From positions 1 to 63,399 of the forward strand of contig JAUQWW010000075.1 of the NCBI GenBank assembly GCA_030834965.1: a stretch of DNA of 63,399 nt, written 5' to 3'. Under the pieces are notes generated by a model. It did no database searches and was not told the origin of the DNA. It saw only the letters and a list, made by a program, of their open reading frames with translations. This stretch comes from Gallionellaceae bacterium (GTDB lineage Bacteria > Pseudomonadota > Gammaproteobacteria > Burkholderiales > Gallionellaceae). Shown here one piece after another: positions 1 to 63,399 of this stretch (its first letter is position 1; every line of letters begins with the position of its first letter). Position numbers and translations under genes: made by a program.

Positions 1-2307
1 CTCAATATCTTCCGCAAGATTCTTCCCCAGGTTTCGCAAACCGAGCAGGAGGCGCTGGATGCGGGCACGGTGTGGTGGGATGGCGAGCTGTTCAGCGGCC
101 ATCCTGACTGGCGCAAGCTGCTGAGATATCCGAAGCCGGCGTTTACTCCGGAGGAGCAGTCCTTCCTCGACAACGAAACCGATACTCTGTGCGCGATGCT
201 GGACGACTGGGACATTACGCATGTACGCCAGGATTTGTCGCCGGAGGTGTGGCAGTACATCAAGGACAAAGGCTTCTTCGGCATGGTCATCCCGAAGGAA
301 TATGGCGGGCTGGGATTCTCTGCACTGGCGCATTCTGCGGTGGTGACCAAGGTGGGGTCACGCAGCGCGACGGCAGCGGTGACGGTGATGGTACCGAATT
401 CGCTGGGCCCGGCAGAGCTACTGCTGCACTACGGCACGCAGGAGCAGAAGGACAAATATCTGCGCCGGCTCGCGAAGGGACAGGAGGTGCCTTGCTTTGC
501 GCTGACCGGGCCGTTCGCCGGTTCCGATGCGGGGGCCATTCCTGATGTTGGCATCGTATGTCGCGGCGAATTCAACGGCCAGCCGGATGTGCTCGGCCTT
601 CGCGTCACGTGGGAGAAGCGCTACATCACGCTCGCGCCCGTGGCGACGCTGCTCGGGCTCGCGTTCAAGCTGTACGACCCGGATCATCTGCTTGGCCCGC
701 AGGTATCGCGCGGCATCACCCTTGCGCTGATTCCCACCGATACGCCCGGCGTGCAGATCGGACGGCGCCACTTTCCGCTCAACTCAGCGTTCCAGAACGG
801 CCCGACGCAGGGCAAGGACGTGTTCATCCCGATGGAGTACATCATCGGCGGACAGGAGCGCATCGGCCAGGGCTGGCGCATGCTGATGGAATGCCTTGCA
901 GCGGGGCGCTCGATTTCGCTGCCGGCCAGCGCCACGGGCGGGGCCAAGCTGGCGGCGCGCACCAGCGGGGCATACGGGCGGGTGCGCAAGCAGTTCAAGA
1001 TGCCCATCGGCAAGTTCGAGGGCGTGGAAGAAGCGCTGGCGCGCATCGGCGGCAACACCTACATGATGGACGCGGCGCGGGTGATGACGACCGTGGCGGT
1101 GGACATGGGCGAGAAGCCGTCGGTGATTTCCGCCATCGTCAAATATCACTGCACCGAGCGCGGTCGTGCGGTCGTGAACGACGCGATGGACGTGCATGGC
1201 GGCAAGGGCATCTGCATGGGGCCGAGCAATTATCTGGCGCGCGGCTATCAGCAGATCCCCATCGGCATCACGGTCGAAGGCGCCAACATCCTCACGCGCA
1301 GCATGATCATCTTCGGGCAGGGCGCGATCCGCTCCCATCCTTACGTGCTCAAGGAAATCCAGGCGGCGCATGACAGCGATGCGGAACGTGCGGTGCATAA
1401 TTTCGATGCGGCGCTATTCGGCCACCTCAGCTTCAGCATGTGCAATGCGGCGCGCGCGCTGGTGTTCGGGCTGACCGGCGCGCATGGCATTCCTGTGCCA
1501 GGCGGGGCGGAAACGCAACGTTACTACAAGCAGCTGACGCGCTACTCTGCGGCGTTTGCGCTGGCCGCGGATGTATCCATGCTGGTGCTGGGCGGCAGCC
1601 TCAAGCGGCGCGAAAAAATCTCGGCGCGTCTGGGCGACGTGCTGAGCCAGCTATACCTGTGTTCGGCCACGCTGAAACGCTTCGAGGATGATGGCCGTCC
1701 GGCGGAAGATCTGCCGCTGCTGCACTGGTCCATGCAGGATGCGCTGTACCGGATACAGGTGGCGCTGGACGGCGTGCTGAAGAACTTTCCCAGCCGTCTC
1801 GCTGCGCTGCTCTTGCGCGCACTCATATTTCCACTCGGGCGTTGTCTCGCACCGCCGTCGGATGAACTGGGGCATCAGGTGGCTGCGTTGTTGCTGCAAC
1901 CCGGCCCAGCGCGCGACCGCCTTACTGCGGGCATGTATCTGCCGAAGGCGCGTGGCAGAGATCGCCTTGCGCCTTCCCCTCTCCTCAATCCTCTCCCGCA
2001 AGCGAGAGAGGAAGCAAACGAACCGCTACGCGAATCTTGTATTTACGATGAGAACGATGCGGTGGGTGCGCTGGAAGCCGCGCTACTCAGCACGCTGGCA
2101 TGCGAACCACTGCAAGGGAAAGTTGAGGCGGCGCGCAAGGCCGGACAAGTAAAATCACTGGATGAACTGTTGCGCATTGCCGAGGCACGCGACAGCGGCG
2201 TCATCAATGCCGAGGAAGCCTTGCTGCTGGAGCGTGACTATGCGCTGCGGCGCAAAGTCGTCATGGTGGATGACTTTGCGCCGGAGCAGCTGCGAGTAAG
2301 TGCGTAG
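1..2307 (+). CDS. fadE: FadE-type acyl-CoA dehydrogenase, 5' end missing
   Basis: The reading frame is open from base 1, so the start lies outside the window. FadE catalyses the first, FAD-dependent dehydrogenation of acyl-CoA in beta-oxidation. The text closely follows enterobacterial FadE: the [13 protein letters not shown] start region, [52 protein letters not shown] and [22 protein letters not shown]. The first 23 codons visible already match the family, which is why a GTG at 70 is not taken as the start. Roughly 50-75 N-terminal residues are missing. Near the C-terminus (about 1973-2014) a proline-rich stretch is encoded by a palindromic repeat that FadE homologues lack. It is first in a beta-oxidation gene row, 45 bases before the SDR gene. 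Confidence 0.95.
1973..2014. repeat. Palindromic repeat in frame inside fadE
   Basis: A CT-rich then GA-rich palindrome (CTCTC-CCGCAAGC-GAGAG core) is read through as [14 protein letters not shown]. It belongs to the same family as the copy at 8314-8374 inside the fadN-like gene, but is more degenerate. The frame is kept, so the host protein gains a loop near its C-terminus. Confidence 0.75.
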
Positions 2308-2352
2308 GTGGAAATCGGCAGCTGAGTCGCTTTCAAGGCCAAACAGAAAAAC

Positions 2353-3189
2353 ATGACTGACCTGCGCGGCAAAACCCTCTTCATCACCGGCGCGAGCCGG
2401 GGCATCGGGCGCGAGATCGCGCTGCGCTGCGCGCGCGACGGGGCGAATGTGGTGATTACCGGCAAGACGGCGGAGGCGCATGCCAGGCTGCCCGGCACCA
2501 TACACAGCGTGGCTGCCGAAGTGGAGCAGGCGGGCGGCAGGGCGCTGGCGATCCAGCTCGATGTGCGCGACGAAGCGGCGCTGAAGCAAGCGGTCGATCA
2601 CGCGGCGCAGCATTTCGGTGGCATTGATGTGCTGGTCAACAATGCCAGCGCGATCAGCCTCACGAATACGCTGGACACTTCGGCCAAGAAGCTCGACCTG
2701 ATGTGGAACGTGAACATGCGCGCTACTTTTCTCGCTTCGCAGGCGTGCATTCGCTTTCTCAGAAAATCCGCCAACCCGCACATCCTCACGCTGTCGCCTC
2801 CGCTCAATCTGGATGCGAAATGGTTTGCGCCGCATGTGGCATACAGCATCTCAAAATACGGCATGAGCCTGTGTGCGCTGGGCATGGCGCGCGAGCTTGC
2901 CGCCGATGGTATCGCGGTGAATTGCCTGTGGCCGCGCACTACCATCGCTACCGCTGCCGTTGAATTCAATTTTCCCGAGGCCATACTGCATGCCTCGCGC
3001 AAGCCGGCCATCGTGGCGGATGCGGCGCATTGCATCCTGACGCGCGGCAGCCGTGACTGCACCGGAAATTTTTTCGTGGACGAAGAGGTGCTGCGTGATG
3101 CGGGGGTGGTGGATTTCGGGCAATATGCGGTGATGCCGGGTGCGCCGTTGTATGGCGATTTGTTTTTGGAAAATGATAAAAACATCTAA
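2353..3189 (+). CDS. Short-chain dehydrogenase/reductase (SDR)
   Basis: A 278-residue NAD(P)-dependent oxidoreductase. The Rossmann motif TGASRGIG is at about residues 12-19, NNAS at about 97, and the catalytic YSISKYG (YxxxK) at about 165. The sequence resembles the hydroxysteroid dehydrogenase-like (HSDL2-type) SDRs found beside fatty-acid genes. The substrate cannot be read from sequence; a 3-hydroxyacyl or branched acyl substrate is an inference from context. The TAA stop is the first three bases of a 114-base inverted-repeat element (3187-3300). Confidence 0.85.
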   Translation: MTDLRGKTLFITGASRGIGREIALRCARDGANVVITGKTAEAHARLPGTIHSVAAEVEQAGGRALAIQLDVRDEAALKQAVDHAAQHFGGIDVLVNNASAISLTNTLDTSAKKLDLMWNVNMRATFLASQACIRFLRKSANPHILTLSPPLNLDAKWFAPHVAYSISKYGMSLCALGMARELAADGIAVNCLWPRTTIATAAVEFNFPEAILHASRKPAIVADAAHCILTRGSRDCTGNFFVDEEVLRDAGVVDFGQYAVMPGAPLYGDLFLENDKNI

Positions 3190-3300
3190 CCCCTCCCAGC
3201 CTCCCCTTGTGCGAGCATCCGCTTCGCGGATTGCCTGCTTGACCCACTTCAGGGGAGGAGCAGTGTTCCTCCCCTGACAAGGGGAGGCTGGGAGGGGTTA
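3187..3300. mobile_element. MITE-like element with perfect 24-bp terminal inverted repeats
   Basis: Left end 3187-3210 (starts TAACCCCTCCCAGCC) and right end 3277-3300 are perfect inverted copies of 24 bases. Inside are two further hairpins: ATCCGC-TTC-GCGGAT, and CAGGGGAGGA with its complement separated by 7 bases. There is no coding capacity. It starts exactly at the stop codon of the SDR gene and ends 16 bases before the fadD start. Transcribed as RNA it would form a very stable structure between the two genes. Confidence 0.85.
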
Positions 3301-3316
3301 GTGCTTGGAGACTTTC

Positions 3317-5122
3317 ATGCCGGACAACACAGATAACATCATCAAACCGGATGTCGCCGTCACGCTGCATGGGCTGTTCCTGGAGCGGATAAAGCGCACG
3401 CCGGATAACGTCGCGTATCGTTATTTCGACATGCAACAGGAGACCTGGGAATCGCTGACCTGGGCGCAGATGCGTGACCACGTGGCGCGTTGGCAGGCCG
3501 CATTGCTGAGCGAGAATCTGGCGGCGGGCGACCGCGTTGCCATCATGCTGCGCAACTGCCCGCAATGGGTGATGTTCGAGCAGGCGGCAATGTCGCTGGG
3601 CCTGGTGGTGGTGCCGCTATATGTGGTGGATCGTCCCGACAACGTGGCGTACATCATCAACAATGCCGAGGTGAAAGTGCTGCTGTTCGAGAACGGCGAG
3701 CAGTGGCAGGCGCTGAGTACGGTGCGCGAGCAGCTGGGTTGCGTGCAGCGTTTTGTCAGTCTGAGAAAGGTCGTGGGGAATGATGAACCTCGGCTCCAGT
3801 GCGCCGACGAGTGGTTGCCCGCGCAGGCCGCACTTCAACCAGAACGCGCGCGCAATCGCGACGAACTGGCCACCATCATGTACACCTCGGGCACGACCGG
3901 CAAGCCCAAGGGCGTGATGCTGTCGCACCACAACATCGTATACAACGCTTACGCCGGGCTGCTGACCTTTCCGGTCAACACGGAAGATACCATGTTGTCC
4001 TTCCTGCCGCTGTCGCACGCCTTCGAGCGCACGGCGGGCTACTACATGAGCATGATGGCCGGGGCGGCGGTGGCCTATGCGCGCTCCATCCCTCTGCTGG
4101 CAGATGATCTGAAAATCATCCGTCCGACGATACTGGTCTCCGTGCCGCGCATCTACGAGCGGATCTACGCCGCCATCCATGCCAAGCTGGATGAGGCGCC
4201 GCCGTTGCGGCACAAGCTTTTCACGCTTGCGGTGGATGTCGGCTGGGATGTGTTCGAACACCAGCAGGGGAGAAGTGCGTGGCATCCCAAATTGCTGCTC
4301 TGGCCCCTCCTGAAAAAGCTGGTGGCAGACAAGGTAATGGACCGGCTGGGTGGGCGCTTGCGCCTGTCCATCAGCGGCGGCGCCGCGTTGCCGCCCAAGG
4401 TGTCGCGTTTGTTCATCGCGCTCGGCCTGCCGCTGGTGCAGGGATACGGCATGACCGAGACCAGCCCGGTGGTGAGCGTAAACCGCGTCAACCATAATTA
4501 TCCGTCCACCGTCGGGCAGCCATTGGAAGGCATCGAGGTACGCATCGGCGAGCAGAATGCGCTGCTGGTGAGAGGGCCATGCAACATGCTGGGCTACTGG
4601 AACAATTCCGAGGCGACGGCGGCGATCATGGACAAGGACGGCTGGCTGAATACCGGCGACACCGCGTCCATCAGCGCGAGCGGCCACATCTCCATCACCG
4701 GGCGGCTGAAGGAAATCATCGTGATGTCCAATGGCGAGAAGGTACCGCCTGCGGACATGGAGGCCGCCATCCTGCGCGATCCGCTGTTCGAGCAGGTGAT
4801 GGTGCATGGTGAGGGGCATCCGTATCTGGTCGTGCTGGCGGTTCTGAACGCGGAGAACTGGCAGCGCTTCGCGCAGGAAGTCGGCGTGCGCGCCGACATG
4901 CCGGAGTCGCTGCGCGATACGCGCGTCGAGCAGCAGGTGTTGCGCCGCATTGCAGAGCAGATCACGGAATTTCCGGGTTACGCCAAGGTGCGCCGCGTGT
5001 TGCTGCTGACAGAGCCGTGGAGCATCGAGAATGGCCTGTTGACACCCACGCTGAAAATCAAGCGCGCGCCGGTGGTGGCGCGTTTCGCCACAGAAATTGA
5101 GCAGCTTTATCAGGGGCACTGA
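3317..5122 (+). CDS. fadD: Long-chain acyl-CoA synthetase (AMP-forming)
   Basis: A 601-residue ANL-superfamily enzyme that activates fatty acids to acyl-CoA through an acyl-adenylate. The P-loop-like TIMYTSGTTGKPKGVMLSH is at about residue 195, the adenylate-binding QGYGMTETSPVVS at about 375, and the C-terminal GRLKEIIVMSNGEKV hinge region follows. It resembles the FAA1/AMP-forming long-chain ligases rather than E. coli FadD in detail. ATG 3317 is chosen over an in-frame TTG at 3305 because GGAG at 3308-3311 sits at the right distance. It ends two bases before the thioesterase start. Confidence 0.93.
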   Translation: MPDNTDNIIKPDVAVTLHGLFLERIKRTPDNVAYRYFDMQQETWESLTWAQMRDHVARWQAALLSENLAAGDRVAIMLRNCPQWVMFEQAAMSLGLVVVPLYVVDRPDNVAYIINNAEVKVLLFENGEQWQALSTVREQLGCVQRFVSLRKVVGNDEPRLQCADEWLPAQAALQPERARNRDELATIMYTSGTTGKPKGVMLSHHNIVYNAYAGLLTFPVNTEDTMLSFLPLSHAFERTAGYYMSMMAGAAVAYARSIPLLADDLKIIRPTILVSVPRIYERIYAAIHAKLDEAPPLRHKLFTLAVDVGWDVFEHQQGRSAWHPKLLLWPLLKKLVADKVMDRLGGRLRLSISGGAALPPKVSRLFIALGLPLVQGYGMTETSPVVSVNRVNHNYPSTVGQPLEGIEVRIGEQNALLVRGPCNMLGYWNNSEATAAIMDKDGWLNTGDTASISASGHISITGRLKEIIVMSNGEKVPPADMEAAILRDPLFEQVMVHGEGHPYLVVLAVLNAENWQRFAQEVGVRADMPESLRDTRVEQQVLRRIAEQITEFPGYAKVRRVLLLTEPWSIENGLLTPTLKIKRAPVVARFATEIEQLYQGH

Positions 5123-5123
5123 T

Positions 5124-5528
5124 ATGCACGAGGAGCAATTGAATGCGACCTTGCCACAACGCGAGCCGACCATCCGTGTGGCAGCGATGCCTTCTGATGC
5201 CAATTACACGGGCGATATTTTTGGAGGCTGGCTGATGGGGCAAGTGGATATCGCGGGCAGCATTCCCGCGTTGCATCGCGCCAAGGGTCGTGTGGCAACC
5301 GTGGCAGTAAATTCATTTGTATTCAAGCAGCCGATCTTTGTCGGCGATGTGGTGAGTTTCTATACCCGGATCGTGAAGGTGGGGACTACCTCAATCACCG
5401 TAGAAGTCGAAGTCTATGCGCAGCGCGACCCGGCCAAACCGACCTGCGTGAAGGTGACTGAGGCGACGCTTACCTATGTTGCGGTAGGAGAAGATCGCAA
5501 GCCGCGTCTTGTGCCGCCTGCCGATTGA
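5124..5528 (+). CDS. Acyl-CoA thioesterase, hotdog fold (YciA-like)
   Basis: A 134-residue single-hotdog protein. RVAAMPSDANYTGDIFGGWLMGQVDIAGSIPA is the typical YciA/BFIT start with the catalytic Asn/Asp region, followed by VNSFVFKQPIFVGDVVSFYTRI. It hydrolyses acyl-CoA to free acid and CoA, probably relieving CoA trapping. ATG 5124 is one base past the fadD stop and has a GGGG-type ribosome site inside fadD; the longer frame from 5097 lies within fadD. Context makes it part of the beta-oxidation operon. Confidence 0.9.
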   Translation: MHEEQLNATLPQREPTIRVAAMPSDANYTGDIFGGWLMGQVDIAGSIPALHRAKGRVATVAVNSFVFKQPIFVGDVVSFYTRIVKVGTTSITVEVEVYAQRDPAKPTCVKVTEATLTYVAVGEDRKPRLVPPAD

Positions 5529-5565
5529 AGAGATGATTACGCGGAATAATGGGAGGATTTTGATC

Positions 5566-6942
5566 ATGGATACAAAGAGAAAAATCATGAAATTCGAGAA
5601 AGCCGTGTTGCGGTGTTCGGTTGCGGCAGCGCTGGCTGCCTTGTCCGGGACGGTGTCAGCATCAGGCTTTGCATTGATAGAGCAGAACGCAAGCGGCCTG
5701 GGTAATGCCTATGCGGGCGGCGCGGCGAGCGCCGAAGACGCCAGCACCATTTTCTTCAACCCTGCCGGGATGTCGCGCCTGAGCGGCAAGCAGGTGGTGG
5801 TGGCGGCCCATGTAATCACGCCATCCGCGCAGTTCAGCAATACCGCCTCGACGACTCCCGATCCCATATACGGTTTCGTGGCGGCGCCGGTTGGCGGGGA
5901 TGCAGGCAGCACGGCTGTCGTGCCGAGTGCTTATTTTATGTGGACGATCAATCCCGAATTGAGTGCCGGTGTCGGCTTGGGTGCGCCGTTCGGACTCAAG
6001 ACTGAATACGACGCCAACTGGATGGGGCGTTTTCACGCCATCAAGTCAGAAATCAAGACCATAAACATAAATCCCAGTGTGGCCTACAAAGTGAACGACA
6101 GCGTGTCTATTGGAGCAGGCGTCAACTGGCAGCGAATCGAGGCGACGCTGACCAAGGCAGTTAACTATGCGGCTTTCGGAGCGGCGGGGGGCACGGAGGG
6201 CAGCAATAATCTCGAGGGCAGCGACAGCACATGGGGTTATAACCTGGGGGCGCTGTTTAATGTCAATCCGAACACGACGGTTGGCGTGGCCTATCGCTCT
6301 GCAATGAATTACAAGATATCAGGCACGGCTGCCTATTACGGACGCACCGCAGGGCTGGATGGCTTAATTGCCGGGGGAAACGTGTTGCTCAACCAGCAAA
6401 TTGGGGATAGCTCATTTACTGCTGATATTGAATTGCCGGCAACATTTTCTCTTGCGCTGAAATATCAGCCCAATGCCCAATGGGATATTTTGGCTGATGC
6501 GACTCAGACAGAGTGGAGCTCGATACAATCCCTCGATTTATATCGCAGCAGCGGAATTGCGAGTGGGCTTAGTCTGGAAAGCGTGCCTTTTAAATGGCGT
6601 GATACATGGCGCGTCGGAGTGGGGGCGAACCATCACTACAATGAAAAATGGACGGCTCGCGTAGGAGTGGCGTATGACCAGACGCCGACTTCCGATACGT
6701 ACCGTATCGCGCGCGTGCCTGACAGCGACCGCACCTGGCTTTCGCTCGGCGCACAATGCAAGACGGGTAAAGGAGCCGCGTTCGATTTTTCCTACGCGCA
6801 CCTGTTCATGAAGGACGCGGCGCTCAACATGAACGGGCCTCCGGCGTTGTTACCTGCGCAGGTAACGGGCCGGGGTGCGTTGATCGGTAACTACAGCAAC
6901 CAGGTGGATATCCTGAGCGTGCAGTACACACGCAGCTTTTAG
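5566..6942 (+). CDS. FadL/OmpP1/TodX-family outer-membrane fatty acid channel
   Basis: A 458-residue outer-membrane beta-barrel. A signal peptide (hydrophobic AALAALSGTVSAS after a lysine-rich start) is followed by the FadL hallmark SGFALIEQNASGLGNAYAGG and FFNPAGMSRLSGKQ, then alternating beta strands ending in an aromatic YTRSF. It lets hydrophobic substrates, probably long-chain fatty acids, cross the outer membrane. ATG 5566 has GGGAGG 9 bases upstream; ATG 5587 is an alternative. Downstream, 6955-6981 can pair (AAGGGA with TCCCTT) before the next gene. Confidence 0.92.
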   Translation: MDTKRKIMKFEKAVLRCSVAAALAALSGTVSASGFALIEQNASGLGNAYAGGAASAEDASTIFFNPAGMSRLSGKQVVVAAHVITPSAQFSNTASTTPDPIYGFVAAPVGGDAGSTAVVPSAYFMWTINPELSAGVGLGAPFGLKTEYDANWMGRFHAIKSEIKTININPSVAYKVNDSVSIGAGVNWQRIEATLTKAVNYAAFGAAGGTEGSNNLEGSDSTWGYNLGALFNVNPNTTVGVAYRSAMNYKISGTAAYYGRTAGLDGLIAGGNVLLNQQIGDSSFTADIELPATFSLALKYQPNAQWDILADATQTEWSSIQSLDLYRSSGIASGLSLESVPFKWRDTWRVGVGANHHYNEKWTARVGVAYDQTPTSDTYRIARVPDSDRTWLSLGAQCKTGKGAAFDFSYAHLFMKDAALNMNGPPALLPAQVTGRGALIGNYSNQVDILSVQYTRSF

Positions 6943-6999
6943 TTGGTAGTTTAAAAAGGGAGAGCGCAGGCTTTCCCTTCTTGTTTCTGGAGATGAAAT

Positions 7000-9540
7000 A
7001 TGGGTGAGAATTTCGTTGTGCGCAAGGCTGCGGTTCTGGGGGCGGGGGTCATGGGTGCACAGATTGCGGCGCACCTGGTCAACGCCAATGTGGAAACGCT
7101 GCTGTTCGAGCTGCCCGCGAAAGAGGGCGACCCAAACGGCAATGTAAAGAAGGCGCTGGAAGGCCTGAAAAAGCTGGACCCCAGCCCGCTGGCCAGCCCC
7201 GCCAAGCTCACCTGCATCCAGCCCGCCAACTACGAGCAGCACCTGGAAAAATTACGCGAGTGCGACTTGGTGATCGAAGCCATTGCCGAGCGCATCGACT
7301 GGAAGTCCGACCTGTACCGCAAGGTCGCGCCGCATCTCGGCGCGCGTACCATTTTTGCCAGCAACACTTCCGGCCTTTCCATCAATACGCTCGCTCAAGC
7401 CTTTCCCGAAGAACTTCGCCATCGCTTCTGCGGCATCCACTTCTTCAATCCGCCGCGTTACATGCACCTGGTCGAGCTGATTGCCTGCGCCGGCACCGAT
7501 GCCGCACTGCTCGATAACCTTGAAGAATTTCTTGTCTCCACGCTGGGCAAGGGCGTGGTGCGCACCAAGGATACCCCCAACTTCATCGCCAATCGCATCG
7601 GCGTGTTTTCCATGCTGGCCACCAAGCACCACGCGCAGGCGTTCGGCCTCGGTTTCGATACCGTGGATGCGCTGACGGGGCGCTATCTCGGCCGCCCCAA
7701 GAGCGCCACGTTCCGTACGCTGGACGTGGTGGGGCTGGACGTGTTCGCGCACGTCGTCAACACCATGCGCGAGAATCTGACTGACGATCCGTGGCACAAG
7801 CACTTCGAGCTGCCCGGCTGGTTCAATCGCCTGGTGGATCAGGGCGCGCTGGGACAGAAGGCCAAGCGCGGCGTGTACCAGAAGATCGGCAAGGAAATTC
7901 ATGTGCTGGATATCCACACGGATGCCTACCGCCTCTCCGACAGCAAGGTGGACGATGCGGTGAAGGAGATTCTGCGCGAACGGGATTGGGCGAAAAAACT
8001 TGCCGGACTGCGCAGCAATCCGCACCCGCAGGCACAGTTCCTGTGGGCGGCGTTCCGCGATGTGTTCCACTATTGCGCGCTGCAACTGGAGAGCATCGCC
8101 GACAACGCGCGCGACCTCGATTTCGCCGTGCGCTGGGGCTTCGGCTGGGACAACGGCCCGTTTGAAATCTGGCAGGCTGCGGGCTGGCAGCAAGTGGCGG
8201 GCTGGATCAGCGCGGATATCGCGGCGGGCAAGAGCATGGCAACCGTGTCGTTGCCAGCATGGGTGACAGAGCCAAGCCGCGCCGGCGTGCACACCGCGCA
8301 AGGTTCATTCGCACCCTCTCCCCTAACCCCTCTCCCGCAAGCGGGAGAGGGAGGAGCGCAGCGGAGGGAGAGGGAGCCGCAGTATCAGCCTCGCTCCCAA
8401 CTTTCCGTCTACCGCCGCCAGCTCTTCCCCGACCGCCTGCTCGGCGAAGCCGCGCATTACGGCGAGACCATCTTCGAGAACGACTCGCTGCGCATGTGGC
8501 ACACCGGCGACGACATCGCCATCCTCAGCTTCAAGACCAAGATGCACGCCATCAGCAACGAAGTGCTGGACGGCATCCTGCGCGCAGTGGATGAGGCCGA
8601 GGCGCATTGGAGTGCATTGATCATCTGGCAGACCGAAGCGCCGTTCTCCGCCGGCGCGCACCTGCTGCAGTTGATGCAGGGCGTGCAGGAAGCGAGTGGT
8701 GATCAGCCTGCTGGGTTATTCGACAAGCTCAAGGGCGCGGCACAGCGCGTCAAATACACCGTGGCAGGCGGCGGCGGGCTGGGTGAGATCGTGAATGCGG
8801 CAACCGGCAACGTGCCGCACGTGGAAGAAGTTGTCGCCAAGTTCCAGCAGGTCTCGCAACGGCTGAGATATGCGCAGGTGCCGACCATCGCGGCGGTGTA
8901 CGGCCTGGCACTGGGCGGCGGCTGCGAATTTTCCATCCATTGCACGCGCATCGTTGCCTCGCTGGAAACCTACATCGGCCTGGTCGAAGTCGGCGTCGGC
9001 CTGCTGCCCGCAGGCGGCGGCTGCAAGGAAATGGCATTGCGCGCAGCAAATGAAGCCAGAGGTGGCGACATCTTCCCGCACCTCAAGCGCTACTTCCAGC
9101 AGATCGCCATGGGCGAAGTCGCCAAGAGCGCGGAGCTTGCACGCGACATGGGCTACCTGCGTTCATCGGATCGCATCGTGCTGAATCAATATGAGTTGCT
9201 GCACGTCGCCAAACAGGAAGCGCTGGCACTTACCGCCACCGCCTATCGCCCGCCCTTGCAACCGCGCCAGATCCCCGTGGCCGGACGCACCGGCATCGCC
9301 ACCCTCAAGGCCGCGATGGTCAACATGCTCGAAGGCGGTTTCATCTCCGAGCACGACTACAACATTGGGTGCCGCATCGCCGAGACCATGTGCGGCGGCG
9401 ACGTGGAAGCGGGCAGCCTGGTGGATGAACAATGGCTGCTTGATCTGGAGCGCCATCACTTCATGCAACTGCTGGCGACGGAGAAGACCAGGGCGAGGGT
9501 GGAGTACATGTTGAAGAATGGGAAACCGTTGCGGAATTGA
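7000..9540 (+). CDS. 3-hydroxyacyl-CoA dehydrogenase / enoyl-CoA hydratase, FadN-type
   Basis: An 846-residue bifunctional beta-oxidation enzyme. The NAD-binding dehydrogenase comes first (AVLGAGVMGAQIAAHLVNA at about 8-26, then HFFNPPRYMHLVE and KDTPNFIANRIG). The hydratase/isomerase domain is C-terminal (QVPTIAAVYGLALGGGCEFSIHC at about 625). This order is the reverse of FadB/FadJ and matches Bacillus FadN. ATG 7000 has GGAG at 6989. Residues about 438-460 (APSPLTPLPQAGEGG and flanks) come from an inserted palindromic repeat in the linker between the domains. Its last 23 bases overlap the start assigned to the nuclease-helicase gene. Confidence 0.93.
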   Translation: MGENFVVRKAAVLGAGVMGAQIAAHLVNANVETLLFELPAKEGDPNGNVKKALEGLKKLDPSPLASPAKLTCIQPANYEQHLEKLRECDLVIEAIAERIDWKSDLYRKVAPHLGARTIFASNTSGLSINTLAQAFPEELRHRFCGIHFFNPPRYMHLVELIACAGTDAALLDNLEEFLVSTLGKGVVRTKDTPNFIANRIGVFSMLATKHHAQAFGLGFDTVDALTGRYLGRPKSATFRTLDVVGLDVFAHVVNTMRENLTDDPWHKHFELPGWFNRLVDQGALGQKAKRGVYQKIGKEIHVLDIHTDAYRLSDSKVDDAVKEILRERDWAKKLAGLRSNPHPQAQFLWAAFRDVFHYCALQLESIADNARDLDFAVRWGFGWDNGPFEIWQAAGWQQVAGWISADIAAGKSMATVSLPAWVTEPSRAGVHTAQGSFAPSPLTPLPQAGEGGAQRREREPQYQPRSQLSVYRRQLFPDRLLGEAAHYGETIFENDSLRMWHTGDDIAILSFKTKMHAISNEVLDGILRAVDEAEAHWSALIIWQTEAPFSAGAHLLQLMQGVQEASGDQPAGLFDKLKGAAQRVKYTVAGGGGLGEIVNAATGNVPHVEEVVAKFQQVSQRLRYAQVPTIAAVYGLALGGGCEFSIHCTRIVASLETYIGLVEVGVGLLPAGGGCKEMALRAANEARGGDIFPHLKRYFQQIAMGEVAKSAELARDMGYLRSSDRIVLNQYELLHVAKQEALALTATAYRPPLQPRQIPVAGRTGIATLKAAMVNMLEGGFISEHDYNIGCRIAETMCGGDVEAGSLVDEQWLLDLERHHFMQLLATEKTRARVEYMLKNGKPLRN
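8314..8374. repeat. Palindromic repeat in frame inside the fadN-like gene
   Basis: A core perfect palindrome CCTCTCCCGC-AA-GCGGGAGAGG (8329-8350) lies inside an outer pair CCCTCTCCC / GGGAGAGGG (8314-8322, 8366-8374). It is translated as a proline/glycine-rich linker between the dehydrogenase and hydratase domains. Related copies lie in fadE (about 1973-2014) and uup (about 49496-49531). Confidence 0.85.
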
Positions 9541-11515
9541 GCAATTGAGCCGCGCCTACTATTACCAGAATATTAGACAATTCCTCGCAGATGAGGAGAG
9601 CTTTGTTATTGGTGAGCTTGTAAAGAAGCATCAATTTGCAGTTGATGAGCAGCAACGCAATGCTTGGATAGGACAAATCCGTTTACTTAAAACCTGGCTC
9701 AAGGATGTGGCTGGATATGTGATGTTTGAGTACAGCATTCCACGGATGGGGAAGCGTGTCGATTGCATTGCAATTTCAGGTGCTGTGATCTTTGCCATTG
9801 AGTTCAAAGTCGGAGCAACTTTCTACGAAAAACATGCCATTGATCAGGTAGTTGATTATGCGCTTGATCTAAAGAACTTCCATGAACAGAGCCATCACGA
9901 AGCTATTGTTCCGGTCTTGATATGCACCGCTGCTCTTGATGAGGCACTGACTGTCGAGTTTTATGAAGACAAAATTGCTCAACCCGTGCTGACCAATGGT
10001 AGCTCCCTTGCTGTGACCATAAGAAAAATTGCTGGTGAAATATTTAGTACACCGATTGATGGTGATATTTGGGTCAATTCAATTTATAAACCAACGCCAA
10101 CAATTATTGAAGCGGCGCAGGCGCTTTATCGGGGGCACAGTGTTGAAGAAATATCCAGATCAGATGCAGGCGCGATTAATCTTTCTAGAACAGCAAAAGC
10201 GATCTCTTCGATTATTGATGAATCCAAGAGTAAAAAATGGAAATCGATTTGTTTTTTGACTGGCGTTCCTGGTGCTGGGAAAACGTTAGCTGGCTTGAAT
10301 TTGGCTAATGCTTGGCATAACGCAGAGGAATCGGAACATGCGGTGTTTTTGTCCGGGAATGGCCCACTGGTGGAGGTTATGCGCGAGGCTTTGGCTCGAA
10401 ACGAAGTCGCAGCTGCAAAGGACGCCGGATTAAAACAGAAAAAAAGTGCAACACTTTCTAAGGCCAAAGCATTTATACAAAATATTCATCATTTTCGAGA
10501 CGATGCTTTGGCGAATGCTTTAGCACCTATTGAGCGGGTTGTTGTGTTTGACGAAGCGCAGAGAGCATGGGATCAGAAGCAAACTGCTGCATTTATGAAA
10601 ACCAAGAAAGGGAAACCGGGCTTTCTTCTTTCCGAACCAGAGTTTCTGATAAGCGTAATGGACAGACATCCTGATTGGGCAACTATTGTTTGCCTTATCG
10701 GGGGAGGGCAAGAAATAAACACTGGTGAGGCGGGCATCAGAGAATGGTTTGAATCCATAAAACGTTCATTCCCCCATTGGCACGTTTATGTATCTTCAAA
10801 ACTGATCGATCATGAGTATACGCAGGGCGTACCTTTGTATGAGTATGGAAACATCGAGTACCTAGACAGCAATGATGATCTGCACCTTTCTGTTGCAGTT
10901 CGTTCATTTAGGTCAGAAAAGGTAGCGGCTTTCGTAAAGGCGTTGCTTGATAATGACAAGGATTTTGCAACTTCTTTGTATTCTCAGATTAAACAGGATT
11001 ACCCGATTGTCGTTACGCGCGATCTGAAAGCTGCAAAAAAGTGGCTGCAAGATAAAGCACGTGGCTCAGAGCGATATGGCCTGGTGGCGTCTTCTGGTGC
11101 TTACCGGCTTAAACCATTAGGGATTAACGTGAAAGCGGAGATCGATCCAAAGAACTGGTTTTTGAATGGAAAATCGGATGTTCGGTCGGCGTATTACCTC
11201 GAAGATGTTGCAACGGAATTCGATATTCAAGGGCTTGAACTAGATTGGACATGTGTGGCATGGGATGGCGATTTTCGATATAACGATAACTCATGGACGT
11301 TCAAGGCATTTCGAGGGACTGCTTGGCAGGATGTAAAGGATTTAGATGCAAGGTTGTATTTGAAAAATGCCTATCGAGTGCTTTTAACAAGGGCAAGACA
11401 AGGGATGGTAATTTTTGTGCCTGAGGGTAATCCATCTGATGAGACGAGATTGCCGGAGTTTTATGACGGAACCTATGAATACTTGCGCTCGATTGGGGTG
11501 GATATCGTGAAGTGA
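9518..11515 (+). CDS. Nuclease-helicase-like protein, PD-(D/E)XK plus DUF2075
   Basis: A 665-residue protein. The N-terminal part carries a restriction-endonuclease-like signature (D82 in GKRVD and E95-x-K97 in AIEFK). The C-terminal two-thirds is a DUF2075 P-loop helicase-like module: Walker A GVPGAGKT at about 249, Walker B VVVFDEAQ at about 340, GGGQEINTGEAG at about 405, and a final LTRARQGMVIFVP arginine-finger-like motif. The gene is clearly richer in A+T than its neighbours, which points to acquisition. The start at 9518 overlaps the previous gene and has a weak ribosome site; TTG 9545 is possible. A role in defence against foreign DNA is an inference from architecture and island context. 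Confidence 0.8.
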   Translation: MGNRCGIEQLSRAYYYQNIRQFLADEESFVIGELVKKHQFAVDEQQRNAWIGQIRLLKTWLKDVAGYVMFEYSIPRMGKRVDCIAISGAVIFAIEFKVGATFYEKHAIDQVVDYALDLKNFHEQSHHEAIVPVLICTAALDEALTVEFYEDKIAQPVLTNGSSLAVTIRKIAGEIFSTPIDGDIWVNSIYKPTPTIIEAAQALYRGHSVEEISRSDAGAINLSRTAKAISSIIDESKSKKWKSICFLTGVPGAGKTLAGLNLANAWHNAEESEHAVFLSGNGPLVEVMREALARNEVAAAKDAGLKQKKSATLSKAKAFIQNIHHFRDDALANALAPIERVVVFDEAQRAWDQKQTAAFMKTKKGKPGFLLSEPEFLISVMDRHPDWATIVCLIGGGQEINTGEAGIREWFESIKRSFPHWHVYVSSKLIDHEYTQGVPLYEYGNIEYLDSNDDLHLSVAVRSFRSEKVAAFVKALLDNDKDFATSLYSQIKQDYPIVVTRDLKAAKKWLQDKARGSERYGLVASSGAYRLKPLGINVKAEIDPKNWFLNGKSDVRSAYYLEDVATEFDIQGLELDWTCVAWDGDFRYNDNSWTFKAFRGTAWQDVKDLDARLYLKNAYRVLLTRARQGMVIFVPEGNPSDETRLPEFYDGTYEYLRSIGVDIVK

Positions 11516-11839
11516 TGCGGGTGATGAGCTAAAAGGATGGGCTAAAAGGGTCAGCATCGAATTTCTGGAACTGCCCAATGCTTCTGTGAATGAGGCTTAT
11601 CACCGCAGACAATGAGGAAGTTTGATATTCGTAAAGCAATATGACGACACGCTAATCCCACATGACGATTTCAACGAGATCACGCAACTGATTGAAATTC
11701 GGGGACTGGTCACGTTATTGTTAACGCATGAGTAGCGACATCAAAAAAAGGCCGGATGAGCAAGGACAATGTGTGCAAGCTAAAGAGCTTGTCACACCCT
11801 CTCAAGCTGGTGAAAATGGAACCTTACAGGAGCCTCACC
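11516..11839. other. Gene-poor island gap with possible gene remnants
   Basis: There is no complete gene here. Short open stretches look protein-like but lack starts: one around 11540-11613, and one ending in a stop at about 11734 that contains the words HDDFNEITQLIEIRG. A hairpin of GTGTG-CAAGCT with its complement lies at 11771-11797. The gap is probably decayed accessory DNA between the nuclease-helicase gene and the small gene at 11840. Confidence 0.4.
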
Positions 11840-12028
11840 ATGACATCCAGACAACTGCAACAACTCGATCAACGCCTGAATCAATGGCGGGCGCAGCACA
11901 CCGACGCGGCGAGTGTGCGGGCGGCGTATCGCCAGCAGGTGTTGCGCTTCACGCTAAGTTCGATGGCGCTGGAGAACGAACCTGTGAATCCGCAGCGGCT
12001 GGTGCACTTGCTGAATCAATCCAGGTAG
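11840..12028 (+). CDS. Small hypothetical protein (62 residues)
   Basis: Starts at ATG 11840 with a strong ribosome site (AGGAG 7 bases upstream). The protein is hydrophilic and probably helical (MTSRQLQQLDQRLNQWR start; FTLSSMALENEPV in the middle). The second half loosely recalls the N-terminal region of Fic-type or regulator proteins, but this is too short to name. An overlapping 102-codon frame from 11728 has no such ribosome site and looks like a shadow. It may be a truncated accessory gene of the island. Confidence 0.5.
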   Translation: MTSRQLQQLDQRLNQWRAQHTDAASVRAAYRQQVLRFTLSSMALENEPVNPQRLVHLLNQSR

Positions 12029-12118
12029 AAGCGTAGTTTTTCTGCCACAGAGTTTGCTTGCTGCCGGGGGGCGAAAAGACTATCATTTTGCTACCGTTTG
12101 TATAGTTGCGAGGATATT

Positions 12119-12370
12119 ATGTCTGGATTGTTGATTAAGGATTTCCCCCCCGAGTTGCACCGCAAGCTCAAGGAGGAGGCAGCGCGCCATCACCGTTCCA
12201 TGACGCGGCAGGCATTGGCTTTGCTGGAACAAGCATTATCTTCCGATAGCAGGAATGCCGCAGAACTGCTGCCCAAGCCGCTCAAACCGGCAAGGCCGGT
12301 AACCACAAGCAATGTTGTCGCCGTCATCCGGGAAGGGCGTGATTCCTGCAAGACTAACCAGTCGAAATGA
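12119..12370 (+). CDS. Ribbon-helix-helix antitoxin (FitA/VapB-like)
   Basis: An 83-residue protein with an N-terminal ribbon-helix-helix DNA-binding region (LLIKDFPPELHRKLKEEAARHHRSMTRQALALLEQAL; beta strand then two helices) and a C-terminal tail expected to wrap the toxin. ATG 12119 has GAGGA upstream; the frame opens earlier, at 12098, without a good ribosome site. Its stop overlaps the toxin start by four bases (ATGA), the usual antitoxin-first order that couples translation. It probably represses its own promoter together with the toxin. Confidence 0.85.
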   Translation: MSGLLIKDFPPELHRKLKEEAARHHRSMTRQALALLEQALSSDSRNAAELLPKPLKPARPVTTSNVVAVIREGRDSCKTNQSK

Positions 12371-12771
12371 TAGTCGTTGACGCCAACATTCTGGTCTATT
12401 CCCTGATCGAAGGTGACTACTCGCCGCTTGTTCAGAAGCTGCGGGAGAAAGATGCGGATTGGCGGACTGCAGGGCTGTGTCTGCATGAAGTACTGAATGT
12501 GCTGGCAACCTACCAGCGGCGCGACATATTGAAACTCGCGCAATGCAAGAAACTGCTGGAACATGCCGAGCGCTTCATGAAAGTGGCGCAGTGCGACGTG
12601 AAGATGGATATGGCGCTTGCCGTGGCGGCAAAATACACCATCACTGGCTACGATGCGCAGTATGTTGCATTGGCGCAAAGCCTGAATGTCCCGCTGATTA
12701 CGGAAGACCGCAAACTCAGGGAGGCAGTGCCGGGAATTGCAGTTTCCATGCAGGCGTTTCTGGCGCAGTGA
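12367..12771 (+). CDS. PIN-domain toxin, VapC family
   Basis: A 134-residue PIN ribonuclease. The acidic active-site residues are visible: D5 in MIVVDANILVYSL, E41 in LHEVLNVL, D96 in GYDAQYVALA and D114 in TEDRKL. VapC toxins cleave RNA (often initiator tRNA or rRNA) when released from the antitoxin; the target here is unknown. It overlaps the antitoxin by four bases. It is the last gene of the island, 81 bases before the thiolase. Confidence 0.9.
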   Translation: MIVVDANILVYSLIEGDYSPLVQKLREKDADWRTAGLCLHEVLNVLATYQRRDILKLAQCKKLLEHAERFMKVAQCDVKMDMALAVAAKYTITGYDAQYVALAQSLNVPLITEDRKLREAVPGIAVSMQAFLAQ

Positions 12772-12852
12772 TGCCGCGAACGGCGACGATATGGGGCGAG
12801 CAGCTTGGTGGGTGAATAATGAAAACTGCGGTTCCGTAAAGGAGAATTAGAA

Positions 12853-14049
12853 ATGACCAAACAAATCCAGGAAGCCTACATCGTCGCCGCCACACGCACG
12901 CCGGTCGGCAAGGCGCCGCGCGGCATGTTCCGCAACACACGCCCCGACGATTTGCTGGCACATGTGCTGAAGAGCGCGCTGGCGCAGGCGCCATCGCTCG
13001 ATCCGGCCAGCATCGGTGATGTGATCGTCGGTTGCGCTATGCCGGAGGCGGAGCAGGGGATGAATGTGGCGCGCATTGCGCTGTTGCTGGCCGGTTTGCC
13101 GAACACGGTGCCGGGGCTGACCGTGAACCGCTTCTGCTCTTCCGGTTTGCAGGCGGTGGCGCTGGCGGCGGACCGCATCCGGCTGGGCGAGGCAGAGGTG
13201 ATGGTTGCGGCCGGAGTGGAGAGCATGAGCATGGTGCCGATGATGGGCAACAAGATCGCGTTCAATCCGGCGATATTCACCGACGAGCATGCCGGAATCG
13301 CTTACGGCATGGGGCTGACGGCGGAGAAGGTGGCGGAGCGCTGGAAGGTTTCGCGCGAGGCGCAGGATGCGTTTGCGCTGCAAAGCCATCAGCGCGCGAT
13401 TGCCGCGATCAACGGCGGCGAGTTCAGGGACGAGATTACGCCGTACGCTATATCTGAGCATGTGCCGGATCTGAACTCGCGCAGCGTGTCGGTGAAAGCG
13501 CGCGAAGCGGCGCAGGACGAAGGGCCGCGCGCCGATACTTCAATCGAGGCGTTGGCCAAGCTCAAGCCGGTGTTCGCGCAGAAGGGCTCGGTGACCGCAG
13601 GCAACAGTTCGCAGATGTCGGATGGTGCGGGCGCGGTGCTGCTGTGCTCCGAGTCTGCGCTGAAGCGCTACAACCTCACGCCCATCGGAAAATTTCTCGG
13701 TTTCAGCGTGGCGGGCGTGCCGCCGGAAATCATGGGCATCGGCCCGAAAGAGGCGATTCCGCGCGTGTTGCAGCAGGTCGGCCTGAAACTGGATGACATG
13801 GGCTGGATCGAGCTCAATGAAGCCTTTGCCGCGCAATCGTTGGCGGTAATCGGTGATGTCGGACTCGACCCGGCGAAGGTGAATCCGCTCGGTGGTGCGA
13901 TTGCGCTCGGCCACCCGCTCGGCGCAACCGGTGCGATCCGCACTGCGACGCTGCTGCATGGCCTGCGCCGGCGCAAGCAGAAGTATGGCATGGTGACGAT
14001 GTGCATCGGGACGGGCATGGGTGCCGCAGGCATTTTTGAGGCGCTGTGA
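12853..14049 (+). CDS. Acetyl-CoA C-acyltransferase (thiolase)
   Basis: A 398-residue thiolase catalysing the last step of beta-oxidation, 3-ketoacyl-CoA plus CoA to acetyl-CoA plus shortened acyl-CoA. The nucleophile C95 is in NRFCSSGLQA; the general-base His is in GHPLGATGA near residue 357; the second Cys is in CIGTGMGAAG near residue 385. ATG 12853 has GGAG 9 bases upstream. Together with fadE, fadD and the fadN-like gene it completes the pathway. The island 9518-12771 separates it from the rest, so it may use its own promoter. Confidence 0.94.
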   Translation: MTKQIQEAYIVAATRTPVGKAPRGMFRNTRPDDLLAHVLKSALAQAPSLDPASIGDVIVGCAMPEAEQGMNVARIALLLAGLPNTVPGLTVNRFCSSGLQAVALAADRIRLGEAEVMVAAGVESMSMVPMMGNKIAFNPAIFTDEHAGIAYGMGLTAEKVAERWKVSREAQDAFALQSHQRAIAAINGGEFRDEITPYAISEHVPDLNSRSVSVKAREAAQDEGPRADTSIEALAKLKPVFAQKGSVTAGNSSQMSDGAGAVLLCSESALKRYNLTPIGKFLGFSVAGVPPEIMGIGPKEAIPRVLQQVGLKLDDMGWIELNEAFAAQSLAVIGDVGLDPAKVNPLGGAIALGHPLGATGAIRTATLLHGLRRRKQKYGMVTMCIGTGMGAAGIFEAL

Positions 14050-14084
14050 GAATATTCAAGACGACGACATCGGAATTCACCTCT

Positions 14085-14153
14085 CGTCATTCCGGCGGAG
14101 GCCGGAATCCAGTTTTTTTAAAGAACTGGACACCGGCCTTCGCCGGTGTGACG
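14085..14153. repeat. Palindromic CGTCATTCCGG-type repeat
   Basis: The ends CGTCATTCCGG and CCGGTGTGACG are near-complementary. Inside are the hairpins ATTCCGGC-GGAG-GCCGGAAT, CCAGTT with AACTGG, and ACCGGC-CTTC-GCCGGT. It lies between the thiolase and the ATP-grasp gene and is open in the ATP-grasp frame, which artificially extends that frame upstream. It is related in its ends to the 127-base element at 52170-52296. Confidence 0.75.
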
Positions 14154-14173
14154 TGTTTTACAGGTTTCATTCA

Positions 14174-15421
14174 GTGAGCATTGAACTTGCCGCAAGGCTG
14201 AACAATGATTGCCATTCGGCTGCAGTGGATCGCGCTGCGCTGGAACAAAAGCTGCGCGAGCAGGACGAGGCCTTCTTCCTGCGCATTAGCGAACGCTGTC
14301 CCCATTTGTTCGCCGCTGTTCCATTGTTTCTGTCTGATACTCAGGTGGCGCAGATGCGTGCGGTGGTTGAGGCCATCGAGCAGGTGGTTGCAATGCCTGC
14401 GTGGCAAACCACCGTCCTGCAGCATGCGCCTGACCTCGCCCGATGCGCCCCGCGCGCCAAGGGCGTTTTTTTCGGCTACGACTTTCATTTGAATGCCGAA
14501 GGCGCGCATCTGGTCGAGATCAACACCAATGCGGGCGGCGGATTTCTTAATGCATTGTTGATAGATAGCCAGCGCGGTGTAACGATACCGGGCGAGGCGG
14601 CCGCAAGCGGCGATCTGGAGCAGGCTTTCGTTGAGATGTTTCAGAACGAATGGCGGCTGGAGCGCGGTGATGCGCCGCTGCAAACCATTGCCATCGTGGA
14701 TGAGCAGCCGGAAGAGCAATTCCTCTATCCGGAATTTGTGCTGGCGCAGCGCATGTTCGAGCGTGCAGGCATCACCGCATTGATCGCCGATCCGGCCGAA
14801 CTCCAGCTGCGCGCGGATGGGCTGTATTGCCGCGAGCGCAAGGTCGATCTGATTTACAACCGCCTGACCGATTTCACGTTGCAACAGCACCCCACATTGG
14901 GCGCGGCCTGCCAAAACAGCGATTTGGCGGTAATTACCCCGCATCCTCATGCTTATGCTTTATATGCCGATAAGTACAATCTCACCTTACTTACCGATGC
15001 TGCGCGCCTGCATGTGCTGGGCGTGGCAGACGATACCATCGCCATCCTGCAGGCAGGCATTCCGCAAACGAGGGTAGTGCGGGCTGAGGATGCCGAATAT
15101 TGGCAGAAGGAGCGCAAGCAGTGGTTTTTCAAGCCCGCTACCGGCTTTGGCAGCCGGGGAGTTTATCGCGGTGAAAAGCTCACCAAGCGCGTGTTTGAGG
15201 AAATTCTGCAGGGCGGGTATGTGGCTCAGAAATTTGCCCCGCCGGGCGAGCGCATGCTGTGCCTGGAAGGTGCAGCGCCTGTTCCGCTCAAAGCGGACGT
15301 GCGCTGCTATGTTTATGATGGGCAATTGCAGCTTGTCGCCGCGCGGTTGTATCAGGGGCAGGCCACCAATTTCCGCACGGCGGGCGGCGGCTTTGCGCCA
15401 GTGCGTATTGTCAGTCAGTAG
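14174..15421 (+). CDS. ATP-grasp domain protein of unknown substrate
   Basis: About 415 residues. ATP-grasp features: GVFFGYDFHLNAEGAHLVEINTNAGGG in the first half, then WFFKPATGFGSRGVYRGEKL (ATP-binding Lys and Gly-rich loop), GGYVAQKFAPPGERM, and ADVRCYVYDGQLQLVAARLYQG with metal-binding residues. Such enzymes ligate a carboxylate to an amine or thiol using ATP; the substrate is not recognisable. GTG 14174 is chosen because the first 51 codons of the longer frame (from 14021) lie in thiolase and repeat DNA. The ribosome site is weak, so the start is uncertain. Confidence 0.75.
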   Translation: MSIELAARLNNDCHSAAVDRAALEQKLREQDEAFFLRISERCPHLFAAVPLFLSDTQVAQMRAVVEAIEQVVAMPAWQTTVLQHAPDLARCAPRAKGVFFGYDFHLNAEGAHLVEINTNAGGGFLNALLIDSQRGVTIPGEAAASGDLEQAFVEMFQNEWRLERGDAPLQTIAIVDEQPEEQFLYPEFVLAQRMFERAGITALIADPAELQLRADGLYCRERKVDLIYNRLTDFTLQQHPTLGAACQNSDLAVITPHPHAYALYADKYNLTLLTDAARLHVLGVADDTIAILQAGIPQTRVVRAEDAEYWQKERKQWFFKPATGFGSRGVYRGEKLTKRVFEEILQGGYVAQKFAPPGERMLCLEGAAPVPLKADVRCYVYDGQLQLVAARLYQGQATNFRTAGGGFAPVRIVSQ

Positions 15422-15465
15422 CGGTTGATGCAATTTAACTTTTGTATTTCGGGATACGAATCAGG

Positions 15466-18225
15466 ATGGAAACATTGCGAATGATGAGATGCTTTGTCAG
15501 GCCGATTCTGGCCGCATGTTTCCTGGCCGTCAGCACGGGAGCCAATGCCGGTTTGCAGGAGGGGCTCGATGCCTACCTGAGCGGAAACTATGGCGTCGCA
15601 CTGAAAGAACTTGCTCCGCTTGCGGAAAGCGGGGATGCCTCTGCCCAGTTCAGCCTTGGCGTGATGAACGATATGGGGCAGGGCGTTCCGCAGGACCATG
15701 AAAAGGCAGTCGCGTGGTTCCGCAAGGCGGCGGCTCAAGGCAATGTCGATGCGCAGTACAAACTTGGCGTGATGTACCAGTTGGGGAAAGGCGTTCCGCA
15801 GGACTTCACAGCCGCGAAAGAATGGTACCGCAAGGCAACCGAACAGGAGCAGGAGAATCTCAAGGCGGCCCAGGCCAAAGCGCAGGCAGAGGCCAAGGCC
15901 AAAGTAGAGGCAGAGGCAAAGGCTGTTGCAGAGGCCAAGGCGGCGGCAGCAGCCAAGGCAGCGATAGAAGCCAAGGCGGCAGAATTCAAGGCAACGGCGG
16001 AAGCGAAGGTGAGGGCCGAGGCGGAAAGCAGAAAGGCGGCAGAGGCCAGGGCTGCGGCGGAAGCGAGGGCAGCCGCAGAGGCCAAGGCGGAGGCGGAGAC
16101 CAAGGCCAGGGCCGAGGCGGAATCCAGGATAGCGACGGAGGCCAAGGCCAGGGCCGAGGCAGAGGTCCTGGCGGCGGCGGAAGCGAGAGCCGCGCTTGAG
16201 GCCAGGGCCAGGGCCGAAGCGGAAGCCAGGGCGGCAGAGGAGGCCAAGGCCAGGGCAGAGGCAGAAACGCGGGCGGCAACAGAGGCGCGGGCAGCGGCGG
16301 AAGCCAAGACCAGGGCCGAGATGGAGGCCAGGGCTGCGGCAGAAGCCAAGGGCAGGGCGGCGGCAGAAGCACGCGCAGCGGCAGAGGCCGAAGCCAAGGC
16401 GGCGGCAGAAGCCAGGGCACGAATCGAGGCAGAGGCCAAGGCAGCCGAGGCGGCAAAGGCGGCAGAAGAAGCCAGGGCGCGTGCAGCCGCAGAGACCAAG
16501 GCAGCCGAAGAAGCGAAGGCGGCGGCGGAGGTGAAGGCAGCAGATGAAGCGAAAGCAGTAGAAGCGGCCAAGGCCAGGGCGGCAGCAGAAGCTGGGGCAG
16601 CCGGGCAGGCCAGGACCGAGGCCAAAGCAAAGGCGGAGCAAGCATTATCTGCAGAGAATGCGAAAAGGAATACGCAAGAAAAGGCAGCAGCGCTGACCCA
16701 AGTTGCAGACAAGGCGCCGCTAATCGACCACGCCAGGATCGAGGCAGAAGCACGCGAGAAAGTCCAAGCCAAATCGTTGGAACAGGCGAAGCTGGAAGAA
16801 GAAGCCAGTGTTGAGGCAGAAGCAAAGATTCAGGCAGAAGCCATTCTTGAGGCAGAGTCACAGGCAGAGTCACAGGCAGAAGCTCAGGTAAAGGCAACCG
16901 AGCAAGCCAAAGCAGAGGCACGGGCAAAAGCGCAAGCCAAGGCAGAGGCGAAGGCCAGGGCGGAAGCGAAGGCCAGGGCAGATGCGCTGGCCAAGGCAGA
17001 AGCCGAAGCGAAGGCCAGGGAAGAGGCAAAGGCCAGGGAAGAAGCAGAGGCACAAGCGAGGGAAGAAGCAAAGATCAAGGCAGAAGAGCAAGCCAGAGCG
17101 GACGCACAAGCCAAGGCGGAAGCGCAGGCCAGAGCACAAGAGCAAGCCAGGGCAAAGGCACAAGCCAAAGCAGAAGCGCAGGCCAAGGCGGAAGCACAAG
17201 CCAAAGCCGAAGCGCAGGCCCGAGCAGAGGAACAAGCCAGGGCGGAAGCACAGGCCAAGGCGGAAGCAGAAGCCAAAGCGAAAGCGCTCGAACAAGCCAG
17301 AAAAGAAGCCGAAGCAAAAGCCGCGGAGCACGCCAGGCTTGAAGCGGAAGCCAGGGCGGCGGAGCAGGCCAGGATAGATGCCGAACCCAGGGCGGCAAAA
17401 CAGGCCAGGCTGGAAGCAGAAGCCAGAGCAGCGGAGCGGGCCAGGAGAGAGGCAGAAGCCAGGGCGGCAGAACAGGCCAAGCTGGAAGCAGCAGCCAGGG
17501 CAGCCGAACAAGCAAGAATGGAAGCCGCAGCCAAGGCGGCGGAGCAGGCGAAAATAGAAACGGCGGCAAGAGCAGAAGAGAAAGCCAGGAGGGATGGTCT
17601 CGCAAAAGCGGCGGCGGAACGTGCCATGGCAGAAGCGGAAGCAAAGGCCGCCGCAGCCAGGGTGGCAGAACAAGCGAGGGTCGAAGCGGAGGTAGAAGGG
17701 AGAGCCATTGCACGAGCTGAGGCACAAGCCAGGGCGGAAGAACAAGCCCAGTACGACGAAGAGGCGAGGCTGGCGGAACGCATCGCGATGATAGAGCGCG
17801 TGAGGGAAGACACACGAATTTCGGACCTGGCGAGACTTGAGATTGGAAGAACAGCCGGCCAGGCGATGCCGGAAGGCAGGGGTGTGACAGAACAAGCCGG
17901 AAAAAAGCCAGGCAACAGGCTGAGCCGAGCCAAGCAGGTGAGTGCAGAGGCGCAGGCGCTGAATTACGCAGTGATGGCAGACTTGTATCGCAGGTCGGCC
18001 GAGGCGGGGGACGCCGAGTCGCAGCGCAATCTTGGCATGATGCATGTCGAAGGGCGCGGGATGCCGGTGGATCTGGTGCAGGCGCACAGCTGGTTTAACC
18101 TGGCTGCGGCGGCAGGCGACGCAAGCGCCAAGCTGGACATGCAGCTGGTTGAAGATAAAATGAGCCGCGAGCAGATCGAACAGGCGCGGCAAATGGCGCA
18201 GAAATGGCGGGAAGAGCGAAAATGA
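15466..18225 (+). CDS. SEL1-repeat protein with a ~650-residue Ala/Glu/Lys helical rod
   Basis: About 919 residues. A signal peptide ([15 protein letters not shown]) is followed by two SEL1 repeats ([36 protein letters not shown]). Then residues about 130-775 are almost only Ala, Glu, Lys, Arg and Gln in short repeats such as AEAKAKAEAQ, predicted as a long single helix or TolA-like coiled coil. A final SEL1 unit ([18 protein letters not shown]) and a charged tail close the protein. ATG 15466 is used; ATG 15481 or 15484 is also possible. A periplasm-spanning scaffold is plausible but inferred. The DNA repeats create long antisense open frames that are not genes. Confidence 0.85.
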
Positions 18226-18247
18226 TTGTTGTTGTCAGGCCGGGCAG

Positions 18248-18628
18248 ATGATCTATGCGTTTATCGCAGTCGGCCTGGGAGCCGCCATTGGCGCGTGGCT
18301 GCGCTGGGGGCTGGGTTTATGGCTCAATCCTGTGTTTCCTGATCTGCCACTGGGAACACTGTCCGCAAACCTGATCGGCGGCTACCTCATCGGCGTTGCC
18401 GTCGCATTCTTCATGCAGTATCCGGGGCTGTCTCCGGAGTGGCGGCTGCTCATCATCACTGGCTTCCTCGGCGGCCTGACCACCTTCTCAACTTTTTCTG
18501 CTGAAACCGTTACGCTGCTTGCGCGCGGCCAATACGCGCTGAGCATGGGCATCATCGCCGCACATCTGGGCGGCTCGCTGCTGATGACAGTGCTGGGCAT
18601 GCAGACATTCAAGTGGCTGCACCAGTAG
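18248..18628 (+). CDS. crcB: Fluoride exporter CrcB/Fluc
   Basis: A 126-residue, four-helix membrane protein. The family signatures [27 protein letters not shown] and [12 protein letters not shown] (the fluoride-pore Phe/Thr region) are all present. The dimer forms a fluoride channel in the inner membrane. It follows the SEL1 gene by 22 bases, so no fluoride riboswitch fits directly upstream. It is followed closely by a DUF190 gene, a common pairing. Confidence 0.94.
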
Positions 18629-18645
18629 CCAGAACAGGAGGCGTC

Positions 18646-18957
18646 ATGCAAAGCGTTTATCTCAAGTTCTATCTCACCGAAAAACAGCGCCATGACGGCG
18701 TGCTGCTCTATGAATGGCTGCTGCAACAGGCGAAGAAACTCGGCGTGCCGGGCGGTTCGGTATTTCGCGCCATTTCAGGCTTTGGCCGGCATGGACGGAT
18801 GCATGAAGAATCCTTCTTTGAGCTGGCGGGAGAATTGCCGGTGCAGGTGGAGTTTGTGCTGGATGTGGCGCTGGCTGACAAGCTGCTGGATGTGTTGCGC
18901 ACGCACAAGTTGAATCTGTTCTATGTGCGCCACGCAGTGGAGGCGGGAGGGCTGTAA
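18646..18957 (+). CDS. DUF190 protein (PII-like fold)
   Basis: A 103-residue protein. The DUF190 pattern is seen as YLKFYLTEKQRHDGVLLYEWLLQQAKKLGVPGGSVFRAISGFG, then HEESFFELAGELPVQVEFV. ATG 18646 has AGGAGG upstream and replaces an earlier in-frame start at 18613 that overlaps crcB. DUF190 proteins have a PII-like fold and often neighbour or fuse with crcB; a regulatory or nucleotide-sensing role for fluoride export is inferred from that. Confidence 0.88.
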   Translation: MQSVYLKFYLTEKQRHDGVLLYEWLLQQAKKLGVPGGSVFRAISGFGRHGRMHEESFFELAGELPVQVEFVLDVALADKLLDVLRTHKLNLFYVRHAVEAGGL

Positions 18958-18967
18958 CTGGATCCAG

Positions 18968-18987
18968 AAAGAAATTTGAATTTCTTT
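18968..18987 (+). terminator. Possible AT-rich terminator hairpin after DUF190
   Basis: AAAGAAATT and AATTTCTTT pair around a two-base loop, ten bases after the stop of the DUF190 gene. There is no separate T-tract beyond the arm, so function as a terminator is uncertain. Confidence 0.35.
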
Positions 18988-19204
18988 GCGAAACTCCCGC
19001 TGCGATAGCCGCGATTTGATCAGACGATGTACGTAACATACGCACTGTCACCTGTAGCATTTATGCAGCAGTGCCGCAAAACAGCTTGCTGCTTAAGTTG
19101 CTGGAATCTATATTGGCAACCGTCCTCAGTTGCTAATAAGTAAAAAAACGCAATAGATTTAGCATGCACAGAACGTCCTCCTCAATCTTGTTGTCTCATG
19201 CGTC

Positions 19205-22200
19205 ATGACATATCTGCGCCTCAATAGGCTGCTGCCGTGGCTGGTGCTGGCAGCGGGGCTTGTTGTAACTTATTTCCTGCAGCGGGCCGCCTTTGATGAT
19301 GCGCGCCAGATGCAGCGGGACAACTTCGCTTACCAGGAACGCGAAATCGCGCTACGCATCGAGCAGCGGCTGGCAGCCTATGAACAAGTCCTGCGCGGCG
19401 TAAAGGGTTTGTTTATTTCGTCGCAGGATGTCGAGCGAGATGAATTCCATAATTACGTTGCCGGCCTGCGCCTGGAGAATCACTTTCCGGGCATTCAGGG
19501 TGTCGGCTTTTCACGGATCGTTCCGCCGCAAGAAAAAGCCAGGCACATCCAAGCTATTCGCAACGAAGGGTTCCCCGACTACACATTGCGACCAGAAGGC
19601 GAACGTGATCTCTACACTGCCATCATCTATCTGGAGCCCTTTGCCGGGCGCAACCTGCGTGCCTTTGGCTATGACATGTATTCGGAAGCGGTGCGCCGTG
19701 CGGCCATGGAGCAGGCGCGCGATCTGGATAAACCGGTGATGTCGGGCAAGGTCACGCTGGTGCAGGAAGCGGGACAGATTGTGCAGGCTGGCTTTCTCAT
19801 GTATCTGCCGGTGTACCGCAATGGCAGTCCTCACGAAACGCTGGCCGAACGCCGCGCCAATATCTTTGGCTGGGTCTATTTGCCGTTTCGCATGGATGAC
19901 CTGATGGTCGGGATACTCGGCGAACAGGTCAACAAGGTAGACCTGCATATCTTTGATGGCAAAAATATTTCGTCAGAAACGCTGATGTACGACAACGACG
20001 GTGATTTTTCATTGCACCACGCCGACAAATCGTTATACCACGCTACCCGACGCATCGAAATCCTGGGCCACACCTGGACCACCAGTCTGCGCTCCCTGCA
20101 CCCGTTTGAAGCGAACATCGACACTGGGCGAATCAAGGCGATACAGATGACAGGAATCTCGTTGAGCGCGTTACTGTCATTGCTGGTTTGGCTCCTGGCC
20201 AGCGGACGGACCCGCGCGCTCAGGCTGGCGCAGGAACACCGCATCGCCGCCACTGCCTTTGAAGTGCAGGAAGGCATGCTGATCACCGATGCCGATGGTT
20301 TGATCCTTCGGGTAAACCGCGCCTTCTCCAATATTACTGGTTATGCGGCTAAAGAAGTTATAGGCAAGAACACGCGCATACTCAGCTCCGGCCGCCAGGA
20401 TGCAAACTTCTATGCGGCAATGTGGAAGAGCATCAATGAAACTGGCGCATGGGAAGGCGAAATATGGAACCGGCGCAAGAACGGCGAAATATATCCGGAG
20501 TATCTCACCATCTCTGCTGTGAAAGGCGAAAGCGGCGCCGTGACGAATTATGTTGCGACACTTAACGACATCACCGAAAGCAAGAAGGCGGAAATTGCCA
20601 TCGCCGCCAACCGGGCCAAGTCGGATTTCCTGGCTAACATGAGCCACGAAATCCGTACCCCGATGAACGGGGTGATCGGCATGGTTGATATTTTGCAGCA
20701 GACCGAACTCAACCCGGCGCAACTACGCATGGTCAACACGATTCAGGACTCGTCGCTGGACCTGCTGAACATCCTCAACGATATCCTCGATTTTTCCAAG
20801 ATAGAAGCCGGCAAGCTCGAGGTTGAACGCATACCGATCCCGCTGCGCGAAGTGATCGAAGGTACGGCGCAGCTCATGTTTGCATCGGCGGACGCCAAGT
20901 CGATCGAGTTGCATACCTTCGTCTCTCCTCGACTACCGCAGTGGATTGCTTCAGACCCCTCAAGGCTGCGTCAGGTGTTGCTCAACCTGCTCGGCAATGC
21001 GGTGAAATTCACCTCCAGTGAAGACGGCCGCCCCGGCCAGGTCTTGCTGTGCGCAGAGCCTGCCATATTGGCCGACGGCCGTGCCGGCGTGCACCTGCGA
21101 GTCAGCGATAACGGCATAGGCATGAGCACGGAAACACTGGAAAAACTATACCAGCCCTTCACCCAGGCCGATGAAAGCATGTCGCGCAAGTTTGGCGGAA
21201 CCGGCCTGGGCCTGAGCATTACGCAGCGGCTGGTGGAACTGATGGGGGGGCGGATATCGGTGCGCAGCATGCTTGGCGAGGGGAGCGAATTCACGATCGA
21301 ATTGCCGCTGGAAGAAACAGCGCCTGGCCGACAGGCAGCGCCCGATCCCGATCTGACGGGGGTGCATGTACTGGCCGTAACAACCAATGCGGAGTGTAAG
21401 CAGATCTTGCAGTCGTATTGCCGCGCGGGGGGCGCCGATGTCTCGGTCGTCACCGAACTGGCGGCTGCCCGTTCGCAATTGAGGCAAATGCAAGCATCCC
21501 TGGGCACGAATGTCCTGCTGCTCGACATCGATGTAACAGCAGAGGGCGAATCGGGCCTGCCCGACAACGTGGGGATTGTTCAACTGGTTCGCCGCGGACG
21601 CAGCATCCATTCTGACAAAATCGTGACGGTGTTAGCTCTCCCGCTGCTATACCACGATCTGATCCACGGCGTGGCGATCGCCAGCGGCCGCCTGGTTGCA
21701 CGCGCCAGCACTACGCTGACGGACCGGCCCCTGCACACGAGAAACCAGGTACCTACCGTCGAAGTGTCAATGGCTGTCAACCGGCTGATCTTGTTGGCGG
21801 AGGATAACGAAACCAATCGTGAGGTGATACTGGAACAGTTGCATCTGCTGGGATATTCCGCAGAGGTGGCCGAGGATGGCGTGGTGGCGCTGAACATGTG
21901 GCGCACGGGCCGTTACGCCCTGCTGCTGACCGACTGCCACATGCCCAATATGGATGGCTTTGAACTCACCGCGGCGATTCGCACGGAGTCACAGTCGGGC
22001 ACGCACCTGCCGATCATCGCCGTTACCGCCAACGCCTTGCAAGGCGAGGCGGAACGCTGCATCGAGCACGGCATGGACGACTACCTCTCAAAACCGCTGC
22101 GTCTGGATGAACTCGGTACCATGCTGGCCAAGTGGCTGCCCTTGCCCGAGGCACCTACAACAGATGATACTGCTGCGACCGATCCGGGCAGCAAACTCGG

Positions 22201-22561
22201 CAGGCCGGCGCTCCGCACTGCTGAGTTTTCTGTGTGGGACGCGGCCGTGTTGACCAGGATGGTGGGTGACAACCCGGCACGGCATCGGCGCTTGCTGGAG
22301 AAATTCCTGGCCAACGCGCAGGGTCAGGTCGCTGACATTCTTTCCGCTGCCACGGCAGGCGATTGCACGGCTGCGGGTAGTGTTGCGCACTCTCTCAAGT
22401 CGGCCGCCCGTACGGTGGGCGCCATGCAGCTCGGCGAACTGTGTCACGCGATGGAAGTGGCTGGAAAAGCAGGAGATGGCGAGACATGCAGCGCACTGGC
22501 AGAGGACTTGAACAGGGCGTTCGAAGCCGCTGCCGAAAAAATCCGGCAAACCTTCAACTGA
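19205..22561 (+). CDS. CHASE-PAS hybrid sensor histidine kinase with receiver and Hpt
   Basis: A 1118-residue inner-membrane sensor. An N-terminal membrane helix is followed by a CHASE periplasmic domain (about 70-260, VGFSRIVPP and FGYDMYSEAVRR), a second membrane helix at about 315-335, and a PAS domain (about 345-455). HisKA carries the phosphoacceptor His in MSHEIRTPMNGVIGM (about 480). HATPase follows (FGGTGLGLSIT). A degenerate receiver-like segment (about 720-830) precedes a full receiver (LAEDNETN, LLLTDCHMPNMDG, KPL; about 860-975) and a C-terminal Hpt (AHSLKSAARTVG, His about 1061). This is a BarA-type phosphorelay. No response regulator is adjacent; the ligand is unknown. Confidence 0.93.
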   Translation: MTYLRLNRLLPWLVLAAGLVVTYFLQRAAFDDARQMQRDNFAYQEREIALRIEQRLAAYEQVLRGVKGLFISSQDVERDEFHNYVAGLRLENHFPGIQGVGFSRIVPPQEKARHIQAIRNEGFPDYTLRPEGERDLYTAIIYLEPFAGRNLRAFGYDMYSEAVRRAAMEQARDLDKPVMSGKVTLVQEAGQIVQAGFLMYLPVYRNGSPHETLAERRANIFGWVYLPFRMDDLMVGILGEQVNKVDLHIFDGKNISSETLMYDNDGDFSLHHADKSLYHATRRIEILGHTWTTSLRSLHPFEANIDTGRIKAIQMTGISLSALLSLLVWLLASGRTRALRLAQEHRIAATAFEVQEGMLITDADGLILRVNRAFSNITGYAAKEVIGKNTRILSSGRQDANFYAAMWKSINETGAWEGEIWNRRKNGEIYPEYLTISAVKGESGAVTNYVATLNDITESKKAEIAIAANRAKSDFLANMSHEIRTPMNGVIGMVDILQQTELNPAQLRMVNTIQDSSLDLLNILNDILDFSKIEAGKLEVERIPIPLREVIEGTAQLMFASADAKSIELHTFVSPRLPQWIASDPSRLRQVLLNLLGNAVKFTSSEDGRPGQVLLCAEPAILADGRAGVHLRVSDNGIGMSTETLEKLYQPFTQADESMSRKFGGTGLGLSITQRLVELMGGRISVRSMLGEGSEFTIELPLEETAPGRQAAPDPDLTGVHVLAVTTNAECKQILQSYCRAGGADVSVVTELAAARSQLRQMQASLGTNVLLLDIDVTAEGESGLPDNVGIVQLVRRGRSIHSDKIVTVLALPLLYHDLIHGVAIASGRLVARASTTLTDRPLHTRNQVPTVEVSMAVNRLILLAEDNETNREVILEQLHLLGYSAEVAEDGVVALNMWRTGRYALLLTDCHMPNMDGFELTAAIRTESQSGTHLPIIAVTANALQGEAERCIEHGMDDYLSKPLRLDELGTMLAKWLPLPEAPTTDDTAATDPGSKLGRPALRTAEFSVWDAAVLTRMVGDNPARHRRLLEKFLANAQGQVADILSAATAGDCTAAGSVAHSLKSAARTVGAMQLGELCHAMEVAGKAGDGETCSALAEDLNRAFEAAAEKIRQTFN

Positions 22562-22617
22562 ACCGCAGCAACAAAGCCGGCTGAGAGATTATCCTTCGTC
22601 AGCGATGATGAATCTTT

Positions 22618-22654
22618 CCCTCGTTTATCGCCGCGGGATGGCGAGAAACGAGGG
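22618..22654. terminator. Strong hairpin between convergent genes
   Basis: CCCTCGTTT (22618-22626) pairs with AAACGAGGG (22646-22654), continued by TCGCC/GGCGA inside. It sits between the ends of the kinase gene and the minus-strand peroxidase gene, so it may serve both. No T-tract is visible on either side, so it may instead be an mRNA-stabilising structure. Confidence 0.5.
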
Positions 22655-22677
22655 ACTGAACCAAGAACTGTTTGGTA

Positions 22678-23706
22678 TCAGTTAAACGGTTTCGGCGGCG
22701 GAGTCTTGTCCGTGGACGGTGGCAGGATTGGCATCATGAATGACGGCTGTTCTCCCGTGAGCGTCTTCAGGAAGGCCACGACCTTCGCATTTTCCTCGTC
22801 GGTAAATTTCTTGCCGAGCTGCAGGCGTCCCATGGTGTCCACTGCCTGCTTCAGTGTGGCAGCCTCGCCATCGTGGAAGTAGGGATAGGTCAGTTCCACG
22901 TTGCGCAGGGTGGGTACCTTGAAGTTGAAGCGGTCGGCATCATTGCCGGTGACGGCGGAACGGCCTTCCACCTTGCTGGTCGTCTTGTAGGGCTCGACCA
23001 CGCCCATCTTCTGGAATGACGCTCCACCTACCGCAGGCCCATTGTGGCAGGCAACGCAGCCGCTATCCTTGAATAGTTTGTAGCCGGCCAGTTCGGTTTC
23101 ATTCAGTGCCTTCTTGTCACCCTTCAGCCATTTGTCGAAACGCGAGTTGGGTGTCACCAGCGTTTCCTCGAAGGCGGCGATCGCCTTGGTTACTTGATCG
23201 ATATCCACCTTGTCGCTGCCGAATACATTCTTGAACTCGGCCACGTACTGCGGTATCGAGCGCAACACATCCAGTGCCAGTTCGTGCGTAAAAGCCATTT
23301 CACCCGGGTTGGCGATGGGGCCGCCAGCCTGTTCCTTCAAATCCTTGGCACGACCATCCCAGAACTGGGCCACGTTCATGCTCGAATTGAGCACGGTCGG
23401 GGAATTGATGGGGCCCTGTTGCCAATTGTGGCCGATGGACGATTTGAGGTTGTCCGTGCCGCCCATGCTCAGGTTGTGGCAGGAGTTGCAGGAGATGAAT
23501 CCGGACTTGGAAAGGCGCGGATCGAAGAAGAGTTTCTTGCCCAATTCGACCATCGCCGGGTTCGTGATCTTGGCTGGTTCGATTGGTTTGATCGGTTCTT
23601 TTGTTGTTTCCTCGGAGGCGCCATAACCTCCCGCCTCGGCAAAGACATGATTGGCCAGGGTTGCCAACGCAAATATCGAGGCTGCAACAATTACATTTCG
23701 TTTCAT
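22678..23706 (-). CDS. Dihaem cytochrome c peroxidase, MauG/CcpA family
   Basis: A 342-residue periplasmic protein. A signal peptide ends near NHVFAEA. Two c-type haem sites are seen: CNSCH (about 76-80) and CVACH (about 218-222). Family motifs include LGKKLFFDPRLSKSGFISCNSCHN and VPTLRNVELTYPYFHDG. It reduces hydrogen peroxide with electrons from small cytochromes. The ribosome site AAGGAG precedes the start. An imperfect dyad (23850-23868) of the kind found at the cytochrome promoters lies about 145 bases upstream. Confidence 0.92.
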   Translation of the reverse strand: MKRNVIVAASIFALATLANHVFAEAGGYGASEETTKEPIKPIEPAKITNPAMVELGKKLFFDPRLSKSGFISCNSCHNLSMGGTDNLKSSIGHNWQQGPINSPTVLNSSMNVAQFWDGRAKDLKEQAGGPIANPGEMAFTHELALDVLRSIPQYVAEFKNVFGSDKVDIDQVTKAIAAFEETLVTPNSRFDKWLKGDKKALNETELAGYKLFKDSGCVACHNGPAVGGASFQKMGVVEPYKTTSKVEGRSAVTGNDADRFNFKVPTLRNVELTYPYFHDGEAATLKQAVDTMGRLQLGKKFTDEENAKVVAFLKTLTGEQPSFMMPILPPSTDKTPPPKPFN

Positions 23707-23849
23707 TTGTTTAGCTCCTTAATAACAATTTAATCCACGTCATTCGCTGTTGAGGGCGCATTCATCAAGGCGCACTCATGCATCGTTTTTTGATGTGGGC
23801 CGAAATTCAGATTGGAGTGAACAATGCTATATGGATAAATCGAAAATGA

Positions 23850-23868
23850 AATAGGCAATCTCCTTAAT
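23850..23868 (-). promoter_or_regulatory. Candidate regulator dyad upstream of the peroxidase gene
   Basis: On the plus strand: AATAGG-N7-CTTAAT. On the gene strand it reads ATTAAG-N7-CCTATT. This is an imperfect version of the dyads at 38299-38317 and 45862-45880. It lies about 145-160 bases before the peroxidase start. Confidence 0.4.
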
Positions 23869-23978
23869 TTCAGAACGGTTGCGTGCCGCCTGTTGCGCGC
23901 GGATTTGAAGGAAGGGTCTTGCTACGAAATTTTCTGAATTGGCACCGATACGCGAGCCACGATGCGACGTATTTCCCG

Positions 23979-24791
23979 CTAGAGCTCCAGCACACCGCCT
24001 GCACAGGTCTGTGCCTGTTCCAGTCGTGCCAGCGTGGGAAGCAGGTTGAGGCCGGTTTTTTCCTTCAATACTGTCGCCTGTTCCTTGAGGTCGCCCAGCG
24101 CAACGCTTATGGGGTCGCCGGTTGCGGCGAAGGCGATGGTGTTGCCGCTGTCACAGGAGGGGAAGGCCAGCGCGCGGCCGTCAAACGCGCTGCGGATGCG
24201 ATCCACGCTGGCCCTGAAACCCCTGCTGCGTCCCAGGATATTGACGGCCATCATGCCATCGTTGCTCAGGTGCGCGCGCACTGCCTGATAGAACGGCAAG
24301 GTGTCGAGCGCACCGGTGCGGGCATTGGCATCGAAACCATCCACCAGAATCAGGTCCCAGGTCTGATCGCTGTTCGCAACAAACTCGGCGCCATCCCCGA
24401 TGACAATCTTGAGCCGCCTTGGGTCTTCCGGCAGCTTGAAAAATTGCCGCGCAGCAGCAACGACTCCGGGCTCAATTTCCACCACGGTAAGCTTTGACAG
24501 CAGGTAATTGCGGTACAGAAACTTTGTGAGCGAGGCAGCACCGAGGCCGATCAGCAGCACCCTGCGCGGGAAGCGCGATTCCTCCCGCAGCACCCGCGAG
24601 GGGTACGCCGGTGGGTGCCCGGCGGCTGCGCCGCCACCCTCCCGCAGCAGTAGGCTCGCCATCATTTCCTTGGTGTACTCAAGTTCTAGGTTCCAGGGGC
24701 GTGCGATACGCATGGCGCCCTGTATCCACTCGGAGCCGAAGTGCAGCGTGCGTACGCCAGATTCTTCACGGATATCGATGGAGAGAGTCAT
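23979..24791 (-). CDS. Spermidine-synthase-like SAM-fold protein
   Basis: A 270-residue protein with the aminopropyltransferase/methyltransferase core: RVLLIGLGAASLTKFLYRN (motif I), LTVVEIEPGVVAAARQFF, VIGDGAEFVAN and WDLILVDGFDANARTG. It resembles SpeE, but such stand-alone bacterial homologues often lack proven polyamine activity, so the substrate is open. A Gly/Pro-rich insert at about residues 50-75 is encoded by very GC-rich DNA and may be a repeat-derived loop. It lies 31 bases downstream of nnrD on the same strand. Confidence 0.8.
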   Translation of the reverse strand: MTLSIDIREESGVRTLHFGSEWIQGAMRIARPWNLELEYTKEMMASLLLREGGGAAAGHPPAYPSRVLREESRFPRRVLLIGLGAASLTKFLYRNYLLSKLTVVEIEPGVVAAARQFFKLPEDPRRLKIVIGDGAEFVANSDQTWDLILVDGFDANARTGALDTLPFYQAVRAHLSNDGMMAVNILGRSRGFRASVDRIRSAFDGRALAFPSCDSGNTIAFAATGDPISVALGDLKEQATVLKEKTGLNLLPTLARLEQAQTCAGGVLEL

Positions 24792-24822
24792 TGATGCCTA
24801 TCGGCCGTTGCAGGCGTCCGTT

Positions 24823-25671
24823 CTACTTTGCCCACTGGTTCAACAACCAGCGCGCCCACTCGGTCACCTCGGTGGCGCTCATGCCGATGGTGGCAAGCTG
24901 CTGTGCCAGCGCATCGCCTGCTGCGCCGTGCAGATGCACCGCGAGCAGCAGGGCCTGGTCGGCATCGAGGCCCTGCGCGATGAAGGCGGCGATCATGCCG
25001 CTGAGCACGTCGCCCATGCCGGGTCCGCTCATGCCGGGATTGCCGGTCTGGTTGATATAGGTTTTACCCTCGCGGGTCACGCAGATGGAGCCTGCGCCTT
25101 TCAGCACCACCGCACAACCCAACCGCTTGGCCAATTCCTGCGCGGCTTCCGGGCGCGCGGCCTGCACCTCTTCTGTGCTGTGGCCGAGCAGGCGCGCGGC
25201 TTCGCCGGGATGCGGCGTAATCACGCTCGCGGCTTTGCGGGAAATGAGCAGGGTGCGCAGGTCGGGGCGCTGAGCGAGAATGTTCAACGCATCCGCATCC
25301 AGCACCAGTGCGGCATCCAGCTTCAGCGCGTCATGCAGAATCTTGTGTGCGGCAAGATCCCGGCCCATGCCGCAGCCGATAGCCAGCACATCCAGTTTGG
25401 GGATGCGCAGCGCTGCTTGCGCATTGTGCAGCATCAGTTCGGGCTGCCCCATGTCGACAACCGGGGCGTTGTCCGCCAGCAGGCCCACATGCACGCAACC
25501 CGCGCCGAGCTTAAGCGCAGCGCGTCCTGCCAGCAGCGCGGCACCCACCATGCCTGGAGCGCCGCCGATCACTGCCACCGTGCCGAACTGGCCCTTGTGG
25601 CTGTCGCGCGGACGCGGGTGAAGGAAGGTGGCGACCTGCTTCTGGCTGATGGGAAGAATGCGTGTAGTCAT
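24823..25671 (-). CDS. nnrD: ADP-dependent NAD(P)H-hydrate dehydratase
   Basis: A 282-residue YjeF C-terminal-type (ribokinase-like) enzyme that repairs hydrated NAD(P)H. Motifs seen: GTVAVIGGAPGMVGAALLAGRAALKLGAG, VITPHPGEAARLLG, and the substrate/ADP loop NPGMSGPGMGDVLSGMIAA. There is no N-terminal epimerase domain, so NnrE must be encoded elsewhere. ATG 25671 gives the usual family start (MTTRILPISQKQV); an open extension to 25866 runs into purL. It is divergent from purL. Confidence 0.92.
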   Translation of the reverse strand: MTTRILPISQKQVATFLHPRPRDSHKGQFGTVAVIGGAPGMVGAALLAGRAALKLGAGCVHVGLLADNAPVVDMGQPELMLHNAQAALRIPKLDVLAIGCGMGRDLAAHKILHDALKLDAALVLDADALNILAQRPDLRTLLISRKAASVITPHPGEAARLLGHSTEEVQAARPEAAQELAKRLGCAVVLKGAGSICVTREGKTYINQTGNPGMSGPGMGDVLSGMIAAFIAQGLDADQALLLAVHLHGAAGDALAQQLATIGMSATEVTEWARWLLNQWAK

Positions 25672-25693
25672 GTTCGGAGCTTCCTGGTCTGCG

Positions 25694-25722
25694 TTGGGAT
25701 TGGTAAGGGCGCATAGTATAAT
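25694..25722 (+). promoter_or_regulatory. Sigma-70-type promoter of purL
   Basis: TTGGGA (25694-25699) and a perfect TATAAT (25717-25722) are separated by 17 bases. The predicted transcript starts near 25729, leaving a leader of about 20 bases before the purL ATG. Confidence 0.75.
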
Positions 25723-25749
25723 TGCACTTTGCTTTTTCATCCCATTGTC

Positions 25750-28700
25750 ATGTCCATCTACCAAGTCTCCGTAGGCAAAGCCGCGCTCTCCCCGTTCCGT
25801 CTCGAAAAACTGCGCACCGCGCTGCAGTCCTGTGCGCCGAATGTATCCATCGTAGATGCGCGCCACTGGTATTTCGTGGAGTTCAAGGGAACTTTACCGA
25901 ACGCTGACCAAGCAACATTGCTGGACAGGATACTTGGCCTGGATGCTCAAGCGCACGAACTCGAGCAGGCCGACAGGTTGCACCGCGTGCTGGTAGTGCC
26001 GCGCCTGGGCACGATCTCGCCCTGGTCATCCAAGGCAACCGACATCGCGCAGCATTGCAGCCTGCCCATGGTGGAGCGCATCGAGCGCGGCGTGGCCTAT
26101 TACTTCAGGATCCGCGATGGCGAGCCGCTGAGCGAGCGGGAGCGCGCAGCGCTGCTGCCCTTGCTGCATGACCGCATGACGGAATCGGTGCTGGATGATT
26201 TTGACGATGCGGCAGAAGAGATTTTCCGCCACGGCGAGCCGCTGCCGCTCTCCACGGTGGATATCTTGCATGGCGGCGTTGCGGCGCTGGAATCCGCCAA
26301 CCGCGAGCTCGGCCTTGCTCTGTCGCCTGACGAAATTGATTATCTGGTAGAAAATTTCAGACGCCTGGAACGCAACCCGACCGATGTGGAACTGATGATG
26401 TTCGCGCAGGCAAACTCCGAACATTGCCGCCACAAGATTTTCAACGCGGACTGGGTGATCGACGACGAGCGGCAGGCAATCTCGCTGTTCGGCATGATAC
26501 GCAACACGCACAAGCTGCACCCGGAAGGTACGGTGGTAGCGTATTCGGATAACTCTTCGGTCATCGAGGGCGCAACCGTAGAGCGCTTCTACCCGCGCAC
26601 CGACGGCAGCTATGCGTATAGCTCCGAGCTGACGCACACGCTGATGAAAGTGGAAACACACAACCATCCCACGGCGATCGCGCCGTTCGCCGGCGCGGCC
26701 ACCGGGTCGGGCGGCGAGATACGCGACGAAGGTGCGACCGGCACGGGCTCCAAGCCCAAGGCCGGGCTGGCGGGGTTCTCGGTTTCGAATCTGAACATCC
26801 CCGGCTTCGAGCAGCCGTGGGAAGCCAATCCCTACGGTAAGCCGGGGCGCATCGCGTCCGCGCTGCAAATCATGCTCGACGGCCCCATCGGCAGTGCGGC
26901 ATTCAACAACGAATTCGGCCGCCCGAATCTGGCCGGTTACTTCCGTACATTTGAAGAGCAGGTCAACGGCGAAATGCGCGGCTACCACAAGCCCATCATG
27001 CTCGCCGGCGGGGTCGGCAGCATTCGAGCGGAGCATACGCACAAGCATGGGCTGCCGGTCGGCGCGCTGCTGATCCAGCTGGGCGGGCCGGGCATGCTGA
27101 TCGGCCTGGGCGGCGGCGCGGCGTCCAGCATGGATACCGGCGCGAATGCGGAGGACCTGGATTTTGCCTCGGTGCAGCGCGGCAACCCGGAGATGCAGCG
27201 TCGCGCGCAGGAGGTGATCGACCGCTGCTGGCAGATGGGTGGCGACAATCCCATCCTGTCCATCCACGATGTCGGCGCGGGCGGCATTTCCAACGCGCTG
27301 CCGGAACTGGTGCATGGCGGCGGGCGCGGCGCGCGTTTCGAATTGCGTGCGGTGCCCAGCGAAGAGCGCGGCATGTCGCCGATGCAGATATGGAGCAACG
27401 AGGCGCAGGAGCGTTATGTGCTGGCGATTCCACCGGAGCGCTTGGCGGAATTCAAGGCGCTGTGTGAGCGCGAACGCTGCCCATTTGCGGTGCTGGGACA
27501 GGCCATTGAAGAGGACAGGCTGGTCGTACATGACGAGTTGTTCCATAACAACGCCGTGGACATGCCGCTGTCGGTGTTGCTGGGCAAGCCGCCGAAAATG
27601 ACGCGCAAGGTGACGCGCGAAACTGTGCAGCTGCCAGCATTTGATGTGAGCAAGATCGAATTGAAAGATGCGATCGAGCGCGTGCTGAGTCTGCCGTCCG
27701 TGGCCGACAAGACTTTCCTGATCAGCATCGGTGATCGTACCGTCGGCGGACTGACTGCGCGCGACCAGATGGTCGGGCCGTGGCAGGTGCCCGTGGCGGA
27801 TGTGGCGGTGACGCTGATGGGATACAACACGAATCTCGGCGAGGCGTTCGCCATAGGCGAGCGCACTCCGCTGGCGGTGCTGAATGCGCCCGCTTCCGGG
27901 CGCATGGCGGTGGGCGAGGCGATTACCAACATTGCCGCCGCGCACATCGCAAAAATCGGCGACATCAAACTCTCGGCCAACTGGATGGCGGCAGCGGGAC
28001 ATCATGGCGAAGATGCTGCGCTGTTCGACACCGTGCGTGCGGTAGGCATGGAACTGTGCCCGCAGCTCGGCATCAGCATTCCGGTGGGCAAGGATTCGAT
28101 GTCGATGAAGACCGCCTGGCAGGATGGCAAGCAGAGGAAAGCCGTGACTGCGCCGCTGTCTCTGATCGTCTCGGCCTTCGCACCCTGTACGGATGCGCGC
28201 AGGACGCTGACGCCGCAACTGGCCGCCGATCTGGATAGCGTGTTGCTGTTGATCGATCTCGGCGCGGGCAAGAACCGCATGGGCGGGTCGGCGCTGGCGC
28301 AGGTATACAAGCAGGTGGGCAATGCCGCACCGGATGTGGACGATGCAGCCCAGCTGAAATCCTTTTTCGAGATTATCCAGCGCCTGAATGCAGATGGTCT
28401 GCTGCTGGCTTATCACGACCGTTCGGATGGCGGTCTGCTGGCCACCCTGTGCGAGATGGCATTCGCTTCGCATATCGGGCTGGACATCAATCTCGACTGG
28501 CTCGCGGGCGATCATCTGAGCGTGCTGTTCAACGAAGAGTTGGGCGCGGTGGTGCAACTGCGCCGGGCCGATGTCATGAGTGTGATGGGGCAATGCCGAG
28601 CAGCAGGTTTGTCGACGCATGCCGTCGCCCGGCCCACGACGCGCGGCATGATAACAATCACGCGGGAGGGAAAAGAACTGTTCAGCGAGAATGCGATTGC

Positions 28701-29691
28701 GCTGCAACGCATCTGGTCGGCAACGACCTGCCAGATGCAGAAGCTGCGCGACAACCCGGCGTGCGCACAACAGGAATATGACCGCATCCTGGACGCGGGT
28801 GATCCGGGACTGCATGTGAAGCTGAGCTACGACCTGAATGAAAACATCGCTCCGGCTCTGCTGCGTAACCGCCCCAAGATCGCTATCCTGCGGGAGCAGG
28901 GTGTGAACGGCCAGGTGGAGATGGCGGCAGCCTTCGACCGTGCCGGCTTTGCGGCGGTGGACGTGCACATGAGCGATATCATCAGCGGTCGCGTGAAGCT
29001 GGCGAATTTCAAAGGTTTCGCCGCTTGCGGTGGTTTTTCCTACGGCGACGTGCTCGGTGCGGGCGAGGGGTGGGCCAAGTCCATCCTGTTCAACCCGCGG
29101 GCGCGCGACGAGTTCGAGGCGTTCTTTCAGCGCAGCGATACCTTTGCGCTGGGCGTGTGCAACGGCTGCCAGATGATGAGCAACCTGCACGAGATCATTC
29201 CAGGCACAGAGCACTGGGCGCACTTTGCGCGCAACCAGTCGGAACAGTTCGAGGCGCGCTTCGTGATGGTCGAAGTGCAGAAGTCGCCGTCCATGCTGTT
29301 CGACGGCATGGCAGGCAGCCGCATGCCCATCGTCGTGGCGCACGGCGAAGGCTATGCCGATTTCAGTTCCGACAGCACGCCCGCAAGCGGGCATGAGTCT
29401 TCTCTGAACCTTCGTTTGGGCAATGCGAAGAAACTCAAGGCCGCGCAACCTCTGGTCACGCTGCGTTACGTGGACAATACCGGCAAGCCAACCGAAACCT
29501 ATCCGCTCAACCCCAACGGTTCGCCGCAAGGCATCACCGGCCTGACTACGCCGGACGGTCGCTTTTCGATCATGATGCCGCACCCCGAGCGCGTATTCCG
29601 CGCCGTGCAGAATTCCTGGTATCCGCGCGAGTGGCGGGAAAACGGTGCGTGGCTGCGCATGTTCGAGAATGCGCGGAAGTGGGTGGGATAG
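25750..29691 (+). CDS. purL: Phosphoribosylformylglycinamidine synthase (FGAM synthase)
   Basis: A 1313-residue single-chain PurL of proteobacterial type. It converts FGAR, glutamine and ATP to FGAM in purine synthesis. In order: an N-terminal PurS-like region, a linker ([22 protein letters not shown]), two AIRS/FGAM-synthase halves ([63 protein letters not shown]), and a class I glutaminase with nucleophile Cys in [14 protein letters not shown] (about 1136) and His/Glu in [12 protein letters not shown] 25750 matches the usual MSIYQVSVG start; the frame opens at 25729. Confidence 0.97.
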
Positions 29692-29750
29692 ATAGGAGTA
29701 TGCTCGTAAGAAAGGGGAGTGGTGGTCGTTTTTTTACAATGCAGCAACAT

Positions 29751-30526
<776 letters not shown>

Positions 30527-30529
30527 GCC

Positions 30530-31210
30530 ATGTTCGGCGCCGACAATCTCGCTGCCATCCTGCTGACGGTAAAACTCGCCTCGGTCGTCACCGTGTTGCT
30601 GCTGCTCATCGGCACGCCGATCGCCTGGTGGCTGGCCAACACGCGCTCGTGGCTGAAGCCTCCGGTGGAGGCCATTGTCTCCCTGCCCATTGTTCTGCCG
30701 CCCTCCGTGCTGGGCTTCTATCTGCTCGTGTCGATGGGACCCAACGGCCCGATCGGTCATTTCACGCAGGCGCTGGGGCTGGGCACATTGCCGTTTACCT
30801 TCGCCGGACTGGTTGTGGCGTCGGTGTTCTATTCCATGCCCTTCGTTGTCCAGCCGATTCAGAATGCGTTCGCTGCCATCAATCCCGGGCTGCTGGAAGC
30901 GGCAGCCACCTTGCGTGCCCGACCCTGGGATCGCTTCGTCACAGTGGCGCTGCCCTTGGCGCGCCCCGGCTTTGTTACTGCGGCTGTCCTCGGATTTGCC
31001 CACACCGTGGGGGAATTCGGCGTAGTGCTGATGGTCGGCGGAAACATTCCGGGGCAGACCCGGGTCGTTTCGGTGCAAATTTACGATCACGTCGAGGCGC
31101 TGGAATATGCCCAGGCACACGAGCTTGCCATCGTGCTGATGGGCTTCTCCTTCGTGACGTTGCTGCTGCTCTACGCCTTTAATCGTCGCGTGGCAAGGAT
31201 CGGTCCATGA
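30530..31210 (+). CDS. modB: Molybdate ABC transporter permease
   Basis: A 226-residue inner-membrane permease with about five or six helices. The ModB pattern is visible: [16 protein letters not shown], the EAA loop [31 protein letters not shown], and [21 protein letters not shown]. It starts three bases after modA and overlaps modC by four bases, so the three genes form one operon. Confidence 0.95.
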
Positions 31211-32277
31211 CCGCCCTGGCCGCCCGCTTCCAACACGGCTATCCGGGATTCAGCCTGGACGTCGACGTGCGCTTGCCGTTGCGCGGGGTGACGGCCTTGT
31301 TCGGTCCATCCGGCTCCGGCAAGTCCACTTTGCTGCGCCTGATCGCCGGGCTGGAAAAAGCTGGGGATGGGCATCTCGCGTTAGGCGAAGCTGTCTGGCA
31401 GGACGCGAACAATTTCGTTCCAACCCATGCGCGCCCCCTGGGCTACGTGTTCCAGGACGCATGGCTATTTCCGCATCTGGATGTGCAGCGAAATATCGAA
31501 TATGGTCTGCGTCGCATCCCGCCGACGTCACGCCGGGTTTCCCTCGAAGGGATCATCGACCTGCTGGGTATCGCCTCCTTGATGCAGCGCATGCCCGACC
31601 GTCTTTCGGGTGGCGAACGGCAGCGTGTTGCGATTGCACGCGCGCTGGCGGTCAGCCCGAGTCTGCTGTTGATGGATGAGCCGCTGGCCGCACTGGATCA
31701 GGCGCGCAAGCAGGAAGTTCTGCCGTATCTGGAGCGTCTGCACGATGCGCTGGAAATTCCGGTGCTGTATGTCAGCCACGCCATCGACGAGGTTGCTCGC
31801 CTGGCCGATCATCTGCTGGTGCTGGATGCCGGTCGGATAGTGGCGCAGGGTTCGCCTGCCGAATTGATGGCGCGAGTGGACTTGCCGCTGGCGCGGGGCG
31901 ACGAGGCGGGGGCATTGATCGAGGCCACGGTTGCCGGCCACGACGACACCTACCAGTTGACCGATGTCGCTTTCCCCGGCGGGCAAATGAGCCTGCCTCG
32001 CCAGGCAGCGGGTATCGGCCAGCAGGTGAGAATGCGGGTGCTGGCACGCGACGTAAGCATCACGCTGGCAGCACAAACGGGAACCAGCATCATCAACATT
32101 CTTCCCGCCACGGTTACACACATCGCCGAAGCCACTCCGAGCCAGAGCCTGGCTGGGCTCGATCTGGGGGGGACGTCCATCCTTGCCCGGATTACGCACA
32201 AATCAGTTGATGCGCTTGGATTGAAACCTGGGCTGGCCGTGTATGCGCAGATCAAGGGGGTCGCGATCCTGAAATAG
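31207..32277 (+). CDS. modC: Molybdate ABC transporter ATPase
   Basis: A 356-residue ATPase. Walker [10 protein letters not shown] (about 35-43), the ABC signature [15 protein letters not shown], Walker [13 protein letters not shown] and a His switch in VSHAID are present. The C-terminal region (about 290-356) is a Mop/TOBE-like domain that can bind molybdate and inhibit transport. ATGA overlap with modB. Confidence 0.95.
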
Positions 32278-32446
32278 GCGCTATGTCAGGCAGCAGTCAT
32301 TGGAAGCGTGTGCGCGATTGCCATGGAAACGGAACCGACGATTGATCATCTCGACATTCAAGGGCAGCAACGTGTCGTTGGCTGCGCGTCATTAATCTCC
32401 AATGAGGGGAAATGGCGCTGTCGGATGGGTAGGCACGGCCGCGCGG

Positions 32447-32452
32447 TATAAT
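32447..32452 (+). promoter_or_regulatory. Possible -10 box of the DjlA-like gene
   Basis: A perfect TATAAT lies 52 bases before the start of the DjlA-like gene in a 226-base gap after modC. No convincing -35 is seen at 16-18 bases. The rest of this gap shows nothing recognisable. Confidence 0.4.
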
Positions 32453-32503
32453 GCGCCCCTTTGTCACGTCTGACTTCCATTTGTTTTTCATTCTGGAGTG
32501 GTC

Positions 32504-33277
32504 TTGTTCAAGCTCATTGGTGTCATAGCAGGTTATTACTTTTTCGGATTCTTCGGGGCGCTCTTCGGCCTGTTCATCGGGTCGTTTGTTGATCGCTTCA
32601 GGGCGTATGGCTCTGGCGGGGTGAATCCATTGCACAACGCGCTGCGGCAAGCCGTTTTCCTGGAGACAGTGTTCATCTCGATGGGTAAGCTGGCCAAGGC
32701 AGACGGGCGCGTCTCCCAGGATGAGATCGATCATGTCGAGCAGTTCATGCAGAAGCTGGGCATGAGGCCAGAACATCGCCAGCAGGCCATTGCCTTGTTC
32801 AAGCAGGGAGCCGATCCGGCATTTGACATCGAGCCGACCTGCAAAAAATTCATGGCCGTTTGCGGGCACACAAAGGATCTGAAGCAGGTATTGCTGGTTT
32901 ATCTGATCGTGATGGCGCTGGCGGACGGACATTTCCATCCGGCTGAGGAAACTTTGCTCGCTGCCATTGCCGGGCATCTTGGGTATGACCAGGCCATGTT
33001 CACGCACCTGAAGGACATGGTGCTGAATCAGTCCCACTTCGCCGCTGGGCAGGTCAGTTCAGCCACAGCATTGGATGACGCCTACAAAGCCTTGGGCATA
33101 ACCAAGGACGCCACGGACGCGGAGATCAAGCGCGCATATCGCAAGCTGATGAGCCAATACCACCCGGATAAATTGATCGGACAAGGCGTGCCGGAAGACA
33201 TGATCGCAATGGCAACCGAGCAGGCCAAAGAAATCCAGCTTGCCTATGACTTAATCAAGAAGACTCGGGGGACTTGA
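32504..33277 (+). CDS. DjlA-like membrane co-chaperone (TerB plus J domain)
   Basis: About 257 residues. An N-terminal membrane helix with glycines (IAGYYFFGFFGALFGLFIGSFVD), a TerB-like helical domain (about 45-165), and a C-terminal J domain with the HPD motif in YRKLMSQYHPDKLIGQG. It recruits DnaK at the inner membrane, as DjlA does. TTG 32504 is taken as the start because GGAG (32495-32498) is correctly spaced; a GTG at 32498 overlaps that site. Confidence 0.85.
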   Translation: MFKLIGVIAGYYFFGFFGALFGLFIGSFVDRFRAYGSGGVNPLHNALRQAVFLETVFISMGKLAKADGRVSQDEIDHVEQFMQKLGMRPEHRQQAIALFKQGADPAFDIEPTCKKFMAVCGHTKDLKQVLLVYLIVMALADGHFHPAEETLLAAIAGHLGYDQAMFTHLKDMVLNQSHFAAGQVSSATALDDAYKALGITKDATDAEIKRAYRKLMSQYHPDKLIGQGVPEDMIAMATEQAKEIQLAYDLIKKTRGT

Positions 33278-33348
33278 TCAAGAACAACCGGAATACTTGG
33301 CTGCCGGCAACCCTGCAAAACCATCAGCGATTTTTATCAGGATAAATA

Positions 33349-34026
33349 ATGTCCACTACACTCCCCGTCCTCTCCCTCCTTGAAACCCGCGTGCTTGGTG
33401 TGCTTGCCGAGAAGCAGCGCACGGTGCCGGACAGTTATCCGTTGACGCTGAACTCGCTGGTTTCCGGATGCAACCAGAAGAGCAGTCGCGATCCGGTTAT
33501 CGAGGCTTCCGAAGCGGAGGTGCAGGTGGCGCTGGATAGCCTGAAAGGGTCATCGCTGATTGTGGAAACCAGCGGGGGGAGGGCGTCGCGTTATGCGCAC
33601 AACATAGAACGGGTGTTGCACATTCCTGCGCAGTCCACCGCCTTGCTCAGCATGCTGATGTTGCGCGGCCCGCAGACGGCGGGGGAGTTGCGCATCAATT
33701 GCGAAAGGTGGCACAGATTCGCCGACATTTCTTCGGTCGAAAGTTTTCTGGTGGAGTTGGCCGAGCGTGCGTCCGGTGGCCTGGTGGTAGAGTTGCCGCG
33801 CCAGCCCGGTGCGCGCGAAAACCGCTGGGTGCACCTGCTCTCCGGCGCACCTGTCGTTGAGGAATGCGTGCCGGCCAGAGCGGTACCCGCCACTCCTGCA
33901 GGCGATGTGACGGTGGGCGAAATTGCCGCTCTCAAGGCCAACGTCGCCAAGCTTGAAGCGGAGGTAAGCGAACTGCGGGCGATGATCGTCAAGCTGTGTG
34001 CGGAGCTGGGTGTTTCGACACCATGA
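33349..34026 (+). CDS. YceH family protein (DUF480)
   Basis: A 225-residue protein. [40 protein letters not shown] is the DUF480 signature, a paired winged-helix fold. A second winged helix ([22 protein letters not shown]) and a C-terminal coiled coil ([26 protein letters not shown]) follow. Function is unknown in the family; DNA binding is only inferred from the fold. Confidence 0.88.
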
Positions 34027-34096
34027 TGGGGCACCCGGAGCGGGTGTTGGAAGCGGCAGAGTAGTCCCACATTCGCTTCATTGCAAAGCTATCGAA

Positions 34097-37000
34097 TCAG
34101 GCGTATTGCGTGATCAATGTCTCAAATTCCTTTATTGGCATCGGCTTGTTGAACAGATAGCCCTGGAAAGCGTGACAGCCATACAGATTGAGGAACTCGC
34201 GCTGTGCCTTGGTTTCCACTCCTTCTGCGATGACATTTAGCCCGAATGATCTGCCCATGGTGACGATGGCTTGCACGATGGCGGCATCGTTGGGGTTGGT
34301 GGCAAGATCGCGGATGAAGGACTGGTCAATTTTCAGCTGGTTGAGCGGCAGCTGCTGAAGGTTGGAGAGCGAGGAATAACCGGTGCCGAAGTCATCCATC
34401 GAGAAACTGACGCCAAGCTTCTTGATCGCATGCATCTTGGTAATCGTGTCGCTTACGTCATTGAGTACCAGGCTCTCGGTCAGTTCAATTTTCAGGCGTT
34501 CCGGATTGATGCCGGTCGTGGCCAGTGCCTGCTGCACCTGTGCGACAAAATCCGGTTGATGGAATTGGCGCACGCTGACATTGACGGAAAGCTGTAATTC
34601 ACGGGTGGCGGGATTGTCAGACCATTCCCTGAGCTGGGCACAGGCTTTTTGCAGTGCCCACATTCCAATCGGTATGATCAAACCGGTTTCTTCGGCCAGC
34701 GGAATAAATTTGTTGGGATAAATCAGGCCGCGTTCAGGGTGATACCAACGCAGCAACGCCTCGGCACCGACGACACGATGCTCACTGTCTATCTGTATCT
34801 GGTAATGGAGATGCAGTTGCTCGCGTGCCAGAGCATGGCGCAGGTCGTTTTCCAGCGCGTTATGCTCGACCAGCGTGGCCTGCATGGCGGGATCGAAAAA
34901 GCTCAGACGGTTGCGTCCGCCCTTCTTGGCGTGATACATGGCGATGTCGGCATATTTGAGCAGATTATCGACCGACTCATCATGTCCGAAAAACAGGCTG
35001 ATCCCGATACTGACTGTACAGGTAAATTCGACACCATCGAGCATGTAGGGCATGGCAATGGCGTCGCGCAATTTTTCCCCAACATGGCCGGCTTGAATGG
35101 CCGCTGCCTGGACATCCTCACCCAGATTTTCCAGCATCAACACGAACTCGTCGCCACCCAGTCGCACCACGGTGTCGCCCAGCCGCACCACCGTGTCGCC
35201 TTCGCGCACGCAGGCATTCAGGCGCTTCGCGATCTCGATCAGCAGCAGGTCACCCACATCGTGACCACGCGTATCATTGAGTTTCTTGAAATTGTCCAGA
35301 TCCATGAACAGCAAAGCGCCATAGCGCCCGCTGCGCTGACTGCCTGCCAGCGCCTGTCCCAGCCGGTCCATCAAGAGGCGGCGGTTGGGCAGATGAGTGA
35401 GCGGGTCGTAATAGGCCAGGCGGTGGATCTCGGCTGACGCCTCGGGGTCATGGGTAATGTTGGAAAAAGTGCCCACGTAATGGGTGATGCTGCCGTCGGG
35501 CGCGGTGACGGCGGAAATGTTCAGCCATTCGGCGTAGATCTTGCCATTCTTGCGGCGGTTCCATATCTCGCCCTGCCATTGCCGCTTCTGTTTCAGTGTG
35601 GCCCACATGCCCTCGAAGAACTCTTTACCGTGCCGCCCTGAGTTGAGCACGGCCGGCGTCTGTCCAACGATCTCTTCCGTGCTGTAACCGGTCAGGCGAG
35701 TGAATGCCTGGTTGGCCCGCATGATGACGCCGTTCGCGTCGGTCACGATGATGCCTTCCTGGGACTCGAAAGCGATGGCGGCGATACGCAACTCCTCTTT
35801 CGCCCTCTTGCGTTCGGTGATATCGCGCACCGTAGCCTGGATCAGCTTTTTGCCGCCAATTTCCATGCGCGTCAGCAACACGTCCGCCGCGAATTCTGTT
35901 CCGTCCATCCGCTTGTGCGTCCATTCGAAAAAGTTCGATCCGGTTTCCAGTGCAATCCGGATCATTTCCTGTGCTTTTTCATCTGATCTGCGTCCATCAG
36001 ACTGAAATTCAGGGGAGGTGAGTGCGGGGGACAAGGTGATAAATTCCTGCTCGTCGCGGCAACCAAACAGGGCGACGGCTGCTGCATTGCCACTTAAAAA
36101 TCCCTCTTCGGCGCTTGCCGTCATGATGGCGTCACGGGATGATTCAAACAGCATGCGGTAGGACTCTTCGCTCTCGCTCAGCGCCTCCTCGATCTGCTTG
36201 TGTTCGGTAATGTCTTCATGCAATGCCACCCAGACCTTGCCAAATTGGGGATGATCAAAAGTCGAAACACTGGCATGGCACCAGAAAGTGATTCCATCTT
36301 TTCTGATGTTATGCACTTCACCGCTCCACACTCCTGTTCGCATAAGCTCACTATTGATCGCGGTTGCCACTGCTTCTGGGCTGCTCTCGCCGGGGGCATT
36401 GACGATGCTCACATGTTTGCCGAGAAGTTCGCCAGGCCCGTAACCAAACATGCGTTCAAACTGCGGATTGGTGAAAACAATCTTCCCATCGCTGACACGA
36501 ATCAGGAATATGCCTTCCGATAGGTTACCCAAAATTTCGCTGTGCAAACGCAATACATCCTCGTTCTTCTTTCGCTCGGTGATGTCAGTGAATGCGATGC
36601 GCACGGGCGGGTGCTCATCATCCGACTCCATGCGCAGACAATCAAGATGAACGTGGAAGCGTGAACCGTCGCCGCGCATGAGCATCAGTTCGCAATCCTG
36701 TTTGTCGCCGTGTTGCGCTATGCGTAGGAAATACTGGCGCCAATGCTCGTGATCCTCAGGCACGATAAAATCTGCAAGACGGCGCTTTAGCAGTTTTTTG
36801 CGCTCCACTCCCAACAGAGCGGCAGCGGTGAGATTCACCTCGCTGATCCTGGCTTCGCTGGTAAGCGTGAGATAGCCGAGGGGGGCAAAATCATATAGAT
36901 TCAGGTAGCGGTCGCGTGTTTCTTCCAGGTCTTTCTGAGTACGCCGCAGTTCATCGTTCTGCATCTCCAGTTCGATCTGATAAACGCGGAGTTCTTGCAG

Positions 37001-37111
37001 GAGTTCATCGGAGGGGCGACATGCATCCTTCAGTTCAGCGCGGGCGAATTGTGCTTCGGCGGCGGTGAGCAGCGGGTTTGGATTGGCAGGTTTATTGCTG
37101 ATAGTGCTCAT
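34097..37111 (-). CDS. Multi-PAS diguanylate cyclase/phosphodiesterase (GGDEF-EAL)
   Basis: A 1004-residue cytoplasmic protein with no membrane helix. Four PAS-type domains (about 65-185, 190-310, 320-435, 440-560) precede GGDEF (intact RLGGDEF at about 650) and EAL (EALLRWYHP about 785; LTESLVLND; DDFGTGYSSLSNL; AEGVETKAQ). Both c-di-GMP motifs look intact, so synthesis or breakdown is possible. Just before GGDEF a seven-residue unit, GDTVVRL, is repeated in tandem, which is unusual. It is convergent with yceH. Confidence 0.92.
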   Translation of the reverse strand: MSTISNKPANPNPLLTAAEAQFARAELKDACRPSDELLQELRVYQIELEMQNDELRRTQKDLEETRDRYLNLYDFAPLGYLTLTSEARISEVNLTAAALLGVERKKLLKRRLADFIVPEDHEHWRQYFLRIAQHGDKQDCELMLMRGDGSRFHVHLDCLRMESDDEHPPVRIAFTDITERKKNEDVLRLHSEILGNLSEGIFLIRVSDGKIVFTNPQFERMFGYGPGELLGKHVSIVNAPGESSPEAVATAINSELMRTGVWSGEVHNIRKDGITFWCHASVSTFDHPQFGKVWVALHEDITEHKQIEEALSESEESYRMLFESSRDAIMTASAEEGFLSGNAAAVALFGCRDEQEFITLSPALTSPEFQSDGRRSDEKAQEMIRIALETGSNFFEWTHKRMDGTEFAADVLLTRMEIGGKKLIQATVRDITERKRAKEELRIAAIAFESQEGIIVTDANGVIMRANQAFTRLTGYSTEEIVGQTPAVLNSGRHGKEFFEGMWATLKQKRQWQGEIWNRRKNGKIYAEWLNISAVTAPDGSITHYVGTFSNITHDPEASAEIHRLAYYDPLTHLPNRRLLMDRLGQALAGSQRSGRYGALLFMDLDNFKKLNDTRGHDVGDLLLIEIAKRLNACVREGDTVVRLGDTVVRLGGDEFVLMLENLGEDVQAAAIQAGHVGEKLRDAIAMPYMLDGVEFTCTVSIGISLFFGHDESVDNLLKYADIAMYHAKKGGRNRLSFFDPAMQATLVEHNALENDLRHALAREQLHLHYQIQIDSEHRVVGAEALLRWYHPERGLIYPNKFIPLAEETGLIIPIGMWALQKACAQLREWSDNPATRELQLSVNVSVRQFHQPDFVAQVQQALATTGINPERLKIELTESLVLNDVSDTITKMHAIKKLGVSFSMDDFGTGYSSLSNLQQLPLNQLKIDQSFIRDLATNPNDAAIVQAIVTMGRSFGLNVIAEGVETKAQREFLNLYGCHAFQGYLFNKPMPIKEFETLITQYA
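35159..35200 (-). repeat. 21-base tandem duplication ahead of the GGDEF motif
   Basis: Two 21-base units (35159-35179 and 35180-35200) differ at two positions. They encode GDTVVRL twice, immediately before GGDEF, in the strand that leads into the active-site hairpin. The differences show the duplication is not brand new. Confidence 0.9.
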
Positions 37112-37196
37112 TGATACCCGTTACGATGGTATAGCAAAACAATGTTTCGGAAGTGTCACTACTATTAGCGCGGCTGCTTTTGAGGTTATTCACAAT

Positions 37197-37225
37197 AAAA
37201 AAGGGCCGGACTTCATGTCCGGCCC
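37197..37225 (-). terminator. Intrinsic terminator of the tetrahaem cytochrome gene
   Basis: On the minus strand: GGGCCGGAC, five-base loop, GTCCGGCCC, then a run of six T. It lies 33 bases after the cytochrome stop. Confidence 0.92.
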
Positions 37226-37257
37226 AGTTCAGATCCTGGCTCGGCCCCGCTACTCTC

Positions 37258-38130
37258 TTACTTCACGTGACAGGAGAGGCAGGTGACGCTGTTGGTGTTT
37301 CCTCCGGCACGACGCATAAAGAGGCCGTTGGTCGAGTGCGGATCATGGCAGGATGCGCATTCCACCTGCGGACCGATGCCATCGGTACGGTCAGACTTGG
37401 CAGCATAGAGGATCATGTCGGTCTTCTGGCGCGAGCCGCTGGTGCCGTCGCTGGTATCCACCCACCATGGTCCGGCTGCCATATTTCCACCCGTACCTGC
37501 GGTTGGCAGGACGAAGTCGGCATCCCTGCAGGTGCCAATATTGCCGCCGACCGGGCCGCCGCAGTATTCAACTCCGATCGGGTGGTCGTTCGACAGATCG
37601 GTGCCGAGCATGGCGACTGTGTTGCTGTTCAGCTTGCCTGCGGTCTGGTTTGCGCCCGTCCATTGATAGCCACGGCCGCCGGCGCCCCCGCCGGTTGGAT
37701 CGTAGTTGCCCGAACCTGGGGCGTTGATGATGTTATCCATCGCCTGCGCGCCGTCGTGGCAGGACAAGCATGCCAGCGAGATGGCGCCGGGTTTGCCGAC
37801 CACACCATCCATGGTGCCGGACTGGAGGCTGGCATAGGTCTTATAGTTGGTGCCCGACGGCAATTGCTTGTTCCACAGCGGCGCAGCCGCAGAAGTATCG
37901 GATCCGTGCGGAGTATGGCAGAACACGCAGATTTCGCCATTGAGGCTAAGACCGGCAGGGTTGGGGCCGCTGACGTAGTTGATATTCTTTCCGTTCGAGG
38001 AACCCAAGTTGTGCTTGGTGTCAGCAATACCAGCAGCCAGCGCCGGTTGGGCGGTGAGGGCAAACCCCATAACCAGAGCGCCTGCGGAAAGCAATCCCGG
38101 CAGATGCCTGGGCTTAGTCAATATTCTCAT
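37258..38130 (-). CDS. Tetrahaem c-type cytochrome, doubled CXXCH family
   Basis: A 290-residue exported protein. A signal peptide (LLSAGALVMGFALTAQPALA) is followed by four haem-binding sites: CVFCH, CLSCH, CASCH and a C-terminal CLSCH. Text such as CHTPHGSD, CLSCHDGAQAMDNIINAPGSG and NDHPIGVEY is shared with the pentahaem protein at 53392-54318, so the two are paralogues. A non-haem cysteine pair (EYC and GTC) is present only here. It is probably periplasmic or outer-membrane-associated, in electron transfer. A parvulin-type isomerase lies upstream on the same strand, across a terminator. A dyad and a 24-base block shared with the dsrC-like promoter lie 154-187 bases upstream. Confidence 0.88.
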   Translation of the reverse strand: MRILTKPRHLPGLLSAGALVMGFALTAQPALAAGIADTKHNLGSSNGKNINYVSGPNPAGLSLNGEICVFCHTPHGSDTSAAAPLWNKQLPSGTNYKTYASLQSGTMDGVVGKPGAISLACLSCHDGAQAMDNIINAPGSGNYDPTGGGAGGRGYQWTGANQTAGKLNSNTVAMLGTDLSNDHPIGVEYCGGPVGGNIGTCRDADFVLPTAGTGGNMAAGPWWVDTSDGTSGSRQKTDMILYAAKSDRTDGIGPQVECASCHDPHSTNGLFMRRAGGNTNSVTCLSCHVK

Positions 38131-38284
38131 GATGAATCTCCTCCCCGTTTGGTTTTAGTGTTAAGTCAGAAAACGTACGCTGTTTGGTTGATGTTAAGAC
38201 CAGCGTATTGAGTGCACGGTTCAATTACCATCTCTCAGGATCATATCCACTATATGGATGATCTGTTGCGGATGGTAATGTAAG

Positions 38285-38317
38285 AACCATGACAATCCAA
38301 TAAGCAAAATGCTTAAT
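38285..38317 (-). promoter_or_regulatory. Candidate regulator site upstream of the tetrahaem cytochrome
   Basis: The plus strand shows AATAAG-N7-CTTAAT (38299-38317). The block 38285-38308, read on the minus strand as TTTGCTTATTGG then ATTGTCATGGTT, is identical over 24 bases to 45871-45894 upstream of the dsrC-like gene. Both copies read toward their gene. In both loci CTTAGG occurs 20 bases before TTGC. Confidence 0.65.
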
Positions 38318-38441
38318 TTTGCCTAAGAGTGGGCTGACTATATATCTGAACGCTGGCAGATTTTCGGCTGCGCAATGAACTGATCATATATTGCTGATTA
38401 TTAATGGAATATATAAGGGGCGGCAGGAAGATCCAGGCAAT

Positions 38442-38469
38442 AAAAAAAGCGGCTCGGAGGCCGCTTTTT
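38442..38469 (-). terminator. Intrinsic terminator of the parvulin gene
   Basis: Stem GCGGC with GCCGC around a six-base loop, flanked by a run of A on one side and T on the other, so it can act in both directions. On the minus strand it is 22 bases past the parvulin stop and separates it from the cytochrome gene. Confidence 0.9.
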
Positions 38470-38490
38470 CTGCTGAAGAAAAATACCTGC

Positions 38491-39276
38491 CTATTCGATC
38501 TTTGCCTTGGCGCGCAGGTCGGTGATCGCCTGCTGTATCGACTGCCGCAACATGTTTTTCGAGATGTCTGCCTTGCCTTCCTCAAGGGAAGGTATCTTCA
38601 GTTCGCGTACGTCTTCCAGCTTGATGATGTGCCACCCGAATTGGGACTGCACCGGCTCACTCACCTGGCCCTTGGTGAGGTTCAATATCGCATCGGCAAA
38701 CGGCTTGACATAATTGGCAGGAATGCTCCAGCCCAGATCGCCACCCTTGTCGCGGGAACCCACATCCTTGGAATTGCTTTCTGCAAGCTTGTCGAATTTC
38801 CCACCTTTTTTCAGTTTTGCAGCGACGGATTTTGCTGCATTTTCATCCTCGACCAGAATATGGCGTACCTTGTATTCCTTGGTGCCGAGGCGGGCCTTCA
38901 GCTTTTCATACTCCTGTTTGAGCGCGTCATCGGTGATTTTATGTGTCTTGGCATAGTTCTGCACGAAGGCATCTACCAGCACCGCCTGCTTCGCCAACTC
39001 AAGTTGCTGTAGGGTTTCGGCTTGCTTGTCCAGGCCCATTTTCGCTGCTTCCTGTGCCATGACTTCGACGTTGATCAGGTCTTCGCGAACTGCCTTGCGC
39101 AGGTCAGGACTGTCTGGCTGGCCCTGTGAAACGATGGAGGCGATGCGCATGTCCAGGCGCGACTGCGGAATGGATACACCGTTTACCTTGGCGATGGCTT
39201 TGTCTTCGGCGTGGACCGGGCTGGTAGCGATTGCACCCAGCATGGCGAGCGCAGCGAATTTGGAAAAATGGGTCAT
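38491..39276 (-). CDS. Periplasmic parvulin-type peptidyl-prolyl isomerase
   Basis: A 261-residue exported foldase. Signal peptide (FAALAMLGAIATSPVHA), N-terminal helical SurA-N-like region, then the rotamase domain KVRHILVEDENAAKSVAAKLKKGGKFDKLAESNSKDVGSRDKGGDLGWSIPANYVKPFADAI, FGWHIIKLEDV. It helps fold exported proteins. Its place just upstream of a multihaem cytochrome suggests, but does not prove, a role in that protein's maturation. Confidence 0.92.
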   Translation of the reverse strand: MTHFSKFAALAMLGAIATSPVHAEDKAIAKVNGVSIPQSRLDMRIASIVSQGQPDSPDLRKAVREDLINVEVMAQEAAKMGLDKQAETLQQLELAKQAVLVDAFVQNYAKTHKITDDALKQEYEKLKARLGTKEYKVRHILVEDENAAKSVAAKLKKGGKFDKLAESNSKDVGSRDKGGDLGWSIPANYVKPFADAILNLTKGQVSEPVQSQFGWHIIKLEDVRELKIPSLEEGKADISKNMLRQSIQQAITDLRAKAKIE

Positions 39277-39363
39277 TAGTTTCAGTCCTTGTTGAGAAAA
39301 TTAAGGTATGGCACGTCTGTCAATTTCTGCTGCCGGATATTTGCTATCGGATTTCTTCTGGCG

Positions 39364-39660
39364 TCAGATTTCGTCTGGTGCAAAGGCCGTTATGTGCAAC
39401 GCATGGATGTCCTGCTTCATCATTTCACCGAGCGCGGAATATATCATACGGTGCCGTGCTACGGTAGGCTTGCCGGCGAACTGCGCCGACACGATGTTGA
39501 GCCGGTAATGCCCACCGCCCGCGCGCGCGCCGGCATGTCCCGCGTGCTTGTGGCTGTCATCGATAATCTCGATTTTGGTGGGCCGCAATGCTTCAAGCAG
39601 GGCGGTCATCTGCGCTATTCTGTTGCTGCCGGCGTGTTTGATGCAAGCGGGATTGGGCAT
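39364..39660 (-). CDS. BolA family protein
   Basis: About 98 residues. BolA text: IEIIDDSHKHAGHAG, GGHYRLNIVSAQFAGKPTVARHRMIYSALGEMM, then IHALHITAF. BolA proteins pair with monothiol glutaredoxins in iron-sulfur handling. ATG 39660 has GAGG six bases upstream. An ATG at 39672 overlaps the yciI-like stop (ATGA), so either start is possible and the genes are likely coupled. Confidence 0.9.
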   Translation of the reverse strand: MPNPACIKHAGSNRIAQMTALLEALRPTKIEIIDDSHKHAGHAGARAGGGHYRLNIVSAQFAGKPTVARHRMIYSALGEMMKQDIHALHITAFAPDEI

Positions 39661-39668
39661 GGGTGGCC

Positions 39669-39971
39669 TCATGCCGGAAATGTTTTTCGGAAAGGCTTGA
39701 CCATTACTTGCGCATACACCCCAGCACTCATGTAAGGATCGGCCTGAGCCCAGGTTTCGGCCTCCGGCAACGTAGCAAATTCCGCCACGATCAGGCTGCC
39801 GGAAAATCCCGCCGTAGCAGGGTCCAGCGCATCCACGACAGGGAAGGGGCCGGCCAGAATCAGGCGACCCTCATCCTGCAAGGCCTGGAGCCGCGCCACA
39901 TGCGCAGGCCGGGCTGTCAGACGCGTCTCCAGGCTGTCCGGCACATCCTGGCCGATGATGGCGTACAGCAT
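39669..39971 (-). CDS. YciI family protein
   Basis: A 100-residue ferredoxin-like dimeric alpha/beta barrel protein. [44 protein letters not shown] and the His/Asp pocket residues match YciI. Enzymatic role unknown. The start overlaps the yciB stop by one base (TGATG); yciB-yciI-bolA is a familiar gene order. Confidence 0.92.
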
Positions 39972-40585
39972 CAGTTATTTTCCTTTTCTTCATCCACATA
40001 TTTAGCCAGTGTCATGGCTTGCAGCAGCACGAATACGAGCATCATGCCGGTGGCGCCGAACAGTTTGAAATTGACCCAGGCATCGGTGGAGAAGTTGAAT
40101 GCGACATACAGGTTGGTTACGCCCAGCACGACAAAAAACAGGCTCCAGCTCAGGTTGACGCGGTTCCATACCCTGGTGGGTAGCGTGAGCTTTTCCTGCA
40201 GCAGGGCGCGCATCAGGTTCTTTTTGAATAGCAGATTGGAAAACAGCAGCGTGCCGGCGAATACCCAATACAGTGCAGTCGGTTTCCATTTGATAAAGTT
40301 TTCATCATGCAGCAGCAACGTCGCGCCGCCGAGCACGGCAATCAGTGCGAAGCTCACCCACAGCATGGTATCCACTTTGCCATGGTGCCATTTCACCCAT
40401 GCGATTTGGATGATGGTCGCGACAATTGTTGCTGCAGTAGCGAGTAAAACCGGTAACTGTTTTGGATCAACAAGATAGCCGATAGAGTTGGCCCATGCCT
40501 GCGCTGAATCGGGGTTGCTTCCGGCAAGCTTGAACACGATAAAGAACAGAATGACGGGGAATAGATCGAAAAGCGTTTTTTTCAT
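39971..40585 (-). CDS. yciB: YciB/IspZ inner-membrane septation protein
   Basis: A 204-residue protein with about five or six membrane helices. [78 protein letters not shown] are the family hallmarks. It takes part in cell-envelope synthesis and septation in E. coli and Shigella. First of the yciB-yciI-bolA set. Confidence 0.93.
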
Positions 40586-40608
40586 GGCGGCGAATTATGT
40601 CGGTAATG

Positions 40609-41004
40609 TCAGGCTCTGTCGAGCACGAGCGCGGTTGAGTTGATGCAGTAGCGCAGACCGGTCGGCTCCGGCCCATCCTCGAAGACGTGGCCCAGATGCG
40701 CGTTGCAGCGGCTGCACAGCACTTCGGTGCGGACGATGCCGTGGCGGGTGTCTTCGCGCGTGATAATGCTGTCAGGCTGGTGTGGCTGCCAGAAACTGGG
40801 CCAGCCGCTGCCGGAATCGAATTTCGTCTCCGAATCGAACAGCGGATTGCCGCAGCACACGCAGCGATACACTCCGGTGTCGTGACAATCCCAGTACTGG
40901 CCGGTGAAGGGTGCTTCAGTGCCGCACTGGCGGCATACCTGGTATTGCTCGGGGGTAAGCTCGCCGCGCCAGTCTGCATCCGTTTTTCTATTCTGATCGG
41001 TCAC
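40609..41004 (-). CDS. msrB: Peptide methionine (R)-S-oxide reductase
   Basis: A 131-residue MsrB. The Zn-binding pairs CRQC is not part of the canonical set, but CVCC and CSRC are; [13 protein letters not shown] and the catalytic Cys in [10 protein letters not shown] are present. It repairs methionine-R-sulfoxide using thioredoxin. The start overlaps the phoH-like stop by four bases. Confidence 0.94.
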
Positions 41005-42422
41005 AACACCTCGGCAGCATGATCGGCCAGGCGTGAACGTTCGCCGCGTTGCAGGGTGACGTGCCCGCTGTGTTCCCAGCCCTTGAAACGATCCACCACG
41101 TAAGTCAGGCCGGAGCTTCCTTCGGAGAGGTAGGGCGTATCAATCTGCGCGATATTGCCCATGCACACCACCTTGGTGCCCGGGCCGGCGCGCGTGATGA
41201 GTGTCTTCATCTGCTTGGGGGTGAGGTTCTGCGCCTCGTCGATGATCAGGAACTTGTTGAGGAAGGTGCGCCCGCGCATGAAGTTGAGCGACTTGATCTT
41301 GATGCGGCTGCGGATCAGGTCGCGCGTTGCGGCGCGTCCCCATTCGCCGCTCTCTTCATCCGACTTGTTGAGCACGTCCAGATTGTCATCCAGCGCGCCC
41401 ATCCATGGCGACATCTTTTCTTCTTCGGTTCCGGGCAGGAAGCCGATGTCTTCCCCTACCGGAACGGTGACGCGGGTCATGATGATTTCCGAATACAGTT
41501 TGTGCTCCAGCGTCTGCATCAAACCGGCGGCCAGCGTCAGCAGCGTTTTTCCGGTGCCCGCCTGGCCAAGCAGGGTGATGAAATCAATCTCCGGATTCAT
41601 CAGCAGATTGAGCACGAAATTCTGCTCGCGGTTGCGCGCAGTAATGCCCCAGATGGCATTTTTCTGGTGCGTATAATCGGTCAGCGTGCGCAGCATCGCG
41701 CCGTTTCCGCTTTGTGCGGTGACCACGGCATAGAACGGGTTGCCCCCGTCATTTTCCTGGTAAACAAACTGGTTCACCATCAGGTCGCGGCACAGCGGCC
41801 CCTGAATGTCATAAAACATGTGTTCGCCCTGCGGGCCGGACTTCATGTCCTTGCCGTGCTTGTCCCAGAAATCCTGCGGCAGCGCGCGTACGCCGGTGTA
41901 GAGCAGATCGGTGTCTTCCAGCACCTTGTCGTTGAAGTAGTCCTGCGCAGACAGGCCAAGCGCACGTGCCTTGATGCGCATGTTGATGTCTTTACTGACC
42001 AGCGTTACCTGGCGTCCGGACTGCTGCTTGTGCAGGAACATCACCACGCCCAGTATGGCGTTGTCGGCCTTGCCCATGACCAGATTGGCCGGCAATTCGT
42101 TACTGATAAACTGGGTCTGCAGGAACAGGCGGCCGGCGGCGGCCATGTTTCCCTGTGAGTTCAACGGCACGCCCTCCTCCATGTTGGGTGTGCTTTCGCT
42201 GATGAGCGTGTCGAGAAAACGGCTGGCCTGACGCGCGTTGCGCGCGACTTCCGTCATGCCCTTCTTGTTGTTGTCCAGCTCCTCCAGCACGAATATCGGC
42301 AGGTAAATGTCATGTTCCTCAAAGCGGAACAGGCTGGTGGGGTCGTGCATCAGCACGTTGGTGTCCAGCACGAAAAGTTTTGTGGAGGGTGTTGTTGCAG
42401 TTGGTGCCTTGCGTGGGGTCAT
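41001..42422 (-). CDS. PhoH-family ATPase with N-terminal PIN domain (PhoH2-like)
   Basis: A 473-residue protein. The N-terminal PIN domain has [18 protein letters not shown] and EELD acidic residues; the C-terminal PhoH domain has Walker [11 protein letters not shown] and [16 protein letters not shown]. PhoH2 proteins are RNA helicase/RNases in mycobacteria; activity here is inferred. ATG 42422 is preceded by AAGGAG and is preferred to the frame start at 42500, which overlaps the peroxiredoxin gene. Confidence 0.92.
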
Positions 42423-42436
42423 GATGCTCCTTGGTT

Positions 42437-42892
42437 TTATAGGGACTGCACGAACTCTAATACTTGCTGGGCGTGGCCGTCTGCCTTGACGCCGCGCCAT
42501 TCATGGCGCAAAACGCCGTTCTGGTCGAGCACGAAGGTGCTGCGCTCAATGCTGCGCACCTGCTTGCCATACATGTTCTTCAGCTTGATTACGCCGAACT
42601 GTTTGCACACCATTTCGTCAGCATCGGACAGCAGCGCGAATGGCAGGCTGAACTTGGCCTTGAAGTTCTCGTGCGACTTAATGCTGTCGCGCGAAATGCC
42701 GATTACCTGGCAATCAGCCTTCTGGAATGCGGCATACAGGTCGCGAAACTGCTGGCCCTCCACAGTGCAGCCCGGCGTGTTGTCCTTGGGATAGAAATAG
42801 ATCGCCAGCGGTTTGCCGCGTGCGGCAGAGAGCTTGAAAACAACGCCACCGGTAGCGGGCAATACAAAATCGGCAACAGCCTGACTGGACAT
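42437..42892 (-). CDS. bcp: Thioredoxin-dependent peroxiredoxin, Bcp/PrxQ type
   Basis: About 151 residues. The peroxidatic Cys is in FYPKDNTPGCTVEGQQFRD; ISRDSIKSHENFKAKFSLPFALLSD follows. A resolving Cys five residues on, as in some PrxQ proteins, is absent, so it is the one-Cys or atypical form. It reduces hydroperoxides. ATG 42892 gives the usual short N-terminus; ATG 42922 overlaps the mnmH end and has no ribosome site. Confidence 0.9.
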   Translation of the reverse strand: MSSQAVADFVLPATGGVVFKLSAARGKPLAIYFYPKDNTPGCTVEGQQFRDLYAAFQKADCQVIGISRDSIKSHENFKAKFSLPFALLSDADEMVCKQFGVIKLKNMYGKQVRSIERSTFVLDQNGVLRHEWRGVKADGHAQQVLEFVQSL

Positions 42893-42905
42893 GAGGGATG
42901 GGCTC

Positions 42906-43982
42906 TTAGACAGTGCTGTCATTGTTTACAAAATCGCCGGACAAGGCAAGCGCTTCTTCGGCGAGGGAATTGAAACTTTTTTCGTCCAGTGAACCCAGGG
43001 TGAGGCGGTATGCCGCATCGTAATTCGGGAAATGGCTCTTGATGGATTTATTGTATGCCGGGTCATAATGCCGCTCCAGCAATTCGGATATGAATGCGTC
43101 CCAGGCTTGCGCCTCGCACAGCGCGTGCCAGTGTGCCAACATCTCGTTGGAGTACATGCCACGCAGGCGTTCCAGCTGTTGGCGCAGCAGCGCCGGGTCC
43201 TGCAAAAAATGCGCATAGTCCTCAAGCAGCAGCGCCACGCGCAATGATACGGGAGCCTCCAGGCGCAGGCAAAGACCACTGCGCATGGCCTCCAGCAGCG
43301 TATCGGGAACGCGCAGCACGCCGATCTTCTTGCTTTCGGATTCGACATAAACCGGAACAGCTGGATCAAAGGATTTCAGTTTGGCCAGCACCTGGCTGTC
43401 GAAACCTTTTTGCGAAGGTTGGGGCGCATTGGGCATGTCGCCCAGCACCGAGCCGCGATGCCGTGCGATCTGTTCCAGGTCCAGCACCTGTGCGCCCGCT
43501 CTCTGCAATGCAGCCAGCAGGCGGCTCTTGCCGCTGCCCGTCAAGCCGCACACCACGCGAAAGGAAAAGGCAGCGGGCAGTGTTTGCAGTTGTTGCAGCA
43601 CGTGATGGCGGTAGCCCTTGTAGCCGCCGTTCAGCCGTTCGGCAGCGAAGCCGATCTGGCGCAGGATGTGCGTCATCGCACCGCTGCGCTGTCCGCCGCG
43701 CCAGCAATAAATAAGCGGATGCCAGGACTTGGGTTTGTCCAGCCAGCATTGTTCGAGATGGCGTGCGATGTTGCGCGCGATCAGAGCCGCACCGACTTTT
43801 TTCGCCTCGAACGGAGCTTGCTTGTACAGCGTGCCCACGCGCGCCCGTTCCGCATCATCCAGCACCGGGCAGTTGATCGCACCGGGAATATGGTCCTCGG
43901 CGTATTCGGAGGGTGAGCGCACATCCACGATTTCATCAAACTCATGCAGTTGCGCTACGGTTGCCAACCCAGAATGTTTCAC
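42906..43982 (-). CDS. mnmH: tRNA 2-selenouridine (geranyl-2-thiouridine) synthase
   Basis: A 358-residue protein. An N-terminal rhodanese domain has IVDVRSPSEYAEDHIPGAINCPVL and the active Cys93 in YCWRGGQRS; the C-terminal P-loop domain has VVCGLTGSGKSRLL. It geranylates and then selenates the wobble 2-thiouridine of tRNAs for Lys, Glu and Gln. No selD was seen in the window, so selenium supply is unproven. Confidence 0.95.
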   Translation of the reverse strand: MKHSGLATVAQLHEFDEIVDVRSPSEYAEDHIPGAINCPVLDDAERARVGTLYKQAPFEAKKVGAALIARNIARHLEQCWLDKPKSWHPLIYCWRGGQRSGAMTHILRQIGFAAERLNGGYKGYRHHVLQQLQTLPAAFSFRVVCGLTGSGKSRLLAALQRAGAQVLDLEQIARHRGSVLGDMPNAPQPSQKGFDSQVLAKLKSFDPAVPVYVESESKKIGVLRVPDTLLEAMRSGLCLRLEAPVSLRVALLLEDYAHFLQDPALLRQQLERLRGMYSNEMLAHWHALCEAQAWDAFISELLERHYDPAYNKSIKSHFPNYDAAYRLTLGSLDEKSFNSLAEEALALSGDFVNNDSTV

Positions 43983-44080
43983 TAAATGGCTGCTTCCACA
44001 ACAAATGACAGATGGGAATTATATGCGTGCGCGGCTTTGATTGGCGAGACCGATGGAGGTTGCCGCGAGTGTGGGCACAT

Positions 44081-45121
44081 TCAGAGTGCGGCCTTGACGG
44101 CCGATGGAACAGGACGGTATCCCGGCATGCCACCGCTGATCTCGGTCCACAATTCGCGTAACGGGATGCGGTTCTGCCCGGTGCGATCCACCCACTCAGT
44201 GGGAACCGGCTTTCCGGGGTTAAATCGCACTCCCCAGACCGGTTCAAACGTGTCGGTGCGCAGCGAGTAGCGGGCGTCTCCGATCACCGTTGGATCGCTC
44301 TTGGCGCGGGCAACCCATCCTGCCGAGAAATAATTGAAGCGGCCAAAATCCCGGAGCACGCGCTCGTCTGCCTGCGCATCTGTCGGCATGTCCCGCATGC
44401 TCAGCAAAGCCACCTCGCTGCCCTCCTTCCATAGCGGCGCGCCCGCGAACATGATACGGACTCGGTCCGAGTAGAGGGTTTCTCCCGATTGATAGACCGA
44501 GCGCCACACCAATGGATTGCCGATGGTGGGAAACATCTCTGCGCGGGTGATTGCGTGCCCGCGGGATGCGGCGATGTGCGCCTGCACATCGAGCGCGCTC
44601 TCCCGCTGCACGGCGGCGGTGCCGACGTAGGCCAGGCACATTGCCAGTGCGGCAGCTGCGGGAAGGCGCGAGCGCCCGCGAACCGCAAATACCAGGCCAA
44701 CCAGCAGCATCAGGGTGAACAAGGGGCCGATTGTTGTGATCCAGTGCCATGCCGTGCGCACCTCGGAGAAAGGCCATAACAGATGCGTGCCGTAGTTGGT
44801 GCATGCATCCAGCACTCCATGCGTGGCGTAGCCAATGCTGGCCGCCGCGTAGACGGCCAGCCAGTTCGCGCGGTAACGTTTTTGCAGCAGCCAGGGCAAT
44901 GACGCGATCAGGCCGCCAACCGGAATGAATGCGAATGCATGCGTGAAATGGCGGTGATACTCGATTGCGAGCAGCGGGTCGGCCGCGCTGGAAACAAAAA
45001 AATCAACATCGGGCAGCAGGGCGCCGGCTGCGCCGATCATCCAGGTGTGGCGTCCCAGGCGTGAACCCAAAGCGGCTTGTGAGGATGTCGCGCCGAGCAG
45101 TGCATGTGTAAAGGGATCCAT
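44081..45121 (-). CDS. YdjM-like membrane-bound metal-dependent hydrolase family protein
   Basis: A 346-residue protein. MDPFTHALLGATSS, GALLPDVDFF, EYHRHFTHAFAF and YATHGVLDACTNYGTHLLWPFS carry the conserved His/Asp residues of the DUF457/YdjM family. About four membrane helices lie in the first half; the C-terminal half is soluble. In E. coli ydjM belongs to the SOS regulon; no LexA box is evident here. Substrate unknown. Confidence 0.85.
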   Translation of the reverse strand: MDPFTHALLGATSSQAALGSRLGRHTWMIGAAGALLPDVDFFVSSAADPLLAIEYHRHFTHAFAFIPVGGLIASLPWLLQKRYRANWLAVYAAASIGYATHGVLDACTNYGTHLLWPFSEVRTAWHWITTIGPLFTLMLLVGLVFAVRGRSRLPAAAALAMCLAYVGTAAVQRESALDVQAHIAASRGHAITRAEMFPTIGNPLVWRSVYQSGETLYSDRVRIMFAGAPLWKEGSEVALLSMRDMPTDAQADERVLRDFGRFNYFSAGWVARAKSDPTVIGDARYSLRTDTFEPVWGVRFNPGKPVPTEWVDRTGQNRIPLRELWTEISGGMPGYRPVPSAVKAAL

Positions 45122-45207
45122 ATGTATTCCTGTTATGTGCAGCTATCTTCCAGGTACGGATTCAGTAGCCGCAAAAATGCAGTCTATTGACGATTGACCC
45201 GCATGGA

Positions 45208-45759
45208 TCAGGTATTTTTCGCAATGATGTTGGTGGGTATGCCATCTATGCTCATCTGGTTCTTGTCCTGCCAATATTTTCTCAATCCTTCCTCGCCCTT
45301 GTTCTGCGCCCATTCCCTTAGCTGATCCCGCTCTCCTTCATGGGTGAAATGCGGAACGCCAAAGCCGCACGAAGTTTGCACGAGATCAACCGACAGATCA
45401 AATATCTGGCGCGCACCTGGAATCGGCTCAAACAAGGAATACAAGGCTTCCCAAGCGGAATCATGCGGGTGAACAACCTTTGCATTTCCGTACAAGCGGA
45501 GGATCAGAGGGTTTGCGGCGAAAGAGCAGAACATGATGGTCATCCTCGGATCCTGCCGAACATGAGCGGCGGTCTCATTTCCGCTGCCGGTGAGGTTTAG
45601 CCAGACGACCCGATTCTTATCGATCATTCGCAGGGAGTCCATGCCCTTCGGAGAAACATTAACCCGGCTATCGGCAGTTGCGGTTCCAATGAAAAAAATT
45701 CTTTGCTCAGCGATGAACCGAGCATGCATGTCAGACAACTCCGGATACATTTGTGCCAT
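45208..45759 (-). CDS. Pyridoxamine 5'-phosphate oxidase family protein
   Basis: A 183-residue flavin-binding split-barrel protein. FFIGTATADSRVNVSPKGMDSLRMIDKNRVVWLNLTGSGNETAAHVRQDPRMTIMFCSF is typical of the PNPOx-like group of unknown substrate rather than PdxH itself. The C-terminal HFTHEGERDQLREWAQNKGEEGLRKYW is also family-typical. It is divergent from the dsrC-like gene. Confidence 0.88.
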   Translation of the reverse strand: MAQMYPELSDMHARFIAEQRIFFIGTATADSRVNVSPKGMDSLRMIDKNRVVWLNLTGSGNETAAHVRQDPRMTIMFCSFAANPLILRLYGNAKVVHPHDSAWEALYSLFEPIPGARQIFDLSVDLVQTSCGFGVPHFTHEGERDQLREWAQNKGEEGLRKYWQDKNQMSIDGIPTNIIAKNT

Positions 45760-45861
45760 GGGAACCCTTGATGACTGTAAGGATATTGCTGCGGAGAGAG
45801 CGCTTCGCTATTTTAGACGCACCCAGCAAAGTGCACCATTTTAAGGATTTCCTTAGGACAA

Positions 45862-45894
45862 AATAAGTGGTTTGCTTATTGGATTGTCATGGTT
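45862..45894 (+). promoter_or_regulatory. Candidate regulator site upstream of the dsrC-like gene
   Basis: A perfect dyad AATAAG-N7-CTTATT (45862-45880) overlaps a 24-base block (45871-45894) identical to the tetrahaem cytochrome upstream region. CTTAGG lies 20 bases before TTGC here too. It is 41 bases from the start codon. Confidence 0.65.
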
Positions 45895-45935
45895 ATCGCA
45901 TTAGTATTTCTGAAAACTTAATGGAGGAATCCGCC

Positions 45936-46301
45936 ATGCTGGATATTGGGAAATTTATCAGATACGAGCGCCTTGATTCAACCGATCCGGAAGGCAACCT
46001 GTTCGAGCTGGGTTCATGGACGCCAAAAAAGGCGCTGCAACTCGCTGCGGAGGAGGGGATTACGCTGACAGATGAGCATTGGGAGGTGATCACCAGCTTG
46101 CGGGAGAGATACCGCAAATATGGCAGTGCCATGAATGCGCAAGATCTGGGCCGTGAATTGGAGGAGGAGTTTTCCAGTGAACAGGGACGGCGAAGCCTTT
46201 ACGAGCTATTTCCGGGAGGACCGGTCACTCAGGGATGCAGGATTGCCGGCCTGCCTGTGCCCTCGGGTAGTGTGGATACCTCATTTGGCAGCGTCAGATG
46301 A
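45936..46301 (+). CDS. DsrC/TusE-superfamily protein with one C-terminal cysteine
   Basis: A 121-residue protein. The DsrC fold is recognisable: FELGSWTPKKALQLAAEEGITLTDEHWEVITSLRERYRKYG and LYELFPGGPVTQGCRIAGLPVPSG. DsrC normally has two cysteines in its C-terminal arm. Here the upstream one is kept (C101, in QGC) but the penultimate one is replaced by serine (S112), and nine residues extend beyond. It therefore cannot form the usual DsrC trisulfide bridge between both cysteines; a regulatory RspA-like role is possible. ATG 45936 has GGAGGA seven bases upstream. It is followed by an AF1514-like gene. Confidence 0.85.
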   Translation: MLDIGKFIRYERLDSTDPEGNLFELGSWTPKKALQLAAEEGITLTDEHWEVITSLRERYRKYGSAMNAQDLGRELEEEFSSEQGRRSLYELFPGGPVTQGCRIAGLPVPSGSVDTSFGSVR

Positions 46302-46357
46302 AATGATGCCTGGCTCCCGGCCATTCCAGTTTCCGGGTAGTTACAGAGGAGATAATC

Positions 46358-46777
46358 ATGAAACACGTTCAATTGAACGTCTCGGGTATGAATCTTGATT
46401 TTAAGACGGCAAGCGCGCTTGCCGCTTCCTGTGCAGGGAGGGATGTTGAAATGGAAGAGCCTGTACTTGTCGCGTGGCACGATAAACGCCAGTCCAGGAT
46501 GTCGCCAGTAATTGAAGGCGCCGATATCAGTTCGCGCTGGCGTGACTATGGTGTAAGCCACAGTGGCTGTCTGGAAGTTGACGTTGGTGGCGATTACGAT
46601 TTCATCTTTGCAGACTCGGCTGCCTTCAATGATTATGGCCCGAGTCCGTATGTGAACATCACTGATGGGAAGGGGCAGGAATATATTTGTCAGATCATTA
46701 ACGCAGTACATGGGGGACGTAGCCCGGACATGAATTCCCGTGTCCCATTGGACGAATACACCAGCAAGATGACGTAA
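46358..46777 (+). CDS. AF1514/DUF5619-like protein
   Basis: A 139-residue protein. The pattern LNVSGMNLDFKTASALA, then VAWHDKRQSRMSPVIE and LEVDVGGDYDFIF resembles the AF1514 family known from sulfate reducers. This is judged by eye and is not certain. It has a clear ribosome site (GGAG) 56 bases after the dsrC-like stop, and a terminator follows, so the two form a likely two-gene operon. Function unknown; a sulfur-related role is inferred only from the partner. Confidence 0.65.
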   Translation: MKHVQLNVSGMNLDFKTASALAASCAGRDVEMEEPVLVAWHDKRQSRMSPVIEGADISSRWRDYGVSHSGCLEVDVGGDYDFIFADSAAFNDYGPSPYVNITDGKGQEYICQIINAVHGGRSPDMNSRVPLDEYTSKMT

Positions 46778-46828
46778 AGATAAATTGCCCGACTTGCCTA
46801 GCCAGCGATTCTTGCACTGTTTCCAGCG

Positions 46829-46858
46829 ACCTCGCCCCGGCGGCGAGGTTTGTTTTTT
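46829..46858 (+). terminator. Intrinsic terminator of the dsrC-like operon
   Basis: ACCTCGCC pairs with GGCGAGGT around a five-base loop, followed by TTGTTTTTT. It lies 51 bases after the AF1514-like stop. Confidence 0.92.
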
Positions 46859-46923
46859 GCGCTCGCGCCATGCATCAAATCAAGATGGGTACTTCAAATC
46901 CAATACCCGCGCTCATATTGTAT

Positions 46924-46999
46924 TGGTGCCCCGAACACGAATCGAACGTGTGACCTACCCCTTAGGAGGGGGTCGCTCTATCCACTGAGCTACCGGGGC
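46924..46999 (-). tRNA. tRNA-Arg (anticodon CCU)
   Basis: The minus strand folds into a full cloverleaf: acceptor GCCCCGG paired with TCGGGGC (one G-U), D-arm GCTC/GAGC, anticodon stem ACCCC/GGGGT with loop CTCCTAA (anticodon CCT, reads AGG), T-arm with GTTCGATTC, discriminator A and an encoded CCA. A -10-like TAGAAT lies at 47009-47014 on the same strand, just upstream. Confidence 0.95.
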
Positions 47000-47406
47000 G
47001 CGACGCGCATTCTATCGTAAAAACTGTTTGGATGAAGTTTCCGCTCGCCCCGTCCATTTTGACGAGGCGCATGCCGCACCCGGTAGAATGGGCAGCGCGT
47101 GCAGCACATTACCGCGCACTGTTGTCGTTCGTGAGTTGGGAAAGCTCGCAATGCTCCTGCGTTTCCCGGTCTTCGGCCCGGAGAGCCATATTCAGGCATT
47201 GTGGATCAGCGTGATGGCGCAGCGACTCGTGGCGGCCGGGGGCGAAGGCTGCAGGCGTGCTTCAGCAGTATCTCTGTGAGCGAATACGAGCGGGGTACGG
47301 CGTTCGGCTGGTATCATCTCACTGTTGGGCTAAACGCCATCCCGGCCGGCGCTGGCGTTGCTGGCTAACAGACAAGAATCCAGATAACGATTTCAGGAAA
47401 CAAAGC
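47000..47406. other. Gap with no convincing gene
   Basis: The first 15 bases hold the tRNA promoter -10. Open frames (for example 47028-47279) have no ribosome site and no recognisable domain. A hairpin AACGCCA/TGGCGTT lies at 47333-47359. Nothing else was seen. Confidence 0.4.
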
Positions 47407-47865
47407 ATGAACTTCGCAAGATCAAATTTATTTATCGCCTGGTTTCTAATACCGGAAACACTGGCGATGGGCTGGGTAGCGTTCGTCGGGCGCATGCTGC
47501 TGGAACTGCTCGGTGTGAGTACCGAGGAGGAAGGTATTCCGGGGCGCATCGTAGGCGCATTGTTGCTGCTGGGCGTGGTGTCCGCGGTGCAGATCATGCG
47601 CGGCTCGCTGGCGCCCGTCGGCAATCCCGAGGGACGGGGCTATCGTTTCGGCCACCGCTGGGTGCTGGCCGCCAATGTTCTGGCGGCGCTGCTGTTCATC
47701 TTCCCGTTTACCTGGCAGCTGCTGCCGAATCGCGACGTGGTAATGGTGTTTTCCAAATTCACCATTGCGTTCGGATATTGGGTGATGGCGATGTGGGGCA
47801 TCGGTTTCTCTTTCATTTACCAGTCCGGCTTGCCGGCCAAGTCTTCTTCTACCTCTCATAGCTGA
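47407..47865 (+). CDS. Hypothetical four-helix membrane protein
   Basis: About 152 residues with about four hydrophobic helices (FIAWFLIPETLAMGWVAFVG, IVGALLLLGVVSAVQIM, VLAANVLAALLFIFPFTW, FGYWVMAMWGIGFSFIYQ). No family was recognised. ATG 47407 has AGGAAAC upstream; the longer frame from 47257 is not supported. The stop overlaps the uup start by one base, so the two genes are coupled. Confidence 0.7.
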   Translation: MNFARSNLFIAWFLIPETLAMGWVAFVGRMLLELLGVSTEEEGIPGRIVGALLLLGVVSAVQIMRGSLAPVGNPEGRGYRFGHRWVLAANVLAALLFIFPFTWQLLPNRDVVMVFSKFTIAFGYWVMAMWGIGFSFIYQSGLPAKSSSTSHS

Positions 47866-49811
47866 TGCCATACTTAACGTTAGATAAGGCCGCGCTTGCC
47901 TACGGCCATGTACCCCTGCTTGATCATGTGGATTTCCAGCTCGACGAAGGCGAGCGCGTCGGCCTGATCGGACGCAACGGCGGCGGCAAGTCCAGCATGC
48001 TGAAGGTGCTCGCGGGCACCGCCGTGCTGGATGACGGCATCGTGTGGCGCGCGCCCGGCGTGCGCATCTGCTATGTCAGCCAGGAGCCGCAGCTGGATGC
48101 AGAGGCCACGGTGTTTGACGCGGTGGCGGAAGGGCTGGGAGAGCTGCGCCAGTTGCTGCATGACTATCATCATTTGTCGCACCAGCTGGCCGAGCCGGAT
48201 GCAGATTACGAAACGCTGCTGGAGGCGATGCAGCCTTTGCAGACCAGGCTGGAAGCGCAAAACGGCTGGGCGGTGCAGGCGCGCATCGAAACCGCCATCC
48301 AGCGTCTGGAGCTGAATGCCGATGCGCTTGTTGGTTCTCTCTCCGGTGGCGTGCGCAAGCGCGTGGCGCTGGCGCAGGCGCTGGTGGCCGAGCCGGATGT
48401 GCTGATCCTGGACGAGCCGACCAACCATCTCGACTTTTCCTCCATCGAATGGCTGGAGGGGTTGCTCAATAATTTTCGCGGCAGCGTGCTGCTGGTCACC
48501 CATGACCGGCGCTTCCTCGATAACGTCACCACCCGCATTGTCGAGCTGGATCGCGGCAACCTGGCCAGCTTCCCGGGCAATTTCGCGGCCTACCTGCGCG
48601 TCAAGGAGCAGATGCTGGCGGATGAAGCCGTGCTCAATGCCAAGTTCGACAAGGTGCTGGCACAGGAAGAGGTGTGGATACGCCAAGGCATCAAGGCGCG
48701 GCGCACCCGCAACGAGGGGCGCGTGCGGCGGCTGGAGCAGCTGCGGCGCGAGCGCGCGGCGCGGCGCGAGCGCGTGGGCCGTGTCGATATGAACGTGGAG
48801 GCGGGCGACCGCTCCGGCAAACTGGTGGCGGAACTCGTCGATGTCAGCAAATCATTCGGCGGCAGGAAAGTGATCGACCGATTTTCCTGCCGCATCCAGC
48901 GCGGCGACAAGATCGGCCTGCTCGGCCCCAACGGTGCGGGCAAGAGCACGCTGCTCAAGATCATCCTGGGTGAGATGCAGCCGGACAGCGGCGAGGTCAA
49001 GCTGGGCACCAAGCTGGCAGTGGCGTATTTCGACCAATTGCGCGCGCAACTGAACGAGGAGGCGACGCTGGCCGACACCATCAGCCAGGGCTCGGATTTC
49101 ATCGAGATTGGCGGTGCGAAGAAGCATGTCATCAGCTACCTCGGTGATTTCCTGTTCGCGCCGGAGCGCGCCCGTTCGCCGGTCAAGAGCCTGTCCGGCG
49201 GCGAGCGCAATCGTCTGTTATTGGCGCGCCTGTTCAGCCGCCCGGCCAATGTGCTGGTGCTGGATGAACCGACCAACGACCTCGACATCGAAACGCTGGA
49301 GCTGCTGGAAGAGTTGCTGGCGGGCTACGACGGCACGCTGTTCCTGGTCAGCCACGACCGCGCCTTTCTCGATAACGTGGTGACGCAGGTGATCGCTTTC
49401 GAAGGCAATGGAAAGCTGATGGAATATGCGGGCGGCTACGAGGACTGGGTGCGGGTGAAGAAGTTCGAGGCCACGCAACAGGCACCAAACAGAAGCCCCT
49501 CTCCCTTGCAGGGCGAGGGCAGGGGGGAGGGTAGAAGCGCCGGATCAACAGCTTCATCATCTCCTGCCAAAGGCGAGCGAGCAAAAGGCAAGCTGAGCTT
49601 AAAGGAGCAGCGCGAACTGGAAGAAATCCCGCAGCGCATCGAGCAGCTTGAGCGCGAGCAGGAAGAAATTGCCGCCGCGCTGGGCAGCGCCAACCTCTAC
49701 CGCGACAACCCCGTCCACGCGCGGCAGCTGCAGGAACGCACCTCTGCCGTGGAGAATGAATTACTGACGCTGATGACGCGCTGGGAAGAATTGGAAAGCA
49801 AGCGGGGTTAA
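47865..49811 (+). CDS. uup: ABC-F ATPase, Uup type
   Basis: A 648-residue soluble protein with two ABC domains (Walker A GRNGGGKSS and GPNGAGKST; signatures LSGGVRKRVALA and LSGGERNRLLLA; LDEPTNHLDFSS and LDEPTNDLDIET) and a C-terminal coiled coil. Uup acts on ribosome/DNA-transaction stress. Before the coiled coil, residues about 544-570 (SPSPLQGEGRGEGRSAG) come from a palindromic insert. Confidence 0.93.
   Translation: MPYLTLDKAALAYGHVPLLDHVDFQLDEGERVGLIGRNGGGKSSMLKVLAGTAVLDDGIVWRAPGVRICYVSQEPQLDAEATVFDAVAEGLGELRQLLHDYHHLSHQLAEPDADYETLLEAMQPLQTRLEAQNGWAVQARIETAIQRLELNADALVGSLSGGVRKRVALAQALVAEPDVLILDEPTNHLDFSSIEWLEGLLNNFRGSVLLVTHDRRFLDNVTTRIVELDRGNLASFPGNFAAYLRVKEQMLADEAVLNAKFDKVLAQEEVWIRQGIKARRTRNEGRVRRLEQLRRERAARRERVGRVDMNVEAGDRSGKLVAELVDVSKSFGGRKVIDRFSCRIQRGDKIGLLGPNGAGKSTLLKIILGEMQPDSGEVKLGTKLAVAYFDQLRAQLNEEATLADTISQGSDFIEIGGAKKHVISYLGDFLFAPERARSPVKSLSGGERNRLLLARLFSRPANVLVLDEPTNDLDIETLELLEELLAGYDGTLFLVSHDRAFLDNVVTQVIAFEGNGKLMEYAGGYEDWVRVKKFEATQQAPNRSPSPLQGEGRGEGRSAGSTASSSPAKGERAKGKLSLKEQRELEEIPQRIEQLEREQEEIAAALGSANLYRDNPVHARQLQERTSAVENELLTLMTRWEELESKRG
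49496..49531. repeat. Palindromic repeat in frame inside uup
   Basis: A CCCCTCTCCC left arm and a GGGGGGAGGG right arm surround a CCCT-TGC-AGGG core. The translated text SPSPLQGEGRGEG matches the same element type as in fadE and the fadN-like gene. It lies in the linker before the C-terminal coiled coil. Confidence 0.7.
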
Positions 49812-50707
49812 CCCGGCTGCGCCAGCAGCCAGGCAATTCCGCCCAGCGCAGCAAAGAATATGACGAGATGTATCCACGTCCATACTGCGTAACGGCGTGA
49901 GATTCGGTGTGGCGGCATATTGCTGATGAGGAACAGGCGCTGGTTGTGCGGCTTGGCAAGGAAGTGGGTGTCGGACTGGTTGTAAGCCTCGCGCATGCGG
50001 GTTTCTGCCTCGCGTCGGGCGGCGCGGCGCGCCAGTTCCCATTCCTGCAAACTCAGCTCCCGGTCGTTGTCGAGATCGAAGCGTGCGTGCAAGGCTTGCG
50101 TGTCCTGCTTCCACTCTGCCAGCACCGCTTTCAGTTCCTCGTTGGCGTTGAGCGCATAGCTGCTGCCGCCCAGGGTTTTGAATTCACCGATCGCATAGAG
50201 GGTGTCAATGCCGAGCAGCTTCCACTCGGTGTAGCGGTGTTCGCCTTTCTGCCAGGTATCCTTGTGCATGGTGAGAATTTCCGCACCGCACGGATCAATC
50301 ACGCACTGCCCGCTGCCATCATCCAGCACGAACGAATCCTCGCTTTCGCCGCTGTCATCCGTGTGCCATTTGTTGTCGCTGTCCTTGTGCTCAACCTTAT
50401 AGCGATACCACAGGCAGGGAAGCTGCAGGAATTTGCTCAGCAACGGCGTGTCCCCAAACATCTTGCCGCGCCCGATCAGCTCCACATAGCCCTGTGCGGC
50501 GGAGGCGATTCTGGAAGTGGCGGTGTCACGCACCTCGCGCAGCCGGCGCAATGCCGATATCCAGGCAAACAGGCTGATGAGCGCCATGATGGACAGGGTG
50601 ATCAGCCATCCCCGATATGTGCCGATTTGTAGCCCGACAAGCAGCAACAGCAGCTGCGCGCCGGAGGTGACGAGCTGCGCGTACTGGCGGCGTAGTGAAA
50701 CCAGCAC
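49808..50707 (-). CDS. GIDE-domain-like membrane protein with an EF-hand-like loop
   Basis: A 299-residue protein with N-terminal (about 12-48) and C-terminal (about 275-295) membrane helices. The middle, GYVELIGRGKMFGDTPLLSKFLQLPCLWYRYKVE then FVLDDGSGQCVIDPCGAEI, matches the GIDE/MULAN-type domain, without any RING finger. A DLDNDRELSLQE stretch at about 211-222 has EF-hand spacing (D1, D3, D5, E12), suggesting calcium binding. It lies six bases downstream of lemA on the same strand. Function unknown. Confidence 0.75.
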   Translation of the reverse strand: MLVSLRRQYAQLVTSGAQLLLLLVGLQIGTYRGWLITLSIMALISLFAWISALRRLREVRDTATSRIASAAQGYVELIGRGKMFGDTPLLSKFLQLPCLWYRYKVEHKDSDNKWHTDDSGESEDSFVLDDGSGQCVIDPCGAEILTMHKDTWQKGEHRYTEWKLLGIDTLYAIGEFKTLGGSSYALNANEELKAVLAEWKQDTQALHARFDLDNDRELSLQEWELARRAARREAETRMREAYNQSDTHFLAKPHNQRLFLISNMPPHRISRRYAVWTWIHLVIFFAALGGIAWLLAQPG

Positions 50708-50713
50708 GATGGA

Positions 50714-51283
50714 TTAACTGAACAGCGCTTTCATGTCCACGTCAGCTTTTTCCTGTGTGGAAAATTCCAGCAGCGGCTTGGCTGTGAAGCTCAGCATGTT
50801 GGCTATCAGTGCGGCAGGAAACTGCTCGATGCGCACGTTGTAGATGTTCACCGATTCGTTGTACAGCTCGCGGCGGTCGGCGATGCCATTCTCCAGGCCG
50901 GTGATGCGTGTCTGCAGCTGCATGTAATTCTCGTTGGCTTTCAGTTCCGGATAGGCCTCTGCCACCGCGAACAAGCCGCCAAGGCTGGCGCGCAGTGCGC
51001 TTTCCGCCTGACCCAGCGCGGCGATGTCCTGCCCCTCGCGCGCCACCTGTACGCGCGAACGGGCGGCAATCACTCGCTCCAGGGTGGCTTGCTCGAATTC
51101 TTTGTATTGCTTGCACACTTCCACGAGCTTGGGGAGCTCATCATGGCGTTGCTTGAGCAGCACATCGATGTTGGCCCAGGCCTTGGCGACCGCGTGCTTG
51201 AGCTGCACCAGGCTGTTGTACAGGCTGATGCCGTAAATCAGCACGACGATGCAGACGCCGAGAAGAATCAGGGTGGTATTCAT
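50714..51283 (-). CDS. lemA: LemA family protein
   Basis: A 189-residue protein: an N-terminal membrane helix followed by a long helical body. YNSLVQLKHAVAKAWANIDVLLKQRHDELPKLVEVCKQY and ELKANENYMQLQTRITGLENGIADRRELYNESVNIYNVRIEQFPA are the family signatures. LemA is an envelope protein of unclear role. It forms a pair with the GIDE-like gene. Confidence 0.94.
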   Translation of the reverse strand: MNTTLILLGVCIVVLIYGISLYNSLVQLKHAVAKAWANIDVLLKQRHDELPKLVEVCKQYKEFEQATLERVIAARSRVQVAREGQDIAALGQAESALRASLGGLFAVAEAYPELKANENYMQLQTRITGLENGIADRRELYNESVNIYNVRIEQFPAALIANMLSFTAKPLLEFSTQEKADVDMKALFS

Positions 51284-51343
51284 GGGAATTGCTCCTTGAT
51301 CAGTGAGGAATTTCGATGGTGCATTAATAAAGTAGCATGCAAA

Positions 51344-52156
51344 TTAAATTCCGCCGAGTGACTTGACCGGGCTGGCGAGAGTGGCGAGGTGCGTTTCCGC
51401 TTGGCCGTCATGGAACATCCATAACGTGCCGGGCTGCATGTCTACCCAGGGTTCGTTGTCGGTGAGCGGTTGCGTGGCGATGATGGCCACGCGATCGTTC
51501 GGCGTGGTGACTTCGGTGAAGTCCACCGCGACATCTTCATCCTTCAAATGTGCCACGGTAAACGGCGCGCGCCGGATGATGTAGGCCAGCTCGGTTGAGC
51601 AATGCGCAAACAGGCAATCTCCGTTGGACAGCAGATAGTTGAATATCCCCATGCCTGCGACCTGGCAGCTTAGCTCATGCAGTGCGCTGAACAGCGCTTC
51701 GCGCGGCGGTGAGGCATCGCCGAAGCGTTGGCGCAGGCTCTGCAGCAGCCAGCAGAAGATGTGTTCGCTGTCGGTGTTGCCGACCGGCAGGAAGCTGCCG
51801 TCGAGCGCTGGCTGGAAATCCGGCAGGTTGCCGTTGTGGGCGTATACCCAATATCGTCCCCACAGCTCGCGCTGGAACGGGTGCGTGTTCTCCAGCGACA
51901 CCACACCCTGCGTCGCTTTGCGGATGTGCGCGATGACATTGAGCGAACGGATCGGATAATTGCGCACCAGCTCTGCAACCGGCGACTGTGCCGACGGCTG
52001 CGGGTCCAGGAACAGGCGAACGCCCTTGCCTTCGAAGAAGGCGATACCCCAGCCGTCTGCATGCACGTCAGTCTCGCCGCCGCGCTTCTGGAAACCGGTA
52101 AAGGAGAAGCAGATGTCGGTCGGGGTGTTGCAGTTCATGCCTAATAACTGGCACAT
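51344..52156 (-). CDS. Class II glutamine amidotransferase (YafJ-like)
   Basis: A 270-residue protein. The nucleophile is Cys2 (MCQLLGMNCNTP), with HADGWGIAFFEG, HIRKAT, NTHPFQRELWGRYWVYAHNGNLP and VGNTDSEHIFCWLL as pocket residues. It is a stand-alone glutaminase of unknown acceptor. Confidence 0.92.
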   Translation of the reverse strand: MCQLLGMNCNTPTDICFSFTGFQKRGGETDVHADGWGIAFFEGKGVRLFLDPQPSAQSPVAELVRNYPIRSLNVIAHIRKATQGVVSLENTHPFQRELWGRYWVYAHNGNLPDFQPALDGSFLPVGNTDSEHIFCWLLQSLRQRFGDASPPREALFSALHELSCQVAGMGIFNYLLSNGDCLFAHCSTELAYIIRRAPFTVAHLKDEDVAVDFTEVTTPNDRVAIIATQPLTDNEPWVDMQPGTLWMFHDGQAETHLATLASPVKSLGGI

Positions 52157-52169
52157 ATCGCTCTCCAGT

Positions 52170-52296
52170 CCGTCATTCCCGCGCAGGCGGGAATCCAGTT
52201 TATTGGACTCATCCCGCGCAGCGGCACAATGTCTAGATTTTGTCCGCTACGCGGAGTCCTTTGTCTGCTGGATTCCCGCCTGCGCAGGAATGACGG
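52170..52296. mobile_element. MITE/dRS3-like element with 29-bp inverted ends
   Basis: Left end 52170-52198 and right end 52268-52296 are inverted copies of 29 bases with one mismatch. Each end holds a hairpin; the left contains ATTCCC-N8-GGGAAT, the form of the Neisseria dRS3 repeat. It fills the gap between nadC and the amidotransferase gene. No coding capacity. Confidence 0.85.
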
Positions 52297-52315
52297 TATA
52301 GGTTGATCGTCTTTG

Positions 52316-53158
52316 TTATGCAAACCTCATCGACAAGTCCACCGCCTGCACATCTTTGGTCAGTCCGCCGATGGAAATGCGCTCCACCCCGGTCTCGGCG
52401 ACCGCACGCACATTTCCGAGATGAATGCCGCCGGACGCTTCCAGCTGGGCGCGTCCTGCGGTCAAGGTCACGGCGGCGCGCATGAGACCGAGATCAAAGT
52501 TGTCCAGCAGAATGAGTTCGGCGCCGGCATCCAGTGCCTCGCCGAGTTGTTCCAGCGTCTCCACTTCAATCTGGATGGTCACGCCTTCAGGTGCGATACG
52601 GAAGGCATGCTGCAAGGCCGCGTGTATGCTGCCCGCCGCCATGATATGGTTTTCCTTGATCAGGATGCCGTCGAACAGGCCGACGCGCTGGTTGTGTCCG
52701 CCGCCCACGCTGACCGCATATTTCTGCGCCATGCGCAGGCCGGGCAGCGTCTTGCGCGTGTCCATGATCATCGTTTGGGTACCCGCTACGGCATCGGCAT
52801 AGCGCCGGGTCAGCGTGGCGGTTGCGGAGAGTGTCTGCAGGAAATTCAGCGCGGTGCGCTCCGCTGTGAGCAGCGCGCGCGCTTGGCCGTGAATTTCGCA
52901 CAATATCTGATTGGCCTCGGCCATGTCGCCCTCACGCAAATGCCAGCGTATCTCGCAGTTCGCATCCAGCGCGCGAAAGCAGCCCTCGAACCACTGCGTG
53001 CCGCACAGCACTGCTCGCTGGCGCGTGATGACAGTGGCGCGCGCCTGTGCATGCTCCGGGATCAGTTGTGCGGTGAGGTCGAGGTCGCCCACATCCTCAT
53101 CCAGTGCGGCGCGGATGTTGGCCTGGATGTGTGTGTCGAGGTTGTGCAGGAAGGTCAT
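52316..53158 (-). CDS. nadC: Nicotinate-nucleotide diphosphorylase (quinolinate phosphoribosyltransferase)
   Basis: About 280 residues. DEDVGDLDLTAQLIPE, LNFLQTLSATATLTRRYADAVAGT, DTRKTLPGLRMAQKYAVSVGGGHNQRVGLFDGILIKENH, and ASGGIHLGNVRAVAETGVERISIGGLTK are all canonical. It makes nicotinate mononucleotide from quinolinate in NAD synthesis. ATG 53158 gives the usual start; the frame opens at 53203. Confidence 0.95.
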   Translation of the reverse strand: MTFLHNLDTHIQANIRAALDEDVGDLDLTAQLIPEHAQARATVITRQRAVLCGTQWFEGCFRALDANCEIRWHLREGDMAEANQILCEIHGQARALLTAERTALNFLQTLSATATLTRRYADAVAGTQTMIMDTRKTLPGLRMAQKYAVSVGGGHNQRVGLFDGILIKENHIMAAGSIHAALQHAFRIAPEGVTIQIEVETLEQLGEALDAGAELILLDNFDLGLMRAAVTLTAGRAQLEASGGIHLGNVRAVAETGVERISIGGLTKDVQAVDLSMRFA

Positions 53159-53315
53159 TTTCAGTCCAGGTATGGGTGCGTAAAGATGCGTGCCTGTATC
53201 CAAATGCGCAGTTTAACATCAGTATTGCTTGCACTGCCGGGGCGCTGCCTTTATGCCATCGAGTCCGCCGTTCAGTGCGGAAAGGTTGTCGCTTCGAACG
53301 ACACACACCGAACCC

Positions 53316-53345
53316 GCGTCAGATTCTTCACGGTAAACCTGACGC
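53316..53345 (-). terminator. Hairpin downstream of the pentahaem cytochrome gene
   Basis: GCGTCAG (53316-53322) pairs with CTGACGC (53339-53345), 47 bases past the cytochrome stop on the minus strand. It lacks a T-tract. A near-palindrome around TTCGAA (about 53287-53303) follows. Confidence 0.4.
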
Positions 53346-53391
53346 AGTCTGAATGTTTATTGAGCGGTCTGCTTGTCTGGTGCGGGTGGCA

Positions 53392-54318
53392 TTACTTGAC
53401 GTGGCAGGTCAAACACAGTGCGCTGCCGGTATTGGAAACGCGCATAAAAGTGGGATTGGTGACACTCCCAGCACCATTCGAGGGTACGCCGTGAGGGTCA
53501 TGGCAAGAGGCGCACTCCACCGAATAGCCGTTGCCGGTGTCGTACAGGCGGATATTTTTTGCATCGGCACGGCCGTTGCCATCGGTGTCAAAAAATGAGA
53601 CAGAGCCTGTAATTCTGTTGGGTTGATTGAAGTCAACGCCCGGCCCTGCGGCGGGGAAGCGGATGCCGACAGGGTGATCGTTGGTGAGATCGGTACTGAT
53701 ATAGAAAACGTCAAAGGCGGGTATGGTCGCCGAACTGAACTGTGGGCCGTTGATGCTATGGCAGGACTGGCACTGCCCATATTCGTTGAAGGCACTATTG
53801 GAAACTTGCAGCGTTCCGTGTCCGCCATAGAAACTGCTCCCGGGTCCGCCTGGCCACGCATTGAGGAACGAATCGCTTTGGCTGCTTGCCTGCGAAGCTT
53901 GGTATTTGCCGGACCCGGGCATATTGATGACGGAGTCCACGGCCACTGTGCCGTCGTGACAGGAAAGGCAGGAGAGCGAATTCCGTCCGGGCTGGGCGAC
54001 AGGCTGCGTCAGGGTGGAAGTACCCAGCGTATCATAGGTGGTGTAGGTGGTTGCTTTGATGGTGCGATTCCACAGCGGCAAGGCCACGCTGCTGTTCGCG
54101 CCGTGCGGGGTGTGGCAATACACACAGACCTCGCCGTAATCGTTGCGGGACAAATTCATGAATCCAGCATTTCCCCCGAGATAGCTCTGGGTCAAATTGT
54201 GGCGTGTATTGGCTATACCGCCTACATTGCTGGCTTTGCTTGGAACTTCGCTGAAAGCGGCAGCACCCCATACCATTAACGTGATTAATACGGTTGATTT
54301 GATGGCGCCGAATTTCAT
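53392..54318 (-). CDS. Pentahaem c-type cytochrome, doubled CXXCH family
   Basis: About 308 residues, exported (signal IKSTVLITLMVWGAAAFS). Five haem sites: CVYCH, CLSCH, CQSCH, CASCH and C-terminal CLTCH. Shared phrases with the tetrahaem paralogue include CHTPHGAN, CLSCHDGTVAVDSVINMPGSGKY, NDHPVG and the final CLTCHVK. The extra haem lies in a middle insert (NEYGQCQSCHSINGP). ATG 54318 has GGAG ten bases upstream. The NHL-repeat lipoprotein lies upstream on the same strand, across a 640-base gap. Electron-transfer role inferred. Confidence 0.88.
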   Translation of the reverse strand: MKFGAIKSTVLITLMVWGAAAFSEVPSKASNVGGIANTRHNLTQSYLGGNAGFMNLSRNDYGEVCVYCHTPHGANSSVALPLWNRTIKATTYTTYDTLGTSTLTQPVAQPGRNSLSCLSCHDGTVAVDSVINMPGSGKYQASQASSQSDSFLNAWPGGPGSSFYGGHGTLQVSNSAFNEYGQCQSCHSINGPQFSSATIPAFDVFYISTDLTNDHPVGIRFPAAGPGVDFNQPNRITGSVSFFDTDGNGRADAKNIRLYDTGNGYSVECASCHDPHGVPSNGAGSVTNPTFMRVSNTGSALCLTCHVK

Positions 54319-54476
54319 GTCAACGAGTCTCCTGATTGAGGTCAATGGTTAGGTGTGGGGTGGGATTGGGAAAGCAATTGTGGCAGTGCGGCCGTACCGT
54401 TCCAGGAAAGGTGGATGCATGAATTATTTAAGTTTATTTCCATGCAATCTCTGCTTTGGCATTTGAATTTAGGGAA

Positions 54477-54489
54477 CCAATAAGCAAAA
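54477..54489 (-). promoter_or_regulatory. Half-site upstream of the pentahaem cytochrome
   Basis: CCAATAAGCAAAA is identical to 38297-38309 upstream of the tetrahaem paralogue, and lies at a similar distance from its start (159 versus 167 bases). Only the AATAAG half of the dyad is kept. CTTGGC occurs 20 bases before TTGC on the gene strand. Confidence 0.5.
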
Positions 54490-54849
54490 AAGATGCCTCC
54501 TGCCAAGAAAGTATCTTGCGGAATCACAAGCTTTAGCCGGGCTGTTGTGTGGATATGGAATTCTTAGCTTAATATCAATAAGATATGTATAAAAAATCTA
54601 CATATTTTTTTGATGGGTAAGTTCTGAATTTGAGCGGCGCTTTTTTCTTAAGGATTGCTTATTTTGCTCGCATTCAATGGGGGAGTCGTGCTGTATCCCA
54701 CTCCATTTACGCTCGCAGACTGTTGATGGCTATTCGTTGTTTGTGAGCAAAAATTGTCACTTTTGCATAGAGGAATTCTCAATTCTAAGAATTAATGGGC
54801 ATGTAAATCCGCAGTTACCGCAGATTTCTGGTGTTTTCTGAATTATAAG
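54490..54849. other. Long AT-rich gap, possible small RNA or promoter region
   Basis: There is no supported gene between the two envelope genes. An AT-rich hairpin ATATGTA/TACATAT followed by T lies at 54583-54610. A further TTGCTTATT half-site lies at 54655-54663. A strong plus-strand terminator follows at 54850-54884. Confidence 0.4.
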
Positions 54850-54884
54850 ACGCAATCGAACTGAACGGTTCGATTGCGTTTTTT
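54850..54884 (+). terminator. Orphan intrinsic terminator, plus strand
   Basis: CGCAATCGAAC (54851-54861) pairs perfectly with GTTCGATTGCG (54868-54878), followed by TTTTTT. No plus-strand protein gene precedes it within the gap. On the minus strand the hairpin has no T-tract after it, so it is not a good terminator for the NHL gene. Confidence 0.85.
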
Positions 54885-54958
54885 GCGTGTCTGGTCGATT
54901 ACGAACGGCGGGCCTGATAGATCCGCGATGGGAAGAGAGGCTTTTTTGCCGTCAATAT

Positions 54959-56089
54959 TTATTGCTTGGCATTCTTGATGAGAAGTTCACCCTCTTTTTT
55001 GGAAAGGCGACGGAAGACGTCCACCTTGTTGAAATACTGGTCGGTTACATACATGCGCCCAGTTTCATCCACCGCGACCCCTCCTGGCAATGAAAAACGG
55101 CCCGGCTTGTCTTTTATCCCCCGGGAACCTATTGTCAATAGCAGTTCCCCTTTGGAAGTGAATAGCTGAATATTGCCAAAGGTGGCGTCCGTCACATAGA
55201 CATTTCCGTCATTGTCCACAGCAATTCCGCGAGGACGCACAAAATCACCGATGTTATTGCCAGTCTTGCCCCAGGCCCGCAGAAATTTTCCGTCACGGTC
55301 GAATGCCTGTACCCGGAAATTGCCGGCGTCAAGCACATAGAGTGTGCCATCCGGTGCGACTGCACCTTGCACGGGAACGTTAAACTGGCCTTCTCCGGCA
55401 CCGCGCCCACCGATTACGAATAGCTTGCGTCCCGTGTCATCGTAGGCGACAACACGATGGTTCTCGTTCTCATTCTGGCTGCGGTCGATGACATAGATGC
55501 GGTCGCCGGCAGCGTTTACGGCAACGCCTGTGGGGCGTTCCAGATCCTCTGGCTTGCCAATGCTGCGCAGGAACAACCCAAGGTTGTCATACACGTTAAC
55601 CTGGCGTGCGGTCACGTCAGCTACATAAACGCGCATCTCTCCGTCGAGGGCAATACCTGAAGGCTTGACCAGCGCCCCCGGCGCCCGCAAACCCATGTAA
55701 TAAACCTTGCGCCGCGGCACATCAAACACAGCCACACTGCGCGATACGGTGTCGGTGATATAAATTTTTCCTTTACGCGCTGCCACACCATAGGGCTTTG
55801 AAAACGCCGGATCGGCTTTTACCGCTTCTCCGGTGAGCCGGCGCGCCATGCGTTTGTTTTCACTCTCCTCGAGGAGATCTGCTGCAGAGCGCAATGTGGT
55901 TTCATAACCGAAGCGCGGCAGATCCGGCGGGGAAGGCCAAAAAAGGACATCAGGTTCTTCCGGCTCAACGGCTTTCATGCTCGTGCAGGCAGCCAGCAGC
56001 AAGGCGGTTCCTGTCAGTAGCAGGAGTCTGGCACAGGCTGAGTAAGATTGTCTGGACAGGAAAGGTTTGGACAGGATTTCAAATTTCAT
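54959..56089 (-). CDS. NHL-repeat lipoprotein
   Basis: A 376-residue lipoprotein: signal with lipobox LLAAC at about 30-34. About five or six NHL beta-propeller blades follow (for example PYGVAARKGKIYITDTVSRSVAVFD, PSGIALDGEMRVYVADVTARQVNVYD, PRGIAVDNDGNVYVTDATFGNIQLF, PGGVAVDETGRMYVTDQYFNKVDVF). It is probably anchored to the outer membrane. NHL lipoproteins often neighbour multihaem cytochromes in metal-respiring bacteria; a shared role here is inferred. Confidence 0.9.
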   Translation of the reverse strand: MKFEILSKPFLSRQSYSACARLLLLTGTALLLAACTSMKAVEPEEPDVLFWPSPPDLPRFGYETTLRSAADLLEESENKRMARRLTGEAVKADPAFSKPYGVAARKGKIYITDTVSRSVAVFDVPRRKVYYMGLRAPGALVKPSGIALDGEMRVYVADVTARQVNVYDNLGLFLRSIGKPEDLERPTGVAVNAAGDRIYVIDRSQNENENHRVVAYDDTGRKLFVIGGRGAGEGQFNVPVQGAVAPDGTLYVLDAGNFRVQAFDRDGKFLRAWGKTGNNIGDFVRPRGIAVDNDGNVYVTDATFGNIQLFTSKGELLLTIGSRGIKDKPGRFSLPGGVAVDETGRMYVTDQYFNKVDVFRRLSKKEGELLIKNAKQ

Positions 56090-56451
56090 AGGTTTAATTT
56101 TTCAGTTTTTTCCTGCGCTGGTATGGCAGTGTAATTCCGGTTTATCAGTGATGCTGCTTTGGCTTCCCCGCTGCTTCCAAGTCATGCAATATGCGCGGTA
56201 TCGGTTAGTTCACTCGACTCTGCCTTGGTTCAACGACGAATTGAAATCGGCCTTCGAATCGAAAATATATACGAGCAATATTTGAGTGACGCGACATGCG
56301 GGACCGTCAATTTTAATTCATCTTGAGTAAAACAACATACCAGAAATTAGCGTTGAAAAGGCTGCTTGCCGGGATGTGATGGGTAAAAGGGATGACAGGT
56401 GCCGGTTTATCCAGGTTCAGCCTGGTCTGGCTTAATGTGGAAAACAATCAA
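56090..56451. other. Gap with no recognised feature
   Basis: Upstream region of the NHL gene and downstream of the hypothetical gene at 56452. No gene, terminator or clear promoter was seen. Confidence 0.4.
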
Positions 56452-56916
56452 TCATTCGGTGCGTGCTGCCAGTGCCTGCAGATATTTGACGAAATCCGGG
56501 TCTTCACCGCGCAGTTGTGTGGTCAATGCGGCGCGAAAATCCTCGCGCTGGCACCACTCGCGCATGTAATCTTCCCACGAGCCCCAGCGGCGCAATTGCT
56601 TGGGCGTCATGCGGGCTTCATAGAGCAGCAGATAGGCGCGTTCAAACAGTGAGATCAGCATGCTGAAGATGATGAACATGCGCTCGTGTTGTTCTTCCGA
56701 AAGCTGTGGCGTTTTTTCTGCGGAGAACAATCTCAGGTCGGGGTTGGCCAAGGTTACCTTGAGAAAATCCTGGTAGTTGTCGGAGAGCAATTGAAAGACG
56801 GCCTCTTCTTCGTTGTCGCGCTCTTTGCGCTGCTCGTACAGAAAAACGACGATCGCCATCGGCAAGCCGATGACGGTGACGATGTAACTCAACATTTCCC
56901 AGGTTTGGATGGACAT
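56452..56916 (-). CDS. Hypothetical protein with one membrane helix
   Basis: About 154 residues. An N-terminal membrane helix (MLSYIVTVIGLPMAIVVFLYEQ) is followed by a charged helical cytoplasmic body (LLSDNYQDFLKVTLANPDLRLF; YEARMTPKQLRRWGSWEDYMREWCQREDFR). No family was named. ATG 56916 is chosen; AGGG lies upstream. It is divergent from clpB. Confidence 0.7.
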   Translation of the reverse strand: MSIQTWEMLSYIVTVIGLPMAIVVFLYEQRKERDNEEEAVFQLLSDNYQDFLKVTLANPDLRLFSAEKTPQLSEEQHERMFIIFSMLISLFERAYLLLYEARMTPKQLRRWGSWEDYMREWCQREDFRAALTTQLRGEDPDFVKYLQALAARTE

Positions 56917-56984
56917 GGTGGTGGTGCCCTGATGGTATGGGCGAACCGTAACCTGCGACATGGCGTATGGTCAATAGCCAGGCT

Positions 56985-57012
56985 CTTGAATTTCCAAATA
57001 GCCGCCCCATCT
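56985..57012 (+). promoter_or_regulatory. Sigma-32 (heat-shock) promoter of clpB
   Basis: CTTGAAT (56985-56991) and CCCCATCT (57005-57012) are separated by 13 bases, close to the RpoH consensus. The transcript would start near 57019, leaving a leader of about 29 bases before the clpB ATG. Confidence 0.9.
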
Positions 57013-57047
57013 ACCGGGTAGTTCAATATTTACCTGAGGAAGCCGTT

Positions 57048-59626
<2,579 letters not shown>

Positions 59627-59630
<4 letters not shown>

Positions 59631-59792
59631 TGTCGCGAACCGGAAATAACAAAACATGAAACGGCGTCTTTTTTCGCCATGCGGCGTTGCAGCCCCTTGC
59701 CGTATACCCCATACGGTTGCGGGTCTGCGCCTTGCCTGGCAAAAAAATCCATCCGTTTCATTTGTTCCGTTATTTCGGGTTCGCGACACTAG
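59627..59792. mobile_element. 166-bp MITE-like element at the clpB stop codon
   Basis: Left end 59627-59664 and right end 59753-59792 are imperfect inverted repeats of 38-40 bases, starting CTAGTGTCGCGAAC. The core holds a CCGTAT/ATACGG hairpin. No coding capacity. CTAG at both outer ends could be part of the repeat or a target duplication. The left end supplies the clpB stop TAG. Confidence 0.85.
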
Positions 59793-59839
59793 TCACGCGT
59801 ACTGATTCATTGATTGTTAGAAAACTCTGGATAAACAAT

Positions 59840-60157
59840 ATGCAGATGAAATATGTATTCGGCTCCCCGGCTAAATCTTCCGGACCATTGCACAAGCTGG
59901 GGGCTTTGATTGTGACTGTGGCACTGGTTGGTTTAGTGTTGATGTTTTCGGCGGTGCTGCTCGTCATCATCATGACTCTCGGCACGATAGCCTGGGCATA
60001 TCTGTGGTGGAAAAACCGCGAGCTGCGCAAACAGATGCGCGACTTTCACCATCGCGCAATGGAGCAGGAGCAAATGGTGAGGGATGGCCAGGTGTTTGAG
60101 GGCGAAGTGTATGAGGGCGAAGTGATTCGTGTGGTTGACTCTCAGAATGAGAGATGA
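59840..60157 (+). CDS. Hypothetical membrane protein
   Basis: About 105 residues. A 30-residue hydrophobic stretch (GALIVTVALVGLVLMFSAVLLVIIMTLGTIAWAYLWW, one or two helices) is followed by a basic then acidic tail with EGEVYEGEVIRVV. No family recognised. ATG 59840 follows the MITE; the longer frame from 59687 is MITE-derived and rejected. Confidence 0.75.
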   Translation: MQMKYVFGSPAKSSGPLHKLGALIVTVALVGLVLMFSAVLLVIIMTLGTIAWAYLWWKNRELRKQMRDFHHRAMEQEQMVRDGQVFEGEVYEGEVIRVVDSQNER

Positions 60158-60201
60158 GTGTTGGCAGCCTTGTGAAGGGCGCAACCTGAAAGGGAATAAC
60201 C

Positions 60202-60636
60202 ATGGGTGACTCACTGCACATCGTCTGTCCGCATTGCGACGGCGTGAATCGCGTACCAGCCGCCAAGCTGGGCGAACAGCCCGTTTGCGGCAAGTGCAGA
60301 CAACCCCTGTTCGATGCGCACCCTGTAGAACTGGGCAGCAGCAACTTCACGCAGCACATCAACCGCAACGATATTCCGGTGCTGGTGGATTTCTGGGCGC
60401 CGTGGTGCGGCCCATGCCGCATGATGGCCCCCGCTTTCGTGCAGGCTGCCCAGCAACTGGAACCCGGGATGCGTCTGGCGAAACTAAACACCGAGGAGGC
60501 ACAGGAACTCGGTGCGCGTTACAACATCCGCAGCATCCCTACACTCGCGTTGTTTCGGGGCGGGCGTGAGATTGCGCGTCAGGCCGGTGCGATGGACGCT
60601 GCTGGTATCGTGCGCTGGGCGCGCAGCAAGGCCTGA
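60202..60636 (+). CDS. trxC: Thioredoxin 2 (TrxC type, with zinc ribbon)
   Basis: A 144-residue protein. An N-terminal zinc ribbon (CPHC at about 9-12, CGKC at about 29-32) is followed by the thioredoxin fold with active site WAPWCGPCRM. Cytoplasmic disulfide reductase, often induced by oxidants. The next gene, with a CPHC site, follows by 13 bases. Confidence 0.94.
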   Translation: MGDSLHIVCPHCDGVNRVPAAKLGEQPVCGKCRQPLFDAHPVELGSSNFTQHINRNDIPVLVDFWAPWCGPCRMMAPAFVQAAQQLEPGMRLAKLNTEEAQELGARYNIRSIPTLALFRGGREIARQAGAMDAAGIVRWARSKA

Positions 60637-60649
60637 TTCCACCGCTCCC

Positions 60650-61300
60650 ATGCCTGCCACTCCACCCGATGCCCTGCTCTTTATTACCCCAGGCTGCCCG
60701 CACTGCCCATCTGTATTACAGGGGCTGAACGAGCTGGTGAAGCAGGGGCTGGTCGGGAAGCTGACGGTGGTAGATGTTGCCGAACATCCCGAACAGGGTG
60801 CAGAACATGGCGTGCGCGCGGCCCCTTGGTTGCGCCTCGGCCCGTTCACGCTCACCGGCGCACATAGCCCTGCCGAGCTGCGCCAGTGGGCCGAGTGGGC
60901 GAGCGGCGAAGAAGGAATCGCGCACTATGTTGAACATCTGTTAAGGCAGGGCGGCTACCAGCAGGCCGCAGCATTTATCGACGCAGATACGCAACGCCTC
61001 AAGCCGCTGCTCTCCATCGTCGCCAATCCCGGGGCCAAAATTGAAGTACGCCTTGGCGCCAGTGCGCTGCTGGAAGCGCATGCCAACACTCCGGCGCTGC
61101 AAAGGCTGCTGCCGCAGCTGGGCGAACTTACCCGCCATGCCGATCATCGCGTGCGCGCCGACGCATGCCACCTGCTCGGCCTCACCGGCAGCGCAGCCGC
61201 ACGCACACATGTTGAAATCTGCCGCAACGATGCTCATGAAGAAGTGCGGGAAATAGCAGAAGAGGCGATGGAAGAACTGGGGAAGAATGCGAAAACGTAG
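60650..61300 (+). CDS. Thioredoxin-like plus HEAT-repeat protein
   Basis: About 216 residues. The N-terminal thioredoxin fold has a CPHC active site in ITPGCPHCPSVLQGL and cis-Pro region RAAPWLRLG. The C-terminal half has HEAT-like helices (EVRLGASALLEAHANTP; HADHRVRADACHLLGLTGSAAARTHVE). The fusion of redox and protein-binding parts suggests a client-specific reductase. ATG 60650 follows trxC; the long frame from 60512 overlaps it and is rejected. Confidence 0.82.
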   Translation: MPATPPDALLFITPGCPHCPSVLQGLNELVKQGLVGKLTVVDVAEHPEQGAEHGVRAAPWLRLGPFTLTGAHSPAELRQWAEWASGEEGIAHYVEHLLRQGGYQQAAAFIDADTQRLKPLLSIVANPGAKIEVRLGASALLEAHANTPALQRLLPQLGELTRHADHRVRADACHLLGLTGSAAARTHVEICRNDAHEEVREIAEEAMEELGKNAKT

Positions 61301-61310
61301 CGTGGTAGCG

Positions 61311-61994
61311 CTATCTCGCCATGTCAGGTTGAAACTTTGCCGAAATATCTACGGACTCATGCATTGCTGTATGCGTGTCCAACGCCATGACAGGCAAATC
61401 CTCGCGGCGCAGGTTTAGCGCCTCCAGCACTTTCAGCGCCGCGTAGGCATCGTTTGCCGCGTAGCGCATTTGCTGCGGGGTGAGTTGGGGTTGTGACCAG
61501 TTGGAAGTGGTCACATGGCGGGACTTGGCAAAGCGCTGCTTAAGCACCAATCCCACCGCCGCCCGGACGCCCATCTCTTTGTGATATCCGTCCCTGCTGA
61601 AGACCGTATTGAGATCGACCACCGCATTGAAATGCACGCCCAGTTTTGCGTGGATATGCCTGCGGTCCGATCTAAGGCCGAAGCCAACCTTGATGACCTG
61701 TTCGGATTGCAGCAGCCCCATCAGGAACGGATGCCCGTCCGTCCGGTACAGTTGAAACAGATAGGCCTTGTTGTGCAGCGCAAACTGCACCACGTGCGGC
61801 CCTTCGCTGACATCGCCGGTGACAAACGTTGGCCTGGATTCAGTATCGAATCCAACGACGCACGCAGCCTTGATTTCGGCAGCGGCGGATGCAAATTCTT
61901 CCTTGCTGGATGGCACATGGATATCTTCCAGCGTGAGGCCGACAAACTGCTCCAGCAGCGCGATCTCGGTTTTGGTTGGGGCGATTTTGTTCAT
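61311..61994 (-). CDS. 3'-5' exonuclease, DEDDy (RNase D/WRN-like) family
   Basis: A 227-residue protein. Acidic active-site residues: D/E in VVGFDTESRPTF, D in GFGLRSDRRHI, and the YAANDAYAALKVLE (DEDDy Tyr and Asp) motif. There is no HRDC domain, so it is not RNase D itself. Single-strand DNA or RNA trimming is likely. Convergent with the preceding gene. Confidence 0.9.
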   Translation of the reverse strand: MNKIAPTKTEIALLEQFVGLTLEDIHVPSSKEEFASAAAEIKAACVVGFDTESRPTFVTGDVSEGPHVVQFALHNKAYLFQLYRTDGHPFLMGLLQSEQVIKVGFGLRSDRRHIHAKLGVHFNAVVDLNTVFSRDGYHKEMGVRAAVGLVLKQRFAKSRHVTTSNWSQPQLTPQQMRYAANDAYAALKVLEALNLRREDLPVMALDTHTAMHESVDISAKFQPDMAR

Positions 61995-62174
61995 GTGATG
62001 AGAGAACCTGATGCTTTATTCTGGGACGCGCTACAGTGTAGCTTCTCTTGAATACGAACAGTGTCCTGTTCCCCAATTATTCCTGCGGCCACCGCATCAT
62101 CGAAACTACTGGCATTGCAGCTAAACCGTGCGCTGTGCCAGAATCAGTCACACCCACAAAAAGCCTGCGCGCAC

Positions 62175-62756
62175 ATGCCCTTTGCCATTGAAGGAATTCA
62201 GACCATCCTCGGTGAGATCCTCGATGCCCACCCGGCGGGCATGTCTGAATATGATTTGCTGATGGGGCTGTCCGAGCGCAATGTCAGCCTGTTCAACGAT
62301 GATTACTTCCAAAGTCCCCTCGGACTGTTTCAGCGTCACTTCCTGCTGTTTCATTGCCTGTATCTGCTGCGCGACAAACTGCGCGCGACTCGGCAAGGGG
62401 ACATGAAGATACATTGTCTGGCCATTCAGCTCATGCCTTATAGCCGCAACCCGTCCGACCACCCCGCACTGCCTGATACACTCGCCGGCTACTACCTTGA
62501 TCTGGACAACCTCAAATCTACCGATGAGTCAGATATATTACGTCTACTCGATAATTTCTGGCAAAAATTTGCAGGCGAGGATCAACGTGATGAGGCCTTG
62601 GCCGTGATGCAACTGACGCACCCCACCAGCTATCCCGTCATCAAGCAGCAATATCGCCGCCTTGCCATGCAGTGGCACCCTGATCGAGGGGGCGAGCCTG
62701 CCCAGTTCCAGCGGCTTGAATGGGCAATGGGGATATTGCGGATCTTGTACCAATGA
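62175..62756 (+). CDS. DnaJ-related protein with C-terminal J domain
   Basis: About 193 residues. The N-terminal DNAJ_related domain (LGEILDAHPAGMSEYDLLMGLSER, LGLFQRHFLLFHCLYLLRDKL) precedes a J domain with HPD in YRRLAMQWHPDRGGEP. It is a DnaK partner of unknown client. ATG 62175 matches the domain start; the frame opens at 62061 without a ribosome site. Confidence 0.85.
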   Translation: MPFAIEGIQTILGEILDAHPAGMSEYDLLMGLSERNVSLFNDDYFQSPLGLFQRHFLLFHCLYLLRDKLRATRQGDMKIHCLAIQLMPYSRNPSDHPALPDTLAGYYLDLDNLKSTDESDILRLLDNFWQKFAGEDQRDEALAVMQLTHPTSYPVIKQQYRRLAMQWHPDRGGEPAQFQRLEWAMGILRILYQ

Positions 62757-62870
62757 TTTTCCAGGTACGCGATTGTCGTTCTCATCTGGATGTATGACTG
62801 CATCGAAGCGGGCTCTGAGTAGATGCTGCTAAGTGCTACCGTTCAGCTAATTTCTGCGGGCAGCGATCGA

Positions 62871-63377
62871 CTAGGGAGAAAAGCTGCCGGTTTTATCGGT
62901 CCGAATTGCCGGAGCCATCGCCCCGATGTCAAGCTTGGTCTTAAGACGGTAAGTCACCTGACCTGATTTATTCTGCAGCAGGTCGGTCACGAATCGGATG
63001 CTCTCGATCAGGTCGACCGTCGCGATAACCTTGAATTCCGCCTCACCGTATGCTGGCACGGTCGGTAACTCATTGAGCGCGCCTTCTGCGACCTCGTAAT
63101 CATTTAAGAATGTTTTGTAGCTCATCCCACGCAGGTTCAGCTGTGTTGCATTGGGATTCACTACGCGCATGCCAATCTCAAACCTTGGCACGAGGCCCTC
63201 AGAGGCCAGTGGCTTGAAAGAAGTAACGCCTACCGAGGGGGTCTCGAAATCTCCACGTAGCGACGTGCAACCTGCGCCAAGGCAAACCCAGAGGCAGAGC
63301 AGAATCAGGAATGATCCGGAATGTTTGCGGCGAGCGTATGTCAGGGCTTCTGTATAAATTTGTTTCATGCTGCTCAT
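62871..63377 (-). CDS. LEA14/WHy-domain lipoprotein
   Basis: A 168-residue lipoprotein: signal FLILLCLWVCLGAGC with the lipobox Cys. The body, VGVTSFKPLASEGLVPRFEIGMRVVNPNATQLNLRGMSYKTFLNDYEVAEGA, is the LEA type 2 / WHy fold. It may protect the envelope from stress; role inferred. Start 63377 or 63368; neither has a clear ribosome site. Confidence 0.8.
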   Translation of the reverse strand: MSSMKQIYTEALTYARRKHSGSFLILLCLWVCLGAGCTSLRGDFETPSVGVTSFKPLASEGLVPRFEIGMRVVNPNATQLNLRGMSYKTFLNDYEVAEGALNELPTVPAYGEAEFKVIATVDLIESIRFVTDLLQNKSGQVTYRLKTKLDIGAMAPAIRTDKTGSFSP

Positions 63378-63399
63378 GATAAGGATAGATAGGTCAACG

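Follow-up and report, generated by a model that had tools for sequence, protein, structure and literature searches.

A recurrent dyad promoter element in a Gallionellaceae genome and its candidate NarL/GacA-type regulator

The DevR/DosR dormancy regulon of mycobacteria is governed by a NarL-type regulator with its kinase and includes an Hsp20-type target, and its DNA motif differs from the AATAAG-N7-CTTATT dyad described here. In E. coli catalase and WrbA are sigma-S dependent. To our knowledge, gene control in the hard-to-grow iron and nitrite oxidisers (Gallionella, Nitrotoga) has barely been studied. For GacA and UvrY the box TGTAAG-N6-CTTACA is given in the available parts of two papers (PMC4682653, PMC4950607), and for the low-oxygen-activated (lxa) locus of Burkholderia cenocepacia the available part of the source proposes BCAM0049, BCAM0287 and BCAM1483, of CRP-family or cyclic-nucleotide-binding type, as regulators (PMC4981469). 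A published description of a regulon with the present dyad was not found among the literature listed, which is a weak negative as most subscription papers lie outside that coverage.

The window, i.e. the whole analysed stretch of 63,399 nucleotides from a Gallionellaceae bacterium, contains dyads which share the inverted TAAG/CTTA half-sites with the GacA/UvrY box, as far as the box is given in the available parts of these papers. With a probability of about 0.8, the dyad block would be a promoter element of a regulon at about 40 places in the genome, most likely worked by a kinase-regulator pair encoded on another contig (C74).

Dyads and the 24-base block in the window

The original prediction described two dyads, AATAAG-N7-CTTAAT (38299-38317) and AATAAG-N7-CTTATT (45862-45880), and both are present. 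The identity claimed for the 24 bases at 38285-38308 (minus strand) and 45871-45894 (plus strand) is exact, with the sequence TTTGCTTATTGGATTGTCATGGTT, and at both promoters CTTAGG indeed starts 20 bases before TTGC, as read from the sequence. The weaker dyad proposed upstream of the dihaem peroxidase gene (23850-23868) lies within a full promoter match of our profile model R1. A 13-base half-site at 54477-54489 had also been proposed; its letters are present, but no R1 match was found there at E<=0.1 and it was rejected as a further site. The features of the window are as follows:

38299..38317, minus strand: dyad, ATTAAG-N7-CTTATT as read toward the tetrahaem cytochrome gene (pattern search)
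38272..38319, minus strand: predicted whole promoter element of the tetrahaem cytochrome gene with dyad, spacer and -10-like hexamer (R1, 38.9 bits; one of the 27 training sites)
38272..38277, minus strand: -10-like hexamer TACCAT, +40 to +45 from the dyad start (sequence, alignment and offset count)
38285..38308, minus strand: 24-base block, common to 45871-45894 and G000:C28:11475-11498 (mismatch search)
37258..38130, minus strand: downstream gene, 290-aa multihaem (doubled CXXCH) cytochrome c (Pfam PF09699)
45862..45880, plus strand: perfect dyad AATAAG-N7-CTTATT upstream of the DsrC-like gene (pattern search)
45860..45907, plus strand: predicted whole promoter element of the DsrC-like gene, -10-like TAGTAT at 45902-45907 (R1, 37.2 bits; one of the 27 training sites)
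45842..45855, plus strand: weaker upstream dyad TAAG-N6-CTTA in the DsrC-like gene promoter, its right half being CTTAGG (read from the sequence)
45871..45894, plus strand: 24-base block, common to 38285-38308 (mismatch search)
45936..46301, plus strand: downstream gene, 121-aa DsrC/TusE-family protein (PF04358; TIGR03342 over cut-off)
23824..23870, minus strand: predicted third promoter element ATTAAGGAGATTGCCTATT, -10-like TATAGC/TAGCAT one base nearer (R1, 26.4 bits; outside the training set)
22678..23706, minus strand: downstream gene, di-haem peroxidase/MauG-like protein (PF03150; best NCBIfam model TIGR03791, below cut-off)

The DsrC-like protein has the C-terminus GCRIAGLPVPSGSVDTSFGSVR, in which one C-terminal cysteine is kept and the final one is absent; true DsrC carries a further, last C-terminal cysteine. 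Adjoining the tetrahaem cytochrome gene, 34097-37111 encodes a 1004-aa protein with several PAS domains, one GGDEF and one EAL.

Considered by itself, the window shows only mild enrichment of the dyad, with 8 rows at up to two mismatches versus a shuffle mean of 2.66 (2 of 100 shuffles reached 8). The window on its own is weak evidence for the dyad; the whole genome decides. When the TTTGCTTATTGGATTGTCATGGTT block was searched in the whole genome with up to three mismatches, five places were obtained (three exact, one with 2 and one with 3 mismatches) and none with the control. One exact copy outside the window, G000:C28:11475-11498, is the third and precedes a second tetrahaem cytochrome gene (L027), whose product is 64% identical to that in the window, and the copy with two mismatches lies upstream of a ccoN-type gene (L017). 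As two of the three exact 24-mers thus precede paralogous cytochromes, promoter and gene were probably copied together, which speaks for the identity being a mere recent duplication or dispersed repeat without regulatory meaning. However, the remaining exact copy precedes the DsrC-like gene, which belongs to another family, the dyad and -10-like hexamer recur at many sites and in relatives with a different spacer, and a same-strand search within 36000-48000 gave no repeat of at least 20 bases. An explanation by duplication or repeat only is strongly disfavoured and very improbable.

Genome-wide occurrence and promoter anatomy

The genome (G000, 3.07 Mb in 104 contigs) was searched with AATAAG-N7-CTTAWT and the reversed pattern as control, whereby a palindromic place counts as two rows. 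The motif is clearly above this control, with 73 rows versus 18 at up to one mismatch and 32 versus 2 without mismatches, and the distinct places amount to 22 perfect ones and 41 with up to one mismatch. Random scatter, or membership of a repeat inside genes, had been named as evidence against a regulatory site; this was mostly not what was found, though a small number of the 41 places, situated within genes or at a distance from any, were excluded.

Forty of the 41 places were given loci (L001-L021 and L022-L040), 23850 being without its own locus. For the logo and alignment 32 of the 40 were oriented. The eight ambiguous or poor ones, L004, L024, L029, L030 (where the dyad sits within a long reading frame), L036, L038, L039 and L040, were excluded. 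R1 was built from 27 of the 32, excluding L018, L022, L025, L035 and L037; it was trained on sites of this genome only, which was counted against the preferred mechanism. The 36 loci from relatives, with one site each, comprise L041-L056 and 20 further stretches, of which 19 were picked by eye for consensus likeness before the flanks were seen and one came from a perfect-match search.

The alignment of the 32 own and 36 relatives' sites yields the consensus AATAAG(G/C)AAWTT(G/C)CTTATT, a spacer and a -10-like TAYYAT at +40 to +45. As the outer half-sites are fixed by the search pattern, the new information lies in the centre and the downstream part. Orientation of the sites was assigned by gene position and partly by eye, and an orientation-free offset count guards against the resulting bias. 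In this count TANNNT stands at +40 in 21 of the 32 own and 26 of the 36 relatives' sites, versus a mean of 0.97 and 1.76 and a highest count of 3 and 10, respectively, at other offsets (39 and 41 set aside).

The -10-like hexamer at +40 places the dyad centre about 43 bp before the expected transcription start, overlapping the -35 position; around -43 is the usual place of a sigma-contacting (class II) activator. The only sigma-70-like match in 38130-38500 has 9 of 12 bases (chance mean 1.0, this one promoter being scanned), does not use the predicted -35/-10 pair and overlaps TACCAT with its first hexamer. A good -35 is thus missing at the 38272-38319 promoter, which suits an activator at about -43. 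A protein bound over the -35 position could also block polymerase, so that the dyad might be a repressor operator, or the regulator might repress at some sites and activate at others; given the missing -35 at the scanned promoter, we regard this as fairly unlikely.

Two further ideas on the promoter were dropped. A second dyad in tandem at 23 bp, matching in 5 or more of 8 letters, is not supported as a general feature: it accompanies 3 of the 32 own sites and 4 of the 36 in relatives, versus a background of 0.88 and 1.38. Such tandems are seen at several regulator-linked promoters (L082, L084, L109, L112, L113 and L119). An EpsB-type gene (TIGR03013) behind one of the sites had raised the idea of a sigma-54 promoter of the PEP-CTERM/EPS type. 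The sigma-54 consensus is GG-N10-GC; the elements carry the -10-like hexamer at +40, and by eye no GG-N10-GC was seen.

Six elements of this genome, in L023, L031, L033, L240 (two) and L241, have similar spacers around AATTTTGCTTATTTACTTGCC and may form a promoter sub-class or a separate repeat family. A further spacer sub-class has GTACTACCAT at its end (GGACTACCAT in L021); it was observed in L015, L021, L028 and G172 (L254, L255) and is common to hsp20 and other promoters of two genera.

A candidate regulator: linkage and co-occurrence

The original prediction called the regulator unknown. By co-occurrence and linkage a strong candidate can now be named, a NarL/GacA-type response regulator encoded on C74, where a perfect dyad (G000:C74:36852) sits between a two-component pair and hsp20. 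The gene order of this cluster (L077) is PAS-PAS-HisKA_3 kinase, NarL-type regulator, dyad, hsp20 (PF00011), chaperonin and BCAM0308-family gene. The response regulator has 218 aa with PF00072 and PF00196 over the gathering cut-offs (receiver and GerE/LuxR-type HTH), and its best solved relative is NarL (1a04, 153 bits). The partner kinase (L077:4705-6462, minus strand; PF07730 (HisKA_3) and HATPase_c) adjoins the regulator. Among the matches listed for this genome no dyad with up to one mismatch precedes the kinase-regulator operon, which gives no sign of autoregulation.

Of the 16 family genomes with the regulator, 13 carry a dyad (up to two mismatches) no more than 360 nt behind its gene. 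Within this distance none was found in G013 and G021. In G078, which has the regulator twice, one copy is without a dyad and the other is followed by a sequence with two mismatches that was not counted. In seven of 12 named relatives (regulator of at least 54% identity) a dyad follows within 150 nt, namely in Gallionella sp. DP16D, three Candidatus Nitrotoga, a Nitrosospira MAG, a Nitrosomonadales MAG and UBA6492. No dyad stands beside the regulator gene in L115, L116, L117 and L118, and L114 has only one, 638 nt away. The two sets overlap (G172:C266 appears to be L108), and in G049, a member of another family, the regulator gene has no adjacent dyad. The gene behind the regulator-linked dyad varies and is of Hsp20 type, of the BCAM0308 family or rpoS (L112 and L113, RpoS models over the cut-off); that the site is kept while the gene behind it changes implicates the adjacent regulator. 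Near the kinase-regulator pair of L112 a CheB-CheR fusion is encoded (9-2069, plus strand; PF01339, PF01739), and frames in L113 and L118 are similar by eye.

Orthologues of at least 59% identity over nearly the full length are present in 10 of 60 genomes, this one included, and the next full-length relatives reach at most 47%; G004 is an exception, with a second, partial copy (residues 6-99, 73%). Forward rows of the perfect dyad versus control are 50 versus 12 in the 10 orthologue genomes and 10 versus 14 in the other 50. With up to one mismatch AATAAG-N7-CTTATT gives no clear excess in the regulator-bearing relatives G007 (14 forward, 16 control), G025 (22 and 14), G032 (13 and 20) and G004 (6 and 5), together 55 versus 55, which was counted against the association; an excess is seen in these genomes with perfect matches only (7 and 1, 8 and 2, 8 and 3, and 5 and 1). 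In these AT-richer relatives, therefore, only perfect or profile matches are informative.

Co-occurrence was also assessed in 150 genomes of the family, this one included, with R1 at E<=0.01 and a profile of the C74-type regulator at E<=1e-60. Among the matches listed, R1 matches were obtained in 22 of the 150 genomes, and the regulator is present in 16. Genomes with the regulator have an R1 match in 15 of 16 cases versus 7 of 134 without it, and 172 R1 matches stand in regulator genomes versus 16 elsewhere, again among the matches listed (Fisher p 1.6e-14 for the genomes, ignoring shared ancestry). Nine of the 16 belong to one genus (g8), which we infer to be Candidatus Nitrotoga, so that genome counts overstate independence. 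The association nevertheless repeats inside single genera. Within g8, G007, G025 and G032 have 8, 16 and 9 R1 matches among those listed, and G017, where the orthologue is missing, is also without an R1 match at E<=0.01 among the matches listed, though it has 1-2 perfect-pattern rows. Regulator and promoter are both present in G033 and both absent from G010, G018 and G026 of genus g11, and likewise present in G172 and absent from G011 and G019 of genus g12, among the matches listed.

Some genomes count against the association. G006 has the regulator and no R1 match at E<=0.01 among the matches listed. G087 and G102 have 4 and 6 R1 matches among those listed, with a best regulator relative of about 190 bits versus about 390-415 for most orthologues, and G016, G031, G066, G099 and G108 have 1-2 listed matches each without an orthologue. 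The R1 matches in these seven genomes would fit a different factor, another NarL-, LysR- or CRP/FNR-type protein that shares genomes with the C74 regulator, and other NarL-type regulators are encoded in the genome, one of them beside the EPS gene promoter (L003:654-1397). This last one had been a candidate for the regulator and was set aside once the linkage of the C74 type was known. However, the dyad follows the C74-type regulator gene in the 13 family genomes and seven named relatives given above, before varied genes, and its half-sites fit the GacA type as given in the available parts of the papers. With co-occurrence assessed for the C74 type, a different factor is quite unlikely.

Motif, spacing, genome-wide number, presence in relatives, and co-occurrence and physical linkage with the regulator are observed here. 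In the mechanism that we prefer, the block would act as a class II-type activator site. Its 19-bp inverted repeat, with the centre about 43 bp ahead of the predicted start and that start some 6-8 nt behind the TAYYAT hexamer, would be bound by a dimer of the NarL/GacA-type regulator encoded at G000:C74, phosphorylated presumably at D60. The upstream PAS-PAS-HisKA_3 sensor kinase would be its partner and would sense a signal, perhaps redox, oxygen or starvation. The regulator would then recruit RNA polymerase to a few dozen stress-protection, envelope and electron-transfer promoters, including those of the three window genes, and the bound DNA would carry AATAAGSAAWTTSCTTATT, overlapping the predicted promoters. 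Binding, activation over repression, phosphorylation dependence, transcription start and signal are what we infer from sequence.

Predicted targets, the RpoS link and known systems

As target, the nearest downstream gene of each dyad in this genome was taken; for the comparison of targets, made after the alignment, L022 and L025 were reversed and L035 and L044 left out. A regulon of redox genes had been proposed. The common regulatory site and the regulon are well supported because of the enrichment in this genome, the fixed spacing to the -10-like hexamer and the presence in several genera, but "redox" is too narrow, the targets being largely of stress, envelope and adhesion type. Predicted stress-type targets are Hsp20 (PF00011), catalase (PF00199; nearest NCBIfam model HPII, below cut-off) and WrbA (over cut-off). 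Others are an alpha-amylase-type protein (PF00128), DUF2934, DUF3303, OmpA-type proteins, an EpsB-type glycosyltransferase and two two-partner-secretion adhesins, one of which was scanned (PF13018, PF05860) and the other is 90% identical. Electron-transfer genes are one part of the predicted target set, namely cytochrome b561, ccoN-type, tetrahaem cytochrome, DsrC-like and di-haem peroxidase-like genes. The ccoN-type gene of L017 (PF00115; best NCBIfam match ccoN) stays below the cut-off because it is cut by the locus end. Family profile scans gave no match for the targets at L002, L016, L021, L028 and L033.

Across genera Hsp20 recurs in G000, G172 and G021 and the alpha-amylase type in G000 and G172 (88% identical). 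BCAM0308-family proteins are among the targets in Nitrotoga-like genomes, and most Nitrotoga targets compared have no counterpart among those of this genome. These lists suggest a regulon that is broader than redox and varies in membership between genera. A dyad was also seen near a DNA photolyase gene in the Nitrotoga-like L065 (PF00875, PF03441; L068 similar by eye), a further stress-type candidate target.

RpoS (TIGR02394 over cut-off) was found in none of the 150 family genomes, nor in any of the 94 good-quality ones, and the best match in this genome has 271.6 bits versus the cut-off of 378.7. In a sample of 150 genomes of the order 68 exceed the cut-off, as does one of 16 genomes of a smaller set (G049, of another family). 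Three genomes of the order, G181, G225 and G229, have 9, 11 and 7 RpoS-type matches at E<=1e-95, some of them below the cut-off.

The absence of RpoS from the family, together with the dyad directly before rpoS in two relatives (L112, L113), suggests a pair that formerly acted through sigma-S and has come to control stress genes directly, and we propose a two-component stress regulon that would partly stand in for sigma-S. Against this link, RpoS by TIGR02394 is also missing from the majority of the order genomes searched, and 134 of the 150 family genomes are also without the regulator. A more far-reaching idea is that the family lost RpoS and that a two-component system which would activate rpoS in relatives, by a dyad of this kind, took over the stress genes directly. 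The result would be a regulon of general-stress type under one response regulator, independent of a stress sigma factor, with respiratory and multihaem genes wired in; we hold this tentative idea to be possible rather than probable. If true, it would show how a stress response is rewired once its stress sigma factor disappears. What was a "possible regulon" can now be tested as a circuit, since its promoter element is defined, a candidate pair is named and a few dozen targets are predicted.

Among the described systems, DevR/DosR is alike in that DevR is one of the solved relatives of the C74 regulator by sequence (3c3w, 112 bits), and differs in that it belongs to another phylum and NarL is the better match. 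The lxa locus resembles the C74 cluster by the BCAM0308-family gene (NF040826 lxa_BCAM0308, 219.5 bits, cut-off 100), which stands in the kinase-regulator cluster together with an Hsp20 gene. Whereas CRP-type regulators are proposed there, in the available part of the source, the candidate here is of NarL type and the sites are scattered over the genome. With the RpoS regulon the predicted targets share catalase and WrbA, and the dyad precedes rpoS in two relatives; unlike there, control would be exerted by a DNA-binding regulator and not by a sigma factor.

GacA/UvrY/SirA is the best NCBIfam match of the C74 regulator (NF007018), but its 179.3 bits are below the curated cut-off of 280 bits. 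In contrast to the box in the available parts of the GacA/UvrY papers, the dyad here has N7 instead of N6 (our dyad searches covered N7 only) and AAT instead of TGT flanks, and the partner kinase here is a PAS-PAS-HisKA_3 protein. For UvrY the available part of the source describes a specific csrB/csrC site far upstream of the promoter (PMC4682653), whereas the present sites lie at about -43 of many protein-coding genes. The C74 regulator would thus work like a GacA/NarL-type protein, but it is not filed as GacA because the spacing differs and the family cut-off is missed.
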